A stretch of 64,000 bases of DNA, from NCBI RefSeq assembly GCF_000190635.1, contig NC_015172.1:1302001-1366000 (forward strand). Reading direction: 5' to 3'. The position numbers and the translations under genes were made by a program. The notes beneath the pieces are model-generated. The model was not told the DNA's origin. It ran no database searches and worked only from the letters and a program-made list of their open reading frames with translations. The stretch is from Syntrophobotulus glycolicus DSM 8271 (GTDB lineage: Bacteria; Bacillota; Desulfitobacteriia; Desulfitobacteriales; Syntrophobotulaceae). Positions 1 through 64,000 of the stretch are shown one piece after another. How positions within the stretch are numbered: the first letter of the stretch is position 1; every line of letters starts with the position of its first letter.

Positions 1-1
1 G

Positions 2-112
2 GAGAAAATCTGGGCTATGCCTTTAGACAGAAGCTTTTCCGGCGATTTTGAAGAATATCTGAGCAACAATAACGGCGTTGCGGACATTAAAATTTACATT
101 GCGCTAAAATAA
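2..112 (+). CDS. C-terminal end of a GyrI-like effector-binding domain protein (partial)
   Basis: The window opens inside this reading frame; only the last 36 codons are present, ending in TAA. The residues WAMPLDRSFSGDFEEYL followed by VADIKIYIALK match the usual end of GyrI/AraC-E-type effector-binding domains, which finish with a D-FE-Y helix and an I-IYI strand. Such domains bind small molecules, alone or fused to MerR/AraC DNA-binding domains; the missing N-terminus would decide which. The family call is by eye on a short tail. Confidence 0.6.
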   Translation, partial: EKIWAMPLDRSFSGDFEEYLSNNNGVADIKIYIALK

Positions 113-609
113 GGAGTTAATACAGTTGGACGGCTACAGCGGGAACAATCAAGAAAAAATCCATTTCGTGGAAGGCCGCCTGATTTGACGGAAAATCACG
201 AGGTCCTGCCAAAGAATGCGATAGACTGGGACGGTTATCAGGTTTTCTGGAAAGAGTGGACCCGGAGGAGAAAGGAGGCAGACCAATGAAAATAGGGGAT
301 TTGGAAACGGAGTTGGAAAAGCATTTGCTGGAGCCTGCTTTTACAAATTATCCCGGGCATGTGAAAGAAGCAAGAAATCCGGTTCGAGACTGCCTTGATT
401 AGGCAGCTTCATAGCAGGAAAAGATGGAACACAGAGCCCCCCCTCACTTCAGAGGTGGGTACCCGAACAAAAGCTGGATGATGTATATGAGATTGAAGAT
501 ATCGGCTGGTGCAATGGCAGGTTTGAGGTGATTTTAATTCCGGATAATTTAGAGCATGAAGCGAGATGCGGGAGCTGCTCTCCATGTGCAAGACAGCGTC
601 CTTCTTCTT
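113..609. other. Gap with short, probably decayed reading frames
   Basis: No full gene is evident. A frame ending at 289 reads NAIDWDGYQVFWKEWTRRRK; its stop overlaps an ATG at 286 that has a GGAGG-like site and encodes 38 residues to a TAG at 400-402. A third frame around 481-600 reads VYEIEDIGWCNGRFEVILIP. These look like slices of former coding sequence in different frames. I could not assign a family to any of them. Confidence 0.4.
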
Positions 610-1575
610 TTATTTTGCTTGGCACTTGATTTCTCCTGGAGAGAAACCGTAATATTTGCGAAAGGTTTCTATAAAATGGCTCAGATGGACATATCCCGCC
701 TCCACGGCAGCCTCAGACACACTGAGACCCAAATTGCGCAGACAGAACAAGGCTCGCTTCATGCGGCAGGAGATAACAAATTCGTAAACGGTGGTGCCAT
801 ACAGTTGCTTATATCCTTCGGTCAGTTTGCGCATATTCACACAGTACTTTCGCGATAGCTCTTTTAATGTCGGTGGATCGATATAATTATTTTCAATCTC
901 TGTGTGTATGTTTCTCAGCGAAAGAATATCCTCTTTCCGCATATGAAGCGCGCGAGCTTGGTGATCCGTTTTTTGTTCGGCAATAAAATCAAGCGCGAGA
1001 GAAAACAATTCCATTGATTTCGCCTGCAGAAATATCTGTTTTGAGGCTCCGTTCATTTCAACGCTTTTCATCTCGGATAATGCGGGCCAGAATCTTTCCG
1101 CCTCATGATCGGGAATATAAGCAAAGACGTCCGCATACTTGTAGGGGAAAAATGCTCTTATATCCAGAAAATTATATAACCAGGACCGTTCCAGATAAAT
1201 ATTGAGCGCATAGTGGTAGCCGGGGACGATACAATATTCCAGTTTTTGATTCAGGGATTTGTCCTCAAATAAAAACATCAACCGGCATCGTATGCTCTTT
1301 AATCGTCGCCAATGCTCATCCTCAAAAAAGACCGTCAGCTCGATTCCTTCGTAATGAGGAATAAAGCGGATCACAAAAGGTTCTTTTGCAATGAGCTTTT
1401 GAAAAGCTGTCTCAAATCCGGGCGTGAATATCAAGCGCTCTATTTCATAGTTGAGTAAGGACGTTTCACCGGAATATAAAAAGCCTGATTGTGTGATTTT
1501 TTTTTGCCCACCGGTTATGGACAGCAAGTATTCGTAGAACTCTGTCGAGTTGTGGATGATGTGATAATCTTTCAT
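610..1575 (-). CDS. AraC-family transcriptional regulator
   Basis: A 321-residue protein, with its start chosen at the ATG that follows a GGAGGGG site (reverse strand, about 1580-1590); an upstream in-frame ATG lacks such a site. The last ~100 residues form a double helix-turn-helix of AraC type: LKELSRKYCVNMRKLTEGYK, then ISCRMKRALFCLR and the second helix pair AAVEAGYVHLSHFIETFRKYYGFSPGE, which matches the family consensus closely. The N-terminal ~210 residues are unassigned and presumably sense a ligand. The gene diverges from an ECF transporter operon, and a 22-nt palindrome lies between them, so it probably controls that operon. A second AraC regulator with a similar operator sits at 32958. 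The ligand is unknown. Confidence 0.9.
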   Translation of the reverse strand: MKDYHIIHNSTEFYEYLLSITGGQKKITQSGFLYSGETSLLNYEIERLIFTPGFETAFQKLIAKEPFVIRFIPHYEGIELTVFFEDEHWRRLKSIRCRLMFLFEDKSLNQKLEYCIVPGYHYALNIYLERSWLYNFLDIRAFFPYKYADVFAYIPDHEAERFWPALSEMKSVEMNGASKQIFLQAKSMELFSLALDFIAEQKTDHQARALHMRKEDILSLRNIHTEIENNYIDPPTLKELSRKYCVNMRKLTEGYKQLYGTTVYEFVISCRMKRALFCLRNLGLSVSEAAVEAGYVHLSHFIETFRKYYGFSPGEIKCQAK

Positions 1576-1659
1576 GGCCCCTCCAAAAAAGATCATATTG
1601 GGATATAAAACAGTAAACTTTCGGATAGAAAAACAGAGCATCCAATCTGTATACTTAGC

Positions 1660-1681
1660 ATAGTTAGATTTTTCTAACTAT
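1660..1681. promoter_or_regulatory. Palindromic operator overlapping the ECF transporter promoter
   Basis: ATAGTTAGA-TTTT-TCTAACTAT is a perfect 9-bp inverted repeat with a 4-nt spacer. A -10-like TATAAT lies at 1688-1693, which puts the -35 position inside the palindrome, so a bound protein would directly affect transcription of the gene at 1710. The core GTTAGATTTTTCTAAC differs by one base from a palindrome at 32756-32771. It resembles DtxR/IdeR-type half sites (TTAG...CTAA) as well as a possible AraC site; which protein binds is not known. Confidence 0.6.
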
Positions 1682-1709
1682 ACCTATTATAATACGGGAG
1701 AGGGTTTAT

Positions 1710-2291
1710 ATGAAGGCACTGAATAAAAAAGATCTGATCAACATCGGGATATTTAACGCGGTGGCGGTTGCATTATATTTTGCGATCGGCGTAGCGACAT
1801 CGGGGGTTCCCGTGCTGCATGTTTTCGGGGTCACGCCGATTGCGGCACTCATCAGCGGGGCCATTTATCTGCTTATGGTAATGAAGGTTAAGAAAAAAGG
1901 CGTATTTCTGATATCGGGTATCGTACAGGGGATCGTGTTTTCACTTATGTTGGGCCTGTACGCATCTATTGTGATCATCCCTCTGCTCGGATTTATTGCA
2001 GATATGATCTGCGGGAACTTCAGCGCGAAGAAACTGTTGGTCACAGCTTATGGGATTTTTATGGTTGGCATTTATTATGGTCAGATTTTTTTCATGCTGT
2101 TTTTCACAAAGCTCTACTTATCGTTTTACAGTGGGAATATGCTGGCGCATAAACAGGCTGCAGCCGACAGGATCACGGGACCGATCGTTTTGCTCTTAAC
2201 CCTTATCATCCTTGCGGCCAGCGCCATTGGCGGAGCCCTCGGCTGCCGGATACTGAAAAAACACTTTGTCAAGGCGGGTATTGTATCGTGA
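1710..2291 (+). CDS. MptD/Trep_Strep-type ECF transporter substrate-specific (S) component
   Basis: A 193-residue hydrophobic protein with about five to six membrane spans, starting after a GGGAGAGGG site. The N-terminus KALNKKDLINIGIFNAVAVALY and the later PIAALISGAIYLLM are typical of the Trep_Strep (MptD) family of putative S components. S components bind a vitamin or metal-related substrate and work with an EcfT-ATPase energising module. Here that module is the next gene, which overlaps this stop by four bases, so this is a dedicated rather than shared transporter. The substrate is unknown. The divergent AraC regulator and the palindrome upstream suggest ligand- or metal-responsive expression. 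Confidence 0.85.
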   Translation: MKALNKKDLINIGIFNAVAVALYFAIGVATSGVPVLHVFGVTPIAALISGAIYLLMVMKVKKKGVFLISGIVQGIVFSLMLGLYASIVIIPLLGFIADMICGNFSAKKLLVTAYGIFMVGIYYGQIFFMLFFTKLYLSFYSGNMLAHKQAAADRITGPIVLLLTLIILAASAIGGALGCRILKKHFVKAGIVS

Positions 2292-4501
2292 TACGGCTCA
2301 AAGACATTCGGTTCCGTTTCGAGGGGGAATCCCAATATGTTCTCAACGGCTTGAATTTAGAAATCAAAAAAGGCGAATGCCTTGTTCTTGCAGGGAAAAG
2401 CGGAAGCGGGAAAACGACTGTCACGAGGATTATAAACGGCCTGATTCCCGATTTTTATTACGGAGAGCTTTCGGGAGAGGTTTGGATAGACGGGAAAAGG
2501 ATGCGGGGCCAAGAGCTGTGGAATCAGCCGATTTGCGGCTGCGTGTTTCAAGATCCCCGATCGCAGTTTTTTACGACGAATACGACCAGCGAAGTGGCTT
2601 TCGCCATGGAAAATTTCGGTTTTCACAGGAATGTAATCCGCGATAATCTGGAGGCAGCGTTTACTGATTTGAATATGGAATCCTTAAAGGAGAGGAGCCT
2701 ATTCAGCCTTTCCAGCGGAGAAAAACAGAAGATCACGGTGGCCTCCGCCTATTCCCTTCATCCCCGGATTTTGGTGTTGGACGAGCCCGGCGCCAACCTG
2801 GACTGCGCGACCACGCTGGAACTTGCCAGGATCTTGCGGGAAATGAAGCGAAAAGGGATCACGATTATCGTATCGGAACATCGGCTGCATTATCTCAAGG
2901 ATGTTGCGGACCGGATTGTGGTTCTGGAGCGGGGAACGATATCGGCGGAGATCTCCGCCAATATGTTTTTATCCATTCCAGCAGGATTCTTGAGTTCGTT
3001 AGGCCTACGGGATATCGTGCTGAGGCCTGATAAACAGCAGCCGTTGTCAAATCAGGAGCCGGCCTCGGATGAGAGTCTCCATGTGGGAGCTTCGGAATTA
3101 AAGCTCGACGGAGTTTATTTTTTCTATCGTAAAAATCAGCATGTTATAGGAGGGCTTTCTTTCCTTGCGCATAGCGGTGAAATCATTGGCATCACCGGAA
3201 CAAACGGAACGGGCAAAACAACTCTGATCAAGCTGATATCGGGCATGCTGCCGATCAGGGCAGGCCGGCTGCTGTTGAATGGAAAACTTCAGAACCGAAA
3301 AGATTGCTCACGAAACAGCCATGTTGTGCTGCAGGATGTCGACTATCAACTCTATACAGAAAGCGTGGAGGACGACATCGGTTTAGGCTGGGATGATAAA
3401 AATAAAAGTCAAAAGATTGAGGACATTTTGGAGGCTTTGGGCTTGACTGAACTCCGAGCGCGCCATCCAGGCTCATTGTCGGGCGGGCAAAAACAAAGGA
3501 CAGTTATCGCTTCGGCTCTCGTAAAAAATAAGAAGATCCTGATACTGGATGAACCCACAAGTGGACTGGATTATGAAAACATGCGCAGAGTCAGCCGGGC
3601 CATTCAAAAGAAAGCCGTCGCCGGCGCCATCATACTGGTTGTCTCTCATGACTACGAATTTTTACTGAATATCTGTTCGCGTTTTATTAAGCTGGAAAAC
3701 GGCTGTATCGTCAGAGATGAAAAAGTCATAAACGGCCAGGAACTTTACCAGTGCATGTATGGAAATGGAAATGCCCTGAAAAAGCAGGTGTCAAAACAAC
3801 CCGGCCGAGAGCCTCTTCACCCTCTGACAAAGCTCTTTGCCGTTGCCGCAATAGGGATTTCCGCCTTTATATTTCAGTCATGGCTATCCCTTTTACTTCC
3901 TCTCATGGTATTTACGTTTATCCTGGCCTCCATGAAGGAATACCGCGTTGGATTCGGCATGTTGGCGGCTTTTACCCTGTTTTCCACTCTTAACATTTCT
4001 TTGACCGGTCTTTTCGACGTGCAGGCAACCTGGGGAACTCTTTTTGAGATGATCTACAGAATGATACTGCTGGTGACAGGTGCGGCCGTTTTTTACAAAT
4101 CCACCGAAATAACCGATCTCATCAAGACGTTGTCCGTTTTACCCGAGGAAGTTGTTCTCCCTTTGGCCGTCACACTGCGTTTTATTCCCACCATACAAAT
4201 GGAAATGGGGTCTATTCGGGATTGCCTCAACGCAAAAGGTTTGAGGTATGGGATAATCAGCTGGGTTGCTTCACCCTTGCAGCAGTTGGAATACCAGCTT
4301 GTTCCTCTTTTGATGCGCTGCTCGACCATAGCGGACGAGCTTTCAGCGTCCTGTATGACAAGAGGAATAAACTCCGGAATAAAGAAAACCTCCTACAAGT
4401 CCATGCGGCTGAGGATTTCGGATTTTGTCATGCTTGCCGCAACCGTTCTTCTGCTTACAGCAATGGCATGGATCAATCATTTTGTCACCTGGCCTTTATA
4501 A
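2288..4501 (+). CDS. Fused ECF energising module: two ABC ATPase domains plus EcfT
   Basis: A 737-residue three-domain fusion. Domain 1 (residues ~1-235) has Walker A GKSGSGKTT at 36-44, the ECF-type Q-loop FQDPRSQFF, signature LSSGEKQK and Walker B ILVLDEPGANLD. Domain 2 (~270-490) has Walker A GTNGTGKTT near 304, LSGGQKQR and ILILDEPTSGLD. Residues ~505-737 are an EcfT-like membrane domain with several spans. Most organisms encode these as three proteins; ATPase-ATPase fusions are common (YkoD-type), whereas fusion to EcfT as well is less usual. ATG overlaps the stop of the S component, so the two are translationally coupled. It would power uptake of whatever the MptD-like subunit binds. 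Confidence 0.92.
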   Translation: MIRLKDIRFRFEGESQYVLNGLNLEIKKGECLVLAGKSGSGKTTVTRIINGLIPDFYYGELSGEVWIDGKRMRGQELWNQPICGCVFQDPRSQFFTTNTTSEVAFAMENFGFHRNVIRDNLEAAFTDLNMESLKERSLFSLSSGEKQKITVASAYSLHPRILVLDEPGANLDCATTLELARILREMKRKGITIIVSEHRLHYLKDVADRIVVLERGTISAEISANMFLSIPAGFLSSLGLRDIVLRPDKQQPLSNQEPASDESLHVGASELKLDGVYFFYRKNQHVIGGLSFLAHSGEIIGITGTNGTGKTTLIKLISGMLPIRAGRLLLNGKLQNRKDCSRNSHVVLQDVDYQLYTESVEDDIGLGWDDKNKSQKIEDILEALGLTELRARHPGSLSGGQKQRTVIASALVKNKKILILDEPTSGLDYENMRRVSRAIQKKAVAGAIILVVSHDYEFLLNICSRFIKLENGCIVRDEKVINGQELYQCMYGNGNALKKQVSKQPGREPLHPLTKLFAVAAIGISAFIFQSWLSLLLPLMVFTFILASMKEYRVGFGMLAAFTLFSTLNISLTGLFDVQATWGTLFEMIYRMILLVTGAAVFYKSTEITDLIKTLSVLPEEVVLPLAVTLRFIPTIQMEMGSIRDCLNAKGLRYGIISWVASPLQQLEYQLVPLLMRCSTIADELSASCMTRGINSGIKKTSYKSMRLRISDFVMLAATVLLLTAMAWINHFVTWPL

Positions 4502-4582
4502 GATTCAATCAATATCCCCTGAATTCATGGCATCAGAATTTTTGAACTGTCTTTTTATAAGGAACTGTTGGAATAGCAGTAA

Positions 4583-4798
4583 AATTATCTTCCTTATCCC
4601 TGGGTTGCTGCTGTTTCAGCAACAAACTTTTGTCATATCGGTTTGGATATTGATGAAGAAAGAAACCGAATTGTCGTTTATAGTGTGCTTGATAGTATCG
4701 GTAAAGGAGGAGCTCTGGTTGGCATTCAAAATTTAAACTTAATGTTTGGATTTGATGAAAAAGCAGGATTAGATTTCTATGGAATTCATCCATACTAA
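4583..4798 (+). pseudogene. argC: 3' remnant of N-acetyl-gamma-glutamyl-phosphate reductase (argC)
   Basis: In frame from 4583 to a TAA at 4796-4798 the translation reads SATNFCHIGLDIDEE followed by RIVVYSVLDSIGKG and VGIQNLNLMFGFDE. This is the C-terminal block of ArgC, where the family has T-Y/F-C-DIG, VV-S-ID-L-KGA and QN-NLMFG. An in-frame stop (4580-4582) lies just upstream and no ArgC N-terminal sequence precedes it, so this is a broken relic. No other arginine biosynthesis gene is near. Confidence 0.7.
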
Positions 4799-4809
4799 AC
4801 CTTATTACT

Positions 4810-4857
4810 GAGCTCAATGCAGAACTCAATACAAAACTAAATACAGAGCTAAATACG
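4810..4857 (+). repeat. Four-copy 12-bp tandem repeat
   Basis: Four degenerate units of a 12-mer (GAGCTCAATGCA, GAACTCAATACA, AAACTAAATACA, GAGCTAAATACG) follow the argC relic. Read in frame they encode ELNA-ELNT-KLNT-ELNT, then ASFIA and a stop at about 4873. The repeat may be a slipped-strand product; no gene start is attached. Confidence 0.7.
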
Positions 4858-4894
4858 GCATCTTTTATTGCCTAACTTCTCAAAAAGTGTCTTA

Positions 4895-4917
4895 AAACCC
4901 GCTTTTCATGCGGGTTT
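4895..4917 (+). terminator. GC-rich hairpin, possible terminator
   Basis: AAACCCGC-TTTTCAT-GCGGGTTT forms an 8-bp stem. Only a short U tract lies in the 3' arm and the following bases are GCG, so termination would be weak. It lies downstream of the argC relic and could be its original terminator. Confidence 0.4.
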
Positions 4918-5336
4918 GCGTTGAGTAGGTAATTCTTACCACTGCAAATTATATTCCGGTGTCCATAAGAAAAAGCAGGTTGGACTTAGGAGCATATCCA
5001 TAGGGACATTTTGTGAACCGTGGGTATTGGTTGAGGCAGACAGCAGATTAAGCTGTCTGCCTTTGCCGTTGTTCGGCTACGGTCAATCATACGATCAAGC
5101 TGTCTGCGCTAGCGTGAGTTTGTCTGCTTCTTTTATTGAAAAAAGATTGGTGGACCAATACGTCTAAAAGCGTGACAAGCTCGTAAAAGATTTGAAAACT
5201 TGGGTGCTGACCGCTGTTTTCAATGGACACGATATACCGAGAGGCAATGTGCATTTAGTTTGCTAACTGGTTCCTTGATATTCCTTTTGCTCTCATGTTG
5301 CTTTTATGGCTTGACCGGTTTTGTGCAATATATAGT
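4918..5336. other. Gap without a recognisable gene
   Basis: No open frame with a plausible start and family was seen. It holds a 9-bp stem hairpin, GCAGACAGC-AGATTAA-GCTGTCTGC (5036-5060), and a second copy of AAGCTGTCTGC near 5098. The rest is AT-rich and unremarkable up to the promoter of the HTH gene. Confidence 0.5.
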
Positions 5337-5364
5337 TTGCATTTAGTAATGTATAGTGTATAAT
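5337..5364 (+). promoter_or_regulatory. Sigma-A type promoter for the small HTH gene
   Basis: TTGCAT, a 16-base spacer and TATAAT, about 30 bases upstream of the GTG start at 5394. The short leader leaves room only for an AAGGAAGG ribosome site. Confidence 0.65.
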
Positions 5365-5393
5365 TTAATCATCAAGAAGGAAGGAGTACTTCC

Positions 5394-5591
5394 GTGAAAA
5401 ACAAGAAACTCAAAATTGCCAGAATTGAATGTGATATGAGCCAGGAGGATTTGGCTAATATTGTTGGGGTCACACGGCAAACTATTGGTTTGATAGAATC
5501 CGGGAATTATAATCCAACATTGAAACTTTGCATTGCGATATGTAAAGCTCTTCATAAAAATCTAAACGACTTATTTTGGGAGGAACCATAA
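5394..5591 (+). CDS. Small Cro/CI-type HTH regulator
   Basis: A 65-residue protein consisting of a single XRE helix-turn-helix: RIECDMSQEDLANIVGVTR, then QTIGLIESGNYNPT and a C-terminal helix ending NDLFWEEP. It starts with GTG behind AAGGAAGG. This short type usually represses its own operon together with a partner membrane protein; the stop here overlaps the next ATG by one base, so the partner is the adjacent gene. It probably binds near the promoter at 5337-5364. Target and inducer cannot be read from sequence. Confidence 0.9.
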   Translation: MKNKKLKIARIECDMSQEDLANIVGVTRQTIGLIESGNYNPTLKLCIAICKALHKNLNDLFWEEP

Positions 5592-6082
5592 TGAAAATCA
5601 AAAAAATCAAAGATGAACGTGTCTTACAATTAAACAACAAGATTCAAAGTGAAGCCTATTTTGTAGTGCTATTCCTTGCGGCTGCTTCTGTTTTTATTAA
5701 ATGCTATGTGATGGATATGTCTTTCTCACAGTATGCCGTTGAACTCGGTATTATTATTTTATCAACAGCTTACATTGCAGTAAGGAGCATGGTGGTCGGA
5801 TACAATTTTATGAATACGTCTAAAGGTGGAAAGGCATTAATAGTATCGGCTGTTTTAGCTTTAAGCCTTGCGATAAGCATTATAAATGGAATAAGAAATT
5901 ATTCCCTATACGGTGATAAGTACACTGGAGTATTCGACGGACTTTTTATTGCAGTGTTCGTGATTACTTTTATTTCTGTAGCTGTTTTTATCTCCGTTGT
6001 ATTTGCTCTTCTATATTGGTTCAATAGGAAAGGACAGCAAAGGATTGAGAAAAAACTAAATGAAGAAGATGAACAGGATTGA
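5591..6082 (+). CDS. Four-TM membrane protein paired with the HTH regulator (DUF6773-like)
   Basis: A 163-residue protein starting at the ATG after GGGAGGAACC. It has about four hydrophobic segments: YFVVLFLAAASVFIKCY, VELGIIILSTAYIAVRSM, ALIVSAVLALSLAISII and VFVITFISVAVFISVVFALL, between a basic N-terminus and a charged C-terminal tail. Proteins like this next to tiny XRE regulators are widespread in Firmicutes; I recall the name DUF6773 for them, which was not checked. No enzyme motif is visible, so its role is unknown. Confidence 0.8.
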   Translation: MKIKKIKDERVLQLNNKIQSEAYFVVLFLAAASVFIKCYVMDMSFSQYAVELGIIILSTAYIAVRSMVVGYNFMNTSKGGKALIVSAVLALSLAISIINGIRNYSLYGDKYTGVFDGLFIAVFVITFISVAVFISVVFALLYWFNRKGQQRIEKKLNEEDEQD

Positions 6083-6139
6083 TTGTTTTAACCAATCACG
6101 TTTCCTTCGTTACAGAAAAGAAGGGACTGGAGGGGTGAT

Positions 6140-7396
6140 ATGCAAAATGAAAAATGGATTTTAAGTATTATTATAATGGCAATATTGAGCGTTAGCCTGC
6201 TTGCAGGGTGTGAAAATAAAACAGCCGCAGTATCAGCCGATTTATCTGTCTTACAAACAGACATCAGCACCTTGACTGTATCTGAAAATGTGCAGGTTGT
6301 GGGACTTGGAGAAGCAAGCCACGGCACAAAAGAATATCAACAAATGAAAGCAGAAGTATTCAAGGCATTAGTCGCAAACAATGGCTGTCGAACATTCATT
6401 ATTGAAGGCGACTTTGGCGGAGCATTAAAGGTAGACGCTTATATTCATGGAGCAGAGGGAACCGCTAAAGATGTTGTTGGAGAAATTGGTTTTAATATTT
6501 ATCACACACATGAAATGGCTAATTTGGTGGATTGGATGCGTTCCTATAATAAAGACGCTCCCGAGGGAAAAGACTTGCATTTTTATGGAATGGATATACA
6601 GCGATACGATAACAACAAGGAATACCTGTTTTCCGTATTAGATGTGGCTGCACCGGCGCTAAGTAAAAAATATAAGTCCCTTTCACAATTAACTGATGAA
6701 ACAAGGTTGACATTAAGCGCAGATGTTTTGTATAAGTCTAAAACAGATGTTTTAGGATTGTTGAAAGAAATGGATGCTTCTAAAGCAGATATTGCAGCCA
6801 TTTCTGGGCAAACCGCCTTTGATTTTGCAAGGGAAAGCGCAAATACAATCTATGAATGTAGCGAAATACTGTTAAGCAATAATTCCGATTATAACTCCTT
6901 GCGGGATAAATATATGTCTGAAAAAGTAAACTGGTTTTTACAGCACCGCGATGATAGTGTACTTTTTATTAATGGCCATAACGGCCATATTGGGAAAACC
7001 TCAACTTCCGGCTACACTTGCTTGGGAGAATTACTGACTAAAGACATAGGAAAAAGCTACTTTGCGATTGGGACAGACGCAGAAGATACAGAATTTAATT
7101 CACAAGATAATAATGGGAATTTTAGTGTTATGGAAGTTAAAAATCGAAATGAATTAAATAGTCTACTCTACAATGTTGAGAGAAATTTTTACTATATTGA
7201 CTTCTCAAAAGTGATTGATGATGAAAATTGGCAAAAACTTTTGGACGGACAACAAAAGATTACGACGTTAAACGTAGGAATTTCCGGTTGGCAAAAACTT
7301 TTGAAATCCTTTTATACAACAACCATTGTTCCAAATGATACATTTGATGGAATGATTGTTTTCAAAAAGGTTTCTCCGACAACACTTTGCGGATAA
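6140..7396 (+). CDS. Erythromycin-esterase-family lipoprotein
   Basis: A 418-residue protein with a signal peptide and lipobox LLAGC (Cys24), so it is probably anchored outside the membrane. Erythromycin-esterase (PF05139) blocks are clear: GLGEASHGTKEY (Glu58, His61), FIIEGDFGG (Glu89) and later INGHNGHIG. Ere enzymes hydrolyse the macrolide lactone, but most chromosomal family members act on unknown esters, and few are lipoproteins, so macrolide resistance is only a possibility. It has its own GGAGGGG ribosome site 60 bases after the previous gene. Confidence 0.85.
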   Translation: MQNEKWILSIIIMAILSVSLLAGCENKTAAVSADLSVLQTDISTLTVSENVQVVGLGEASHGTKEYQQMKAEVFKALVANNGCRTFIIEGDFGGALKVDAYIHGAEGTAKDVVGEIGFNIYHTHEMANLVDWMRSYNKDAPEGKDLHFYGMDIQRYDNNKEYLFSVLDVAAPALSKKYKSLSQLTDETRLTLSADVLYKSKTDVLGLLKEMDASKADIAAISGQTAFDFARESANTIYECSEILLSNNSDYNSLRDKYMSEKVNWFLQHRDDSVLFINGHNGHIGKTSTSGYTCLGELLTKDIGKSYFAIGTDAEDTEFNSQDNNGNFSVMEVKNRNELNSLLYNVERNFYYIDFSKVIDDENWQKLLDGQQKITTLNVGISGWQKLLKSFYTTTIVPNDTFDGMIVFKKVSPTTLCG

Positions 7397-7515
7397 AATA
7401 ATGATCTCGTCGTACCAGGGGCTGTTGCAATTTTTGTTTGTGAGATAATGCGATGTGACGACAAAGAGGAGCGGTTAAATTAATGAAATCTGTAATATCT
7501 TGCTTATACTCCAGG

Positions 7516-8703
7516 CTAATCAATGAATTTATTTAATACGGCCCCTAAACGGTTAAGTCCTTCAACTATTTTTTCCTCGGACATATTAGAAAAATTGATC
7601 CGAAATGTATTTTCTTTTCCTCCATTTGGGAAAAATGAACCGCCGGGAACAAAGGCCACATTCTGTTCCAGGCATTTCTCAAGGACATCACGAGAATTTA
7701 TATGAGCGGGCAATTCCACCCAAGCGAAAAGGCCCCCCTGTGGCCTTGTAAATGAAACTCCGGTTGGAAACACCTCTTCCATGGTTTGAACTGATAAATC
7801 CCGCCTTTTTCTGTAAATCGTGCGAATTTTATTAATATGCGCATCAATATCATAAAGCTCAAGATATTTGGAAATCTCCATTTGTGCAATGGTATTACAT
7901 TGCAAATCGGTTCCTTGTTTTACGAGCACATATTGACGAATTATCTTTTTATCACCTGCGATCCACCCGATACGGTATCCAGGACAAAATATTTTAGAAA
8001 ACGTACCTGTACAAAGAATATTTCCGGCTATATCGAAAGATTTTACCGACGGTAAGGTCTTTCCTTCAAATCGAAGCTCTCCATAAGGATTGTCCTCAAC
8101 GACGGCAACGCCAAAACGTGCTGAAATATCAGCTAACTCTTTGCGGCGTTCAAGGCTCCACGTTCTGCCCGTGGGATTTTGAAAATCAGGTATGATATAA
8201 AGCAGTTTGGCATTTTCACATTTTTCAAGTTGGGTTACGAGTTCGGAAATAATCATGCCTTCGTCATCTGTAGGAATTTCTATGAATGAACAGCCGTAAG
8301 CTCTAAATGCGGTGATAGCAGCCAAATAAGTGGGACTTTCGCAAAATACCACATCGCCTTCATCAAGGAACACTTTTCCAGATAAATCAAGTGCTTGTTG
8401 CGATCCATGCGTAACGAGAATGTTATCACAATCAAAAGATGTTCCTAATCTACTGTTCATACGATGGGCAATCCACTCGCGCAATGGCCTAAACCCTTCC
8501 GTCGTTGAATATTGTAAGGCCCTTTGCCCGTCCCTGTCCAAAACCATTTTATTAACCCGCTTGATTTCTTCAACAGGAAACAGCTCAGGCGCAGGTAAGC
8601 CCCCTGCAAATGAAATGACTTCCGATTTCTCCGTTATCTTCAGGATTTCTCTTATTTCAGAAGCCTTTATATCAGACATTCTTCTCGCCATTTGAAAATC
8701 CAT
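7516..8703 (-). CDS. PLP-dependent aminotransferase (2-aminoadipate transaminase-like)
   Basis: A 395-residue class I/II aminotransferase; the ATG at 8703 follows GGAGGC and is preferred over upstream ATGs. Visible blocks are ISFAGGLPAPELFP at the N-terminus, the cofactor loop ILVTHGSQQALDL, YIIPDFQNPTGRTW, VVEDNPYGELRF and the Schiff-base region CTGTFSKIFCPGYRIGW, whose Lys binds PLP. This pattern is that of the MocR-type/LysN family without the HTH domain. Likely substrates are 2-aminoadipate, aromatic or branched amino acids; the sequence does not decide. It stands alone, transcribed opposite to both neighbours. Confidence 0.9.
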   Translation of the reverse strand: MDFQMARRMSDIKASEIREILKITEKSEVISFAGGLPAPELFPVEEIKRVNKMVLDRDGQRALQYSTTEGFRPLREWIAHRMNSRLGTSFDCDNILVTHGSQQALDLSGKVFLDEGDVVFCESPTYLAAITAFRAYGCSFIEIPTDDEGMIISELVTQLEKCENAKLLYIIPDFQNPTGRTWSLERRKELADISARFGVAVVEDNPYGELRFEGKTLPSVKSFDIAGNILCTGTFSKIFCPGYRIGWIAGDKKIIRQYVLVKQGTDLQCNTIAQMEISKYLELYDIDAHINKIRTIYRKRRDLSVQTMEEVFPTGVSFTRPQGGLFAWVELPAHINSRDVLEKCLEQNVAFVPGGSFFPNGGKENTFRINFSNMSEEKIVEGLNRLGAVLNKFID

Positions 8704-9012
8704 AAATTTGCCTCCACTAGCATCCATATTTATGTTATGTATCATATGGCTAATATGGCTATTGACCATTATATAACTATATTAAGTTAACATAGCATAA
8801 AACACATTGAATATCAACAACATGTCGTGAGTGTTCCTATAACACCCCGGGGAGCTCGGAATATTGCTTCTGCATTTTTATGATAGGATTAATCGGATTA
8901 TTGTTATGGTTGGCCTCTTTCGTTTTATATGGTAAACATGACAATGACGTGGAAATCTTTCCTCTATTTGTGTATGATAGTTCTAACAATCCAAATGAAC
9001 AGGAGTATAATA

Positions 9013-9528
9013 ATGCCACACGACAAACACTGCGGCTGCGGCCACGACCATGAGCACCTCCGCGGAGACGAGGCCCATGCCGCACCGATTGAGGTAACGG
9101 AAAAACAAAAGGAATTTCTCCATCAGCTCGGACATAGCCATTATCTGCCCGTGGCCCGGTTTACTGTAAAAGATAGCCGGGAGGAGGCTTTTGTCTCCAC
9201 CGCCCTCGCGCCGGTTTTCCTGCGCTCGGCGGACGACGACATGAAAGCGGTCAAAGAGGCGGGCGTCTTCCTGCAAATGCTGGAAGACTTGGGCCTTGTC
9301 ACCCTGGATTATGACATTCCTCTGGACGGATATGGTTATGAGGAGTACAAGGAAAGCTCGCTCTACGAGTATTTCTGCGCTACGGTGGCGGAAGGGTCCT
9401 CCCGGCCCAACTTTTTGGGCAATACCCCGGTGCTGGAGCTGGGCAGCATAGCCCTGACCGGGGCGGGGGAGAAGATTGCCGCCGCTCACTGCGGCCATAA
9501 GCACCATCACCACGGGCAGAGAGATTGA
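9013..9528 (+). CDS. Histidine-rich protein of unknown function, probable metal binder
   Basis: A 171-residue soluble protein with no signal peptide, starting after AGGAG. Both ends are metal-ligand rich: HCGCGHDHEH near the N-terminus and AHCGHKHHHHG at the C-terminus, flanking an acidic helical core of ~130 residues. Such termini store or deliver Ni, Zn or Co. The convergent operon downstream is a nickel/peptide-type ABC importer, which makes a metal-handling role plausible, but the core domain is not one I recognise. A hairpin overlaps its stop. Confidence 0.8.
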   Translation: MPHDKHCGCGHDHEHLRGDEAHAAPIEVTEKQKEFLHQLGHSHYLPVARFTVKDSREEAFVSTALAPVFLRSADDDMKAVKEAGVFLQMLEDLGLVTLDYDIPLDGYGYEEYKESSLYEYFCATVAEGSSRPNFLGNTPVLELGSIALTGAGEKIAAAHCGHKHHHHGQRD

Positions 9529-9556
9529 AAGGGCGCTTCGTTGTCAAGCCCTTTTC
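9527..9556 (+). terminator. Probable terminator of the His-rich gene
   Basis: GAAAGGGC followed by a loop and GCCCTTTTC makes a bulged ~8-bp stem whose 3' arm ends in a short T run. It begins at the last codons of the gene at 9013 and would also serve converging transcripts poorly. Confidence 0.45.
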
Positions 9557-9648
9557 TACTTTATTCCATGGATCTTTCTATATTCCCTTGGCCCCATTCC
9601 ATAGGCCTTTTTAAATAATCGGGCCAAATGTTTAAGGTTATTGAACCA
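9556..9648 (-). pseudogene. 3' remnant of an AraC-family regulator
   Basis: On the minus strand this reads FNNLKHLARLFKKAYGMGPR then EYRKIHGIK and a stop. That is the end of the second AraC helix-turn-helix (GF-N-HF-RLFKKAYGMSP-EYR). Upstream in the same frame no further AraC sequence is recognisable, so only the 3' end survives. Its original partner may have been the adjacent ABC importer. Confidence 0.65.
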
Positions 9649-9745
9649 TTTGCAATTCCCGAAGGTGCCGTGAAGGCAAAGAAAGATCACTGTGCTTTCT
9701 CCTGCGGAGCGCCGGGACGAGCACCAAAGAAAGCGTTGAGACAGT

Positions 9746-10384
9746 TTATGGCATATCAGCTGATCTTAATGCGGCTTTATTCAGCTCGGGAAGCTCGATG
9801 ATTCTGTCGCAGACTTTTTGCGCCAGCGCCATATTATGGGTGACGACAATCATGCCTAAATGGTTTGCCGAGGCGACACGCAGAACAAGCTGCCAGATCT
9901 GGGCCTGGGTAATGACATCGAGCATCGTGCTGATCTCGTCGCAGATTAAACATTTCGTCTCCTTGCTGAGCACTCTCGCGATACAAAAACGCTGCAGCTC
10001 CCCGCCGGACAATTCCGCCGGCCAGCGTGACATCCAGCCGTCCTCAATGCCCATCAGCGTTAAAAGCTCTGGGTCAGGCTGCCATCCCTCGGTCAATACT
10101 TTGGACATTTTCCACCTGGGGTCAACAGAGAGCTCCGGATGCTGAAAGATCACCTGGACAGGGCTGTATCCCCTTTTAGGCAAGGGACTTCCGTCCCACA
10201 GCACTGTTCCCGCGCTGGGCTGGAGATAGCCGGCGAGGATTTTCGCGAGCGTGCTCTTTCCGTAACCGGACGGTCCGACCAGTGCCAGCCTTTCTCCGGT
10301 CTTTACGGTTAAATCAACATCCTTTAAGATCCATTTTGAACTGCCGGCATAGTTAAAGCAGATTTTTCTCGCTTCAAGCTGCAT
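9746..10384 (-). CDS. Oligopeptide/nickel-type ABC transporter ATPase (NikE/DppF-like)
   Basis: A 212-residue nucleotide-binding protein: Walker A GPSGYGKST (37-45), Q-loop FQHPELSVDPRWKM, signature LSGGELQR and Walker B CLICDEIS. The Q-loop with P--SL(V)-PR is typical of NikE/DppF/OppF ATPases. It is short because it lacks the ~60-residue C-terminal oligopeptide-transporter region. It is last in a minus-strand operon after two permeases. Such importers normally need two different ATPases; only this one is encoded here, so it may act as a homodimer or borrow a partner. Confidence 0.88.
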   Translation of the reverse strand: MQLEARKICFNYAGSSKWILKDVDLTVKTGERLALVGPSGYGKSTLAKILAGYLQPSAGTVLWDGSPLPKRGYSPVQVIFQHPELSVDPRWKMSKVLTEGWQPDPELLTLMGIEDGWMSRWPAELSGGELQRFCIARVLSKETKCLICDEISTMLDVITQAQIWQLVLRVASANHLGMIVVTHNMALAQKVCDRIIELPELNKAALRSADMP

Positions 10385-10405
10385 GAACTCATCTGACCTC
10401 CCCTC

Positions 10406-11272
10406 CTATTCGTTGCCGCTGTTCGGATTGAGGAGCTTTTTCAGGTTGTCTCCTATCACGTCGAACAGGATCACCGCAATGAGCAGCATAAGCCCCGGGA
10501 AAAGGGCGAGCCACCATTTGCCGGTAGAGATATGTTTCATGGCCTCAGATAAAATGACGCCGATCGCGGGGGATTCCGCAGGCAGTCCGAAGCCTAAAAA
10601 GGTGATGGCCGCCTCGTGCATAATCGCGTGCGGAAATAAGAGCACAAGACCGACCAGATAAACGGGAAGCACATGGGGAACGATATGCTCGCGCGCGACC
10701 TGCAGCCTTGATCTGCCGAGCTTGTAGGCGGCCTGGATATACTGACTGGAACGCAGCTGCAAAACCTCGGCGCGCACGAGCCGCGTCAACTCCGGCCAAT
10801 GGGTCAGGGCGACCCCGATCATAACACCCTTGGCGCCCCGTCCCAGCATAAAGGAGATCAGGATCAGCAGAACAAGATGGGGCAAGCCAATACAGCAGTC
10901 CACAAGCCAAGAAACAAATTTGTCAAATTTACCGCCGAGCAGCGCGGAGGCAATGCCGAGGATCAGACCGATCACAGAACTGACCGCAGAGGCGATCAGA
11001 CCGATGACAAGGCTTGTTGACAAGCCCTTGATAGAGCGGTAAAACATATCACGGCCCATGAAATCGGTTCCGAATAGGTGTTCCGTGCCGGGCGCGATGA
11101 ATTTGTCGGCATAGCGCACAGCATACAGTTCCGGAGGCATGAACAGTCCCCAGAAAAACACAACGGTGAGGTATGTGCCGGCCAATCCGGCCAGGATCAG
11201 CAATTTTGTTTTGGTGTTCAGCGCGGGACGGGAAACTCTCGGCGCAGCCAGGGCAAGGAGCTTATTAAACAT
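10406..11272 (-). CDS. ABC transporter permease, DppC/NikC-like
   Basis: A 288-residue membrane protein with an N-terminal span (KLLILAGLAGTYLTVVFFWG) and about five more. Family landmarks are LFGTDFMGRDMFYR near residue 70 and the EAA loop AAYKLGRSRLQVAREHIVPH that contacts the ATPase. It forms the membrane channel with the product of the gene at 11265, which it overlaps by eight bases. The operon order (binding protein, B, C, ATPase) is standard for peptide/nickel importers; the substrate is not determined. Confidence 0.9.
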   Translation of the reverse strand: MFNKLLALAAPRVSRPALNTKTKLLILAGLAGTYLTVVFFWGLFMPPELYAVRYADKFIAPGTEHLFGTDFMGRDMFYRSIKGLSTSLVIGLIASAVSSVIGLILGIASALLGGKFDKFVSWLVDCCIGLPHLVLLILISFMLGRGAKGVMIGVALTHWPELTRLVRAEVLQLRSSQYIQAAYKLGRSRLQVAREHIVPHVLPVYLVGLVLLFPHAIMHEAAITFLGFGLPAESPAIGVILSEAMKHISTGKWWLALFPGLMLLIAVILFDVIGDNLKKLLNPNSGNE

Positions 11273-12254
11273 ATTCGCCGCCCTCCTTTATTCTGGGGTC
11301 AACCACGCCATAAAGGAGGTTGGCGATTAAGTTGCCGGAAAAGACGAACAGGGCGCTGAACAGCGCGATACCTAGAAGCAGGGGAACATCGCCGTTTAAG
11401 GCGGCGGCTGTTGTGGCAGTGCCTATGCCTGGATAGGAAAACACGGTCTCGGCCAGCGCCATACCGCCGAACAGCTCGCTGAAGGAGGCAAACTGCAAGG
11501 TGATCGCAGGCAGGGCGATGTTTTTTATTACATGACGGGTTACAAGCTGGCGCGTATTTTCCCCTCGTGCTTTGGCGAATAGGATAAAGTCGCTGTTCAT
11601 GATTTCAATGAGCTTTTGACGGGTATAGAGTGTAATCTTGCTGATACTGACAATCGTCAGCGTGAATGCGGGCAGTACGAGGTGATATACCCGGTCGCCC
11701 AGCGTTACCTGGGAGGCCAGCTTACCCATAGGGGCGGCCATTCCGATCGGAAACCAGCCGAGTGAAACCGAAAAACAGCTCAAGATCAAAAGTCCCAGCC
11801 AAAACGAGGGGGCCGACTGCAGCCCCAGACAGAACACCTTTACCGCTCGATCAAAAACGCTGTCTCGTTTAAGGCCAGCCGCAATGCCGGCGATAAATCC
11901 GACAATGCCGGAAAGTGTCCAGGCAATCGTCATCAGTACCACCGAGTAAAAAAACCTGTCCTGGATCACGTCGATCACAGGCCGCTTATAAGTGATGGAA
12001 GTCCCGAAATCTCCCTGAAGCAGGTTTTTGAACCAGGTCAGGTATCTCTCGGGCAGAGGGTCGCTGAGGCCCCAGTGCTGTGTGATGGCCTCCTTTGCGG
12101 CCTGAGAGAGGGTAGACTCCGTGCCGACGTACGAGACAAGCGGGTCGATGGGAGAGTTGGTGATCAGAATGAACGAGATCATGCTCACGGCAAAAAGCAG
12201 CATAAGCATCCGTCCCAATATCCCGGCAATATGTTTTGTTCTTATCATGTTCAT
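11265..12254 (-). CDS. ABC transporter permease, DppB/NikB-like
   Basis: A 329-residue inner-membrane permease with six spans. The N-terminus RMLMLLFAVSMISFILITNSPIDPL, the block LTWFKNLLQGDFGTSITYKRPV and the EAA loop ARGENTRQLVTRHVIKNIALP are those of the DppB/NikB family. It pairs with the DppC-like subunit encoded directly downstream. A long perfect hairpin lies between this gene and the binding-protein gene upstream, which should set a lower level for the membrane subunits. Confidence 0.9.
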   Translation of the reverse strand: MNMIRTKHIAGILGRMLMLLFAVSMISFILITNSPIDPLVSYVGTESTLSQAAKEAITQHWGLSDPLPERYLTWFKNLLQGDFGTSITYKRPVIDVIQDRFFYSVVLMTIAWTLSGIVGFIAGIAAGLKRDSVFDRAVKVFCLGLQSAPSFWLGLLILSCFSVSLGWFPIGMAAPMGKLASQVTLGDRVYHLVLPAFTLTIVSISKITLYTRQKLIEIMNSDFILFAKARGENTRQLVTRHVIKNIALPAITLQFASFSELFGGMALAETVFSYPGIGTATTAAALNGDVPLLLGIALFSALFVFSGNLIANLLYGVVDPRIKEGGEYV

Positions 12255-12291
12255 ATTCCTCTCAAAAAACGCTTACCTTGCGTCTGTTCGG

Positions 12292-12327
12292 CTGAGGAGC
12301 CGGCGGGTTGACCCGCCGGCTCCTCAG
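12292..12327. terminator. Perfect 17-bp hairpin between binding protein and permease genes
   Basis: CTGAGGAGCCGGCGGGT and its exact reverse complement are separated by two bases, giving one of the strongest hairpins in the window. There is no T run on the minus strand, so it is better read as an mRNA-stabilising or partial-termination element that raises binding-protein level relative to the permeases, a common arrangement in ABC importer operons. Confidence 0.65.
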
Positions 12328-12332
12328 ATGTT

Positions 12333-13931
12333 TTACTTCAGTGTCCAGTCTTTCATATTGCAGATGATTGGCGAGCCGTGCCCGTGCGGATGAGCGATTT
12401 GCGTGCCGAGCGAAACGTCAAGGGAATCGCTGACAAAATAGCAGTGCTCGATATTCACAAGATAGAGATACGGATAATCGGCGTTTGCGGTCGCCTGCGC
12501 CTGTTTCCAGGCCGCGATCGCCCCGGCCTGGCTATTGGCGGACAGCGCTTTGGCCATGGACGCGTCCGCGGTGCTGTTGTGATACCCGACGACATTGTTG
12601 TAGCCGTTCAGGAAGCTGGAGGAATGAAACAGTGAATAGATTACCGTCGGATTATATTGCCCCCAGCCCCAAACGATGCCGTTTGTATATTGCAGTGTCC
12701 CGACCTCATCCCAGGTGGCGGTTTTCACGTCTATTTTAACGCCGAACTTCGCGGCGTCCTCAGCGACAGCCGAGGCGAGCAGAAAACGGTCATTATCGGA
12801 ACCGGGCGCGTAGACCGTAAACTGGCAGGGAACACCGTTCTTTTCGCGAACGCCGTTGCCGTCAGTGTCCACCCAGCCGGCACTCTCCAGAACTTTTGCC
12901 GCTTCGTCCTTCCGGTTGTCGGTATAGGTCTCCTGATTCGCCCAGACCAGATTGCCGGTAAAGCCGTTAGCCGGCTTGCCGACACCGTTAAAGGCGTCCT
13001 GGATAATAGCCTTGCGGTCAATGCCGATGGCCAGAGCCTTGCGGACATTGATGTCTGAGGTAACCGCGTTGCCGACAGTTACGTCAGCGCCCTCGGCGTT
13101 TTTGACGACCCGCTTGGAACCCACAGGCAGGCTCACCATTCTGATGTCCATCGTCTCAAAAGGCTGAATATGCATGCCGCTTACGGTTTCGGAAGCATAG
13201 TTGGCGCCGACCATGACAATGTCCAGCTGACCGGATTTCGCCGCGGCAAGAGCCGCTTCGGCATCCATGTATACCAGAGTGACCTTTTTGATGGACGGAG
13301 GACCCTCATAGTAATGTTCATTAGGTTCGACGATAATCTGCTGGTTGGCGTCGTACTGTACGACCTTCCACGGACCGGTGCCGACCGGCTTCTGATCGAA
13401 CGCCGCCGAGTCATAGCCGTCACTGGGAACAATGCCCAGAGTGGCAACAGTATCAAGGAACGGTGAATACGGCTCGCTGAGCGTAAACACAACCGTGGAA
13501 TCGTCCGTTTTTTTCGCCGAGGCAAGCTTGGTCAGGTCGACATTGGCGTTATTGGCTTGATTGGCTTTTACGGTATCAAAGGTGAAAACAACGTCGTCAG
13601 CGTTAAATTCGGAGCCGTCGCTGAATTTAACGCCATCTCTCAGCTTGAAGGTATAAACAAGCGCGTCGTCGCTGACTGTCCATTGTGTCGCCATATCGCC
13701 CTCATATTCCGAATCGCTGTTGACGCGGAGCAGCGCGCTATTGGTGAAGGCATACCCATAACTCATGCCGCCCTTGATGGGATCGAGGCTTTCATCGAAG
13801 ATGGTTGTTCCGACCGAGACGACAATTCCGTCTTTGTTTCCCCCGCCTGAAGCCGCCGGTCCCTGTCCGGCGCAGCCCCCGACGAAGACAAAGGCGAAAA
13901 GCAGCAGCCAGGTGATCATTCTCTTTTTCAT
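12333..13931 (-). CDS. Family 5 extracellular solute-binding lipoprotein (nickel/peptide type)
   Basis: A 532-residue protein whose start was set at the ATG after GGAGGATAA, giving signal peptide MKKRMITWLLLFAFVFVGGCA with a lipobox Cys. SBP_bac_5 landmarks include ALVYTFKLRDGVKFSDG, FNADDVVFTFD, PVGTGPWKVV and NVRKALAIGIDRKAI. The family binds di/oligopeptides, nickel-chelates or opine-like metallophores; the pocket cannot be assigned by eye. First gene of the four-gene minus-strand importer operon. The nearby His-rich protein at 9013 weakly supports a metal substrate. Confidence 0.92.
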   Translation of the reverse strand: MKKRMITWLLLFAFVFVGGCAGQGPAASGGGNKDGIVVSVGTTIFDESLDPIKGGMSYGYAFTNSALLRVNSDSEYEGDMATQWTVSDDALVYTFKLRDGVKFSDGSEFNADDVVFTFDTVKANQANNANVDLTKLASAKKTDDSTVVFTLSEPYSPFLDTVATLGIVPSDGYDSAAFDQKPVGTGPWKVVQYDANQQIIVEPNEHYYEGPPSIKKVTLVYMDAEAALAAAKSGQLDIVMVGANYASETVSGMHIQPFETMDIRMVSLPVGSKRVVKNAEGADVTVGNAVTSDINVRKALAIGIDRKAIIQDAFNGVGKPANGFTGNLVWANQETYTDNRKDEAAKVLESAGWVDTDGNGVREKNGVPCQFTVYAPGSDNDRFLLASAVAEDAAKFGVKIDVKTATWDEVGTLQYTNGIVWGWGQYNPTVIYSLFHSSSFLNGYNNVVGYHNSTADASMAKALSANSQAGAIAAWKQAQATANADYPYLYLVNIEHCYFVSDSLDVSLGTQIAHPHGHGSPIICNMKDWTLK

Positions 13932-14294
13932 TTTATCCTCCCTTATCCTCCTTTTGGTGTGCTTTTGATGTTTTCCGTTCCGATATTCCGGTTTCAGCAT
14001 GTCCCGGTCAAAAAGCCCGGTTGTTCCAGTTTTCTGACCGGGAGGGAAAAACAGACAATGAATTCGGAATATCGTCAAAATTTTACCAAAAATTTGATGA
14101 CCACCGCAATCCTCCTAAGGGGGATCGCGGTATCAGTCTCTCTCGCCCAAAGAGTCAGTCAAGACCTCTTCAATTGCTTGATCATCATTTTTAACATAGA
14201 GGATAAGTTCATTGCCTTGCCTTTGTTAAAATATCAGATAAAATAGATCATGAACAATCATCTCATGATTGTAAGTAAAAGTTAGGAATAGATT
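13932..14294. other. Gap between divergent operons
   Basis: Carries the promoter region of the importer operon (minus strand) and of the HNH/ATPase gene (plus strand), neither resolved with confidence. An imperfect hairpin, CCGCAATCCTCC-TAA-GGGGGATCGCGG (about 14104-14130), is present. A 62-codon frame from 14058 has no ribosome site or recognisable content. Confidence 0.4.
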
Positions 14295-15434
14295 ATGGGT
14301 AAACGTGATGATTTTAGCAATAAAGTAAAAAAGATACTTGCCCAAAGATGTGCTTATCAATGCAGCAATCCTTCTTGTGAAAAGGTTACAGTAGGCGCGC
14401 ATAGTCAAAATGATAAAGCTGTTTCCATTGGGCGGGCATGCCATATTGAAGCTGCCTCAGAAGGAGGACCTCGTTACAATAAAAATATGTCGCCCGAAGA
14501 AAGGAAATCAATTTCAAATGCCATCTGGCTTTGTGCTTCGTGTGCTGACAGAATAGATAAGGATGAAATAAGATATCCTGTCAAACTCTTGCATGAATGG
14601 AAATCTGATGCGGAAAAAATGATTAATCCTGACAATCACAAGAGAGCAGCAGGAAATAATATTAGGATTGTATCGATCGCCAATACAGCAGGAGGTGTAG
14701 GAAAATCATTTGTAAGTGCTGCAATTAGCGTTGCAATTTCTAAGGTTAAGAGTAAAAAAGTTCTAAGTGTAAGTGCATCTCAATCTAATCATTCTATTGA
14801 ATTTTTGGGTTTAGAAGAAGAAAATAAAAAGGCAGCTCAATATAAACTAAAGGATTGTGCAGTAAAACTTAAAACTTACAATTTGCCTTCTCATCAGAAT
14901 ATAAATGTTGTCTTTTTAAGTGAATTGGAAGAGATTGCTTTACACCAATCAATATCTTTTGGAAGAACAGATTTAAAAAAATTGCTTCATTCTACAGCTA
15001 AAGAAAATGAGTATGAATATATAGTTTGCGACTGTGGCAGGGGCTTGGATACTAATATTCAAAGGGAAATTTTGCTTTGCAGTACAGATGTTATAATTCC
15101 GGTAGGACAGCATAATCATGCATTTCATGGTATGGGCTTGATATGTGACCTATTAAAAAATAGCGAAGCTTGCGAGAATATTTGGACTTTGTACTCTATG
15201 GGATTTCTTACTGCAAATCAGAAGATTAATGTGGGAATGCGCCGAAGATTTCTTGAGAAACAAGAAGTATTCAAAAAATTTAATCTTGAAATAAATGAAA
15301 TAAAAACAGTCGTCCCTAAAAATAGTTATATAGATAAACTACTATGGGAAAAAGAAGATATTTTTAATTGTAATAAACTAAAAGATATCTTCTTTGCTTA
15401 TGAAGAAGTTGTGAAAGAATGTTTTTGTAATTAA
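14295..15434 (+). CDS. HNH-like domain fused to a ParA/MinD-type P-loop ATPase
   Basis: A 379-residue two-domain protein. Residues 1-110 look like an HNH/zinc-finger nuclease module: Cys19, Cys23 and Cys28, then GRACHIEAASEGGPRYN (His50), ISNAIWLCASCADRIDKD (Asn75, Cys80, Cys83) and LHEW (His100). Residues ~122-379 begin IRIVSIANTAGGVGKSFVSA (Walker A 132-139), with YIVCDCGRGLD as a Walker B-like strand and VIIPVGQHNHA after it, the layout of ParA/MinD/ArsA-type ATPases, although the first lysine of the usual KGG-GK motif is replaced by Ala. The gene is AT-richer than its neighbours and stands alone, consistent with transfer. A DNA-targeting or defence function is inference. Confidence 0.8.
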   Translation: MGKRDDFSNKVKKILAQRCAYQCSNPSCEKVTVGAHSQNDKAVSIGRACHIEAASEGGPRYNKNMSPEERKSISNAIWLCASCADRIDKDEIRYPVKLLHEWKSDAEKMINPDNHKRAAGNNIRIVSIANTAGGVGKSFVSAAISVAISKVKSKKVLSVSASQSNHSIEFLGLEEENKKAAQYKLKDCAVKLKTYNLPSHQNINVVFLSELEEIALHQSISFGRTDLKKLLHSTAKENEYEYIVCDCGRGLDTNIQREILLCSTDVIIPVGQHNHAFHGMGLICDLLKNSEACENIWTLYSMGFLTANQKINVGMRRRFLEKQEVFKKFNLEINEIKTVVPKNSYIDKLLWEKEDIFNCNKLKDIFFAYEEVVKECFCN

Positions 15435-15588
15435 TATTATTCTTGGGGAAGAATTGTTAAGATACCAGTTCGGGCAGATGAAAAGAGAAAAAAGATATGG
15501 TTTCGATGCAAGACGGCAGGAAATATCTATTGGATTTTTTCTCCGTAATGAGTAACCGTCCAATTGGTCAGATCAAGAGGTGAAATAC

Positions 15589-16044
15589 ATGAAAAAAGTA
15601 CTATATCTACTATTGTTCATTCTTATTAATTTAACTGCCTGCTCAAGTACAGCTGTATTAGATGAAGACAAAATTATAGATGATCAACAAAAATATCAAG
15701 AGCTGCTTAAAGACCAAGCTCCGTTCATTAAAGATATAACATTCAAAACTATGGATGGTAAGACAATTGAAGAAGAAGCAAATTGGTATACCCTTGATCG
15801 ACAAGTAAAAGTTATGATGACGTTAACTGGCAATTGCACGAGTGTCGAACTGTTTAAAGTACCAACTGGATCAGAGACTTATAAACAACAACAATTGATT
15901 GAAGAAATTCTGGTTAACCAGGAGGTTGTTGAATTTGTTTGGACTGTCCCCAATGATATTCATGATCATTTTTTTATAATAGCCTATAATAAAGATGTTG
16001 GAAGGAAATCGGGTCTTTATAATATCGTTTCGCAAAATTACTGA
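15589..16044 (+). CDS. Small lipoprotein of unknown function
   Basis: A 151-residue protein with signal peptide MKKVLYLLLFILINLTACSS and a lipobox Cys. The ATG was chosen because AGAGGTG precedes it; an in-frame GTG at 15580 lies inside that site. The mature part contains FIKDITFKTMDGKTIEEEAN and MMTLTGNCTSVELFKVPTGS, and resembles a single beta-sandwich (Ig-like) domain. Like the preceding gene it is AT-rich. No family recognised; a surface role is all that can be said. Confidence 0.75.
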   Translation: MKKVLYLLLFILINLTACSSTAVLDEDKIIDDQQKYQELLKDQAPFIKDITFKTMDGKTIEEEANWYTLDRQVKVMMTLTGNCTSVELFKVPTGSETYKQQQLIEEILVNQEVVEFVWTVPNDIHDHFFIIAYNKDVGRKSGLYNIVSQNY

Positions 16045-16203
16045 GCAAAAAAGAGGATATGAGCAATAGATTACAAATTCCAATTTTGCGATAATTTCAG
16101 CATCTGAATTTTTAAATCTCGTTAAGTTAGCCAGTGGAGTATTACCAATTAATTCTCTTAAATCTTTTGCGATTCACATAAATATATTCCTTTTCTCAAA
16201 GTA
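16045..16203. other. AT-rich gap before the thi operon promoter
   Basis: No gene or clear structure was seen; it separates the lipoprotein gene from the promoter at 16204. Confidence 0.5.
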
Positions 16204-16232
16204 TTGACAGCGATATTATGTCAGAATATAAT
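16204..16232 (+). promoter_or_regulatory. Full-consensus sigma-A promoter
   Basis: TTGACA, exactly 17 bases, then TATAAT. Both hexamers are perfect, the best promoter in the window. Transcription would begin near 16239, about 270 bases before the first gene of the thiazole operon, leaving a long leader that contains a terminator at 16403-16443. Confidence 0.85.
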
Positions 16233-16238
16233 TGTGTT

Positions 16239-16402
16239 AATCAAAGCATACTAAAACGATAGGGATTATAAAGAATTGAGAATCATTCCATATCGGAATA
16301 ATTAAAAGATCTATTTTTGCAAAAGATCTAGAATAAAAGCTTTTGATGTTTACATTTTAAAAAAATATGGATACTAATGCTGCTTACTGGCTAAAAAAAT
16401 TA
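16239..16402 (+). other. Unassigned leader RNA or small RNA upstream of the thi operon
   Basis: The stretch between a perfect promoter and an intrinsic terminator is ~165 nt and has no open frame with a ribosome site. It contains short inverted repeats such as AGATCT-ATTTTTGCAAA-AGATCT near 16307-16330. I looked for the TPP riboswitch core (CTGAGA and an ACCTGAT-type second element) expected near thiM and did not find it. It is either an attenuator of another class or a free ~205-nt RNA. Confidence 0.45.
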
Positions 16403-16443
16403 GAGGCGAGCCTTATTGTACTCAATAAAGCTCGCTTCTTTTT
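16403..16443 (+). terminator. Intrinsic terminator inside the thi operon leader
   Basis: GAGGCGAGCCTTATTG and CAATAAAGCTCGCTTC pair almost fully around a 4-nt loop and are followed by TTTTT. Because it lies between a perfect promoter and the first gene, it must either end a small RNA or be read through conditionally. Confidence 0.8.
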
Positions 16444-16509
16444 GTCAATTTGACCTTCAATAGTGCTTGGTTGTAAGGAAACAAATATATGTTTATGAGG
16501 TGAATGAAT

Positions 16510-17205
16510 ATGGGTAAGATTACTGCAAGAGTATCCCGTTATGAAGGAATTGCTGACTGGTACGATGGAGTAATGAATGATCCCGGTAAGCGTGGAGGGC
16601 TGAAAAACCGTTCTCACGATCTACTTGAGGAATTGCTTGGAAAGGGTGAGGGGCTGGCACTTGACATAGGATGCGGTACCGGTATCGTAGCCGAACGCGT
16701 CAGAAATCTTGGTTATAGTCCTGTTGGGGTTGATCTTTCAGCAGATCAGCTTAAGATTGCATCAGGTAGGCTGCCGGTCGCTCAAGCCGATGTTACAAAT
16801 CTACCGATAGCATCAAATTCAATCCCTGTAGTTTATACCACTTTTACAACTACTGAGTATGACGATTTGCAGGGTGTAATAAATGAGATTTACCGTGTAC
16901 TCAAACCTGGTGGCAGATATGTGGAAATCGGAACACATCCGTGCTTTAACGGCGGGTATGCGGAGATACAAGCTGATGGCTCGGTTATACAACATCCCGG
17001 ATATCGGTCCAGTCACTACCTGCAGCCATCACATTTCAACAGTCCGATTAGGGGGAGGGTAGGTGCTTGGAACCGGCCATTGGAAGATATCCTGAACACG
17101 ATTTTGAATGCTGGATTCAGACTGGATAGAGTTGCCGAAGGCGGTGAAAAAGATCTGCCGGACATACTTGGAATTGTTGCAGTAAAAGATAAAGGAGAAA
17201 ATTAG
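16510..17205 (+). CDS. Class I SAM-dependent methyltransferase
   Basis: A 231-residue cytoplasmic enzyme starting at the second ATG, six bases after GAGGTGA. SAM-binding motif I is [14 protein letters not shown] (from residue 51), motif II is [12 protein letters not shown], and [19 protein letters not shown] is the usual post-motif III strand. It belongs to the UbiE/Methyltransf_11 group. It is two bases from thiM and in one operon with a Trm112-like gene; Trm112 proteins are known activators of certain methyltransferases. The methyl acceptor is unknown, with thiazole or thiamin-degradation products a reasonable guess from context. Confidence 0.88.
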
Positions 17206-17207
17206 GA

Positions 17208-18011
17208 ATGGGAGAAGGGGAACAAATTACAAAAAGTGTATCATGGCCGAATGCAGAAGTCATTGAAGATCTTAGGAAATTGCGCAGCAGCGTTCCACTT
17301 ACCCACTGCATCACAAATGTAGTAGTGACAAACTTTACTGCGAATGTAGTTCTTGCAGTTGGGGCCTCACCGGCAATGGTATTGGCAGCTGAGGAGACAG
17401 CTGATTTTGCCCGGGTTGCGCAGGGTCTGTTGATCAATGTAGGCACGGTTACAAGAGTGGATGCTGAGGCTATGATTAATGCTGCTTCCGCCGCATATGA
17501 AGCCAAAACTCCATGGGTATTGGATCCGGTAGCAGTTGGAGCATTGGAATACAGAACAAATATAATTGAAGAACTTTTGAAATTCAAACCTTCTGTAATA
17601 CGTGGGAATGCCTCTGAAATTCTTGCTACGTCAGGAGCCAAAGGAAATGCAAAGGGAGCGGATTCTACTGCGTCTTCTATTGAAGCACTACCTGCTGCTA
17701 AGAAACTGGCAGAGGAAACAGGTGCGGTTGTAGCGATCAGCGGAGAGATAGATTATATTACAGATGGGAAAATTGTCATCAGTGTTCCTGGCGGACATGA
17801 GATAATGACAAAGGTTACCGGAACAGGTTGCTCGCTGGGAGCGGTAATTGCAGCGTTTCTCCCGGTAACTAAGACCCCGCTTAGTGCTGCTACTGCGGCT
17901 TCGGTTATATATGCTGCAGCAGGTGAACGGGCAGCTAAGGAAGCTTTAGGTACAGGAAGCTTTACCGTTGCGTTTCTCGATCAGCTTTCAACGATTGGAA
18001 TCAAATATTAA
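17208..18011 (+). CDS. thiM: Hydroxyethylthiazole kinase
   Basis: A 267-residue ThiM, which phosphorylates 4-methyl-5-(2-hydroxyethyl)thiazole with ATP so that it can be joined to HMP-PP in thiamin synthesis. Family blocks are clear: [59 protein letters not shown] and the ATP-site loop [15 protein letters not shown], whose Cys and Gly residues are the ThiM signature. Usual length. Its neighbours include the remains of ThiW, the thiazole-specific S component, so the operon is a thiazole salvage unit. Confidence 0.96.
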
Positions 18012-18042
18012 AGGATAAAAATGTATCGGGAGGTGAGAAATA

Positions 18043-18216
18043 ATGGCAGTTAATGCTTTGCTACTGAACATACTTGTGGACCCAGTGGATAAAGGAGAAT
18101 TATTGTGGAAAGAGGGACAGGATTATCTGTACAACCCACGTACCCGGCAGGCATACCCAATCCAAAACGGCATACCTGAACTATTGGCAGATAAAGCAAA
18201 GAAGTTGGATGTTTAG
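18043..18216 (+). CDS. Trm112-like small protein lacking zinc cysteines
   Basis: A 57-residue protein after GGGAGGTGAG. The pattern LLNILVDPVDKGELLW then YLYNPRTRQAYPIQNGIPELL follows the bacterial Trm112/YcaR family (LL-ILVCPVCKG-L ... AYPI-DGIP-LL) across its length. Both N-terminal cysteines are Asp here (DPVDKG) and the second pair is missing, so it cannot bind the usual zinc. It lies between thiM and a flavin reductase in an operon that starts with a methyltransferase, a natural partner. Confidence 0.8.
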   Translation: MAVNALLLNILVDPVDKGELLWKEGQDYLYNPRTRQAYPIQNGIPELLADKAKKLDV

Positions 18217-18249
18217 AAGGATAGAAAATTTTATTTGAAGGATAAAATA

Positions 18250-18867
18250 ATGGGACAAAATAAAGAAAAAGTGAACTTGAAAATTTCTTCTACAATACTT
18301 TCACCGTCACCAGCTATACTGGTTTCATGCAAAGGAACTGAGGCGCCTTATGATAAGGACAATATCATTTCCATCGCTATGACGAGCACATTGAGTACAG
18401 TTCCTCCGTTGTTATGCATCTCTTTAAAGAGTGTACGATTTTCTTATTCGCAGATAAAACAATCAGGGGAGTACGTGATAAACATGGTTGGCAGAGATCT
18501 ATGCTTTGCAACGGACTGGTGTGGAGTAAAATCAGGAAGAGATTATGACAAATTTAAGGAATGCAATCTTACGCCTGTACCCATTAAGAACCTTTCAATT
18601 GCTCATGCAATTGCGGAAGCACCGATATCAATAGGCTGCAAATTGGTAAATGTAGCTAAGGCAGGAAGCTATGAGGTTTTCATAGGTGAGGTGGTTTCAG
18701 TTGAAGCGGATTCTGATATCCTCGATGAAAACGGTAAAGCGGATTTTAAAAAATTTGGCCTGATATCATACAACGATGGAGATTATTATGAACTCGGAGA
18801 GCATCTGGGATTCTTAGGATACTCGATAGCTTCCCCAGAAGTGCTCAAAAAGAAGAGCAAAAAATAG
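18250..18867 (+). CDS. Flavin reductase-like / flavoredoxin-family protein
   Basis: A 205-residue flavin-binding protein; ATG at 18250 is preferred to an in-frame TTG at 18235 because GAAGGA precedes it. The N-terminal PSPAILVSCKG, then NIISIAMTSTLSTVPPLLCISL and the FMN-site GEYVINMVGRDLCFATDWCG, are characteristic of the flavin reductase-like domain, as is IGEVVSVEAD later. It could supply reduced FMN or carry electrons for an oxidative step. In thiazole salvage such a gene is not standard, so this operon probably processes a modified thiazole. Confidence 0.85.
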   Translation: MGQNKEKVNLKISSTILSPSPAILVSCKGTEAPYDKDNIISIAMTSTLSTVPPLLCISLKSVRFSYSQIKQSGEYVINMVGRDLCFATDWCGVKSGRDYDKFKECNLTPVPIKNLSIAHAIAEAPISIGCKLVNVAKAGSYEVFIGEVVSVEADSDILDENGKADFKKFGLISYNDGDYYELGEHLGFLGYSIASPEVLKKKSKK

Positions 18868-18932
18868 TAATCTGATTAACAAATAAATGAAAGAAAACAA
18901 ATAGTATTTTAACTTAAAGGAGATTAAAAAAA

Positions 18933-19282
18933 ATGATTTATTCAAGAACTTATAAAATTATTGTAATCGCACTTTTGGCATCGCTAGGGTATGTACTGTC
19001 TACATTCATAAAATTTCCAATAAATTCATCTTTGCACTTGTCGGCGAGGTCATTGGGACTGGTGTAATCAGTGCAATTATTTCCGTTCCTGTCATGAAAG
19101 CTTTTTATGGACTTGCACCTGAAACTCCGTTTTACTTCTATATCCCGTTTTTTACCCCATCATCCGCTATGGGTGGAACTTTAGGTGTTCTGCTTCTGAT
19201 TGCGCTTAAGAAAGCAAAAGTTCTCAATAAAATAAAAGCGTGGGACAATAAAAAAGAAAAAAGTGACAGCTTGTCAAGCTAA
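18933..19282 (+). pseudogene. thiW: Broken thiW: thiazole-specific ECF S component with internal deletion
   Basis: An ATG after AAAGGAG encodes IYSRTYKIIVIALLASLGYVL, the first ThiW span, but the frame soon ends. The +1/+2 frame continues as NKFIFALVGEVIGTGVISAI and FYIPFFTPSSAMGG, the C-terminal part of ThiW, ending at 19282. The ~60-70 residues that should lie between them (second and third spans with the substrate loop) are missing and the frames differ. The junction lies near 19010-19030. The transporter should therefore no longer take up hydroxyethylthiazole, although the ATPases and EcfT downstream are intact. Confidence 0.8.
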
Positions 19283-19347
19283 GATAGAATACTTGAAGCA
19301 ACATCGACACAAGGCTGTAAAGTATATTAGGTTTGTGGGTGGTAGGC

Positions 19348-20181
19348 ATGGATAATATTATTCGGATTGAAAACCTTGTATTTGAGTACATAGGCGAAGA
19401 AGAAAATAACTTGAGAGCCATTGACAATGTCAGCATTGATATCAAAAAAGGGGAATTTGTGGCGATACTTGGGCAGAATGGGTCAGGCAAATCGACTATA
19501 GCAAGAAACATGAACGCATTGCTTCTGCCCAGCGGCGGTAAGGTATATGTAAAAGGGCTTGACATTACAAACCGGAGTAAGCTGTGGGAGATCAGACAAG
19601 CTGCCGGAATGGTGTTTCAAGACCCGACCAGCCAATTGGTGTCCACGTGTGTGGAGGATGATGTTGCTTTTGGCCCTGAAAATCTCGGCATCAAGCCGTC
19701 GGAAATCAGGGAAAGAGTCAATGAAGCACTTAAGTTAGTCAATATGGAAAATCATAAAAAAAGGGCTCCGCAGTTATTATCCGGCGGTCAGAAGCAAAAG
19801 GTGGCAATAGCAGGTGTTATTGCCATGAAACCGGATTGCATTATTTTTGATGAGTCCACAGCTATGTTGGATCCTCAGGGAAAAAAAGATGTTATGAATA
19901 TTATAACAAAGCTGAATAAAGAAGAAGGGATCACTGTGGTTTTAATCACTCATTTCATGGATGAAGCTGTCTTGGCAGATAGATTGATTATTATGGATAG
20001 AGGGACTGTTCAGCTTGATGGGACGCCTAAGGATATATTTACCCAGGTGGACAAAGTAAAGGAATTTGGACTGGAGATTCCTTTGGCAGCAGAACTGACA
20101 CAGCGATTGCACAAGAGAGGGGTCAATATACCGGCAGATATTATTAGTATTGATGAGATGGTGAATTTTTTATGTCAATAA
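19348..20181 (+). CDS. ecfA1: ECF transporter ATPase EcfA1
   Basis: A 277-residue ATPase; the ATG at 19348 lies right after GGTGGTAGG, making it a better start than an upstream TTG. Walker A GQNGSGKST, ECF-type Q-loop FQDPTSQLV, signature LSGGQKQK and Walker B IIFDESTAMLD match EcfA1, the member with ESTAMLDP rather than EPTAGLDP. It forms a heterodimer with EcfA2 that drives EcfT and exchangeable S components. It overlaps ecfA2 by ten bases. Its original S component may be the broken ThiW immediately upstream. Confidence 0.95.
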   Translation: MDNIIRIENLVFEYIGEEENNLRAIDNVSIDIKKGEFVAILGQNGSGKSTIARNMNALLLPSGGKVYVKGLDITNRSKLWEIRQAAGMVFQDPTSQLVSTCVEDDVAFGPENLGIKPSEIRERVNEALKLVNMENHKKRAPQLLSGGQKQKVAIAGVIAMKPDCIIFDESTAMLDPQGKKDVMNIITKLNKEEGITVVLITHFMDEAVLADRLIIMDRGTVQLDGTPKDIFTQVDKVKEFGLEIPLAAELTQRLHKRGVNIPADIISIDEMVNFLCQ

Positions 20182-21026
20182 AAGTTGAAAATTTATCGCA
20201 TGTATATGCTGAGGGAACTCCAAATGAGACAGTGGCATTGGATTGTGTAAGTTTTGAAATATCTGATAATGAATTTGTTGGTATTATTGGGCATACCGGA
20301 TCAAGTAAATCTACACTCATTCAGCATATTAACGGTTTGCTGAAGCCTAAATCCGGGAGAATTGTAATAAACGATATTGATATTTTCGACAAGGGCGTAG
20401 TTATTAACGACATAAGGCGAAAAATAGGTTTAGTATTCCAATTTCCGGAGTATCAACTATTTGCGGATACTGTTTATCATGACATAGCCTTTGGCCCTCA
20501 AAACCTGGGGCTTTCGGAAGCGGAAACAGAAAATAGAGTGAAGGAAGCCATTTCGCTTGTAGCCCTTGATTATGAAGAGATTAAAGACCGATCACCATTT
20601 GAATTAAGCGGGGGACAGAAGAGGAAGGTGGCAATTGCCGGTGTCATAGCAATGAAGCCGGAAATTCTTATCCTTGATGAACCAACAGCAGGTCTTGATC
20701 CCAAAGCACATAAAGAAATACTTCAAATGCTTAAACAAGTTCATGTCGCAGAGAAGAATATAACCATTTTGGTTTCGCACAATATGGGGGATGTGGCCGA
20801 GTTTGCTGATAAAATCATTGTGATGGATAAAGGAAAGGTTGCATTGACAGGCTCACCAAGCGAAGTTTACCAGGAAGCTGACCTGATTGAGAGTATAGGT
20901 CTGGGGCTTCCGCCCGCGATGGTTCTATTAAGGAAATTAAAGAAAAGAGGAAAAAACGTCAATACAAGTGCTATGACAGTAGATGATGTGGAAAAAGAGT
21001 TATTCCAATTGTTAAGGAGTAATTAA
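20172..21026 (+). CDS. ecfA2: ECF transporter ATPase EcfA2 with altered Walker A
   Basis: A 284-residue ATPase with Q-loop FQFPEYQLF, signature LSGGQKRK and Walker B ILILDEPTAGLD, all typical of EcfA2, and a C-terminal tail for EcfT contact. The P-loop reads GHTGSSKST (40-48): Ser45 (AGT, 20304-20306) replaces the glycine that always precedes the catalytic Lys46, explainable by a single GGT-to-AGT change. This would be expected to disturb nucleotide binding. Together with the broken thiW it suggests that the transporter is decaying. Confidence 0.93.
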   Translation: MSIKVENLSHVYAEGTPNETVALDCVSFEISDNEFVGIIGHTGSSKSTLIQHINGLLKPKSGRIVINDIDIFDKGVVINDIRRKIGLVFQFPEYQLFADTVYHDIAFGPQNLGLSEAETENRVKEAISLVALDYEEIKDRSPFELSGGQKRKVAIAGVIAMKPEILILDEPTAGLDPKAHKEILQMLKQVHVAEKNITILVSHNMGDVAEFADKIIVMDKGKVALTGSPSEVYQEADLIESIGLGLPPAMVLLRKLKKRGKNVNTSAMTVDDVEKELFQLLRSN

Positions 21027-21027
21027 A

Positions 21028-21834
21028 ATGCAGAATATTACTTTAGGGCAATACTATCCAACGGATTCCTTTATTCATGAGTTGGATCCAAGAACAAAAA
21101 TTATATCTATCTTGATGTATATTGCAGGGTTGTTTTTTATAAACAGCTTTAGCGGTTATATTACAGCTGTGGCATTTCTCATTCTTATTATATTAGCTTC
21201 TAAAATCCCTGTGAAATCTATTATTGATGGGTTTAAGCCACTTGTGCTGGTGATTGTTCTAACTTTAGGCAGCAATATATTCATGACGAATGGAAGCATA
21301 GTTCTCTTTCAAATCGGGTTTATCAAAGTAACACAAGAAGGAATAGTGCGTACTCTTTTCGTTGGCATCAGATTACTCCTGCTAATTATAGGGTCAATAA
21401 TGTTGACTTTGACAACAAAGCCAATAAAACTAACGGACGGATTGGAAAAACTGCTAAGCCCATTGAAAAAAGTAGGCCTTCGCACTCATGAAATAGCCTT
21501 GCTATTTAACCTTGCAATAGCCTTTATACCGACCTTTGCTGAAGAAATAGATAAAATATCCAAAGCGCAAATAGCCAGAGGCGCTAATTTCTCCAGTGGA
21601 AATTTATATACAAGAGCAAAAAACTTACTTCCATTATTAATTCCTTTGTTTGTAGGTACGTTTAGAAGGGCCAGTGAGCTTGCCATGGCAATGGAGGCCA
21701 GATGCTATAGCGGCGGTAATAATCGTACCAAAATGGCTGAGTTGAAATTGGAGTCAAAAGATTTTATTGCTTCCTTGTTGGCTGCTTCTTTCCTTACCTT
21801 GGTAATTTTGCAGTCCAGAGGAATACTTTTCTGA
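21028..21834 (+). CDS. ecfT: ECF transporter transmembrane protein EcfT
   Basis: A 268-residue membrane protein, one base after ecfA2. The N-terminal block PTDSFIHELDPRTKIISIL, the PLKKVGLRTHEIALLF segment and the coupling-helix motifs AQIARGANF and AMEARCYSGG are diagnostic of EcfT; the two A-R-(G/C) motifs dock into the two ATPases. About five to six spans. Last gene of the operon. It normally serves several S components, so the module may still support S proteins encoded elsewhere if EcfA2 works. Confidence 0.95.
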   Translation: MQNITLGQYYPTDSFIHELDPRTKIISILMYIAGLFFINSFSGYITAVAFLILIILASKIPVKSIIDGFKPLVLVIVLTLGSNIFMTNGSIVLFQIGFIKVTQEGIVRTLFVGIRLLLLIIGSIMLTLTTKPIKLTDGLEKLLSPLKKVGLRTHEIALLFNLAIAFIPTFAEEIDKISKAQIARGANFSSGNLYTRAKNLLPLLIPLFVGTFRRASELAMAMEARCYSGGNNRTKMAELKLESKDFIASLLAASFLTLVILQSRGILF

Positions 21835-22005
21835 TTGGAACATAAAGCCGACAGATTGAGAAGATAAGGGTTAAGGACACTCTGAAAGAAGAAGAAGGAC
21901 ATTACCCTTGTGATATGCTGTGTTGCGCATTTATTTAATGGTGCGTATTAGTTTGATTATATGAACTAAAACCCCGCCTTATCGCATAAGGTTGAAGGCA
22001 TTTTG

Positions 22006-22161
22006 CAGTAAGGTGTGCAAAAATTGAAGTAATGTTTAAAAATTATGGAAATATATTCAAAATAACCGTGCATTAATTAAAAATTTGCACATAATTAGCC
22101 GGAAAACTGGTTTTTGATCTAAGATATTAGCACAATACTTGAAATTTTGCACACCTCACAG
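22006..22161. repeat. 156-bp MITE-like element with 29-bp imperfect terminal inverted repeats
   Basis: The left end starts CAGTAAGGTGTGCAAAA and the right end, read on the minus strand, starts CTGTGAGGTGTGCAAAA; by eye 24 of 29 positions match. The interior is AT-rich with no open frame but includes another GTGCA...TTTGCAC hairpin near 22068-22090. The shape is that of a small non-autonomous transposable element, although no clear target duplication is visible. A large mRNA hairpin is the alternative. Confidence 0.5.
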
Positions 22162-22306
22162 TATGATTCTTATGCGGAAAAGTATTTCAGTTATTTTTCG
22201 GCTGCTGTCTTTTGGAATATTCCATATATTGAAGCCATGCTTGCAGTTTCGCAATATTTTACATGAAATTCATAAAATTTATGAAATCCATAAAATCCAT
22301 AAAACC

Positions 22307-22385
22307 GAAAGACTTCACTCCTTGACGATTTTGGGCTTGTTCACATAAGATTTTGCCGTTGTTGGGGTGAAGTCTTTCTTTTTTT
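22307..22385 (+). terminator. Long-loop terminator before the sigma factor gene
   Basis: GAAAGACTTCACTCC and GGGGTGAAGTCTTTC pair over 14-15 bases around a ~41-base loop and are followed by seven T residues. The loop is unusually long for a simple terminator, so a structured leader that can refold is possible. It lies ~470 bases after ecfT and just upstream of the sigma/DUF4179 promoter region. Confidence 0.6.
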
Positions 22386-22472
22386 CGAATAGCTTCCGAA
22401 AGGAAGTATCGTATTCCTATTAATTTTTTTCATATATTTTGCGAAAAATTGCTTTTTTCTTCGTTAGATAGA

Positions 22473-22490
22473 TTGTAAAAGCTTTTACAA
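22473..22490. promoter_or_regulatory. 18-nt perfect palindrome upstream of the sigma factor
   Basis: TTGTAAAAGCTTTTACAA is fully self-complementary and ends 22 bases before the ATG at 22513, just ahead of the AAAGGGGAAA ribosome site. Its position suits an operator for a homodimeric regulator. No matching second copy was noticed in the window. Confidence 0.5.
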
Positions 22491-22512
22491 GGCAAAAGAA
22501 AAGGGGAAAACG

Positions 22513-23088
22513 ATGAAGACCGATAAGGAAAATTATATAGAGCGGTTAAAAAACAGCAAAGAAGACGCCCTGGAATTCATCATGGACGAATACTTTCCTT
22601 TGGTCAAGGGCATTGTCAACCGGATTCTGCTTCCCGTCGGCAGCCGGGAGCTGGCGGAGGAATGCATCAGCGATGTCTTTCTTGCCGTCTGGTATAACGC
22701 GAAAAAATTTCAAGGGGAGAGCGAGGAAGACTTTCGCCGGTGGCTCTGCGCAGTCGCCAAATACAGGGCGGTAGACTTTTACCGCCGGGAAAAAAAGTGC
22801 ATGGAAATTCCCTCCTCCGATCAGGAGAAGACTGGCCTGTTTCTGCCGGAAAAATCGGCGGAGGAACAAGTTCTTTTGAAAGAAAGTGCCAGAGAGGTGG
22901 AAAAGATGCTGAATCTTTTTTCTCCCACCGACCGCGATATCTTCATTATGAAATTTTTCTGGGGTATGCCCTCGGAAGAAATATCCCAAAAGTTAGGACT
23001 TACCAAGTCCGCTGTGGATAATCGTATTTACAGGAGCAAAAAACAACTGGTGCAAGGCGTCATGAGCTTCGGAGAAGGAGGCAATTAA
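22513..23088 (+). CDS. ECF-type RNA polymerase sigma factor
   Basis: A 191-residue sigma-70 family protein. Region 2 contains YFPLVKGIVNRILLPVGSRELAEECISDVFLAVW and the DNA-melting segment EDFRRWLCAVAKYRAVDFYRR; region 4 contains PTDRDIFIMKFFWGMPSEEI then GLTKSAVDNRIYRSKKQL. This is an ECF sigma of the kind paired with DUF4179 proteins, and that partner is the next gene, two bases away. The signal and regulon are unknown; autoregulation is likely. Confidence 0.93.
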   Translation: MKTDKENYIERLKNSKEDALEFIMDEYFPLVKGIVNRILLPVGSRELAEECISDVFLAVWYNAKKFQGESEEDFRRWLCAVAKYRAVDFYRREKKCMEIPSSDQEKTGLFLPEKSAEEQVLLKESAREVEKMLNLFSPTDRDIFIMKFFWGMPSEEISQKLGLTKSAVDNRIYRSKKQLVQGVMSFGEGGN

Positions 23089-23090
23089 AA

Positions 23091-24290
23091 ATGAAGGATA
23101 CAAAGGATATCTACGAGTTCTTTAACGACATGGATATTGATCTGAACGATTTTAAAGAGGCGGAAGTCGATGAACTGGAAAAAGCGAGGGTAAAACAGAT
23201 GGTCAGGGAGAGAGTGGCCAAAAGCACCGGAGAATCCGGCAGCTCAGGCGGCGGGAAAAAAAGAAAAAAAAGGACATTTGTGGCTGCTGCGGCCGCAATC
23301 GCGGTTATGTCCGTGGGGCTCTGCGGCTTCGGGCTGGCCTTTCCCGCTTATGCCAAGGAAGTTCCCATTGTCGGCGATATTTTCCGGTTTCTGGACGGGG
23401 GGCGGACGGGCGTTTATGATTTGTATACCGCAAGCGCCCTGAATCTGGACATGGTAAAGGCGGATAACGGCATCGAGGTGACGCTGAATCAGGGTGTCTA
23501 TGACGGAAGAACCCTATCCCTGACGTATACCATAAAAACGGAAAAAGATTTCGGAGAAATCCCGTATTTAGACAGTGACATCAATGTCGGCTTCTTCACT
23601 CAGGGAGTTGGGGGGAGCGAGCAGCTGAAAAAGGTTGGTCCCGGTCTTTATGTGGGGCAGAGCAACTATACATTCTTCAGCGAAAAGGAACAGGAAGACA
23701 GGGATTCCATTTCCTTCCGCTGGCGTGTTTCCGGCATAACCGGGAGAGATGAAAATGCCGGGATGGATCAAAATGAGACCACGCCCTGCAAGCTGAGTTA
23801 CAGTGCAACCCTGAAGGCACTGGATAATGAAGCGGTGGACATTGCGGAAAACCAGGACAGGGCGCAGAATGTAACGATCAGCTTAAAGCGCCTCTCCGTC
23901 ACCCCAATCAATACAATTCTATATTATACGGAGGAAACTCCCGGCTATGAAGCTTCCGGCAACCTGGTCCTGGATGCCGGGCAGGTGGACTGGGAAATCA
24001 AGGACGATTTAGGCAACGTCTATACGTATCAGGAAAATGGTGGACACGGAAAGATCAAGGGAGAAGTGTTTCAGGTGGAAAATGTCCTTACCCTTAACCG
24101 GTTGGATCCCAAGGCCAAAATCCTGTTTATCACACCGACTTTGAAACTGGTTCAGCCCCAGGGCGGCGGGGTGGCAATTGATGAAAATGGAAAGGAGACA
24201 GCGCTTCCATATGAAAGTCTGCCGGAAGGAACCGCGGCCGGGGAGTGGCCGATGAAGCAGATTGCCGTCGACATCAGCGCTGTAAAATAA
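23091..24290 (+). CDS. DUF4179-type membrane anti-sigma-like protein
   Basis: A 399-residue protein with an acidic cytosolic N-terminus (~60 residues), one membrane span (TFVAAAAAIAVMSVGLCGFGL, about 61-81) and a ~310-residue extracellular part. The segment AFPAYAKEVPIVGDIFRFLDG just after the span is the DUF4179 hallmark. Such proteins are encoded with ECF sigma factors and are thought to hold the sigma until an envelope signal arrives. Translationally linked to the preceding gene. Confidence 0.9.
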   Translation: MKDTKDIYEFFNDMDIDLNDFKEAEVDELEKARVKQMVRERVAKSTGESGSSGGGKKRKKRTFVAAAAAIAVMSVGLCGFGLAFPAYAKEVPIVGDIFRFLDGGRTGVYDLYTASALNLDMVKADNGIEVTLNQGVYDGRTLSLTYTIKTEKDFGEIPYLDSDINVGFFTQGVGGSEQLKKVGPGLYVGQSNYTFFSEKEQEDRDSISFRWRVSGITGRDENAGMDQNETTPCKLSYSATLKALDNEAVDIAENQDRAQNVTISLKRLSVTPINTILYYTEETPGYEASGNLVLDAGQVDWEIKDDLGNVYTYQENGGHGKIKGEVFQVENVLTLNRLDPKAKILFITPTLKLVQPQGGGVAIDENGKETALPYESLPEGTAAGEWPMKQIAVDISAVK

Positions 24291-24443
24291 GAATATTGTA
24301 AAAGAGGAGCGTTATCAATCCAACTGCGGATAATGAGTACAAAAACCAAAGGGGATAGGGATCTTTTATTACCGAACATCTCAAAATTTTAGATAAGAAA
24401 GGCGTCATGGGGAAAAACCGCATCGCATGGGCCTTTCACCGTG

Positions 24444-24485
24444 TAAAAAAGGCCAGGATTTTTATGATATCCTGGTCCTTTTTTA
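24444..24485 (+). terminator. Strong intrinsic terminator
   Basis: AAAAAAGGCCAGGAT and ATCCTGGTCCTTTTTT pair around a short AT loop, with A and T runs on both sides, so it could act in both directions. It ends the sigma/DUF4179 operon and abuts the recombinase relic. Confidence 0.85.
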
Positions 24486-24491
24486 TACCAC

Positions 24492-24670
24492 TGGATTTCC
24501 GAGCAAGACAAGGAAGGGCAGATCGTCCAGGAAGGAAGATTCCACGGAGGGATTGCTCCATGTGGTTATAGATTGGTCAAGAAAGACCGACTGGAGAAAA
24601 ACGCGAACTCTATGATCTGGAGATTAATGAAGAAGCGATCGTTGTCAAGAAAATCTTCATTATAACATGA
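24492..24670 (+). pseudogene. Fragment of a large serine recombinase
   Basis: In frame from 24492 the sequence reads ISEQDKEGQIVQEGRF, then GGIAPCGYRLVKKDRLEKN; after a frameshift near 24600 it continues ELYDLEINEEAIVVKKIFI to a stop at 24670. This corresponds to the start of the Recombinase domain of large serine integrases (G-F-GG-APYGYR ... LVIDEEEA-IVR-IF). Neither the catalytic resolvase domain nor the C-terminus is present. It marks a past integration or transposition event. Confidence 0.75.
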
Positions 24671-24712
24671 ACAACACTCATCTTATTTTCCTGATGGTTA
24701 ACCAATGCTCAA

Positions 24713-24741
24713 TTGTTAAATTACCCGGCGCATGATATATT
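24713..24741 (+). promoter_or_regulatory. Probable promoter of the HTH regulator gene
   Basis: TTGTTA, 17 bases, TATATT, ending about 33 bases upstream of the ATG at 24775. Confidence 0.5.
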
Positions 24742-24774
24742 CTAAGGGAAGAAAGCCAGTGGGAGGAAACGATT

Positions 24775-25806
24775 ATGCGAGTGGGTAACGTCATTAGAAA
24801 ATACCGCAAAGATAAAAATCTAACGCAAGAGGAAATGGCAAAACGCCTTGGGGTGACCGCTCCCGCGGTGAACAAATGGGAAAATGGCTATTCCCTGCCG
24901 GATATTTCCTTACTATCGCCTATCGCCAGATTGCTGAATATTTCCATAGATACGTTGTTGTCCCATGAAAAAGAGCTTTCCGATGCGGAAGCCAACCGGT
25001 TGGTGGAGGAAGCAAATAAAAAACTAAAAACAGAACCTTTGGACGAGGTATTTCAATGGATAAAACAATGTCTCGTCGAGTATCCAAACTGCAACTATTT
25101 GATTCTTTGGATGGCCCGGATATTTGACAGTCACCGGCAAATGACGGGACTTCCTGATGGAGAAAAATATGACGCCTACATCTTGGACTGCTATAAGCGC
25201 GCGCTGGAAAGTGACGATCAAGGGATGAGGAACGCTGCTGCCGAATCACTGTACTATTTCTACATGAACAGAGAGCAATACGAGCAGGCAGGGCAGTGTC
25301 TCACCTGTTTTTCTCAAGAAAATCCAGAGCGTAAGCGAAGACAAGCTATGATTTACAGCAAGACCGGGAGGCAGGAAGATGCATACAAAATGTTTGAAGA
25401 GCTGCTCTATGCCGGGTACCAGAATCTGAATATGACCTTGCGCGACATCTACATGCTGGCGATGAAAGAGAATGAACGAAATAAAGCTCATATGCTGGTT
25501 GATAAAATACAGAAATTGGCCCGCCTTTTTGAATTTGGCGAGTATCATGAGATTTCCCCGGCACTTGAATTGGCGGTACTGGAAAAAAACGAGGCGGAAA
25601 CCCTGTACATTATGGAGCGGATGCTTGCCAACCTCGAGAGTATATGTGCTTTTACCAAATCATCTCTTTATTCGCATATGGAGTTTAAAGTGATAGACGC
25701 GGAATATCTTATAGAAGTCCGAGAAGACCTGATGAAAGGATTTCGGGATGAAGAAACTTATGCGTATCTGAAGGGAAACCAACAATGGAGAGATTTGGTG
25801 GGATGA
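24775..25806 (+). CDS. XRE-family regulator with helical-repeat C-terminal domain
   Basis: A 343-residue protein, ATG after GGAGGAAAC. Residues 1-65 form an HTH: IRKYRKDKNLTQEEMAKRLG, VTAPAVNKWENGYSLPDISL and LLNISIDTLLSHEKEL. The remainder is all-helical and TPR-like (residues ~80-330), with repeated YY/A-E-Y-A patterns such as YYFYMNREQYEQAGQCL and GRQEDAYKMFEELLYAG. Regulators of this layout are common in Clostridia and can bind peptides or partner proteins through the repeats. Its own operon seems to be a single gene. Confidence 0.88.
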   Translation: MRVGNVIRKYRKDKNLTQEEMAKRLGVTAPAVNKWENGYSLPDISLLSPIARLLNISIDTLLSHEKELSDAEANRLVEEANKKLKTEPLDEVFQWIKQCLVEYPNCNYLILWMARIFDSHRQMTGLPDGEKYDAYILDCYKRALESDDQGMRNAAAESLYYFYMNREQYEQAGQCLTCFSQENPERKRRQAMIYSKTGRQEDAYKMFEELLYAGYQNLNMTLRDIYMLAMKENERNKAHMLVDKIQKLARLFEFGEYHEISPALELAVLEKNEAETLYIMERMLANLESICAFTKSSLYSHMEFKVIDAEYLIEVREDLMKGFRDEETYAYLKGNQQWRDLVG

Positions 25807-25889
25807 TGAAAGAAATAAGTCGATTGCGAATCTAGCCCGCTTCCTTTGTGTGGTAAAATAATTGTATCCAACATAGAGGAGGGATTGAA

Positions 25890-26375
25890 ATGGATTCTGC
25901 TTATCCAGCTGCTTTACTTGAGATGGGAACATCCCTTGCGGCATTGGCCGTTAAAGGGACGGCGTCAGCGGTAAATACAAAAATTAAAACGATTAAAGAC
26001 GAAAAAAATATTGAGAAAGTACGATCCACCTACGATGAAATTATTAATGAGCTGATTTCTGAGAGAGAAGAAGCTGTCAGGATTGCTCAGGTCTATAAAG
26101 TTGAATTGGATAGAATTCAAATTAGTGATGAAGATATCAAGCATCTCCATAATACTGTTGAACGTATTTTGGAAATCTTAAAGATAATGAACTCTACTGC
26201 GCCTATTGAGACCTTTGAACAACTGAAAGAGCTTATTAGTGTAGATACTTTGAAAGCGATACAATTGCTAGGGTTTAATTACAAAGCTGCGATCGGTGAG
26301 CCGTTGACTGAACTTTGTGCAAGTGCAATTTTAGCTAAAACAAAATCAACCTCTAACCCAAGCAAAAAACGATGA
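25890..26375 (+). CDS. Helical protein of unknown function
   Basis: A 161-residue protein after GAGGAGGG. The first ~25 residues are small and hydrophobic (LLEMGTSLAALAVKGTASAV), followed by a long charged helix rich in Glu, Lys and Ile (about 35-100, KNIEKVRSTYDEIINELISE) that looks like a coiled coil, and a helical C-terminus. No catalytic motif or known family is seen. It might associate with membranes through the N-terminal segment. Confidence 0.7.
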   Translation: MDSAYPAALLEMGTSLAALAVKGTASAVNTKIKTIKDEKNIEKVRSTYDEIINELISEREEAVRIAQVYKVELDRIQISDEDIKHLHNTVERILEILKIMNSTAPIETFEQLKELISVDTLKAIQLLGFNYKAAIGEPLTELCASAILAKTKSTSNPSKKR

Positions 26376-26507
26376 GGAAGTACCTTCCCTCTGAAGCATT
26401 AGGCTATGCCAAGGGAGGTTACCAATATGAGAAGCAGCCGGTTAGGTTACGCATGAGGAGATGGTATTGTTACTCAACGGTCAAACGCCCTTGATTCAAT
26501 TCCGGCA

Positions 26508-26537
26508 TTGACAAGACGATTTCCGCGGTGCTATACT
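26508..26537 (+). promoter_or_regulatory. Promoter of the B12-controlled operon
   Basis: TTGACA, 18 bases, TATACT. The predicted transcription start near 26544 lies directly at the 5' edge of the cobalamin riboswitch, which strongly supports it. Confidence 0.8.
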
Positions 26538-26550
26538 GGGCTCAAATTGA

Positions 26551-26716
26551 ATATCGGATACAGGTCATGGAAGTTGGGTGTGAATCCCACGCAAGGCCGT
26601 TGCTGTAATTCGCCAATGCATTTGGCATAAGTCACTGGAAGAGATTCCGGGAAGGCGCCAAGGGCTGCGTTTTTGAAGGGAACGCGGGCGATAAGTCAGA
26701 ATACTTGCCTGTTTCC
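26551..26716 (+). ncRNA. Cobalamin (AdoCbl-type) riboswitch
   Basis: The order of conserved blocks is diagnostic: CGGATACAGGTCATGGAAG, then GGGTGTGAATCCCACGC, GGCCGTTGCTGTAA, a CACTGGAAG stretch and finally GCGATAAGTCAGAATACTTG-CTGT, which matches the B12-riboswitch core including the B12 box region. It binds adenosylcobalamin or a related corrinoid and switches off the downstream genes. The presumed output is the terminator at 26834-26864, ~85 bases before the cobaltochelatase gene. Confidence 0.95.
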
Positions 26717-26833
26717 TACTGCGCTTTTTCGCGCGGTGCATATAGCCCTGCGGACTACCGGGGTCATAAATGCGAAGAGGACATGTCTGCCCTTTTATGG
26801 ACAGAGGCATGTCGCGGTTTCGTACATAAACTT

Positions 26834-26864
26834 ACGTCTGCAAGATGAGTGCAGACGTTTTTTT
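26834..26864 (+). terminator. Riboswitch expression-platform terminator
   Basis: ACGTCTGCA-AGATGAG-TGCAGACGT, a perfect 9-bp stem, is followed by TTTTTT. Its place between the riboswitch and the first gene makes it the likely switch. Confidence 0.85.
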
Positions 26865-26969
26865 CTTGTCTCGGTTTTGTTTTTGCCGGTGAGAATGTCG
26901 GTTGAATTTTCTCATCAGCGATAAAAGCATAAACAACAAAAAGGGAGAATGGAAAAGGGAGAATGGAAA

Positions 26970-27872
26970 ATGAACAAACACGCTAAAAAAATCTCAACTC
27001 TGCTGCTTACCCTGTCCCTATGCCTGCTGACGGCAGCGGGTTGCTCAAAGGCGGCCAGTCCGTCCGGGACAAGCTCCGCGGCCAATTCCTCAAAACCGGT
27101 TCTGCTGGTTGTCAGCTTCGGCACCAGCTACAATGACAACCGAGATTTGTCTATAGGCGGGATCGAAAAGGCGCTGCAGACGGCGTATCCGGACTATGAA
27201 GTCCGGCGTGCCTTCACGAGCCAGATCATTATCGATAAGCTCAAGGAGCGCGACAAAATCGAAATTGACAATGTGAAACAAGCGATGGACCGTCTGGTGG
27301 CCGACGGCGTGAAAAAGGTCGTCATCCAGCCTACCCATGTCATGAGCGGTTTTGAGTACGATGACGTCATCGCCGAAGTCAATACCTATCAGGATAAGTT
27401 CGACAGCTTCAAGCTTGGTAAATCACTGCTGAGCACCGACGATGATTACAAGGAGCTTGTTTCGGTCCTCACTGCGGAAACAAAAGCCTATGATGTTGAT
27501 GGAACGGCCGTCGTGTTCATGGGCCACGGCACCGAGCATCAGGCCAATGCCACCTACGGGAAGGTTCAGCAGTTCCTGACTGATGCCGGTCAAGACAACT
27601 ACTTCGTGGGGACAGTTGAGGCGGAGCCCGCTTTGGAAGACGTGATTGCCCTTGTGAAAGCTTCCGGGGCCAAAAAGGTAGTGCTGGAGCCGCTCATGAT
27701 CGTAGCGGGCGACCACGCCAACAATGATATGGCCGGCGACGAAGAAGGTTCCTGGAAGACCGAATTCGAGAAGGCGGGCTTTGAGGTCGAATGCGTCATC
27801 AAGGGCCTGGGCCAGTTTACGGGTATTCAGAATCTGATCGTCAAACATGCGGGCGAAACGATAGCCCAGTAA
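26970..27872 (+). CDS. cbiK: Exported CbiK-type sirohydrochlorin cobaltochelatase lipoprotein
   Basis: A 300-residue chelatase that begins with a signal peptide and lipobox TAAGC (Cys25); the start at 26970 follows GGGAGAATGG. CbiK blocks: LLVVSFGTSYNDNRDLSIGG at the start of the mature part, PTHVMSGFEYDD, VFMGHGTEH (His186), TVEAEP (Glu217, Glu219) and VAGDHANNDMAGD (His249). The two His and the Glu match the metal-binding triad known in CbiK. Cytosolic CbiK inserts cobalt into sirohydrochlorin for B12 synthesis; an exported form (CbiKP of Desulfovibrio) is known and is suspected of metal or heme transport work. Here it leads a riboswitch-controlled operon with an ABC importer. Confidence 0.92.
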   Translation: MNKHAKKISTLLLTLSLCLLTAAGCSKAASPSGTSSAANSSKPVLLVVSFGTSYNDNRDLSIGGIEKALQTAYPDYEVRRAFTSQIIIDKLKERDKIEIDNVKQAMDRLVADGVKKVVIQPTHVMSGFEYDDVIAEVNTYQDKFDSFKLGKSLLSTDDDYKELVSVLTAETKAYDVDGTAVVFMGHGTEHQANATYGKVQQFLTDAGQDNYFVGTVEAEPALEDVIALVKASGAKKVVLEPLMIVAGDHANNDMAGDEEGSWKTEFEKAGFEVECVIKGLGQFTGIQNLIVKHAGETIAQ

Positions 27873-27887
27873 TGAAAGAAAATATGA

Positions 27888-27917
27888 CTTCCGGCCGGTT
27901 TTTCAGCCGGCCGGAAG
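27888..27917 (+). terminator. 11-bp perfect hairpin after cbiK
   Basis: CTTCCGGCCGG-TTTTTCAG-CCGGCCGGAAG. No T run follows, so it probably protects the cbiK transcript or lowers expression of the genes after it rather than fully terminating. Confidence 0.55.
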
Positions 27918-27977
27918 AGTCGTTTCATACCTTTGGGATCCCACGGCGACAAGACTTGATCTCAGGAGAATGATAAA

Positions 27978-28499
27978 ATGAAGAAAGCCTTGATCTATCT
28001 GCTTACAGCCGTACTTGCCTGTATCCTGTCCATAGGCTGCGGCACGAATGCTCCGCCTGACGCAAACGGGACTCCTCCGCCAGCCACAAGCGGGGAACAG
28101 ACCCCCGCCCAGAGCGAAAAACCGAAGCCTGTCTATGGGAACCAGATCAAGGACGGAGCCTACAAGATCGAAGTTTCGTCCAGCTCCTCGATGTTTCGCA
28201 TTATCGACGCACAGCTGACAGTGGCGGGCGGAGAAATGTCCGCCGTCCTGACCCTAAGCGGAGACGGCTATGAGAAGCTGTATATGGGCACCGGCGAGGA
28301 AGCGCTTAAAGATACCGGCGACAACTGCATCTATTTTCGGGAGAACGCGGAGGGAAAGTATACGTATAAAGTGCCTGTGGCGGCGCTCGATCAGGACATT
28401 CCCTGCGCCGCGTGGAGCATCCGAAAGAAAACCTGGTACGACAGGGTTCTGGTGTTCCAGTCGTCGCTTATCCCTAAAGACGCAATGACAGCGGAATAA
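27978..28499 (+). CDS. Lipoprotein with NEAT-like beta domain in the B12 operon
   Basis: A 173-residue lipoprotein (signal peptide with lipobox SIGC, Cys21), a Pro/Thr-rich linker and one beta-rich domain from about residue 50: IKDGAYKIEVSSSSSMFRI, AQLTVAGGEMSAVLTLSGDG, YEKLYMGTGEEALKD and later WYDRVLVFQSSLI. It shares spacing and motifs (DG-Y-IEV, LTVAGG, Y-E-) with the next gene, so the two are related. Their strand pattern recalls NEAT/iron-transport-associated domains. Context suggests binding of a tetrapyrrole or cobalt compound outside the cell; this is inference. Confidence 0.75.
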   Translation: MKKALIYLLTAVLACILSIGCGTNAPPDANGTPPPATSGEQTPAQSEKPKPVYGNQIKDGAYKIEVSSSSSMFRIIDAQLTVAGGEMSAVLTLSGDGYEKLYMGTGEEALKDTGDNCIYFRENAEGKYTYKVPVAALDQDIPCAAWSIRKKTWYDRVLVFQSSLIPKDAMTAE

Positions 28500-28509
28500 A
28501 GCCAGAATA

Positions 28510-28544
28510 CAGGAGCAGCGCCAGCGGGTTCGCGGCTCCTGTTT
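28510..28544 (+). terminator. Hairpin between the two surface-protein genes
   Basis: CAGGAGC and GCTCCTG pair across an 18-base GC-rich loop, followed by TTT. A weak or partial terminator. Confidence 0.4.
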
Positions 28545-28570
28545 CCCCTTGTTGGGGTGAGGATAGATTT

Positions 28571-29080
28571 ATGAAAAAGTACTATTTTTTGATCGTACTG
28601 TTGCTGATTGCGGCACTGCCGGTTCAGGCAAGGGCCGCTCAGCTGCCTGCGGATGGGCAGTACATGATAGAGGTGACGCTGGTGGGCGGCACAGGCAGAG
28701 CGGCAGTGGAGTCTCCCGCAAAGCTGACGGTCGCAGGCGGAGCGGCGATAGCCGCCGTCGTTTGGAGCAGCCCCTATTATGAGGAGATGCAGGTAGACGG
28801 GATCACCTATCATCCTGTCCATGCCGGGGGGAATTCCACGTTCGAAATTCCCGTTGAATTTGACGAGGATATGAAGGTCAAAGCCCAGACCGTCGCGATG
28901 AGCGTGCCGCACGAAATCGACTATACCCTCCGTTTCGATGCGGCCACGCTAAAGCCGTCCGGCCGCAACCGGTTCCCCCTTACTCTGCCTGGGGCCGGAG
29001 TCGTGGCTGCGATTCTGATCATCGTATTGGCGGGTGTCTTTGGGAATAAAAAACGCCGCAGAGAAAACAGGAATCAATAA
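28571..29080 (+). CDS. Membrane-anchored NEAT-like surface protein
   Basis: A 169-residue protein with a cleavable signal (LIVLLLIAALPVQARA), a beta domain (about residues 25-125) and a C-terminal span GVVAAILIIVLAGVFG with a basic tail. The domain reads DGQYMIEVTLVGGTGRAAVE, SPAKLTVAGGAAIAAVVWSS, YYEEMQVDGITYHPV and TFEIPVEFDEDMKVKAQTVA. It parallels the preceding lipoprotein. Similar signal-domain-anchor proteins occur beside heme/corrinoid importers in Clostridia, and it may hand substrate to the binding protein encoded next, three bases downstream. Confidence 0.78.
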   Translation: MKKYYFLIVLLLIAALPVQARAAQLPADGQYMIEVTLVGGTGRAAVESPAKLTVAGGAAIAAVVWSSPYYEEMQVDGITYHPVHAGGNSTFEIPVEFDEDMKVKAQTVAMSVPHEIDYTLRFDAATLKPSGRNRFPLTLPGAGVVAAILIIVLAGVFGNKKRRRENRNQ

Positions 29081-29082
29081 AA

Positions 29083-30255
29083 ATGAAACGATATCTCGTT
29101 CTGATGCTTAGCGTAATCATGCTGCTCTCTATACTGCCCGGTTGTGCCGGCAGCCCGGTTAACACCGTCGTGAACAACGGCCTTGGCAACGACTGGCGGA
29201 TTGAGAGCAGCATGCCGCTGAAGTACGCGAAAAATTTCAGTGTGGATTACTATCACGGCGGTTATGCCTTAATCTCCATATCGGACGGCAGCCGCTATCT
29301 GGTCGTTCCCCAAGGCGGCGAGGTTCCGGCCGGCATAGATGCCGGGATCACGGTGCTCAGACAACCGATCAAAAAGATCTATCTCGTCGCAACTTCGGCG
29401 ATGTGCCTGTTTGACGCGCTGGATGCCCTGGACAGCCTCCGGCTGTCCGGAACAGAGGCTAAGGACTGGTCGATCGGCAAGGCAAGAGCGGCCATGGAGG
29501 CCGGTGATATTCTCTATGCAGGAAAATACAACGCCCCGGATTACGAGCTGATCATGGCCAGCGGCTGCGGCTTAGCCATTGAGTCCACCATGATAAACCA
29601 CAATCCGGAAGTGAAAGAAAAATTGGAAGATGTGGGGATACCGGTGCTGGTGGACCAGTCCAGTTACGAAGCACATCCCCTGGCCCGTACCGAGTGGATC
29701 AAGCTGTACGCGGCGCTTATGGGCAAAGAAGACAGGGCGGAGAAGCTTTTTGATGAACAGATCGCTTATCTGAACGAGGCCGCGAGCAAAGAAAACACCG
29801 GCAAAACGGTGGCGTTTTTCTATATCAGCTCCTCGGGTCGCGCTGTTGCAAGAAAATCGGGAGATTATGTGACAAAAATGATCGAGCTTGCCGGCGGCAA
29901 TTACATCTTTAAGAATCTGGGTGATCCGGATAAGGCCACGAGCACGGTGACACTGGAGATGGAGAAGTTTTACGCGACGGCCAAAGACGCCGATTATATC
30001 ATCTACAACAGTACCATCGGCGGCGAGATTTCCTCAATGGATGAGCTGTTAAGCAAAAACAGCCTGCTTCGTGACTTCAAAGCTGTGCAAAACGGCAATG
30101 TCTGGTGCACGGACAAGAATCTTTTTCAGGAGACGACCCAGCTCGGACTGATGATTTCCGATATCAGCCGGATGCTTGTCCAGGACGACGGGAGCCTGAC
30201 GAAGCTGAATTTCATGTACAAGCTTAAAGAAGATGACCATGGTCACACACAGTGA
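29083..30255 (+). CDS. BtuF/FecB-type substrate-binding lipoprotein
   Basis: A 390-residue ABC binding protein with lipobox LPGC (about Cys21). The periplasmic-binding-protein III fold shows in ILRQPIKKIYLVATSAMCLFDAL, ELIMASGCGLAIESTM, GIPVLVDQSSYEAHPL and EWIKLYAALMGKEDRA, then GDYVTKMIELAGGNYIF. It ends EDDHGHTQ, a possible metal ligand. With the FecCD-like permease and ATPase that follow, it forms an importer for a corrinoid, heme or iron-siderophore. Control by a B12 riboswitch favours a corrinoid or cobalt-tetrapyrrole. Confidence 0.92.
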   Translation: MKRYLVLMLSVIMLLSILPGCAGSPVNTVVNNGLGNDWRIESSMPLKYAKNFSVDYYHGGYALISISDGSRYLVVPQGGEVPAGIDAGITVLRQPIKKIYLVATSAMCLFDALDALDSLRLSGTEAKDWSIGKARAAMEAGDILYAGKYNAPDYELIMASGCGLAIESTMINHNPEVKEKLEDVGIPVLVDQSSYEAHPLARTEWIKLYAALMGKEDRAEKLFDEQIAYLNEAASKENTGKTVAFFYISSSGRAVARKSGDYVTKMIELAGGNYIFKNLGDPDKATSTVTLEMEKFYATAKDADYIIYNSTIGGEISSMDELLSKNSLLRDFKAVQNGNVWCTDKNLFQETTQLGLMISDISRMLVQDDGSLTKLNFMYKLKEDDHGHTQ

Positions 30256-30264
30256 GGAAATTAG

Positions 30265-31296
30265 ATGGGAATGCGAGACGAAGCGGCAAAGAGGCATTTG
30301 AGATACTGCGTAACACTGGCGATGCTCCTGATTCTCTTTGTTATCCTGGTTTTATTGAATATCGGCTTGGGCAGTGTGACGATACGGATTGGGGACATCG
30401 GCAGAATACTGCTGGGGCAGGGCGGAAACGGAACAGAGCATGACATCATCTGGAAGATTCGTCTGCCCCGTACGCTGGCCGGTATCATCCTCGGCGGCGC
30501 TCTGGCGCTGTCCGGTTTTTTGCTGCAAACGTATTTTAACAATCCCATTGCCGGACCCTATGTGCTGGGAATTTCCTCCGGCGCCAAGCTGGTGGTGGCC
30601 ATTGTGATGGTTACGGCCCTTATCCGGCACTGCGCGGTCAGCTCGGCGGCTTTGATCGCCGCGGCTTTTGTCGGGGCGATGATTGCCATGGGCTTTGTCC
30701 TGCTGGTGGCGAGAGCGGTGCAGAGCTCGGCCATGCTGATCGTCAGCGGCGTGATGATTGGTTATATCTGCTCGGCAATCACCGACTTCATCATCACCTT
30801 TGCCGACGACGCCAGCATCGTCAACCTGCATAACTGGTCCAACGGCAGCTTCTCAGGCACCGCCTGGGAGGATGTGCGTGCCATGGCAGTAGTGGTGCTG
30901 ATTGATTCTGTCCTTGTTTTTCTTCTGTCCAAGCCGATCGGCGCCTATCAGCTCGGGGAAAGCTATGCCCAGAATATGGGTGTGAATATTAAATTGTTCC
31001 GCGTTATGCTGGTGCTGCTCTCCAGCGTGCTGTGCGCCTGTGTCACCGCTTTTGCCGGTCCGATCTCCTTCGTGGGGATCGCCGTTCCGCATCTGGTCAA
31101 AGCGCTTTTGCGGACCGCAAAGCCGCTCCTTGTTATCCCCGCCTGTTTTTTGGGAGGGGCGATTTTCTGCCTGGGCTGTGATTTAATCGCGCGGACCGCT
31201 TTTGCGCCTTTGGAGCTCAGCATAAGCTCCGTAACCGCAGTATTCGGGGCGCCTGTCGTCATCGGGATTATGTTAAGGAAGAAAGAGCGTGGCTGA
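30265..31296 (+). CDS. BtuC/FecCD-family ABC permease
   Basis: A 343-residue protein with the eight to ten membrane spans of FecCD permeases. Landmarks: IWKIRLPRTLAGIILGGALALSG near residue 65, FFNNPIAGPYVLGISSGAKL-type substrate path (here YFNNPIAGPYVLGISSGA), and GPISFVGIAVPHLVKALL near residue 265, the loop that contacts the ATPase. Nine bases after the binding-protein gene and overlapping the ATPase gene by eight. Confidence 0.93.
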   Translation: MGMRDEAAKRHLRYCVTLAMLLILFVILVLLNIGLGSVTIRIGDIGRILLGQGGNGTEHDIIWKIRLPRTLAGIILGGALALSGFLLQTYFNNPIAGPYVLGISSGAKLVVAIVMVTALIRHCAVSSAALIAAAFVGAMIAMGFVLLVARAVQSSAMLIVSGVMIGYICSAITDFIITFADDASIVNLHNWSNGSFSGTAWEDVRAMAVVVLIDSVLVFLLSKPIGAYQLGESYAQNMGVNIKLFRVMLVLLSSVLCACVTAFAGPISFVGIAVPHLVKALLRTAKPLLVIPACFLGGAIFCLGCDLIARTAFAPLELSISSVTAVFGAPVVIGIMLRKKERG

Positions 31297-32410
31297 TATG
31301 GAATATTTTTTCCGCACGAGCCGTCTGGCGGTCGGCTATAACGGCAAGCCTCTGATCAAGGACATCGAGATTCGGCTCCAAAAGGGGCAGATCCTGACCC
31401 TGATCGGACCGAACGGCTCAGGCAAATCGACAATTCTGAAGAGCATAACCAAGCACCTGCAAAGCATTTACGGAACGGTTTATATCGATACCCGCTCCAT
31501 CGAGGAAATGAGCAGTAAAGAGCTGTCCTATCAGGTGTCCGTCGTCCTGACGGAAAGGCTCCGAACCGAGCTCATGACCTGCGAGGACGTCGTCGCGACT
31601 GGGCGCTACCCCTACACAGGGATGCTCGGCATACTTTCCCGGCAGGATAAGCTTCAGGTCCGCAAGGCGATGGAACTCGTGAACGCATGGGAACTGAAAG
31701 AAAGAGATTTCAGGCAAATCAGCGACGGACAGAGGCAGAGAATCCTGCTCGCGCGGGCCCTTTGCCAGGAGCCGCAGATCATCGTTCTGGACGAGCCAAC
31801 CTCCTTTTTAGACGTCCGCTATAAGCTGGAGCTGTTAAACATTCTGAGGACGATGGCCGAAGAACGCGGGATCACCGTCATTATGTCGCTCCACGAGCTT
31901 GAAATGGCGCAGAAAGTATCGGATTTGGTGGTATGCGTCAAAGGGGAAACCATTACGCACTTCGGAAGCCCGCAGGAAATATTCCAGAAAGAGCTGATCG
32001 GCGAGCTGTACGAATTGACCAACGGAAGCTATAATCCCCTCTTCGGGAGCTTTGAGATGGAGCGGCCCAAGGGAGAGGCCGGGGTCTTCGTGATCGCCGG
32101 CGGCGGAACAGGCGCCGCCCAGTACCGGACACTGCAAAAAAAGAGGATACCGTTTGTCACCGGTATCCTGCACGAAAATGACATCGACTATCAAATCGCC
32201 TCCGATTTGGCGGGGGAAGTGTTTTTTGAAAAGGGTTTCGAGAACATCGGGGAGGCCGTCTATCAAAGTGCGCTTCAGCGGCTCCGGTCTTGTGACACGG
32301 TCATCAACTGCTTGAAAAGCTACGGTGAAACCAATGGAAGAAATAAAGACCTGTACGCGGCAGCCCTGTCTCTGGGACTGAACATTGCGGACAACGCGGA
32401 CGCCCTGTAA
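31289..32410 (+). CDS. BtuD/FepC-type ABC ATPase with unusual C-terminal extension
   Basis: A 373-residue protein, probably starting at GTG 31289 (spaced after AAGGAAG). Residues 1-255 are a standard ATPase: Walker A GPNGSGKST, signature ISDGQRQR (ISDGQ rather than LSGGQ), Walker B IIVLDEPTSFLDVR and H-loop MSLHELEMA. Residues ~262-373 are an added domain starting GVFVIAGGGTGAAQYRTL and containing FVTGILHENDIDYQIASDLA and SCDTVINCLKSYGETN. Its alternating strand-helix pattern and glycine loop look Rossmann-like. FepC/BtuD proteins normally end near residue 260, so it may regulate transport or bind the imported ligand. Confidence 0.9.
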   Translation: MADMEYFFRTSRLAVGYNGKPLIKDIEIRLQKGQILTLIGPNGSGKSTILKSITKHLQSIYGTVYIDTRSIEEMSSKELSYQVSVVLTERLRTELMTCEDVVATGRYPYTGMLGILSRQDKLQVRKAMELVNAWELKERDFRQISDGQRQRILLARALCQEPQIIVLDEPTSFLDVRYKLELLNILRTMAEERGITVIMSLHELEMAQKVSDLVVCVKGETITHFGSPQEIFQKELIGELYELTNGSYNPLFGSFEMERPKGEAGVFVIAGGGTGAAQYRTLQKKRIPFVTGILHENDIDYQIASDLAGEVFFEKGFENIGEAVYQSALQRLRSCDTVINCLKSYGETNGRNKDLYAAALSLGLNIADNADAL

Positions 32411-32588
32411 CCAAACGGGAAGGACAATGCCTTTCTTCCGGCAACGATGCCTTACCTCATCTGCTCCATGCATTAAATTTTCCTGATATTTTTTGTGTTC
32501 TTGATCTATTCTGATCTGTTTGCCAGCACCCTATCTCGGTATTTGAATTCGGGTCTGCTTCCCTATACACTCTGCTCATTTCGGTACT

Positions 32589-32632
32589 AAGCGGTGGCTT
32601 TGAACGATGTAAAATTCAAATCCACCGCTTTT
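32589..32632 (+). terminator. Intrinsic terminator of the B12-controlled operon
   Basis: AAGCGGTGGCTTTGAA and TTCAAATCCACCGCTT pair (one mismatch) around ~10 bases, followed by TT and a mixed tract. Located ~180 bases after the ATPase gene. Confidence 0.7.
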
Positions 32633-32755
32633 CTCTATGGAAAAATATTTTTGTCTAATCGGGCTATTTATAGCTGAATGGGCTTGCCCTGCCAATAGGT
32701 ATGATTTAGTCTAGGAATAAATAAAGGAGATAGAGCCTGTTTTTTAAAACATGTA

Positions 32756-32771
32756 GTTAGATTTATCTAAC
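32756..32771. promoter_or_regulatory. Operator palindrome upstream of the AraC/ABC-pair locus
   Basis: GTTAGAT-TT-ATCTAAC, a perfect 7-bp inverted repeat with a two-base centre. It is identical at 15 of 16 positions to bases 1663-1678, in front of the ECF transporter. It lies ~200 bases before the AraC gene and directly upstream of an ABC ATPase remnant. Confidence 0.6.
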
Positions 32772-32796
32772 AATGTGTCAGGAGGAGTTATGGTGA

Positions 32797-32958
32797 CAAA
32801 TAGTCAACCATCAACTTTTTCCCGACAGTGTACAGGGCGAATGCCAAATGTTGCGTCTGCTTGCTGAAAATGGGCATATTGTGATCGCCGTGACCCATGA
32901 CAGTGAGTTGCTGGAGTGCTGCACCGACAAGATTTTGCGATCGGAGGGGAATGCCTGA
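32797..32958 (+). pseudogene. 3' remnant of an ABC/ECF-type ATPase
   Basis: This frame reads ECQMLRLLAENGHIVIAVTH then DSELLECCTDKILRSEGNA and a stop that overlaps the AraC start. IVIAVTHDSELL is the H-loop region of an ABC ATPase and CCTDKIL-LEGN its following strand, so only the C-terminal ~45 residues remain. An ATG at 32790 with GGAGGAG runs in another frame. Probably an ECF ATPase was lost from this locus; compare the AraC/ECF pair at 0.6-4.5 kb. Confidence 0.7.
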
Positions 32959-33938
32959 TGACGAAAGATATGATCAATATGGGAAGCAATGTCGAAGTGA
33001 TTACCGGAAGCGACAATACGGCCGTGATGCAAGCAAGAAGCGCCAGCGGCATGGGAACCATGACTTTAAACGAAGTCTTGCCCGGGATACAAATCATCAA
33101 TAGCGACTTTCATATGCGCGAAATTAAATCGGAATTTGTTTCAAAAGCAGAAGTCTTTTGCGTAGACCACTGTCGAGAGGGGAGAATCGAGCAGGAAATC
33201 AAGCCGGGGGTTTTCCGGTATGCAGAGGCAGGGGACCTGCGTATTGACAACCGCACACGGCACAACACGGATTTTTATTTTCCCTTGTCCCATTATCATG
33301 GAATCAGTGTCGGTTTTGAGCCTGCCGCTGCCGACGCAAGTCTCCGGAAACTGTTTGCAGATTTCCCCGTGTCGATCACGCGGCTGCGTCAAAAATTCTG
33401 TTCTGTCAGTGACTGCTTCTTTATCCGGGGTGAAGCAGATATTGAGCATATTTTTTCCGAGCTGTACAATGTGCCACAAAATGTAAAAAGACACTATTTG
33501 ATCATAAAAATTTTGGAGCTGCTGCTCTATCTGGGGGGTCTGGAGACAGAGAACGGCAGTGCTCAGCGCCCTTATTTCTATAAGTCGCAAACTGAGAAAG
33601 TTAAAGCGATCCATGTGCTGCTGTCCGAGGATTTGCGGCTCCGCTATACTCTTGACGAGTTGACACAGCGCTTTAATATGCCGCTGACAAGAATGAAAAA
33701 CTGCTTTAAAGCGGTTTATGGAAAGTCGATTTATTCCCATCTTCGTTCCTTGCGCATGAACAGGGCGGCAACGCTGCTCCGCACCACAACGATGAGCATT
33801 TCGAAGATAGCGGGGGAAGTTGGCTATGACAGTCCGAGCAAATTTTCATCGGCGTTCAAAGATGAGATGCACATTCTTCCCCTCGAATATCGAAACACAA
33901 GGGAAGACGACGATTGGGAAAGCAAGATAAAGGGGTGA
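32958..33938 (+). CDS. AraC-family regulator of the ABC pair
   Basis: A 326-residue protein; ATG at 32958 after GGAGGGG, overlapping the stop of the ATPase remnant. The C-terminal ~100 residues are a double HTH: LRYTLDELTQRFNMPLTRMK, SLRMNRAATLLRTTTMSI and KIAGEVGYDSPSKFSSAFKD. The N-terminal ~220 residues are of the siderophore-type AraC regulators (YbtA-like) by context only. It is seven bases from the ABC transporter pair it presumably controls. Likely ligand: the transported siderophore or metallophore. Confidence 0.9.
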   Translation: MTKDMINMGSNVEVITGSDNTAVMQARSASGMGTMTLNEVLPGIQIINSDFHMREIKSEFVSKAEVFCVDHCREGRIEQEIKPGVFRYAEAGDLRIDNRTRHNTDFYFPLSHYHGISVGFEPAAADASLRKLFADFPVSITRLRQKFCSVSDCFFIRGEADIEHIFSELYNVPQNVKRHYLIIKILELLLYLGGLETENGSAQRPYFYKSQTEKVKAIHVLLSEDLRLRYTLDELTQRFNMPLTRMKNCFKAVYGKSIYSHLRSLRMNRAATLLRTTTMSISKIAGEVGYDSPSKFSSAFKDEMHILPLEYRNTREDDDWESKIKG

Positions 33939-33944
33939 TCTGTT

Positions 33945-35735
33945 ATGGAAGATAAAAAGCTAAAAAGCAATTGGTTCTCCTGCCTTATGGGCTATGCCGA
34001 AGGCAGTAAGGGAAAGCTATGGGCCTCGGTGGTTCTATCCGTGGTCAGTATTGTGTCGGGTATTGTCCCGTACTATTGTGTTTATAAAATGATTGAAGAA
34101 TTTATTGCAGGTACAGCGGGTATGAAACTTCTGTTCGTTTGGTCTTTGGCCGCGCTGGCGGCCTACGCGGTCAAGGTGCTGTTTTTTGGCCTGTCTACGG
34201 CCTTTTCGCACAATGCGGCGTACAATATTTTGGAACAGCTGAGGCTGCGTGTGACTGATCGGTTTATGCATGCGCCGCTGGGAGATGTAACACAGCATTC
34301 CATTGGCGAAATTAAAAATGTAATTGTAGATAAAATTGAAAATATTGAACCCCCGCTGGCCCACATGGTTCCGGAGGGAGCGGGTCATGTCGTGTTGCCG
34401 GTTGTCAGCTTAATCGTTCTTGCCGTCATCGACTGGCGCGTCGCGCTGGCCTCCCTTATCACTCTGCCGCTATCGTTTATCTGCATGGCGCTGACCTTTA
34501 AAATCAGCGGCAAAAATTTTGTAAAGTACAACGAATCCAACGCAGCGATGAGCAGCGCCATTGTGGAATATATCGAGGGCATAGAGGTCATCAAAGCGTT
34601 CGGCAGAGAGGGCACCTCCTACGAGAAGTTCTCCAAGGCAATTACAGACTACCGCCAGTTTGTGATAAGGTGGCTTTCGTCCACCTGGGTCACCATGAAG
34701 CTTGCCTTTGCGCTGTTTCCGTCAACGCTTCTGGGAACGCTCCCGGTGGGACTTCTGCTCTGCTACAGCGGCGCGATTACGCCCGCAGAGACGGCGCTTT
34801 GTGTGATGATGTCTATGTCCATGGTGGGATCTCTGGCAAAGCTGGAGGTGTTCAGTGAGGGCATCCGTGAAATGCAGTATACTGTGGAAAATTTGCAGCA
34901 ATTTCTTACCATGCCGGAGTTAACCGAACCTGTACAGGCGGCGCAGCTAAACGGTCATGACATTCAATTAACCAGTGTTCATTTTTCCTATACAGGGGAA
35001 CAAAAGGATGAGGTGCTGCACGGGATTGATCTCATCCTGCCGCAGGGCAGCTTTACCGCGCTGGTTGGCCCATCTGGCGGAGGAAAATCCACTGTGGCCA
35101 AATTGATCGCCCGATTCTGGGACGTGACGGGCGGAAAGATTGAAATCGGCGGCGTAGATGTGAGAAGCATGACACTAAAACAACTTGCCGATACCGTCAG
35201 TTTTGTTGCTCAGGATAATTTTCTGTTCCGCTGCTCGCTGCTGGAAAACATCCGTCTCGGCAATCCAGAGGCGAGCGACAAAGAGGTTTACGCGGCGGCA
35301 AAAGCAGCCCAATGCGATGAATTCATCTCAAAGCTTGAAAACGGCTATAATACTCCTGCCGGTGAGGCTGGCAAACGTCTTTCCGGCGGCGAAAAGCAGC
35401 GCATCACCATCGCCAGAATGATTCTCAAAAACGCGCCTGTAGTGATTCTGGATGAGGCCACCGCTTTTACAGACCCCGAAAATGAGAATAAAATACAGCG
35501 CAGCATCGCGGCACTGGCCAAAGGAAAGACGCTGCTTGTAATTGCCCACAGGCTATCGACTATCAAAAACGCCGACAACATTGTTCTGCTGAAAAACGGA
35601 CGAATCGAGGCGCAGGGAAAGCAAGCCGAGCTTTTACGGTCTTCTGCGCTCTATGCCGATATGTGGAAAGCGCATATCGGCGCCAAAGCGTGGGCAGTAT
35701 CCGTTTCCGGTAAGGAGGTGTCCGCTGATGTTTAA
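33945..35735 (+). CDS. ABC transporter with fused membrane and ATPase domains (YbtP/IrtA-like)
   Basis: A 596-residue half-transporter: six spans (about 20-310) then an ATPase domain with Walker A GPSGGGKST near 374, Q-loop VAQDNFLF, signature LSGGEKQR, Walker B VVILDEATAFTDPENE and H-loop IAHRLS. The variant ATAFTDPENE is typical of the YbtPQ/IrtAB siderophore-importer group, which has exporter architecture but takes up Fe-siderophores. It forms a heterodimer with the next gene, whose start lies inside its last codons. The AraC regulator and operator upstream support metal- or ligand-responsive control. Confidence 0.9.
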   Translation: MEDKKLKSNWFSCLMGYAEGSKGKLWASVVLSVVSIVSGIVPYYCVYKMIEEFIAGTAGMKLLFVWSLAALAAYAVKVLFFGLSTAFSHNAAYNILEQLRLRVTDRFMHAPLGDVTQHSIGEIKNVIVDKIENIEPPLAHMVPEGAGHVVLPVVSLIVLAVIDWRVALASLITLPLSFICMALTFKISGKNFVKYNESNAAMSSAIVEYIEGIEVIKAFGREGTSYEKFSKAITDYRQFVIRWLSSTWVTMKLAFALFPSTLLGTLPVGLLLCYSGAITPAETALCVMMSMSMVGSLAKLEVFSEGIREMQYTVENLQQFLTMPELTEPVQAAQLNGHDIQLTSVHFSYTGEQKDEVLHGIDLILPQGSFTALVGPSGGGKSTVAKLIARFWDVTGGKIEIGGVDVRSMTLKQLADTVSFVAQDNFLFRCSLLENIRLGNPEASDKEVYAAAKAAQCDEFISKLENGYNTPAGEAGKRLSGGEKQRITIARMILKNAPVVILDEATAFTDPENENKIQRSIAALAKGKTLLVIAHRLSTIKNADNIVLLKNGRIEAQGKQAELLRSSALYADMWKAHIGAKAWAVSVSGKEVSADV

Positions 35736-37473
35736 GACCATAAGGCGTATCATTGATTGGTGCGGAGAATTTAAAGGCAAGCTGTATACCGGTTTTGTTT
35801 TTTCCTTTTTCTCCACATGGTTTGCAGCGTTTCCCATTATGGTGGCGGCCTATACGATCGGCAGGCTGATTGATGCTGCCAGAGCCGTTGAAGAATTTGA
35901 CAGCAGTCTGATCTGGCAGAGCTTTTTGCTGATCGCGGTCCTTGTCCTTCTGCGCTTTTTGTTCGATTATTTAAGAGCCCGATTTCAGGAAGCCATCAGC
36001 TATGAGCTGGTTGCCCGAGACAGGCTCGCCATCGGCAACATTTTAAAGCGCGTTTCTCTGGGCTATTTTCAAAAGGTCAATACGGGAGAAATCTTGAATT
36101 CGATCACCACCGGACTTCATACGCTGGAGAATATGGGTATCCGGATGATTGACAATTTTGTGAGCGGTTACTTAAATTTCCTGTGCATCCTGATCTTCAT
36201 CACGGTATTCAATCCGCTAGTGTCGTTGATTACGGTCGCGGGCGTGAGCGTGTCGCTGCTGTTTTTAGTGCTGATATCCAGGTACAGCAGAAAGAATGCC
36301 CCGGTTACCATGGCGGCAAACCGGGATTTGACGAACGCTACGATCGAATATGCGCGGGGTCTGCCGGTCGTCAAATCCTTCGGGCAGGACGGGACTGCGG
36401 CGGCTGCCATGAAAAAAGCCTGCGCTGACAGCAAAGGTATCCACCTAAAAATAGAATGGGGATTTATTCCTGCCAACTGCATGCATCTGCTTGCCCTCAA
36501 AATTGCTTCCGTAGGACTGGTGCTTGCAAGCTGCTATCTGGGGCTGAAGGGAGAAATGACCCTGCCGGTTGTGCTGGTGTTTTGCTTTTTTTCGTTTGGG
36601 ATTTTTGCTGGGATTGAACCGATCAGCGATAGCGCGCACATTCTGGGTGTGATTGACGACGCAATGAATCAGCTTGACCGGATGAAATCAGAAGAGTACA
36701 TAGACGAAAGCGGTAAGGATATTGTGCTTTCCCATCATGACATCTCCTTTGAGGATGTTTCTTTTGGATATGACGCAAGAGAAGTGCTCAGCCATGTGAG
36801 TTTCACTATTCCTGAGAGGACAACAGCTGCTATTGTAGGGCCATCGGGAAGCGGAAAGACGACGATCTGTAATTTGATTGCGCGCTTCTATGATGTGAAC
36901 AGCGGCTCCATAAAAATCGGGGGACATGACGTCAGAGACTTCACTTGTGACAGCCTTCTGTCCAATATCTCAATGGTTTTCCAGAATGTCTATCTGTTCA
37001 ACGATACGATACGCAACAATATCTGCTTTGGCAATCCATATGCTACGGAGCAGGAAATGATAGAGGCTGCAAAGAAGGCCTGCTGCCATAATTTCATTAC
37101 GGCCCTGCCGGGGGGCTATGATACGGTAATTGGCGAAGGCGGCGGTACTTTGTCCGGCGGAGAAAAGCAGCGGATTTCAATTGCAAGAGCCATCTTGAAG
37201 AACGCGCCCATCATTATTCTGGATGAAGCCACCGCCTCGATCGATCCAGAAAACGAACACCTGATCCAGGCGGCGATTTCTGAGCTGACAAGGGGAAAAA
37301 CGATCATTACCATTGCCCATCGGTTGGCTACCATTGAGAATGCCAATCAGATCTTAGTGGTGAACAATGGAATGATTGCCGAGAAAGGAACGCATCATGA
37401 GCTGCTGAAAAAAGGCAGCGTATATAAGAGGTTTGTGGATATCCGCGAGGCTGCTGAAGGCTGGGTCATGTAG
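35728..37473 (+). CDS. ABC transporter, second half of the heterodimer (YbtQ/IrtB-like)
   Basis: A 581-residue partner of the previous protein; ATG after AAGGAGGTG, overlapping the upstream stop by eight bases. Six spans, then Walker A GPSGSGKTT near 371, Q-loop VFQNVYLFNDTI, signature LSGGEKQR, Walker B IIILDEATASIDPENE and H-loop IAHRLAT. Both halves have complete catalytic motifs. Function as for its partner: siderophore or metallophore import, or peptide/drug export if the homology misleads. Confidence 0.9.
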   Translation: MFKTIRRIIDWCGEFKGKLYTGFVFSFFSTWFAAFPIMVAAYTIGRLIDAARAVEEFDSSLIWQSFLLIAVLVLLRFLFDYLRARFQEAISYELVARDRLAIGNILKRVSLGYFQKVNTGEILNSITTGLHTLENMGIRMIDNFVSGYLNFLCILIFITVFNPLVSLITVAGVSVSLLFLVLISRYSRKNAPVTMAANRDLTNATIEYARGLPVVKSFGQDGTAAAAMKKACADSKGIHLKIEWGFIPANCMHLLALKIASVGLVLASCYLGLKGEMTLPVVLVFCFFSFGIFAGIEPISDSAHILGVIDDAMNQLDRMKSEEYIDESGKDIVLSHHDISFEDVSFGYDAREVLSHVSFTIPERTTAAIVGPSGSGKTTICNLIARFYDVNSGSIKIGGHDVRDFTCDSLLSNISMVFQNVYLFNDTIRNNICFGNPYATEQEMIEAAKKACCHNFITALPGGYDTVIGEGGGTLSGGEKQRISIARAILKNAPIIILDEATASIDPENEHLIQAAISELTRGKTIITIAHRLATIENANQILVVNNGMIAEKGTHHELLKKGSVYKRFVDIREAAEGWVM

Positions 37474-37829
37474 TGCTAAAAGGTCTTAAAAGATACTAAA
37501 CCGGCTTTTTAACAGACCGCTGGTGCATAGCTTTTTGCCTTTGTTCGAAAGAAGAATGTCCGTTTGTCAACGTTTTTCAGGCTTCGTCATCCGATTTTTT
37601 GGTTAAAGCGGTCAAGTCAGGTTCTAATTTAGCTGGACGCCTATAAAGCCGTGAGGCGCGCCTATTTCCGGGCAGTTCTTATGATCGGAATTTTTCTTGA
37701 AACCGGTGAGCTAGATAAAGATACCGGGGCGGGGGGGAGCCACTATTCCGGATAGGGAGCCAAGCTGCGGTTATATCCCAAAACAAGCGTCTTGACTTTT
37801 AAAAAACTTAAAAGAAACATAAAGTTTAG

Positions 37830-37857
37830 TCAGATCCTGCGGAGGACTGATTTTTTT
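37830..37857 (+). terminator. Intrinsic terminator
   Basis: TCAGATCCT-GCGG-AGGACTGA followed by TTTTTTT. It separates the ABC pair from the cluster downstream, so the cluster has its own promoter. Confidence 0.75.
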
Positions 37858-37991
37858 ATGCAGAAAAGGTAACCCTTCAAACAATGATTCCTGCCAGTTA
37901 GGCATAGTTAATAGGAAATATACGGGATATCGTACGATAAAACAGGTGTTTGTCAGGTATCCAAAACAATTTGTTTTTAAAGCGTTCTTTT

Positions 37992-38021
37992 TTTGACAAA
38001 ATGTGGATTTTTGTTGTCAAA
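37992..38021. promoter_or_regulatory. TTTGACAA inverted repeat upstream of the large cluster
   Basis: TTTGACAA and TTGTCAAA are exact reverse complements separated by 14 bases. Each arm contains a -35-like TTGACA or TTGTCA. A clear -10 partner was not identified. Candidate operator/promoter for the gene set starting at 38157. Confidence 0.45.
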
Positions 38022-38156
38022 TTTAGTATGATTATGAAAAATAACCTTTTTCTTGCTTAACTGGATCTTTATCTATATTTATATAGAATTTACATAAAAG
38101 ATAAAGATAATGCCCATTTTTTCACAAATTTTTTAATAAGAATAGGAGGTTGTCTC

Positions 38157-38432
38157 ATGATTGCCGGAACGATCGACATCAATGGTATGGAGTACAAGTG
38201 GATGGAGTGCTCCCGGAGCTTGAACCGGGGCATTTTGTTTAATCCGGATTCACACCAGTACATGTTCAGACCCAACCCTCACCAGGAGGATTCCAAATAC
38301 TACAACAAGCACCAGGAAGACTGGTATGCGGAGGCAGTGGCTGCCCTGGCGGCGCAGATCGCCATTGGGGGCTGGATTGCTGCCCATCATATCGTGGTCA
38401 ACGGTGTGGATTACACGGCTAACCTGTTTTAA
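38157..38432 (+). CDS. Small protein opening the large cluster, unknown function
   Basis: A 91-residue protein with a strong TAGGAGG site. It begins MIAGTIDINGMEYKWMECSR and has a central RPNPHQEDSKYYNKHQEDW segment; the C-terminal part EAVAALAAQIAIGGWIAAHH is a hydrophobic helix. The N-terminal and C-terminal halves both contain a V/I-NG-(M/V)-(E/D)Y motif. No family recognised. As the first and probably most highly translated gene of the cluster it could be a structural subunit. Confidence 0.7.
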   Translation: MIAGTIDINGMEYKWMECSRSLNRGILFNPDSHQYMFRPNPHQEDSKYYNKHQEDWYAEAVAALAAQIAIGGWIAAHHIVVNGVDYTANLF

Positions 38433-38463
38433 AGTGAGCGGTGCAACGGACAGGAGGAATGAA

Positions 38464-38604
38464 ATGCCCGGAGAGAAAAAGCGTCTTCCCAAACGAACCC
38501 CCAAAGAGATGAGGATTTCCGACCGCCGTCCGGCAGAACCGGCCCCTAATCCGCCTCCCCGTCCTGCGGCAGGGGATTGCCCGCGAAAGGAACCGGAACA
38601 ATGA
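38464..38604 (+). CDS. 46-residue basic, proline-rich peptide
   Basis: Starts after CAGGAGGA and overlaps the protease ATG by four bases (ATGA). Composition is dominated by Lys, Arg, Glu and Pro (KKRLPKRTPKEMR ... APNPPPRPAA), so it is probably disordered. The ribosome site and the coupled stop argue that it is translated, at least to bring ribosomes to the protease gene. No function known. Confidence 0.55.
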   Translation: MPGEKKRLPKRTPKEMRISDRRPAEPAPNPPPRPAAGDCPRKEPEQ

Positions 38605-40748
38605 GGCGTCCGCAAGTGCCGCGCCGCCTGCTGATCGGCCTGGCCGGCTGCCTGGCCTGCGCTTTGCTGCTGGCGGTGCTTGCCGGCAGCGTGACCATCG
38701 AACAGGGAAGGAAAACCCGGTCCGGACCGGAGCCTGTCTCCGGACAGAGCCAGAGTCAAAATCAGGACCAAAGCCGGAATCAGGACCAGAGCCAGAATCA
38801 AAATCAAAACCAGAATCAAAACCAGAATCAAAACAAAGATCAAAGCCGAAGCCAGGGCCAAAGTCAGGGCCAAAGTCAGGGCCAAAGTCAGGGCCAAGGT
38901 CAAGGCGCGGCTGCCCCTGAACCGGAGGAGCGTTCCCGGTATGCGGCCCTGTTCGGCGAACCTGAACCGCAAGAGCGGAAGCCTTACACCATTCTGGTCT
39001 GCATGAACGGCAGCAACCTGGAATCGGACTGGCAGATGGCCACCAATGATCTGATCGAGATGTGCGAGAGCGGCTTTGACGGCGAGGCCGTCAACCTGAT
39101 CGTGCTGACGGGGGGGACCCGCACCTGGAACAATCCGGTGATCTCGGCGGAAAAGACAATGGTTTATACGGTTACCCCGGAGGACATCGTCGAGCTGCGC
39201 GATTTGGGAAATGTCAGCATTACGGACGGCGGGCTGCTTACAGCCTTTATCGACTACGGGGTCGCCGCTTTCCCGGCCGAGCGCTATGGCTTTCTGTTCT
39301 GGGACCACGGCGGCGGTCCGATGGGGGGATATGGTTACGACGAAAAATTTGACGGCAGAAGCATGTCTCTGGTGGATCTGGAGACGGGCCTGCAAAACTC
39401 CGTCATGGCCGGCACACCCTTTGAATTCATTGGATTTGACTGCTGCCTGATGGGCAATCTGGAGATCGCCTGTATGCTGGCGCCCTATGCCCGTTACATG
39501 ATTGCCTCGGAGGACCTCGAGCCGGGAAACGGCTGGGATTACAGCTTTCTGGCCAGCCTGTCCGAGCGGCCGGAGATGTCGGGCGCGGAGCTGGGCCGCT
39601 TGATTGTCGACGGCTATATCGCCTACTATGACGCCGGCGGCAGCCGGCAGCCCCAGACCCTGTCCGTTATCGATCTTTCCCTGGTTGGAGAGCTTTCCGA
39701 GCGGACCCAGGATCTGCTGGAAAGGGCTGAAGCATCAATCCTGGCCGGGGATTTTGCCACTTTTGCCGGGGCCCGGCGGAGCGCCCGCACCTTCGGCAAA
39801 ACGGGGGAGACCAGCAGCTACGACCTGGTGGACCTTAAACACCTGGCGCTCAACCTGCGGGAAACATTTCCCGGACAGGCCGCGGCCCTCGTACGGGCGG
39901 TGGAGGAGGCGGTTGTTTATAACCGGGTCGGCCCGGGCATGGAGGATTCCTACGGACTGTCCACCTATATCCCCTATGACCGCAAGGATGTGGCGAGCGG
40001 CTACCTGGATCTGTACCGGCAGTTTCATATTATGCCGCGGACAGAGCGGTTTCTCGGCGCTTATACCAGCAGATTGACCGGTGAGCCGGCCGACCGGCCT
40101 TTCCGCGGTCTTCTGCCTGAGGCGGCCGGGGGAGACATTTCTATTCGGCTGGCCGCCGACGCCCGGGAGGAAGTGGCAGATATCTACTTTACCGTCTGGC
40201 GGCAGCTGGAGGAGGGCAGTGACTACTTTGTCCGGCTGGGAGTGGAGAACGATGTGACCATCGACGGGGACGGCACTGTCACCACCGGTTTTGACGGCTA
40301 CTGGGCTACCCTGGGCGGCAGGACGGCCTGCCTCTACGAGCTGGCCCGCACCGAGACGACGGTTTGGTATTCCACGCCCGCCCTGCTCAACGGGGAGGAA
40401 GTGGACATCTTGCTGCTGTTCGACGAGGACCACCCCGACGGCCTGGTACTGGGCGCAGCCCCCGCGGGTCCGGAGGGCTCCGGGCTTTCCCCCAGGAACC
40501 TGCTGCCCATCGGGCCGGGGGACGAGTTGGCGCTGAGATACCAGGTCCAGCTCTTTCCGAAGGAAGGGCAGGAGCCGGCAGCCGGTGCCGTGGCGAGCAA
40601 GTGGATCACCGGCGAGAGCTTCCCGGCCGGGGAGGATTTGGCCTTTGCTCTGGAACCGGTGGGCAATGAGCTTTATCTTTATGGCTTCTGGATTGTGGAC
40701 ATTTACAATAACAGTTATTATACCGACTTTATTGAGATCAGGTACTAA
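38601..40748 (+). CDS. Membrane-anchored clostripain-family (C11) cysteine protease
   Basis: A 715-residue protein. Residues ~9-31 are one membrane span (LLIGLAGCLACALLLAVLAG), likely leaving the rest outside. Residues ~48-104 are a Gln/Asn/Ser/Gly repeat linker. From ~125 the peptidase C11 fold is clear: ILVCMNGSNLESDWQMATND, then FLFWDHGGGPMGGYG with catalytic His236, and FIGFDCCLMGNLEIAC with Cys282 (Cys281 adjacent). Clan CD enzymes cut after Arg, Lys or Asp and often self-activate. Residues ~515-715 are a beta-rich extra domain. The only evident enzyme in the cluster besides the Hint and DUF6765-type proteins, so it probably processes other cluster products. Confidence 0.9.
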   Translation: MRRPQVPRRLLIGLAGCLACALLLAVLAGSVTIEQGRKTRSGPEPVSGQSQSQNQDQSRNQDQSQNQNQNQNQNQNQNKDQSRSQGQSQGQSQGQSQGQGQGAAAPEPEERSRYAALFGEPEPQERKPYTILVCMNGSNLESDWQMATNDLIEMCESGFDGEAVNLIVLTGGTRTWNNPVISAEKTMVYTVTPEDIVELRDLGNVSITDGGLLTAFIDYGVAAFPAERYGFLFWDHGGGPMGGYGYDEKFDGRSMSLVDLETGLQNSVMAGTPFEFIGFDCCLMGNLEIACMLAPYARYMIASEDLEPGNGWDYSFLASLSERPEMSGAELGRLIVDGYIAYYDAGGSRQPQTLSVIDLSLVGELSERTQDLLERAEASILAGDFATFAGARRSARTFGKTGETSSYDLVDLKHLALNLRETFPGQAAALVRAVEEAVVYNRVGPGMEDSYGLSTYIPYDRKDVASGYLDLYRQFHIMPRTERFLGAYTSRLTGEPADRPFRGLLPEAAGGDISIRLAADAREEVADIYFTVWRQLEEGSDYFVRLGVENDVTIDGDGTVTTGFDGYWATLGGRTACLYELARTETTVWYSTPALLNGEEVDILLLFDEDHPDGLVLGAAPAGPEGSGLSPRNLLPIGPGDELALRYQVQLFPKEGQEPAAGAVASKWITGESFPAGEDLAFALEPVGNELYLYGFWIVDIYNNSYYTDFIEIRY
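38757..38905 (+). repeat. Gln/Asn/Ser-coding tandem repeats in the protease linker
   Basis: Short repeats such as AATCAAAACCAG and GGCCAAAGTCAG (the latter about four times, 38850-38902) encode QNQN then SQGQ units. The repeat keeps the frame and could vary in copy number between strains. Confidence 0.85.
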
Positions 40749-40800
40749 GTGACAGCCCTGCGCACGGCAGGGTGGCAGGCAAATAGAAAGGAGCAATGAT

Positions 40801-41589
40801 ATGACAAAGAAAAATTCGACCGATGCGGAGATCAGGCGGGAAAATCCCGGAGAAGGAGCGGCTTCCTCTCCGGCGGCTGAGAAACTGTTGGGAAAAGATC
40901 CAAGGGCGGAGGTGCCGGTAACGGCGGGCGCTCAGGTGCCGGCCGCGCAGGGAGGCCAGCTTACGGCCCCGGGAGAGGTGAAGAGTCCTTCCTTCGCCAT
41001 GGCGGCTGATCTGACCCTGCTCAATACCGATCTGACCGCTGTGATTGAGCATAAGGAACTGCCCGATGGCAAGGTGAGCACGTCCATCCTGGTCATCCCC
41101 ACCGACGAGCCCAAAGGCGGCATGACGCTGATGGAACTGGTGGAGGAGATTAATGGTATTATCCAGAGCTTCACCAAATCAGCCAGTGCCGTCAATACCG
41201 ATGACATCAAGGAGAGCCTGAAGAGCTTCAAGCTGATTAACCTGGAGGACATCCGGCTGGAGCTGCGGCAGGTTTTCCTCTATTATAAGAAGATTTCGGA
41301 GAAGGAAAGCCCAAACCCCAATCCAAATCCGAACCCCAATCCCAATCCCAATCCCAATCCCAATCCCAATCCCAATCCGAACCCGAATCCAAACCCCAGC
41401 CCCACCCCCACCCCAGCCGTGACTGAATTGGAATATGCGATCAATTTTGTGATTCAGAATAAGGTCGATCCGGCCGAGGATTTGAAAATCTTCAAATTTA
41501 AGTCTCTGTCGGCAGCTATTTGGAATACTTCCCGGCCCAAGATCCTCCAGCGCATGTCTCTGGGCAGCATTGAGGATTTGCTGAAATGA
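40801..41589 (+). CDS. Cluster protein with Asn-Pro repeat linker
   Basis: A 262-residue protein, ATG after AGAAAGGAGC. Residues 1-60 are low-complexity (Ala/Glu/Pro); ~60-165 form a mixed domain (MAADLTLLNTDLTAVIEHKE ... SILVIPTDEPKGGMTL ... DIRLELRQVFLYYKK); ~170-206 are a run of Asn-Pro dipeptides ending SPTPTPA; the C-terminal ~55 residues (LEYAINFVIQNKVDP) are helical. The stop overlaps the next ATG. The segment NLEDIRLELRQVFLYY may dock onto the giant protein encoded next. No known family. Confidence 0.75.
   Translation: MTKKNSTDAEIRRENPGEGAASSPAAEKLLGKDPRAEVPVTAGAQVPAAQGGQLTAPGEVKSPSFAMAADLTLLNTDLTAVIEHKELPDGKVSTSILVIPTDEPKGGMTLMELVEEINGIIQSFTKSASAVNTDDIKESLKSFKLINLEDIRLELRQVFLYYKKISEKESPNPNPNPNPNPNPNPNPNPNPNPNPNPNPSPTPTPAVTELEYAINFVIQNKVDPAEDLKIFKFKSLSAAIWNTSRPKILQRMSLGSIEDLLK
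41310..41412 (+). repeat. AAT/CCC hexamer tandem repeat encoding (Asn-Pro)n
   Basis: About 16 units of CCCAAT and close variants (CCGAAC, CCAAAT), most nearly identical in 41330-41384. Unit length is six, so copy-number change would preserve the frame and only alter linker length. Confidence 0.9.
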
Positions 41590-44372
41590 GTGAGAACGGG
41601 CAAGGCGACGGTCTGCGGCCCGCCAGCTTTGCCCTCCGGACAGAGATGGAGATTGCCGGGCAGCCTTTTGAGGCCATGCTGGCCAAGGTGAATGGGGGCG
41701 TCGTCCTGCGGGCTGTCTGGCGCAACGAGCGGCAGTCCCCCTTCGGGCTGGCCCAGCTGATGGGGCACTTTGCCGCCCGGCTGCCGGCCTTCTTTGCCTG
41801 GGAAATCGTGATCGAGAGCTGTGGGCTGACCTTTTATTCCGCGGATCACAGGGCCGACTTCAAGCTGGCGGTCAAAGACTACGGAGATCTTTCCCTGAAC
41901 ACCCGTCTGGAGGGGGAAAACCGGGCTTACGAGCTGGCCTTCCGCTTGCGGGACCTGCGCTTCCGGCTGGCGGATCTCCCTGTCATCGGCAAGCTGGTGG
42001 AGCCGGGGGACGGCCTCTCTCTTCGCAGCTTCGGGGTCAGCTATACCCCCGGCCGGAGCCTGACCCTGTTTCTGGACGGAGGGGTGGTCCTCGGCGGCAG
42101 CCGGACTGACCTGCCCCTGCGCTACGAGAAGGAGCTGAGCCCGGCCCCGCTCCCTATCCGGGCCGGACAAACCGGCGGAGGGATTGCGGCGGCAACGGAG
42201 GAGGGGCTGGACGCGCCCCTGACCGAGGTCAAATGGTTCAATGTCCAAAAGTCCTTTAAAGGGCTGACCATTCTGCGTATCGGCTTTGTCATGGAGGACT
42301 CCAAGCTCAAGCTGTGCCTCGACGCTCGTTTCACCCTGTCCGTTCTGGACCTGGAATTGTATGAGATGTACGTCACGCTCTCCCTGGCGGGGGACTGGAC
42401 GCTCGGTTTCGGCATTAGCGGACTGATGGTCACGGTGGACAAACCTCCCGTCAGCATCGGCGGCGGCCTGTACAAGGCCCCTCATGAAACACTGTACAAC
42501 GGCAAGCTGGTCCTGAAGTTCGGCAAGTTCGCCCTGACTGCCCTGGGCTCTTACGGCGAGCTGGAGAACGGTACGGCTTCCTTTTTTCTTTACCTGCTGC
42601 TGGGTTACCCGCTGGGCGGGCCTCCCTGCTTTTTTGTGACGGGTCTGGCCCTGGGCTTCGGTGTCAACCGCCGGTTCCGGCTGCCCCGGCTGGAGGAGGT
42701 TCCCTCCTTCCCGCTGGTGGCGGCGGCCATGAACCGGCCGGGCAACGGGCTGACCCCCGCCACCAAACCCGCCGCGGCCCTGAGCGTGCTCAGCGACTGG
42801 ATTTCACCCTCCCAGGGGGATTATTTCGTCACAGCCGGGGTGCGGTTTGAATCCTTCGGCATGGCGGAGAGCTTCCTGCTGGCCACGGTGGAATTCGGCA
42901 GCCGAGTGCGGGTCTCCCTGCTGGGCCTTTCCACGGTCTCAATGCCCCCTCAGGTGCAGGCCGGCAAGAGTCCCATTGCCTATGCTGAACTGGCCCTACG
43001 GGCTACGATTTCCCCTGACGAGGGCATATTCGAAGTTGTAGGCGCACTGACCGGCGAATCCTATATCCTGGACCGGAACTGCCGCCTATCGGGCGGCTTT
43101 GCCTTTTGCCTATGGACCAAGGGCGATCATAAAGGTGATTTTCTGATTACACTGGGCGGCTGCCACCACCCATTGTTCGTCAACACTCACTATCCGGTGA
43201 TGGATAAGGTGGGGGTGAACTGGACCATCGTCAAAGGGCTGACCCTGGTGGCCGATGCCTATTTCGCCCTGACCCCCAACTGCATGATGGCTGGTGCCCG
43301 CTTGGAGCTCGCTTACACCGACGGCAGCTTTCGGGCCTGGGTACGGGCTTCGATGGAGCTGCTGTTGCAGTGGAAGCCCTTTTTCTACGATATTGCGGTA
43401 TCGGTATCCATCGGAGTCTCCTTTATCCTGATTTTTAAGCGGGTCAAGCTGGAGATCGGCGCCGATCTCCATTTGTGGGGCCCTGATTTTTCCGGCAAGG
43501 TGACCATTCACCTGCATATATTCGATGTGACCATCCACTTCGGCAAGCCGCGGGAGCTCCCGCAAGCCCTGGACTGGTCCGGCTTTTACCGCGATTTCCT
43601 GTCCGCTGAAGACGGAAAAAACCGGGCCCTGCGGGCTTCCCAGGGCGCCCAGCTTTGCAGCGTGTACATTTCGGACGGACTGCTGCGAGAGGTGGAGACC
43701 GAGCGGCTGTATGTCATCAATCCCTACCGCCTGCGGCTGACCACTCATTCCAAGATGCCCAGCACCCGCATTCAGCGCCCGGACGGCGGCCTGATCGCCG
43801 CCTGCGGCAAGCCGTTGGGCATCGTGCCGATGGGGAAGACGGCGCTGACCGCGGAACAGACCGTCGCCGTCAGCCGGTTAAAAGGCGGCCAATGGGTCGA
43901 TGTGAGCGGCTGTTTTGGCTTTCAGGAAGAACTGGATAACCTGTCTCCGGCCCTGTGGGGGACCAAGGCGCCCGGGGTTAATGAGCCGCTGATCGACCAT
44001 GTGCTGGTCGGTGTTCAAATCACCCCTTGTCCGGTGGCGGAAGCTTTCCTTCTGCCGGCCGCAGACAGGTGGTATGCGCTGGAAGAATTGCTCCGCCCCG
44101 AAGACTGTTCGGGCAAGGAGACCTCCTGGCGCCAGACGGCAGCGCCGGCCGGGACTGATTACCGAAACCGGAAACCGCTGGCCGCCCTGCGGGACACGCT
44201 GGCTTGCAATGAAAGGCGGGAAGCGGTACTGGCGGAGCTGGAGCGGCGGTTCCATCCCTTGGCCTCTCCCTGTTTCAAGGGCCTGGGCAGGATGCCGGAG
44301 GCCTATCTCAATGCTGAACCCACGCTCCGGACTACCGGGGCGGGGATGCTTAAATCCGGAAGGAGGAGTTGA
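41586..44372 (+). CDS. DUF6603-type giant beta-rich protein
   Basis: A 928-residue protein without signal peptide. From about residue 330 it follows the pattern I recall for DUF6603: YPLGGPPCFFVTGLALGFGV, a FRLP-LEEVP-FPLV stretch, DYFVTAGVRFESFGMAESFL, LDRNCRLSGGFAFCLW, FLITLGGCHHPLFVN, LTLVADAYFALTPNCMMAGA, LLQWKPFFYDIAVSVSIGVS and GADLHLWGPDFSGKVTIHLH. The repeated amphipathic strands suggest a large beta structure. The N-terminal ~330 residues are also beta-rich. The biochemical role is unknown in any organism as far as I know. The name comes from memory and was not searched. Confidence 0.8.
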   Translation: MSENGQGDGLRPASFALRTEMEIAGQPFEAMLAKVNGGVVLRAVWRNERQSPFGLAQLMGHFAARLPAFFAWEIVIESCGLTFYSADHRADFKLAVKDYGDLSLNTRLEGENRAYELAFRLRDLRFRLADLPVIGKLVEPGDGLSLRSFGVSYTPGRSLTLFLDGGVVLGGSRTDLPLRYEKELSPAPLPIRAGQTGGGIAAATEEGLDAPLTEVKWFNVQKSFKGLTILRIGFVMEDSKLKLCLDARFTLSVLDLELYEMYVTLSLAGDWTLGFGISGLMVTVDKPPVSIGGGLYKAPHETLYNGKLVLKFGKFALTALGSYGELENGTASFFLYLLLGYPLGGPPCFFVTGLALGFGVNRRFRLPRLEEVPSFPLVAAAMNRPGNGLTPATKPAAALSVLSDWISPSQGDYFVTAGVRFESFGMAESFLLATVEFGSRVRVSLLGLSTVSMPPQVQAGKSPIAYAELALRATISPDEGIFEVVGALTGESYILDRNCRLSGGFAFCLWTKGDHKGDFLITLGGCHHPLFVNTHYPVMDKVGVNWTIVKGLTLVADAYFALTPNCMMAGARLELAYTDGSFRAWVRASMELLLQWKPFFYDIAVSVSIGVSFILIFKRVKLEIGADLHLWGPDFSGKVTIHLHIFDVTIHFGKPRELPQALDWSGFYRDFLSAEDGKNRALRASQGAQLCSVYISDGLLREVETERLYVINPYRLRLTTHSKMPSTRIQRPDGGLIAACGKPLGIVPMGKTALTAEQTVAVSRLKGGQWVDVSGCFGFQEELDNLSPALWGTKAPGVNEPLIDHVLVGVQITPCPVAEAFLLPAADRWYALEELLRPEDCSGKETSWRQTAAPAGTDYRNRKPLAALRDTLACNERREAVLAELERRFHPLASPCFKGLGRMPEAYLNAEPTLRTTGAGMLKSGRRS

Positions 44373-44373
44373 A

Positions 44374-45657
44374 ATGCCGGAATCACTACGCTTGGCGCCC
44401 AGTTCTCAGCCTGCTCTGACCGAGGGGCGGTATCGTGTCACCGTCACCCAGACGGCCAGCATCGATTGTACCATTGCCCCCGCCTCGCTGGAGTTCTGGG
44501 TTTCCACCGAACAGCTGCGCCTTGGCCCGGACGAGGTCTACTCCACCTATCCGCCTGCCATGAGTGCCGGCCTGTTTGGGGACTGTCTGCCCCATATTAT
44601 CCTGAAGCGTAAAACCCTGCCCTGGGAGCGCAAGCTGGCCGGACTGCCTGAAGACGCTCCCTGGATGGCGCTGCTGGTTTTCTCGGAGGAGGAAGGGGTT
44701 GGTTCCCGCAGCCTTTCTTACCGGGAAGCGGCGGCGGGGCGCGATGGCTTGTATATTCCCCGGCTCCAGCGGAACTGGGCCGACGGGGACGAGGCCTGTG
44801 TGGCCATCGACATTCCCCGGCAGCTGTTCGCCGAGGTTCTTCCCCTGGCCGGGGAGCTGCCGCTGCTGGCCCATTCCCGTCAGGTCAGTCTGGATAACAA
44901 GGTTACCGACGCCACCGTGCAGGAGGGATGGTTCTCCTGTGTCGTGGCCAACCGCTATCCCGACCAGCCGAAGGAGCAGGCCGGCGAGTACAAAAAGCAC
45001 AGCGCGCACCTGGTCTCCCTGGAGGGGTTTGAGGACTACCTGACAGGCGACCGGAGCACCCACCCGCTCAATGCCTGTGATACTGTCCGGATGTTTTCCC
45101 TGGCCAGTTGGTCGTTTTCCGTGCAGAAGGAGCCTTTTGATTTTGCGGCCCTGGCCGGGAAGTTGCGGGCCGCCCCGTTCGGGGCGGAGGCCGGGGAGGG
45201 CTGGGAGAAGATTGCCTCACTGGTCGATCTGGGCTACTGCCCGGTGGAGCACCAGTTCCGGGAGGGCAGCGTCTCGGTCTCCTGGTACCGTTCCCCTTTG
45301 CTGCCGCAAAAAAGCGCGGAGGAGAAACTTCCCCTTTGCCGCTTTGCCGATCAACTCCTGCGCTACGACCCGGAAACCGGCATGTTCGACATCAGCCTGA
45401 GCGCCGCCTGGCAACTGGGCCGGCTACTCTGCCTCCAGAAAAAGGACTTGCCCGGCCAGATTATGCGCTGGCGCCAGCGCAACCGGGAACTGGCCATCCG
45501 GCGGAGCAATGGCCAGGCCCTCAGCGGACAACTGCCGGCAAAAGGAGCGGCCGCCGCGTTGCGCGCCTACAGCGAGGAGACGGTACGGCAGCGTTGTAAT
45601 GAAGAGTGGGCCGGTCTGCTGGCCAGCCTGACCGCGGCCATCGGACTGGACGAATAA
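44374..45657 (+). CDS. Cluster protein with LPH--L--KTLPWER motif
   Basis: A 427-residue protein, ATG after AGGAGGAG, one base beyond the DUF6603-type gene. The N-terminal ~110 residues are beta-rich and contain YSTYPPAMSAGLFGDCLPHI followed by LKRKTLPWERKLAG and APWMALLVFSEEE. I recall a similar order in uncharacterised proteins encoded near DUF6603 genes of Actinobacteria, which could not be checked. The middle has LVSLEGFEDYL and the end is helical and basic (LQKKDLPGQIMRWRQRNREL). Cytosolic unless exported by an unknown route. Confidence 0.75.
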   Translation: MPESLRLAPSSQPALTEGRYRVTVTQTASIDCTIAPASLEFWVSTEQLRLGPDEVYSTYPPAMSAGLFGDCLPHIILKRKTLPWERKLAGLPEDAPWMALLVFSEEEGVGSRSLSYREAAAGRDGLYIPRLQRNWADGDEACVAIDIPRQLFAEVLPLAGELPLLAHSRQVSLDNKVTDATVQEGWFSCVVANRYPDQPKEQAGEYKKHSAHLVSLEGFEDYLTGDRSTHPLNACDTVRMFSLASWSFSVQKEPFDFAALAGKLRAAPFGAEAGEGWEKIASLVDLGYCPVEHQFREGSVSVSWYRSPLLPQKSAEEKLPLCRFADQLLRYDPETGMFDISLSAAWQLGRLLCLQKKDLPGQIMRWRQRNRELAIRRSNGQALSGQLPAKGAAAALRAYSEETVRQRCNEEWAGLLASLTAAIGLDE

Positions 45658-45705
45658 AGAGAGCAATACTTCCGGCCCATCTGTGGGCTGGAAAGGAGGA
45701 ATACA

Positions 45706-46584
45706 GTGACAAACAGCTGGTACCGCGCGCAAGAGGGCGGCGCGAGCTTTTTCGCCTTTTCCCCGGACCCGGCGCCCGGCCGGGACGGCGGCCCGGCGGA
45801 CGACGGATTCAGCCAGATGCACCGGGAAATGGCGGCTATGGCCCTTTTATACGATATTCCGTTCTCCTACCTGGTTCCGGCCGAGGGAATGCTGGAACCG
45901 GAGGAGGTGCGTTTCTTTCACTTAGACCCCAATTGGATCCGTGCCCTGCTGGACGGCGCGTTCAGCATCGGGCGGAACGTGGGGGTGGATACCGCCAATG
46001 ACAGCGCCTATCTGGAGGGGGTGTACGACAAGGCGATGGCCGCCGGCCTAAGTGTCCGGCTCCGGCTCCAGGGCAAACCGGACCTCCCGGTCCTCAAGGC
46101 CGTGAGGCTGGCCAAGAGCAGCCCCTGCACCGGCTTCCTCCTCCGTTCGGAACTGGTCTCCGGCTGGCGGGGATTGGAGTTTAACGCTTACGGAGACAGG
46201 GAGGGTACAGACCCCCTTCCGGCGCTGCGCCTGGAAACCCTGTCTGATGAGGTGCTGATCGGCCTGTATCAGGGAGTGATCGCCCGGCTGGACATTCAAC
46301 AGCCCCCGGAAGGCTTCCACTTTGGATTTAACAGCACCGACGGCAAGCTGAGCAAACGGCTGCGCAGCCTGAGCACCGGCGCCCTGGATGACGGGCGGGC
46401 GGAGATTCCCATCCGCCGGCGGGGCAACCGGGTTGTCGATTTTGCCGACATCGCGGCGGCGATCGGAAAGGAGCTGGGCATGGCGCCCGGGGAGACGGTC
46501 ACTTCCGCTCACCTGGCGCTCCAGATGATCCAGAATCCCCACAGAATTGTAATACGAATAGGAGAAGGAGATGAACAGAGTTGA
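45706..46584 (+). CDS. Cluster protein with RFFHLDPNWIRALLDGAFSIG motif
   Basis: A 292-residue protein starting with GTG after AAAGGAGG. Key segments are MHREMAAMALLYDIPFSYLV, EVRFFHLDPNWIRALLDGAF, a SGWRGLEFNAYGD segment and the C-terminal IPIRRRGNRVVDFADIAAAI. The RFF-LDPNWI-AL-DGA-SIG block is distinctive and recalls an unnamed family that accompanies large uncharacterised clusters. No catalytic triad is evident. The stop overlaps the next gene's TTG start. Confidence 0.75.
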   Translation: MTNSWYRAQEGGASFFAFSPDPAPGRDGGPADDGFSQMHREMAAMALLYDIPFSYLVPAEGMLEPEEVRFFHLDPNWIRALLDGAFSIGRNVGVDTANDSAYLEGVYDKAMAAGLSVRLRLQGKPDLPVLKAVRLAKSSPCTGFLLRSELVSGWRGLEFNAYGDREGTDPLPALRLETLSDEVLIGLYQGVIARLDIQQPPEGFHFGFNSTDGKLSKRLRSLSTGALDDGRAEIPIRRRGNRVVDFADIAAAIGKELGMAPGETVTSAHLALQMIQNPHRIVIRIGEGDEQS

Positions 46585-48311
46585 AGATTACCGTGAGCGA
46601 GCGTACCCTGATTCAGGAGGCCCTGACCAACGGCGGCTCCGTCCAATTGGACTTTTCCCGGGACATCCACTACCGTTTTTTCATGGACAAGGCGGGTGGC
46701 GAAGAGGTTTTCCGGCGAAGCTGTCCGGCCATGTATAAGAATATCCAGAACCAGCGGCGGACCCGGCAGGTCCGGCAGGAAGAAGACCTCTCCAGGGCCA
46801 TCGGCAAAAAACCGGCTGTCACCCCCGGCGCCCGCAAGCTGCAGAGCGGCCAACAAGACACGGTTTTCATCATGCCGCCTCACGCACTGTCCGGAGCCGC
46901 CTCCGCGGAAATGGATGTTTTCTCCACCCTGGTGGGCGAGTTCCAGCAGAACAAGACCAAGATTCTTGCCCAATCCTACATAGTGGACAGTGATACCGGG
47001 GAGATGACAGGCATCGAAGCGAAGGACTACCTGGAGACCAACCAGTTCGTCAAACCCCTGTCTGTGCGGCTCCGGAAGGCGACGGTCAGCAATCTGGTCA
47101 GTGTGGGCGTCGTGACGGTACCCCAGATGATGCGGGGTGAGCCTACCCTGACAACCGAGTACACCGCGTCCCAGAATGCTGTCTGTATCACTGATGCGGA
47201 CATCATCAAGGATTTTCGGGTAGTGGACCCCAGAAAGAAGCTCCAGACCCATCCCGAGACAATCCGGGTTTCCTACAACCGCAACCAGCAGGTTCCGGAT
47301 GCCGACTACAGCATCCCCAATATGCCGGACGCCAATCAGACCATCTCTCTCAAGCTGCCGGTGCAGCTGGTAGTGGAGGTCAAGGAGGGCTACCGCATCA
47401 AGGGGATTGCCCGCAAGGAAGGCTGGAAGCTCTTTTTCAAAACCCCGCTGGGCGGGATGCTACGCCATATGGCCACGTATAAAGACCTGGAGGAGTATGA
47501 GGCGGAGTTTACGGACGACACCGGCAAGAAGATTAAGGTCAAAGGGATCTATGTATCCGAGGACGGGCGGAGGATCGTGATCACCATGCCTCTGGACTGG
47601 AGCAACCGCTTTGATTTTTCCACCCTGACCAATAAAGTCAGCGTCGATTTGGACATTTACGGCGACTACTACATCAGCATCGACGGTGGGGATTTGGGCG
47701 TGTTCGCCCAGCCGGTGAACTTCGCCAGCTATCAGGACACGAAAGAATCGGCCGCCACCAAAAAGGTGCCCAAGCTCTACTTCCAGTGGGGCTGCCTCGC
47801 CGCCGGCACCCTGATTACCCTGGCGGACGGGGGAAGCCGGCCCATCGAGGAGCTGCGCATCGGTGACCGGGTTCTCTGCGCCGGCGGGGGCGGGCGGATG
47901 ATCCGCAATATTACGGTGGGTATGGAGGAACAGATCCTGAAGCTGACGACCCGCGGCGGCCGGCACCTCCTTTTGACCGGGATGCACACCGTGTTTACCG
48001 CCGAGCGGGGCCCGATCCCCGCCGAGCACCTGGAGGCGGGCAGCACCGTTTACACCGCCGAGGGTGAGGACACGGTGGCCGCTGTGGAGCGGCTTCCTTA
48101 CAATGGCAGGGTCTACAACCTGGAGTTTGAGACGGAAACCTGGCTCCTGGCCGGCGGTATCAAGGTCGGCGATTACGCCCTCCAGCAGACCGTCCGCCTG
48201 GAGCGGCCGCTCGAACCGGCGGAGGATCACGCCGAAATCCGGGCGATGGCCGCTGAGCTGAAAGCGCTCTTAGGCACGGTGACACAGGCGAAGGGGAGGG
48301 AAGAGAAATGA
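46581..48311 (+). CDS. Cluster protein with C-terminal Hint (hedgehog/intein-type) self-processing domain
   Basis: A 576-residue protein starting with TTG that overlaps the preceding TGA. Residues 1-400 are unassigned and contain IRVSYNRNQQVPDADYSIPN and beta-rich segments. Residues ~405-545 are a Hint domain: Cys405 in GCLAAGTLITLADG, RPIEELRIGDRVL, the B-block LKLTTRGGRHLLLTGMHTVF with Thr and His, and the final VYNLEFETETWLLAGGIKVG. The terminal His-Asn of inteins is replaced by VGDY, so the N-S shift and thioester cleavage could occur but not full splicing. This would release or attach the N-terminal 404 residues. A 30-residue tail follows. Confidence 0.85.
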   Translation: MKITVSERTLIQEALTNGGSVQLDFSRDIHYRFFMDKAGGEEVFRRSCPAMYKNIQNQRRTRQVRQEEDLSRAIGKKPAVTPGARKLQSGQQDTVFIMPPHALSGAASAEMDVFSTLVGEFQQNKTKILAQSYIVDSDTGEMTGIEAKDYLETNQFVKPLSVRLRKATVSNLVSVGVVTVPQMMRGEPTLTTEYTASQNAVCITDADIIKDFRVVDPRKKLQTHPETIRVSYNRNQQVPDADYSIPNMPDANQTISLKLPVQLVVEVKEGYRIKGIARKEGWKLFFKTPLGGMLRHMATYKDLEEYEAEFTDDTGKKIKVKGIYVSEDGRRIVITMPLDWSNRFDFSTLTNKVSVDLDIYGDYYISIDGGDLGVFAQPVNFASYQDTKESAATKKVPKLYFQWGCLAAGTLITLADGGSRPIEELRIGDRVLCAGGGGRMIRNITVGMEEQILKLTTRGGRHLLLTGMHTVFTAERGPIPAEHLEAGSTVYTAEGEDTVAAVERLPYNGRVYNLEFETETWLLAGGIKVGDYALQQTVRLERPLEPAEDHAEIRAMAAELKALLGTVTQAKGREEK

Positions 48312-49414
48312 ACGCATGCTTTCACTACTTCGCGGTCAAATACATGGCCGTCCGGGCGGGCTTCAGCCCGGAGGACAGCCAAATCATCGCCGAATACAGC
48401 CAGTTCCTGGATGATTGCACCCGGGAGATTGAGGTGCGGGTGGACGAGAGTGCCCTTCCGCAGGATATCATGGAGCGGGAGCTCTTTACCTATACGGACA
48501 ATCACTGCTGTATCTACATTCCCAAAACGGCGGCTCTCCGCCGGGAAGAGGTAGCAACAGAGGAGGAGTGGCTGGAGGATATTCTGGCCGACAGCACCTG
48601 GAAGTATGCCTTGCTCCCGTTTCACTACCTGCCGCCGGTGCCGCTGACAGACGCCGCCATCGAGGCCGCCGATCCCCGCAATGATAATCTTTTGACTGAG
48701 GATATCCGGGACCCGGAGGGCCACGCCGTTTTCGGCGGTCTGCTGGCCGGCACGGTCGAAGCCGTTCACGCGGCAGGGAAACCTTCTCCCGGAAAACCCT
48801 CTCCTGCCGAGCCTCTGATCCGGGCCGGCGTGCTCTGCCATATTTTGGCCGACAGCTTTTCTCATTACCTGTTCAGCGGCCTCAAGCATGTCACCAATGA
48901 GGTAAAGCTCATGGAGATCCGGGACTGCCAAAATCAGGCCGACCTGACCAAGCGCTACGATCCCCGGGTCCTGAGCAGCAGGCCGGCGGTCGGGTGCCTG
49001 CAGGCGGGCAGCGCCATGGATGATAACGGGATCATGGGCGGCCTGATCCGGCAGACCCGTTTCGGCTATACCTTCAACAACCGGGAGAAGACCGAGGACG
49101 CCGCCGAGCGGATTCTGCGCTTTTTCTTCCGCTGCCGGAATGTCCCGGTGGACCCGGCGAACGAGACCCTGATCAAGAACACGGTGGCCGCTATCCGGGA
49201 ACTGACGGATTCTTCCCCGGTCGCTTTTACCCCGGAAGGGATAAAAGCTCTGGCCCGGAAGTGGACGGACAGGACCGGCCTTGCCTACGATTATGACCGG
49301 GACCGGGTGCGGGAGCGCCTCATGAAGAGTGACGCGGACGGGCGGCTGGAGGAACTCTGTCGTTTCAACATTGTGGTGGATGACGTCCAGCGGGCCGTGC
49401 TGGCGGACTATTGA
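48308..49414 (+). CDS. DUF6765-type, zinc-phospholipase-like protein
   Basis: A 368-residue protein overlapping the Hint gene by four bases (ATGA). The N-terminus MNACFHYFAVKYMAVRAGFS, EDSQIIAEYSQFLDD, then LLPFHYLPPVPL and GVLCHILADSFSHYLFSGLK carry the spaced His and Asp residues of DUF6765 and, more distantly, of phospholipase C/S1-P1 zinc enzymes (His6, the DD pair, FH and H--AD-F-H). This suggests a three-metal hydrolase site. No signal peptide, unlike secreted phospholipases. Substrate unknown; it could be an effector of the cluster. Confidence 0.75.
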   Translation: MNACFHYFAVKYMAVRAGFSPEDSQIIAEYSQFLDDCTREIEVRVDESALPQDIMERELFTYTDNHCCIYIPKTAALRREEVATEEEWLEDILADSTWKYALLPFHYLPPVPLTDAAIEAADPRNDNLLTEDIRDPEGHAVFGGLLAGTVEAVHAAGKPSPGKPSPAEPLIRAGVLCHILADSFSHYLFSGLKHVTNEVKLMEIRDCQNQADLTKRYDPRVLSSRPAVGCLQAGSAMDDNGIMGGLIRQTRFGYTFNNREKTEDAAERILRFFFRCRNVPVDPANETLIKNTVAAIRELTDSSPVAFTPEGIKALARKWTDRTGLAYDYDRDRVRERLMKSDADGRLEELCRFNIVVDDVQRAVLADY

Positions 49415-49426
49415 GGAGGGATTTTG

Positions 49427-50242
49427 ATGATCAGCAAAAAGAAACCGGGTTCCGGCGGTCCCAAGAGCACCGGGCCGTCCTGCCGGGCGCAGGGGATTCG
49501 CTACGAGGGGGAGACTGCTTACTACAGGCTGCTGGTACAGTACCCGGAGGAGCAGGATTTCCTGCGGCTGGCCTGCACGTTCAGCGATGAGGACGGGCAA
49601 ATTCTGGCCCACGTGTCCGATTCCTTCGAGAATCTAGCCGCCATTGAGGCGGAGCTGCCCTTTCCCATTCCCGAAAACGGGGAGCCGGTCAATATAAATG
49701 TGGAGATTGTCAATTCACAAAAGCAATTTCTGTCCCATTCCGACAGCATCACCTGCAAAAGCTCCCGGGACCTTTGCCTGGTTCGGCTCCAGGCCCGGCC
49801 CGGCGCAAGCGGGGAAAACGATGTGTACGTTAACCAGGCCGGTGAAACGGTGCTGGACATTTTACTGGCAGTGGAGGCCGAGGTCAGTCTGCTGCCCGGC
49901 TGCAAGCTGCGGGAGATCACCGGCTATGAGCTGCTGCTGACCCATGAGAGGCTTGACTACGCCATTCGCTACTGCACCCCGGCCAAACGGCACAAGGTCA
50001 CGGCGGCGGACCGCAAGGCCTCCGTTTCCTTTCCCTCAGTCTGGAAGAATCAGATTCCGGTGGGGCTGCTGGGGGGCCGTGAAGGGACATTTACCCTCCA
50101 GTTCCGCTTCTCCGCGGTGGTGGAGATTACGGCAGCCGACAAGGGGGAGAGCGGCTACCGCAATCTCCGGTGGGACAGCCGGCAGCCGGCCCTGAGCGAG
50201 CCGCTGGCTGCCGTGACTCTGGGTTGGGAAGACGACAGATGA
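49427..50242 (+). CDS. Cluster protein of unknown function, beta-rich
   Basis: A 271-residue protein, second of two adjacent start codons, after GAGGAGGG. A basic disordered start (ISKKKPGSGGPKSTGPS) precedes beta-rich sequence: YYRLLVQYPEEQDFLRLACT, VNINVEIVNSQKQFL, DVYVNQAGETVLDILLAVEA and FTLQFRFSAVVEITAADKG. The strands suggest two Ig-like sandwiches. No family recognised. Its stop overlaps the next ATG. Confidence 0.7.
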   Translation: MISKKKPGSGGPKSTGPSCRAQGIRYEGETAYYRLLVQYPEEQDFLRLACTFSDEDGQILAHVSDSFENLAAIEAELPFPIPENGEPVNINVEIVNSQKQFLSHSDSITCKSSRDLCLVRLQARPGASGENDVYVNQAGETVLDILLAVEAEVSLLPGCKLREITGYELLLTHERLDYAIRYCTPAKRHKVTAADRKASVSFPSVWKNQIPVGLLGGREGTFTLQFRFSAVVEITAADKGESGYRNLRWDSRQPALSEPLAAVTLGWEDDR

Positions 50243-53200
50243 CCGGAAAACGAGATAGCCTGTATGTGCCCATTGTAGTCCGGGCCCTGGCGGTCGGGGC
50301 CCTGGAGGCGGAACGGCGGTTCTGCGCCCAGACTTTGGACTACGCCAAGCTGGCCGCCAATCCCACCGGCAGCCTGGTGCCCGCCGATATCCTCTCCACC
50401 CAGAGGAGCATGGAAAAAGGGGTGCACCTGCACTGGCTGCTGCCCAATACCCTCAGTCACGGCGTCAAGGAAGCGGGAACGGATGAAATGACCTTTCCCC
50501 GCATCCCCAACCGCTGGCAGGTATTCCGCTTATGGCTGGGACAAGACGGCGCGGTGCGGCTCCGGCACTTTACGGTGGAATCGGATGCCCTCCAGTCCCG
50601 GAGCACAAAAGCTAATGGTAATGCGGGCAGCCCCAGCATTCCCTGGGACGGGCCGGACAAGCAAAAGTACCGCTACCTGGGACGCTCTTATTCGGCTGAG
50701 GAGACTCCTCCCGCGGCGGCGGAATATCTGGACAAGTTGACGGCGGTAGAGGCCGGCAATCCTTATCTGACGGCGCTCTACCAGGATTGCCGGAATGTGC
50801 TGGGATTCTATGACGACCTGACCGATGAAACCGGCGCGGTGCTTCCGGCGGCCGGGCTGACCTATGTGGTTTGCGGGAGCTACTCCCGGGAGGATCCGCT
50901 GACCCGGGTGGAGAGCCGGGACATTCTGACCGCGGAATGGGGCTGGAGCGCGCCGGCGGATTTTGCGCCGGGCAGCGGCATGCTTTGCTATGGCATGGTG
51001 GATCGTGTGCCCTGGAAGGGTCCGGACACCTGTTACCCGCACGCGGTGCCGGAAAATATGCCCCGGATCGCCATCGGCAACAATACCGCAGAGGCCCTCT
51101 CGGCCCTGCTGGCCACCCTCACCCCCAAAAAGAGCCAGGCCGAACGGATGATGCAGCACTTGCTGACGCGCAACCATGAGCTGATCCACGAACCCAACGG
51201 CATTCTCAAGAGTGAAAACGCTCTGATGAAAGGCCGCTTCGGGGAATGGAGCGCTGTGGAAGCCATCCGCCTGAAGCCGGCAAGCCGGGAGGCCGTCCCG
51301 CCGCCCGAAGCGGAAGAGCTTGCCGCCCGCATTAATCAGACCCTGGAGCAGATGAACGATGCCTACGGTCAGTTGGCGACCCTGCGCCAGCTGGTGTATG
51401 ACGAGTGGTACCGCTATACCCAGGCTGCCTATGCCCCCCGGGTCACTCCCCGCACCCTGGATATTATGGACAGGTGCCGGGAACGGATCGATGAGCTGGC
51501 CCCGCTGCTGGAGCGGCAAAAGGAACGGTATCAGACCGCGGCGGCGGAAAAAAAGCAGGCCCTGGAACGCTTAAGCGTCCTGGTGGGGAAGGAGTTCACG
51601 GTACTGGAGCAAAACGGCCAGCGCTTCTGGGAAGCCAACACGCCGCTGCTGCTTTTCTCCGGTATCGGCATGGACACCGCCCGGGATGAAGATGATGCCC
51701 GCTTTGGCGACGGCCTGCTGCTCTGCCGCTGTGCCGGCGACCTGGCGGCGGTTCTTGCGCCCTCCGCCGGGGAAGAGTCCTTGACTCTCACGGCCGGGGA
51801 GGGACCCTTGATTCCTGTACGAGGAGAGGATGTGCTTTCCCTGCCCCAATACCTGGAAGAGGGGCTTCGCCCGGTCTTGTGGGAGGCTGTACTGCTCAGC
51901 CAAGCCCTGGCCCCGGCAGTGGAGAAGAGGTTGCGGGAGAAAAACCCCCAGGCTGACCCCAATCGGCTGGTCGAGGCTGCCGAACGCGCCCGGCGGGAAC
52001 TGCAAAGCGGAGCCTGCCGTTGCCATACGGCGCCATGGAACCCGCTGTACATGGCCTGGCAAGCCGTCTTTTATCCTGACCGGGCGGTGGAGCAGGCCGC
52101 GCCCAGTCTTCAGAACTGGCGGGTGGAGAACAACGACTTCGTTTATGAAGGAGAAGAGATCGGCAATGAAGACGGCCAGGTGTTCCGCGGCGTTGACCTC
52201 CTGACTCCCCATGCCTCCCGCCTGACCCAGGCGGCGGCCGAGGACGCCCTGGGCAGCCGCCCGGTCAAAATCGAGGCTGTGTCTCAACTGCTCTCCGGCC
52301 TTCACGACCAGTTCCTGATGATCAGGCCCGGCCTGGTGCTCCCGGTGCGGGACGAGGTCAAGGACCCGGAGCTGGCAGGACGGGTCCGGCGGCTGCTGGA
52401 GGAGAACAGCCCTGTGCGGGGGCATATGCTTCCGGCTTTCGACGGCTATTACGCGCCGCTGCGGGCCGGTTGCCTGGTTTTTCCCCTTATCCATATCATC
52501 GATTCCTTTGGACAGGTCAAGGTGCTGGATACCCCTAACCTGATCGTTTCGGAATACCTGCGCCGCGGCCTGGCCCCGGTGCAAAAGGAGGTCCTGCTGC
52601 CTCCCCGCATTCTCCAGCCTGCCCGCCTCCGTTTAGAATGGGATCAGGAGCCGGACCGGCCCTATCTCTGCGGCTGGCTGCTCCCCAACCTGATCGAGGG
52701 CACGCTGGCGGTCTATGACAGCGGGGGAGAGATGCTGGGCAGCCTGGTGCGGATCGATCTGGAGGGAGCCGGTGTAATCTGGCGCCAACCGCCCCGGGAA
52801 GGCGGCCGCCGGGACGACCCGCCGGCAGGGATCCATCCGGATTTATCCCGGTTTCTGCTGGAGATTCTTACGGCCTGGCGGGAAAACGGCCTGGACCTGC
52901 TGACACCGCTGCTCAATGTGATCGACAATGCCATGTGGACGATCAATCCCTTGGACGCCGGCCAGTTCGGCGGGCTGGGCGCTTTCCTGCACCGGCCTCT
53001 GGCCCTGGTGCGCGCGGCCCTGTGCTTCGAACTGGCGGAGGCCCAGCGGGCGCCCAAGTACCCGGAAGAAGCGCCGCGGGAGATTCCCTCCCTGGCCCGG
53101 GGCCGCTTCCCGGTACGGATCGGCCAGCGGGAAAACCACAATGACGGTGTGGTCGGCTTTTTTGCGCAGGAGGATTACACCCGGCTTCACCTGTCCGCGG

Positions 53201-53628
53201 GTTACAATACGGCCCTGCCTCCCTATTTTTCGGCGCAGAACTCCGTGGCCCTGCCTGTGGCCTATCCGGCGGAGTGGTCTCATCTCACTTTGCTGATGGA
53301 CCCGGTGGGGGAGGCGAGCCTTGTCAGCGGACTGCTGCCGGTCAAGACCAAAAAAGTGGGACGGGAGCTGGTGGACGAAGCCCTGCGCAGGATGCAGTAC
53401 AGCTTTTTCCTTGCTCCGGCCCTGACAGCGCTGGATGCTCCGGCCTTACCCCATCCGTCCGTCGAGGACGCCGATTGGAGCTTCACCGGATTCTCACCGG
53501 CAAGCGGGCTATTGGAGGAGCTGACGAAGCTGGGCCTGACGACCGGTGAGGCGGTCTTTCCTCGGCCCCGGCTTTGGGCCCGGGAGGGCTGGCTGAATCT
53601 GAGAAAGGCGGTGCGCAATGAGCAATGA
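50239..53628 (+). CDS. Giant cluster protein with GVHLHW motif and central coiled coil
   Basis: A 1129-residue protein, start overlapping the previous stop by four bases. The N-terminal third contains SMEKGVHLHWLLPNTLSHGV and FPRIPNRWQVFRLW; residues ~360-445 form a long coiled coil (LEQMNDAYGQLATLRQLVYD ... LLERQKERYQTAAAEKKQAL); the C-terminal half has GMLRHM-free globular sequence with VFPLIHIIDSFGQVKVLDTP and LVRAALCFELAEAQRAPKYP. The GVHLHW-LP-(A/T)L--G and P-VPNRW pattern recurs, from memory, in giant uncharacterised bacterial proteins. No membrane segments or signal. A scaffold or shell component is a guess. Confidence 0.75.
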   Translation: MTGKRDSLYVPIVVRALAVGALEAERRFCAQTLDYAKLAANPTGSLVPADILSTQRSMEKGVHLHWLLPNTLSHGVKEAGTDEMTFPRIPNRWQVFRLWLGQDGAVRLRHFTVESDALQSRSTKANGNAGSPSIPWDGPDKQKYRYLGRSYSAEETPPAAAEYLDKLTAVEAGNPYLTALYQDCRNVLGFYDDLTDETGAVLPAAGLTYVVCGSYSREDPLTRVESRDILTAEWGWSAPADFAPGSGMLCYGMVDRVPWKGPDTCYPHAVPENMPRIAIGNNTAEALSALLATLTPKKSQAERMMQHLLTRNHELIHEPNGILKSENALMKGRFGEWSAVEAIRLKPASREAVPPPEAEELAARINQTLEQMNDAYGQLATLRQLVYDEWYRYTQAAYAPRVTPRTLDIMDRCRERIDELAPLLERQKERYQTAAAEKKQALERLSVLVGKEFTVLEQNGQRFWEANTPLLLFSGIGMDTARDEDDARFGDGLLLCRCAGDLAAVLAPSAGEESLTLTAGEGPLIPVRGEDVLSLPQYLEEGLRPVLWEAVLLSQALAPAVEKRLREKNPQADPNRLVEAAERARRELQSGACRCHTAPWNPLYMAWQAVFYPDRAVEQAAPSLQNWRVENNDFVYEGEEIGNEDGQVFRGVDLLTPHASRLTQAAAEDALGSRPVKIEAVSQLLSGLHDQFLMIRPGLVLPVRDEVKDPELAGRVRRLLEENSPVRGHMLPAFDGYYAPLRAGCLVFPLIHIIDSFGQVKVLDTPNLIVSEYLRRGLAPVQKEVLLPPRILQPARLRLEWDQEPDRPYLCGWLLPNLIEGTLAVYDSGGEMLGSLVRIDLEGAGVIWRQPPREGGRRDDPPAGIHPDLSRFLLEILTAWRENGLDLLTPLLNVIDNAMWTINPLDAGQFGGLGAFLHRPLALVRAALCFELAEAQRAPKYPEEAPREIPSLARGRFPVRIGQRENHNDGVVGFFAQEDYTRLHLSAGYNTALPPYFSAQNSVALPVAYPAEWSHLTLLMDPVGEASLVSGLLPVKTKKVGRELVDEALRRMQYSFFLAPALTALDAPALPHPSVEDADWSFTGFSPASGLLEELTKLGLTTGEAVFPRPRLWAREGWLNLRKAVRNEQ

Positions 53629-54850
53629 ATTTTTGTGTTTTCTGGATAAGGACGACCTTCAGGTCAACGAAGGAGCGGCGGTAGCATTGCACAACGGTGT
53701 TGCCGAGCGGGTGATCTTTTATCTCATGCTGTCCGATGATGAGAGCAGGGCTACCCTGCAAAATCCCGACCGTCTGACCGGGCAGCAGGCCATGGAGATC
53801 CTGCGGGAGCATGGAGAGAGCAGGCTTGCCGGGACCACCTACCTGATGGTGATCCTTCCCTGCGGCGAGGCCGCTGACTCTTTTATCGACTGCCGCAGTG
53901 TCCGGGGCATTCACTTTGAGGCCGACGGCTGGACACCCTCCGAGTGGACGGATTTGGGCACCGGGGACTACGCGGTGCTGCTGACCAACCCGGAGGTGCG
54001 GGTAGATGTGGGCTATGCGGACAGCTTTCGTTTTTGCATGGACAACATCGTGTCCCAGGCCCCGCCCGGCATTACCAACTTTTCAGTCAAACTGCTCAAC
54101 ACCGGCGAGGGGGAAGACCTGATCCGGACCTTTGAGCTGTCCAAACGTCCGGCGGCGCTTGCCATTGCCGACTTTTCACCGGACCGCCACGGAGTCGCCC
54201 AAAGCGAAAGGGTGACCTTTACCTGGAAGGCCGCCGCCCACCGGGAGGGGATCATCTCCCCCGGCGCTTTCAGGGTCGGGCAGGGGGCCGCCGCCTTCGA
54301 GCACGCTGTCGAACGGTCGACCGAGTACCGGCTTCAGGTGCAAAACGCCGCCGCCAGTCTGTCCAGAAGGGCGCCGGTTTATCTGGTCCCCCTGGCGGTC
54401 AGCCGCTTTGAATACGACCCTCAAGGGGAGCTGGTGCGCTGGTGCTGCCGCTGTGCCCGCACGGTAGCCTATAACGGCGCCGAGACGGAAGCGCGGGGAG
54501 AAGCCGCCTTGGAGCCCGGACAGCAGCAGGTGAAGCTGCTCTGCCGGGGCCACCTGCTGGACATCGAAGAGACGCTCTATCTGCCTGCCGATTACCGGAA
54601 GGACGGATACCTGCGCAAGACGGTGCTTCAGTTCCCTTACTATGCCGTGCTGCGGCTGCGCTGGCGGCTGGCGGAAGGGGTTTCCGTGCGCCTGAGCATG
54701 GGCCTGTTGGGAGATTTGATCTCCGAGAGGCAGGAGGGCGAATTTGAATACGCCGCCGCCAAAATGCCCCAGCTGACGGCCGAGCTGCAGGGTCCGGGCC
54801 AAAAAGCCTGGAGGACGATTTTACAGAAAGAAGGGGTGCTTCATTTATAG
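53618..54850 (+). CDS. Cluster protein with Ig-like repeats
   Basis: A 410-residue protein overlapping the giant gene by 11 bases. The first ~190 residues are beta-rich (EFLCFLDKDDLQVNEGAAVA ... GITNFSVKLLNTGEGEDL). After that come two segments shaped like tandem Ig-like domains: ADFSPDRHGVAQSERVTFTW and VSRFEYDPQGELVRWCC, each starting with a short turn and a V-F-W strand. The next gene has the same module type, so the two are probably paralogous. They may be adaptor or adhesive arms. Confidence 0.72.
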   Translation: MSNEFLCFLDKDDLQVNEGAAVALHNGVAERVIFYLMLSDDESRATLQNPDRLTGQQAMEILREHGESRLAGTTYLMVILPCGEAADSFIDCRSVRGIHFEADGWTPSEWTDLGTGDYAVLLTNPEVRVDVGYADSFRFCMDNIVSQAPPGITNFSVKLLNTGEGEDLIRTFELSKRPAALAIADFSPDRHGVAQSERVTFTWKAAAHREGIISPGAFRVGQGAAAFEHAVERSTEYRLQVQNAAASLSRRAPVYLVPLAVSRFEYDPQGELVRWCCRCARTVAYNGAETEARGEAALEPGQQQVKLLCRGHLLDIEETLYLPADYRKDGYLRKTVLQFPYYAVLRLRWRLAEGVSVRLSMGLLGDLISERQEGEFEYAAAKMPQLTAELQGPGQKAWRTILQKEGVLHL

Positions 54851-56255
54851 GAAAGTACAAATCGGTCCGCTGTTTGTAGAGGCCGGCGGGAACAGCACCG
54901 TCTATCTGAGCCGGCGCCTCACCGGCACCGGTAATCCGCCGCTGACTTCCGCTGCCGGTAATCCGTTGCCGGCACCTGCTGCAGGTAAGCAGCCGCCGGT
55001 GTCCGCCGCCGGCAAAGCCGGGGAAGGGGCGGCGGTCTGCCTTCACTGTGATGTGGAAGATTGTTCTCTGCGGGCCGCCGCCTTCTCCGCCGAGGAAGTT
55101 CTGCGGGAGGCCGGGGAAGGCCCCAGCATCGCCAACCGGATCTTCCTGACTGTCACCAACACCTCTGAAACGATGTTTGCCCAGGAGCTGCGCTTGTTTC
55201 TCAACCCCTATGAGGATTGGGGAGAGGCCCTGGCGGTTTCCGTTTCCGGGCTGTGGCAGGCCGAACCGTGCCTTGACCCCGCCGGCGGCCAAACCCAGTG
55301 GCGCGTTTGGCCCAGGAACAAGCGTTATGCCTGCGGACCGGGCGAATCCTTCGCGATCCTGATCGACAACATCATCTGCAGGGGAGACCGGGAAAAAATG
55401 GTCTGTCTGGGCCTTCGCCTGGAGGAAGAGGGCCGGATGGGCTATATTCCGGTATTTCAGAAGTACCACCGGGTGCTGGCCAAGCGGTTTGTCTGCGACC
55501 GGAATACCGCCGGCGTGCTGGACCGGGTCACCTTCGACTGGGAGGTGCTGGGCAACTGCAGTCATACTTATTTCCTGCCCGGGCACGGCGCTCTCGGCGC
55601 TTGGCGGGTTCGGGCCAAGGATAAGCTGGAGCAGGATATTTATGAAAGCACGGATTACGCGCTGCTGATGCGGCGGGAAGAGATCACGGCCTATGCCAAG
55701 TCCCCGGTCACGGTGCTGGAGCCTGCTATCCTCAGCTTCGAGCCGGAGCAGAAGAGCGTGCGCTACGGGACGACGGTGGATCTGCTTTTTGTGCTGGAAA
55801 ACACCTACCACGGCTACATTGACGGGGGAATCGGCCGTGTGGAGGCCACCGCCGCCTGGCAGGACGGGCGCTGCGCGATCACAGGCCGCTGCCCTGTCAC
55901 GCCCCGGCGCAAGGTAAACACCTACCGCCTTTCCATACTGGGGCCGAACGGCATTTACGAAAAGACAGCCACCATTACGATTGAACGTTATCTTACCGAG
56001 GTGTCCCTCAGCTTTACCCGGATTTATGAGAATAACAATGAGGATAAGAAGAACCGCTACCGCTACGACCTGGCCTGGGAGATCGCCAACTGCCGGGAGA
56101 TCCGGCTGACCACCTCCGACGGCGTGGAACGGAGCGACGGCAAGCAGCAGGGGCGGCTATCCTTCTGGACTGAGCAGGACGGCAAGCTGACCCTGCAGGT
56201 CGAATTGAAGGGGGATGACGGCCAGGAGAAGTGTTACCAAAAGCAGTGCAACTAG
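54843..56255 (+). CDS. Last cluster protein, Ig-like repeats, probable ATT start
   Basis: A 470-residue protein. In frame there is no ATG/GTG near the 5' end; ATT at 54843, five bases after AAGGGGTG and overlapping the previous stop by eight bases, gives residues YRKVQIGPLFVEAGGNSTVY that fit well. The first later candidate, TTG 54966, would cut these off. The middle has IANRIFLTVTNTSETMFAQE, then three Ig-like repeats: VLDRVTFDWEVLGNC, EPAILSFEPEQKSVRYGTTV and YLTEVSLSFTRIYENN ... RYDLAWEIANC. Like its upstream neighbour it is probably a multi-domain arm. Confidence 0.7.
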   Translation: MYRKVQIGPLFVEAGGNSTVYLSRRLTGTGNPPLTSAAGNPLPAPAAGKQPPVSAAGKAGEGAAVCLHCDVEDCSLRAAAFSAEEVLREAGEGPSIANRIFLTVTNTSETMFAQELRLFLNPYEDWGEALAVSVSGLWQAEPCLDPAGGQTQWRVWPRNKRYACGPGESFAILIDNIICRGDREKMVCLGLRLEEEGRMGYIPVFQKYHRVLAKRFVCDRNTAGVLDRVTFDWEVLGNCSHTYFLPGHGALGAWRVRAKDKLEQDIYESTDYALLMRREEITAYAKSPVTVLEPAILSFEPEQKSVRYGTTVDLLFVLENTYHGYIDGGIGRVEATAAWQDGRCAITGRCPVTPRRKVNTYRLSILGPNGIYEKTATITIERYLTEVSLSFTRIYENNNEDKKNRYRYDLAWEIANCREIRLTTSDGVERSDGKQQGRLSFWTEQDGKLTLQVELKGDDGQEKCYQKQCN

Positions 56256-56339
56256 GGTTGGCAGGTGTTGAAACGGCCCCACACAAAAGGTAGGTGATCA
56301 AAAAATATATTAGTTCGCTTAATGTTTTAACCAAGACAA

Positions 56340-56390
56340 TACATTCAAAAGAAGAATTTATAGTTTTTATAAATTCTTCTTTTGAATGTA
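56340..56390. promoter_or_regulatory. 51-nt perfect inverted repeat at the cluster boundary
   Basis: Two 23-bp arms (TACATTCAAAAGAAGAATTT and so on) are exact reverse complements around GTTTT. It lies 85 bases after the last cluster gene and ~80 bases before the sigma factor start, in DNA far more AT-rich than the cluster. It could be a bidirectional terminator (A and T tracts in each arm), a regulator site or a remnant of an inserted element. Confidence 0.7.
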
Positions 56391-56470
56391 GGATTAAAGC
56401 GTCCTTTTGCAACGATTTTTTCCCGCCTAACGAATATATAAACGACAGGAATGAAAGGGGAGGCGCGGAA

Positions 56471-57013
56471 TTGGAACGGGATCAGAAATGGATACAGGAG
56501 ATTCTGCGCCGGGGTTCTCAACAGGCAGCCGATCAGCTTGTCCGCTCTTACTATGATGAGATTTACATTTTTATTTACCGTCAGGTCGGAAACCGGGAGG
56601 ATGCCCGGGATCTGACCCAGGACAGCTTTATCGCGGCCCTGCGCTCACTGCCGTCCTACGATGAGAAGAAGGCGGGCTTTCGCACCTGGCTTTATCGCCT
56701 TGCGACTTACAAAGTGATCGATGCCAAGCGCAAACGCAAACCGGTTGCTGTTCCCCTGGATGAGGACAAAATCTTTCCTGCCGAAGATTTTGTGACGAAG
56801 ATCATGGATAAAGCCCTGTTGCAGCAAATCGAAGAATATGTGCGGGCATTGGACCCGACTCTGCAGGAGGTTTTCCGCCTGCGCTTATACGGCGATTACA
56901 GTTTTCCGGAGATTGCTTCGGCAACCGCCGAGCCGGAAGCGAAAATTAAGGCCCGGTATTATCGCTTGCTGCACCATCTGAGAAAGGAGTTCAACAACGA
57001 TGCGCAGATTTGA
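56471..57013 (+). CDS. ECF-type sigma factor of the ABC exporter operon
   Basis: A 180-residue sigma factor starting with TTG after GGGGAGG; sequence upstream in the same frame crosses the long inverted repeat and is unlikely to be translated. Region 2: LVRSYYDEIYIFIYRQVG, EDARDLTQDSFIAALRSLPS and FRTWLYRLATYKVIDAKRK; region 4: YVRALDPTLQEVFRLRLYGD and FPEIASATAEPEAKIKARYY. It overlaps the next gene by 14 bases. Sigma factors in front of ABC exporters usually answer cell-envelope or peptide stress. Whether it also controls the large cluster is open. Confidence 0.9.
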   Translation: MERDQKWIQEILRRGSQQAADQLVRSYYDEIYIFIYRQVGNREDARDLTQDSFIAALRSLPSYDEKKAGFRTWLYRLATYKVIDAKRKRKPVAVPLDEDKIFPAEDFVTKIMDKALLQQIEEYVRALDPTLQEVFRLRLYGDYSFPEIASATAEPEAKIKARYYRLLHHLRKEFNNDAQI

Positions 57014-57761
57014 AGAAATTAATCTTCCCACAGAGGAAGAAAAAAATCACAGCATTCAAACAATCCTGGCCAATGGGATGCCGGAACCGCAGCGCCTTTT
57101 TGAGGTCCTTTCCAAGCTCTGGCGTTCTGTCGGATTCCGGGGATTATTTTTTGGGGTGGCAGATTGCGCGTTTCTCGGTATCCTGATCGGGGGATTGCTT
57201 TGGGCAGGCCTGTTTTCTTTATGGGTAAACAATAAAAGTTCCCTGTATGTGCTGTTGTTTCTGGCCTCTCCGCTCCTCTATGCCCTGTTGCACATTTTGA
57301 CCATTTGGAAAGAAATCATGACCGGGACATACGAGCAGAAGATGGCCTGCCGCTATTCTTCCAAACAGATTACTTCCCTGCGAATGCTGGCGTTCGGCGG
57401 CAGCTCGGCTGTTTTGTCCGTGCTGGTCAGCACCCTTATCTGGCTGATTCTGACCAAAGATCTTTCCATCCTGCGCCTGATGGGCGTCTCTTTCGCCTCT
57501 CTGTTCCTCTTTGCGGCGGTACAGTTACTGACTGAGTGGAAACGGAGTACGGCAAAATCATATTTCCTGACGCCCGTCCTTTGGGTTATCCTGAGCGGCT
57601 CACTTCTATTGATTGGCAGGCCGGCGGAACAGATCTTCCTGAATACGCCCACAGCTGTTTTCTGGCTGGTGACGGCCGGGTCCGGCGCAGTTTATGGACG
57701 AACACTCAAACACTACTATTTTAGCCGTTGGGAAGGAGCGCTTACACATGTTGTCTGTTGA
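57000..57761 (+). CDS. Six-TM protein, probable sigma-factor partner
   Basis: A 253-residue protein with a short cytosolic N-terminus (FEEINLPTEEEKNHSIQTIL) and six hydrophobic segments (for example GILIGGLLWAGLFSLWV, SSAVLSVLVSTLIWLIL, LMGVSFASLFLFAAVQLL). Its start lies within the sigma gene and its end overlaps the ATPase start, so all are co-expressed. The position is that of an anti-sigma factor, although no zinc-finger anti-sigma motif is present. No known family assigned. Confidence 0.75.
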   Translation: MRRFEEINLPTEEEKNHSIQTILANGMPEPQRLFEVLSKLWRSVGFRGLFFGVADCAFLGILIGGLLWAGLFSLWVNNKSSLYVLLFLASPLLYALLHILTIWKEIMTGTYEQKMACRYSSKQITSLRMLAFGGSSAVLSVLVSTLIWLILTKDLSILRLMGVSFASLFLFAAVQLLTEWKRSTAKSYFLTPVLWVILSGSLLLIGRPAEQIFLNTPTAVFWLVTAGSGAVYGRTLKHYYFSRWEGALTHVVC

Positions 57762-58599
57762 ACACGTGACAAAACGATATGGGAAATTTACAGCTCTGGA
57801 AGACATCAGCCTCACCTTTGAAAACGGTGTCTATGGACTGCTGGCGCCCAACGGAGCGGGCAAAACTACGCTGATTAAGATGCTGACCACTCTGCTTTTC
57901 CCAACGGAAGGGAAAATCCTGTGGAAAGGCCGGGATATCCTGGAGATGGACGGAGATTATCGCGGATTGCTGGGTTATCTGCCGCAGGAGTTCGGCTACT
58001 ACAAAAATTATTCGCCTCGAAAATTCCTCCGCTATATGGCGGTCCTGCAAGGCGTCGAGCGTAAAACAGCGGAAGAACGAATCGATGAATTGTTGGAACT
58101 GGTATCCCTGTCCGAAGTAAAAGATAAAAAAATGAAACAATTCTCCGGCGGCATGATCCAGCGTGTCGGTATTGCCCAAGCCATGCTGAATGATCCGAAG
58201 CTGCTGATTCTGGACGAGCCCACCGCCGGGCTTGACCCCAAAGAGCGGGTACGCTTTCGCAATCTTATCCACAACTTATCTCATGATCGTATCGTGATTC
58301 TGTCCACCCACATTGTTTCCGATATCGAGACCATTGCCAGTCAAATCGTCATGATCCGCGACCACAGACTGTATTGCTGTGACACTCCGGCCCATATCTG
58401 CGCGCTGCTTCGGGGAAAGATCTTTGAGCTGCCGGAAGGGAGCGTGCCGGCGGAAGATCAGCTTTTACTGAGCGAGCGGCAGAGCGAGAGCGGTACATGT
58501 CTGCGGATCGCCGCCGAAACGCCGCCTGCCGGTGCGGTGAAAGCAGACCCCAATCTGGAGGATACATTTCTCTATATCTACCGGGACGACCGGGTATGA
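57748..58599 (+). CDS. ABC exporter ATPase
   Basis: A 283-residue ATPase of the antibiotic/peptide-export group (CcmA/DrrA/BcrA type), ATG after GGAAGGAG. Walker A is LLAPNGAGKTT (Ala replaces the first Gly, as often seen in this group), Q-loop YLPQEFGYYKN, signature FSGGMIQRVG, Walker B LLILDEPTAGLDPKER and H-loop ILSTHIVSD. The C-terminal ~70 residues form the usual regulatory tail. It pairs with the two membrane proteins that follow. Confidence 0.93.
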   Translation: MLSVEHVTKRYGKFTALEDISLTFENGVYGLLAPNGAGKTTLIKMLTTLLFPTEGKILWKGRDILEMDGDYRGLLGYLPQEFGYYKNYSPRKFLRYMAVLQGVERKTAEERIDELLELVSLSEVKDKKMKQFSGGMIQRVGIAQAMLNDPKLLILDEPTAGLDPKERVRFRNLIHNLSHDRIVILSTHIVSDIETIASQIVMIRDHRLYCCDTPAHICALLRGKIFELPEGSVPAEDQLLLSERQSESGTCLRIAAETPPAGAVKADPNLEDTFLYIYRDDRV

Positions 58600-59747
58600 G
58601 ACGGAAATTGATTGTCTGGGAACTGCGCAAGCTCTGCTCCCTGCCCATGCTCCCGGTCTTTCTGATTTTGTGCCTGGCGTTTAATGTTCTGCTGATTACC
58701 GGCAGCCGGTACGGCGAGGACTATGTGCGCTATGTGGAAGAGGTAACGGAGCGCATTGGCGGGCAGATGGGCGCGGATTTCGACGCGGCCCTGGCGGACT
58801 TACCCCAGTCGGAATACCGGGAGGAACTCATCTCTCAGACCGCCGGGGCAACGGATATTTTCGAGGACTATGATGCCGCGCAAATCAGCAGGCTGTACTT
58901 GGATATATATCATCTCAGCGGTATCCCGGCCGCTGCCGTGGAATGGAAATGTCAAAAGCTGCAGGGCAGCATCGACATTTTAGCGGGACAGGACGCCTCA
59001 CTCAGCCTGAGCGCGGCGGGAATGACCAAACGACCACTGATGGACAGCCTGTTTAAAACGGCCTGCCACGCAGTTATTTTGGAGGGAATGTTGCTCGCTG
59101 TTTTAATGGCATTGTATTCCTGCGGCTGTGAAAAACTCAGCCGGACGGCCTTTTCCGTCTACAGCACCCGGACTGGCCGCAAGGTCCAATATGCCAAAGC
59201 CGCCGCCAGCGCCCTGGCTGCGCTCCTGACATATCTCTTTCTCGCGTCGGCGACGGTCGCCGTGTTCACCTTGCTGTGGAAGCCGGGAGCGATCTGGAAT
59301 GCAAGCATATCCAGCCAGTTCAATTACTATGTCGTTGTCGCCTACAAACTGCCGTTCATCACATGGCTACCGTTCTCGGTGTGGGGCTATCTGATCGCAA
59401 CGCTGGTCCTGGGTGCGGCTGTGGTGCTGATTTTTCACGGTCTTGGTTTTGTCGCAGGGCTGCTGACCGGTGACGCCTACAAGGGATTTCTGGCGTTTTT
59501 ATCTTTCGCCGTGCTTAATCAGGCGGCGATGATGTTTTCCGAGAACGCCGGGCTCTGGCTGCTTTATCAGTCAGCCCAGTGGCTGCCGTTCAATTTATGG
59601 TGGTTCCAGCCCATCTGGTTTACAGAAATGGGCATGGGGGCGGTTTTACCCTGGCAGGAATGCTGGACGGCAGTTTTCTGCGCTCTGGCCATGCTTGTTT
59701 TGTGCACTCTGACAGGCAGGCACTTTCAAAAAAAGGATGTGCTTTAA
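58596..59747 (+). CDS. ABC-2-type membrane permease
   Basis: A 383-residue membrane protein overlapping the ATPase gene by four bases. One N-terminal span (LPMLPVFLILCLAFNVLLIT), a ~140-residue extracytoplasmic loop (ADFDAALADLPQSEYREELI), then five C-terminal spans including CHAVILEGMLLAVLMALYSC and LAALLTYLFLASATVAVFTL. This topology is that of exporters in which the loop may bind a peptide. Substrate unknown. Confidence 0.83.
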   Translation: MRRKLIVWELRKLCSLPMLPVFLILCLAFNVLLITGSRYGEDYVRYVEEVTERIGGQMGADFDAALADLPQSEYREELISQTAGATDIFEDYDAAQISRLYLDIYHLSGIPAAAVEWKCQKLQGSIDILAGQDASLSLSAAGMTKRPLMDSLFKTACHAVILEGMLLAVLMALYSCGCEKLSRTAFSVYSTRTGRKVQYAKAAASALAALLTYLFLASATVAVFTLLWKPGAIWNASISSQFNYYVVVAYKLPFITWLPFSVWGYLIATLVLGAAVVLIFHGLGFVAGLLTGDAYKGFLAFLSFAVLNQAAMMFSENAGLWLLYQSAQWLPFNLWWFQPIWFTEMGMGAVLPWQECWTAVFCALAMLVLCTLTGRHFQKKDVL

Positions 59748-59748
59748 G

Positions 59749-60978
59749 ATGATCAAGGAAGAACTAAAAAAAATCTGGAGTCCGGGGATATTGATCATAC
59801 TACTCTTTCTGGGCTTTGTGTTCAATTATATGTTTATGGATTTCTACATTACCTACTTTCCCAACGGCTCCTACGCCGAGGGAGCTTTCCAAACCGCGAA
59901 GGAATGGATACGAGACTATGGAACCTCACTGGAGCCGGAGGAGGAAGCGGAAATTGTCAAGGTGAGACTCCCGGAATTGAAAGCGGAGGCGGACCGCTTT
60001 GTGGCGCAAAATGAACTCTGCCGGCGGTATGGATTGACTGCCTATGCGGACTTTGAAGCGTTTTATCAGGAAAACGTCCTGGAAGTGCAGGGAAACCTGA
60101 CCAAAGAACAGCAAACACGCTATGCGGATGCCCATATTATCCTGAATTACCTTCAGGGAGAAGAGGCAAACAACATTGAGGGGCGTCTTCGGGCTGTACA
60201 GGATCAGACTGAACGTTATGAACAATGGCAATCCAATGGGTTTGCTTCGTTTTCCCGTGCTTATGATGCGACAACGGAACGGGAATACAGCTACGCCCAA
60301 ACCGCCTTCTTTGATGCAGATGCGGCATGGCGCAATATTCTGCCGCGCGAGGTGCCTATTGCGACCTCCACCTATTTGGCTTTGTTGCTGGTGTGGATGG
60401 TACTGTCCGACTGTCTGCTGCTCTCTCCGCTGCTGGTACGGGATCGCATGCGGGGGATGCGGGCGCTCCAATGGAGTTCCAGACGGGGAAGGGGAATTTT
60501 AAAGACCCAGTTTGCCGCCGTAATGCTGTCGGCGTTCCTCCTGACAACACTGAACTTTCTCATTTTCGGCGGACTGTTTGCCAGGAATGGGACTAGCGTA
60601 TTTGCCGCCTGCCGGATGTTCTCCTTTATGGATACCATGCTCCCTTGGGTGAATTGGACCTACGGAACCTGGTGCATGGTCCTGGTTATCTTGTGTTATC
60701 TGGCCAGTCTGGGTATTGCGGCGCTGGCATTTTTCTTCTCCCGGTACAGTGCGAATTATGTGGCAATGCTCCTGAAAATCATTCCGTTGTTTGTGGCTGC
60801 CGCAATCCTTTGCTACCATTTGGTTCTCTACGCGTTCCATGCGGGAAACCCTATTTTCGGAATTACCGAAATTACCGGGACGGAAGCGCTCTTGACAGGA
60901 TTGATTTTTCTGCTCGGGCTGGTACTTTGCTTGGCCGCCTGTGCCCGGCAAAAAAGGCAGGATCTTTTGACGGAGTAA
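59749..60978 (+). CDS. ABC-2-type membrane permease, second subunit
   Basis: A 409-residue permease with the same topology as the previous gene: an N-terminal span (SPGILIILLFLGFVFNYMFM), a ~175-residue external loop rich in Glu, and a C-terminal membrane domain (TYLALLLVWMVLSDCLLLSP and later spans). ATG 59749 just after the previous stop is preferred; an in-frame ATG at 59737 lies too close to its ribosome site. The two permeases probably heterodimerise. Confidence 0.82.
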   Translation: MIKEELKKIWSPGILIILLFLGFVFNYMFMDFYITYFPNGSYAEGAFQTAKEWIRDYGTSLEPEEEAEIVKVRLPELKAEADRFVAQNELCRRYGLTAYADFEAFYQENVLEVQGNLTKEQQTRYADAHIILNYLQGEEANNIEGRLRAVQDQTERYEQWQSNGFASFSRAYDATTEREYSYAQTAFFDADAAWRNILPREVPIATSTYLALLLVWMVLSDCLLLSPLLVRDRMRGMRALQWSSRRGRGILKTQFAAVMLSAFLLTTLNFLIFGGLFARNGTSVFAACRMFSFMDTMLPWVNWTYGTWCMVLVILCYLASLGIAALAFFFSRYSANYVAMLLKIIPLFVAAAILCYHLVLYAFHAGNPIFGITEITGTEALLTGLIFLLGLVLCLAACARQKRQDLLTE

Positions 60979-61048
60979 GGTTGTTGAAAAGGAATGAAAT
61001 ATCATTTACCAATCTTTTAGCCAAAGCTATCTGATCTGGAAAAAATAC

Positions 61049-61077
61049 GGAACCGTGCAGAGCGCGGTTCTTGTTTT
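61049..61077 (+). terminator. Terminator of the ABC exporter operon
   Basis: GAACCG-TGCAGAGCG-CGGTTC followed by TTGTTTT. About 70 bases after the last permease gene. Confidence 0.65.
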
Positions 61078-61254
61078 GCATAGAACATACGGGGCCGGGG
61101 CTTGTTGAAGATAAAGCCTCAGCCCTTTTGCATCCAGGACAGAAATAAAAAATAAGGAATAAAAAAAGCTCCTTGCTTTAATTTTTTTCAACAATCCATT
61201 GTAACGAAATCAGGAATAAGCGGATAGATAAAGTGAAGGAGGTGACAAGGAAGA

Positions 61255-61791
61255 ATGAACCTCGACGAGGCTCACCAAAATTATGCTCAATTGGTCTATA
61301 AATTTTTGCTTACTCTGTGTCATGACAGGGATCTTGCGGAAGAGCTGACCCAGGAAACGTTTTATCAAGCCGTAAAATCATCCGCGCGTTTTGATGGTTC
61401 ATGCAAAGTTTCTACCTGGCTTTGTCAAATTGCAAAGCATTTATGGTATCAGGAGAGAGAAAGAAGTAAACGGCATCACGCATCCGCCCTCGATGAAAAT
61501 CTTGTTTCCAGTCAGCTATCCATGGAAGAAAAACTTTTTCTCAACACGGAGAAGATGCAAATCTTCAAGGAGGTACATATTCTTGACCCGATTGCCAAAG
61601 AGGTGTTTCTGCTAAGAATAACAGGCGCTTTTTCTTTCAGGGAAATCGGGGAGCTGTTCCAAAAAAAAGAAAACTGGGCAAGAGTGACCTTTTACCGGGC
61701 AAAGCAGAAAATTAAAGACCGGGGGTCTGCAGCAAAACGAAAAATTGCGGCAGACCTTCTTATTGAGAAAAGGACATTTCCCTTTCCTTGA
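61255..61791 (+). CDS. ECF-type sigma factor without adjacent anti-sigma gene
   Basis: A 178-residue sigma factor, ATG after GGAGGTGACAAGG. Region 2: YKFLLTLCHDRDLAEELTQE, TFYQAVKSSARFDGSCKVST and WLCQIAKHLWYQERERSK; region 4: LDPIAKEVFLLRITGAFSFR and EIGELFQKKENWARVTFYRA. This is the kind usually followed by a DUF- or zinc-finger-type anti-sigma gene, but the next gene is an MFS transporter and only ~90 bases lie between. Its partner has probably been lost or is elsewhere. Confidence 0.9.
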   Translation: MNLDEAHQNYAQLVYKFLLTLCHDRDLAEELTQETFYQAVKSSARFDGSCKVSTWLCQIAKHLWYQERERSKRHHASALDENLVSSQLSMEEKLFLNTEKMQIFKEVHILDPIAKEVFLLRITGAFSFREIGELFQKKENWARVTFYRAKQKIKDRGSAAKRKIAADLLIEKRTFPFP

Positions 61792-61882
61792 TCTAAATTG
61801 TCATGTCAGATCTTTGGATATTAGGTATAATGTATTCAAGTGGGAATTTATTGGCATTAAGATGAAAGGGAGGAGATCAGAT

Positions 61883-63085
61883 ATGCTGAAACACAAAAAC
61901 AGACTGCTTGTTTTGGGGATTATCTTTATTGCTTGCAATTTAAGAACGTCATTAACTTCCGTAGGACCGCTGATCAATGACATCCGGACTGACCTTGGTA
62001 TTTCCAATAGTTTAGCCGGATTTCTTACCACACTGCCATTACTTATTTTTGCGGGACTTTCACCGCTTTCATCTAAAATAGGGAATAAAATAGGTGAGGA
62101 GCGTACCATTTTCTTTGGGTTTATTGTATTAATAATTGGGATCCTGTTACGTTCTTTCGGGGGAATTACGGCCTTGTTTGCCGGTACTGTTCTCATTGGT
62201 GCGGGGATTGTGACGGGCAATGTGCTTATACCAAGCATGATCAAGCGCAAATTTCCACAAAAAATAGGTCTGTTAACCAGTATCTTTTCTACTGCCATGT
62301 CGCTTATGGCTGGGATTGCATCCGGAGTAAGCGTACCTCTTGCCATGAAATTAGGCTTAGGGTGGAGGAATTCCTTGCTGATCTGGGGCTTGCTTGTGGT
62401 AATCGCGATTTTCTTTTGGATTCCTCAATTGAAAAATGGCGAAAAACCTGATCCTGCCATCAAAGCGGCTACAGATGGTTCAGACGCAAAATCCGTATGG
62501 AGATCTCCATTGGCCTGGAAAATTGCTTTGTTTATGGGACTGCAATCTCTTCTTTTTTACAGTTTAATTGCCTGGCTTCCCGATATTCTCTCCAGCCGGG
62601 GTCTTAGCATGGAAACTGGCGGTTGGTTGCTGTCTGTCTTCCAGATCGTTGCAATCCCGACTTCCTTTATCGCGCCAATTGTGGCCGACCGGCGGGAAGA
62701 CCAGCGCGGCATCGCGGTAGCATCGGGCTTGGTTTATTTTGCGGGAATGCTTGGCTTTTTGCTCAGTGAAAATATGGCATCGTTAACCGGATCAGTTATC
62801 CTGATGGCAATTGGCGGCGGGGCGTGCGTCAGCCTGGCATTTACCTTTATCGGATTGCGCAGCGCCAGCAATAAGCAAGCTGCCGAACTGTCCGGAATGG
62901 CACAATCAGTCGGGTATCTATTAGCGGCGGCCGGGCCTCTGTTCATCGGTGTTTTATCTGATTATTCAAAAGAATGGACGTCTTCCATTGTCTTTTTATT
63001 GGTTGTAATTTTGCTGCTCCTGTATTTTGGCTTTTGCTCAGGGCAGAATAAGCATATTAATGAAGAAAAAACAGCCTCAAGTTGA
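61883..63085 (+). CDS. CynX/NimT-type MFS transporter
   Basis: A 400-residue, 12-span major facilitator protein starting at the ATG after GGGAGGAG. The first span contains FIACNLRTSLTSVGPLINDI, which with PLSSKIGNKIGEERT and the mid-protein SPLAWKIALFMGLQSLLFYS are hallmarks of the CynX/YeaN (cyanate or 2-nitroimidazole transporter) group. Real substrates are mostly unknown. Single-gene unit; the sigma factor upstream may control it. Confidence 0.9.
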   Translation: MLKHKNRLLVLGIIFIACNLRTSLTSVGPLINDIRTDLGISNSLAGFLTTLPLLIFAGLSPLSSKIGNKIGEERTIFFGFIVLIIGILLRSFGGITALFAGTVLIGAGIVTGNVLIPSMIKRKFPQKIGLLTSIFSTAMSLMAGIASGVSVPLAMKLGLGWRNSLLIWGLLVVIAIFFWIPQLKNGEKPDPAIKAATDGSDAKSVWRSPLAWKIALFMGLQSLLFYSLIAWLPDILSSRGLSMETGGWLLSVFQIVAIPTSFIAPIVADRREDQRGIAVASGLVYFAGMLGFLLSENMASLTGSVILMAIGGGACVSLAFTFIGLRSASNKQAAELSGMAQSVGYLLAAAGPLFIGVLSDYSKEWTSSIVFLLVVILLLLYFGFCSGQNKHINEEKTASS

Positions 63086-63314
63086 CCCGCTAAAGTGGAT
63101 ATTTCCTTGAAGGATTTGGAAAAAGGCAAAGTGGTCTGCCTAGCGGGAATACATATAAAATACTTACGCGTTTTCTGAGTATGATGCCTAGAAAGAGCTA
63201 CTATAAATTTATTTGCAACTTCAGCCGGAAAAACTTTGGAGATAAGGAGAAATAATATCGATCTTTAATTTTATCCCTTGCTATGCTAAGATACATAACA
63301 AGGAGTTGTTTTCA
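63086..63314. other. Short gap
   Basis: A 24-codon frame from 63179 (start ATGATGCC) has no ribosome site and no recognisable family; an inverted repeat CCCGCTA/TAGCGGG (63087-63144) is present. Nothing else seen. Confidence 0.35.
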
Positions 63315-63536
63315 ATGGATAAACTCGATTTAATCCTGGAAAAATTAGAATCTCTCGAACGCATTGAAGCAGATATTCGGGGCTTAAAAAATAATAACAG
63401 ATCAATAAATGACAAACTAGATGTCCTGTCAGAAAAAGTGCAACAAACCTGGATAGCCGTAAAGGAAGTTCAGGAGGAATTAACAGATAACAGCTTAAAA
63501 ATCAAAATGATTGATAACAAAGTAAAGGCTTTATAA
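63315..63536 (+). CDS. Small coiled-coil protein
   Basis: A 73-residue protein, ATG nine bases after AAGGAG. It is almost entirely a charged heptad helix (DLILEKLESLERIEADIRGL ... LDVLSEKVQQTWIAVKEVQE), so a dimeric or trimeric coiled coil is expected. Similar short proteins are frequent in Clostridia and are of unknown role. A terminator overlaps its stop. Confidence 0.75.
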   Translation: MDKLDLILEKLESLERIEADIRGLKNNNRSINDKLDVLSEKVQQTWIAVKEVQEELTDNSLKIKMIDNKVKAL

Positions 63537-63552
63537 TTTAAAGTCTTTTTTC
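63524..63552 (+). terminator. Terminator overlapping the stop of the coiled-coil gene
   Basis: AAAGGCTTTA and TAAAGTCTTT pair (with one G-U), followed by TTTT. It begins in the last codons of the gene at 63315. Confidence 0.6.
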
Positions 63553-63601
63553 TTTTCGGCATAAGCAAAGGATAAAATTAGGGATAGAGGAGTATGAACA
63601 T

Positions 63602-63771
63602 ATGAATCAGCAGGGGAAGGTATTTGAGATATTAAACGCTTTAGGGATTGAATATCAGGTTATAAATCATCCGGCTGTTTTTACTGTTGAAGATGGAACT
63701 GGATTTCTTTTGAAGCTTTAAAAAGCTTTATCGAACATAATGGCAATAGGATTCACTTTGTTACCATTTAA
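63602..63771 (+). pseudogene. proX/YbaK-type prolyl-tRNA deacylase gene with internal deletion
   Basis: The ATG at 63602 opens NQQGKVFEILNALGIEYQVI then NHPAVFTVEDG, the N-terminus of a ProX/YbaK-type aminoacyl-tRNA deacylase. The frame soon ends; a second frame continues WISFEALKSFIEHNGNRIHF and stops at 63771, matching the C-terminus of the same family (SFEAL--FI--NG). The central ~100 residues with the active-site Lys are missing. It appears to be an internal-deletion relic, like thiW. Confidence 0.75.
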
Positions 63772-63981
63772 TGCTTTAATAGAAATTTTCATGATGGAAC
63801 TTATAATTGCGCATTTTAAGCATGTCAACATATTTTGGCTTAGCTATATGAAAATGGGAATTTATGGGATAAAATGAATTGCTGTGGCCGAGTAGTTTCG
63901 CCAGGGGAAGGTTAGCGAGTTGAAGCCAATTTCGACCCATAGCGGCGGGGATGTTCGCCGTAAAATAAAGGAGGACTTATA
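63772..63981. other. Leader region of the last gene
   Basis: The first half is AT-rich with no gene. From ~63885 it becomes GC-richer (GGCCGAGTAGTTTCGCCAGG) and includes hairpin GGCG-GGGATGTT-CGCC (about 63943-63958), then AAAGGAGG. It may be a structured 5' leader; I cannot assign a riboswitch class. Confidence 0.35.
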
Positions 63982-64000
63982 GATGAGCAGAAAATTAGTC
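63982..64000 (+). CDS. Start of a gene running off the window
   Basis: An ATG eight bases after GGAGGAC opens MSRKLV and continues beyond the end. Too little to name. Confidence 0.6.

Follow-up and report, generated by a model that had tools for sequence, protein, structure and literature searches.

The window, a stretch of 64,000 nucleotides that spans positions 1302001-1366000 of the single-contig chromosome of Syntrophobotulus glycolicus (3,406,739 bp), carries a gene whose product joins an HNH nuclease-type domain at its N-terminus to a ParA/MinD-fold domain at its C-terminus. The coordinates of the gene, of its two halves and of the residues discussed below are collected in Table 1. The G+C content of the fusion gene is 33.7%, compared with 46.4% for the genome, a value reported for the type strain chromosome (PMC3156405), and the AT-richness noticed in the original prediction, which had been drawn from the letters of the window, is thus borne out.

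Table 1. Features of the fusion gene and its product, with positions counted from the first nucleotide of the window.
Feature	Position	Strand	Basis or remark
Shine-Dalgarno-like AGGAA	14284..14288	+	6 nt 5' of ATG, direct sequence reading
HNH - ParA-like fusion gene	14295..15434	+	ATG start, 379 aa, one intact ORF
Cap5-type / PDC-M68A-type HNH domain, residues 1-112	14295..14630	+	PADLOC, Cap5 chains, fold match
First zinc pair C23-x4-C28	14361..14378	+	kept in 40/40 relatives
His50, putative HNH general base	14442..14444	+	40/40 relatives
Asn75 of HNH motif	14517..14519	+	40/40, partly fixed by search pattern
Second zinc pair C80-x2-C83, then Ala84	14532..14543	+	C80 40/40; position 83 C35/H5
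Asp88	14556..14558	+	invariant in relatives, kept in aligned Cap5 chains
Linker, residues 113-121	14631..14657	+	low confidence, pLDDT <50 at 112-120
ParA/MinD-fold domain, residues 122-379	14658..15431	+	Pfam AAA_31, Foldseek, VIA-align
P-loop TAGGVGKS, residues 131-138	14685..14708	+	Ala132 for signature Lys; Lys137, Ser138 kept
Walker A' region SVSASQS, residues 158-164	14766..14786	+	both Asp of D-x-D-P-Q lost
Walker B + switch II YEYIVCDCGRG, residues 240-250	15012..15044	+	Asp246 kept

The ten neighbouring ORFs were scanned with Pfam. On one side of the fusion gene lies a peptide/nickel-type ABC transporter operon in divergent orientation; on the other side is a small predicted lipoprotein, beyond which come genes for a methyltransferase, ThiM and a flavin reductase. 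No defence gene was found among these ten ORFs, nor were repeats or a tRNA found that would delimit a mobile element around the gene, and with metabolic neighbours and no such marks a defence island at this site is ruled out. Counterparts of the flanking methyltransferase and of the solute-binding protein were absent, at the cut-offs used, in 24 relatives from the family; because of this absence we read the region as accessory, and the low G+C content of the gene fits the same description. The setting typical of defence islands that the original prediction had proposed is therefore not found, while its defence flavour stands, given that the HNH module is that of Cap5 and PDC-M68A and is carried by genes on mobile elements.

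Several other features of the window were observed. A block of ~17 kb (38577-56255) has a G+C content of 57-64%, compared with 46% for the genome, and encodes a clostripain-family peptidase (Peptidase_C11), a DUF6603 protein and several large proteins of up to 1152 aa without a Pfam match. A cobalamin riboswitch (26545-26726; Rfam RF00174, 68.6 bits) lies upstream of the ORF at 26949. An erythromycin-esterase family protein (6140-7396) and a protein with two ABC ATPase domains (2288-4501) are encoded a few kb apart; judged at the level of Pfam only, the latter is possibly of the ABC-F type, and the two genes together may serve antibiotic tolerance.

The original prediction had proposed a profile search of each half, and such searches recovered both, the ParA-like half by Pfam (AAA_31) and the HNH half by PADLOC but not by Pfam, which found no HNH domain in the fusion protein. 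Over residues 4-113, the PADLOC matches to HNH effectors range from 1e-17 to 1e-28, with PDC-M68A as the best (1.8e-28), followed by Cap5-type endonuclease effectors (7.1e-19) and SAVED_HNH (4e-18). Solved relatives detected by sequence are an HNH endonuclease (9om4) and the SAVED-HNH proteins 8ysq, 7rwm and 8fm1, with Cap5 chains matched at 5e-7 to 2.5e-3. An AlphaFold2 model built from an alignment deep in HNH sequences has a mean pLDDT per block mostly of 84-97 for residues 1-110, and Foldseek places this model with chains of the activated Cap5 tetramer (8fmf, 4.6e-7; 9dif, 1.2e-6). C23, C28, H50, N75, C80 and D88 are invariant in 40 aligned relatives of the HNH half; the search patterns partly determined the columns GPRY, N75 and W78, and C23, C28, H50, C80 and D88 were free of them. 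The histidine, the asparagine and the zinc cysteines (C23, C28, C80 and C83) on which the prediction of an HNH domain rested are all present. The site of the classical third HNH histidine is occupied by Ala84, but an alanine, serine or glycine is found there in 38 of the 40 relatives, and as a family trait it gives no ground for considering the active site degenerate.

For residues 122-379, Pfam returned AAA_31 (1.4e-14) and CbiA (1.6e-6), a second model built from a ParA-deep alignment matched Soj in Foldseek (2.6e-11), and VIA-align gave Z scores of 19.6 to MinD and 19.5 to Soj. The closest sequence relatives of this half are the Soj/ParA partition proteins; a weak match to RT_UG33 (0.005 to 0.017) was put down to chance. 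These results, together with the string AGGVGKS and its Ala132, confirm the predicted ParA/MinD-type half without the signature lysine. The analysis adds a loss that had not been predicted, namely that of both Walker A' aspartates, replaced by Ser160 and Ser162. Among 27 ParA relatives from viral contigs the signature lysine is present in 26, and aspartate occupies both positions 160 and 162 in all 27; ordinary ParA proteins of Bacillota all read KGG and D-x-DPQ. Lys137 and Asp246, on the other hand, are common to the window protein and all 27 viral-contig relatives, and Asp246 is followed by C-G-R-G instead of C-P-P/S-x.

The signature lysine is also missing from McdA (SGGQGKT) and BcsQ (PMC9178275), and since McdA is a very active ATPase without it (PMC6328274), the loss of this lysine does not by itself prove inactivity. 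Walker A' aspartate mutants of Soj and McdA have been solved, one of them bound to ATP (8jml, 6nop). Because both Walker A' aspartates and the signature lysine are gone in both known fusion proteins (see below), and because the mutant structures include an ATP-bound one, the likeliest state of the ParA-like half, as read from its residues, would be one in which ATP is bound and not hydrolysed. The same losses make the ATP-dependent cutting of the original prediction, in its usual sense, doubtful. A ParA-like half that lacks these residues could also serve purely as a scaffold for protein binding.

HNH patterns were run against 84,980 species genomes and brought up 359 relatives; among the best 80 of these a single protein, from the Paenibacillaceae MAG SIG286 (L045, 378 aa), matches the window protein from end to end, with 41% identity over residues 1-377. 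Its P-loop reads NAAGGVAKS, the Walker A' aspartate sites carry serine and alanine (SVAQ), and the string YIVCDCGRG is identical in the two proteins. Ala136 in this P-loop does not count as an additional loss, since some ordinary Soj proteins read KGGVAKT. Because a full-length homolog exists at 41% identity, an assembly or start-site artefact is excluded, and so is a chance juxtaposition of the two halves. The HNH halves of both fusions form one group (98/84), and the two-member family likely had a single origin. Between the two proteins the HNH half is 58% identical and the ParA half 37%, so that the ParA half diverges faster than the HNH half, as the sensing halves of defence proteins commonly do.

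A third fusion was not found in 74 genomes of the order, in phylum-wide sets of 398 and 397 genomes, in 341 genomes of the class to which L045 belongs, or in plasmids, phages and viral contigs, with L045 among the queries used for the plasmids and the viral contigs. With the C-terminal half as query, there were zero plasmid matches at 1e-5, and the plasmid matches of L045 are confined to its HNH part. The HNH-ParA pairing is real and extremely rare, with two full-length cases found, in keeping with the claim that this is not a standard architecture; more members may exist, as the scan was pattern-based and covered the best 80 of 359 relatives.

The gene for L045 is likewise solitary, having rlmD on one side and an unrelated reverse-strand gene on the other, with no defence gene beside it among the listed ORFs of the locus and no tRNA found there. 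In six of the best 80 loci, L045 and also L052, L054, L062, L071 and L081, the HNH gene is preceded by an rlmD-type RNA uracil methyltransferase gene (5729-7090 in L045), and the methyltransferases of the other five are 33-37% identical to that of L045. The HNH proteins encoded at these loci differ in their C-terminal halves, and the rlmD neighbourhood may be a hotspot at which HNH defence genes insert.

The HNH module itself is widespread on other proteins. It occurs together with NACHT, NCAB2 and HEAT (L110), with AAA_16-TPR (L124), on P-loop-bearing proteins (L025, L027, L029) and with many partners that have no domain assignment. This spread over NACHT, AAA-TPR, WD40 and other partners is as would be expected of an interchangeable nuclease module. 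In a deltaproteobacterial MAG (L083:7640-8905) the module is joined directly to a WD40 propeller, an unusual pairing of effector and sensor, and in L051:4789-5796 (L055 and L059 are similar) it accompanies the C-terminal part of the PADLOC candidate PDC-S50 (1.7e-36). The module is present on 194 plasmids and among the cargo genes of phages, one such site being the Z-region of the P2-EC46 prophage. There it is carried by ORF2 (L031, AJ512680, 488-1594), which is annotated as a lysogenic conversion protein; with a C-terminal half that has no domain assignment, this ORF is a candidate prophage-borne defence gene.

The 134 neighbours of other HNH loci include matches to type I methylases, SIR2, DRT, Shedu, SoFic and AbiEi, as well as transposases; they are given as occurrences, with no claim of enrichment, and most of the neighbours are ordinary genes. 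The original prediction had proposed a survey of neighbourhoods for defence genes; defence-type matches were found near other carriers of the HNH module and none beside either fusion gene. The prediction had also named, as what would speak against it, homologs with no HNH profile match and no defence or mobile context; what we observe are PADLOC matches and carriers on plasmids and in a prophage.

From the domain identities, the residues kept and lost, the two-member family and the repeated reuse of the HNH module, all identified in this analysis, we infer nuclease activity, nucleotide binding without hydrolysis, an oligomerization switch and a role in defence. The reading that we prefer, and to which we assign a probability of roughly 0.5, is that of a defence protein encoded by one gene, with a Cap5-type HNH DNase gated by a ParA-like regulatory half; as far as its sequence can tell, it is probably a solo anti-phage or anti-plasmid DNase with abortive action. 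The HNH domains of Cap5 are packed in dimers; when a ligand binds the C-terminal domain, a change from dimer to tetramer follows and turns DNA cutting on (PMC8568899, PMC12804361). In the fusion protein, the N-terminal HNH domain would be a DNA-cutting effector of this type, and the C-terminal half would be its regulator, with a nucleotide held by the intact P-loop and Walker B and probably left unhydrolysed; nucleotide binding and dimerization are here assumed from the fold. The ParA fold is a natural nucleotide-dependent dimerizer. Since it dimerizes on nucleotide, a Cap5-like nuclease with SAVED swapped for a ParA-like switch is the simplest reading. The self-association surface of ParA would keep HNH domain pairs in place or rearrange them, and an invading phage or plasmid would supply a trigger, be it a protein partner, DNA or a nucleotide change, that binds the ParA-like half and alters the assembly. 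The HNH domains might then reach a cutting geometry and DNA would be degraded, with the infected cell killed or stalled, or the invader cleared. Against this reading stand the absence of defence genes beside either fusion gene and that of the third HNH histidine, although the latter extends to the whole subfamily; two members of the fusion family are also too few for co-occurrence statistics.

The solitary position of the gene amid metabolic genes, the missing signature lysine and Walker A' aspartates, and the rarity of the fusion would also suit a decaying or neutral protein, or one with a role outside defence such as chromosome maintenance or regulation. We consider this unlikely, because two divergent copies (41% identity) each keep an unbroken reading frame of 378-379 codons, share their substitutions, and are identical in the residues for zinc, in His and Asn, in the P-loop Lys and in Walker B, a pattern that decay would not leave. 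Elsewhere the HNH module turns up in defence genes and in genes of mobile elements, which argues against a non-defence role.

If the protein does act on DNA, its ParA-like half could deliver the nuclease in a manner other than the gating that we favour. With ATP bound, ParA dimers bind DNA non-specifically, and a Soj Walker A' aspartate mutant was crystallized as a dimer (PMC9178275); with both aspartates naturally absent, an ATP-locked half might tether the HNH domain to DNA, giving a restriction- or repair-like nuclease with no specific trigger. We give little credence to such a tethered enzyme, as neither fusion gene has a methylase or immunity gene beside it. A constitutive nuclease requires a partner that shields the host DNA. 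Another form of gating, no less improbable in our judgement, is a guard or decoy for partition systems, a ParA mimic that is engaged by the ParB of an invading plasmid or phage-plasmid, or by another partner of ParA, and so frees the nuclease. The nearest sequence relatives are indeed partition proteins, and a ParA-derived domain that lost its hydrolysis residues and kept its fold is what a decoy would look like, but two sequences are too few to judge whether a ParB-binding face is conserved.

The boldest reading, which we put forward as a speculative idea with a small chance of being right, is that of a ParA/MinD-fold pseudo-ATPase, a non-hydrolysing mimic of a partition ATPase, that may act as an immune receptor, sensing the segregation machinery of an invader or the state of its DNA and gating the fused Cap5-type DNase. 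To our knowledge, such a ParA-based principle of sensing has not been described for bacterial immunity. If the ParA-like half is the trigger, bacteria would have turned partition ATPases into immune switches, and their monitoring of the partition systems of invaders would become directly testable. Lacking both the signature lysine and the Walker A' aspartates, the protein also offers a natural test of what a ParA fold does when unable to hydrolyse ATP.

Among described systems, Cap5, the HNH-SAVED effector of CBASS, resembles the fusion protein in its N-terminal HNH domain of the same family, in having a C-terminal regulatory domain and in its overall length. The two differ in that Cap5 has SAVED where the fusion protein has AAA_31/ParA (Pfam; fold Z 19.6), which rules out membership in Cap5, and in that the aligned Cap5 chains keep the third HNH histidine where the fusion protein has Ala84; no CD-NTase gene of the kind that accompanies Cap5 was found by Pfam among the ten neighbouring ORFs. 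The PADLOC candidate PDC-M68A is matched only over positions 4-110 of the 253 in its profile, ending at residue 112, and with the remainder of the model unmatched by the ParA-like half, membership is ruled out. The same is the case for Shedu (SduA, DUF4263 nuclease), whose model is matched over the HNH half only. With Soj/ParA and MinD the protein shares the fold, the P-loop Lys and Ser and the Walker B Asp, but unlike them it carries a nuclease-type domain and lacks the signature lysine and both Walker A' aspartates; no ParB gene, as in ParABS, was present among the Pfam-scanned neighbours in the window, and none was recognized by eye in the ORF list of L045. McdA, the ParA that positions carboxysomes, is also missing the signature lysine; it has no nuclease, and it keeps the Walker A' aspartate, as can be told from its D38A mutant, which was solved as an ATP complex (6nop).

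The HNH-NACHT, HNH-WD40 and HNH-AAA-TPR proteins (L110, L083 and L124) have the identical type of N-terminal HNH module as effector, but their regulatory halves are STAND-type, propeller or repeat domains where the fusion protein has the ParA fold. A search of the open-access literature gave no publication that combines a ParA-like protein, HNH and an anti-phage defence system, which is an absence of evidence only, and we know of no described defence protein with the HNH-ParA pairing. We rate the fusion as a known effector module, the Cap5-type HNH, with a new regulatory domain, the ParA fold. The ParA/MinD fold thus joins SAVED, NACHT, AAA-TPR and WD40 as regulatory halves of one interchangeable HNH module.
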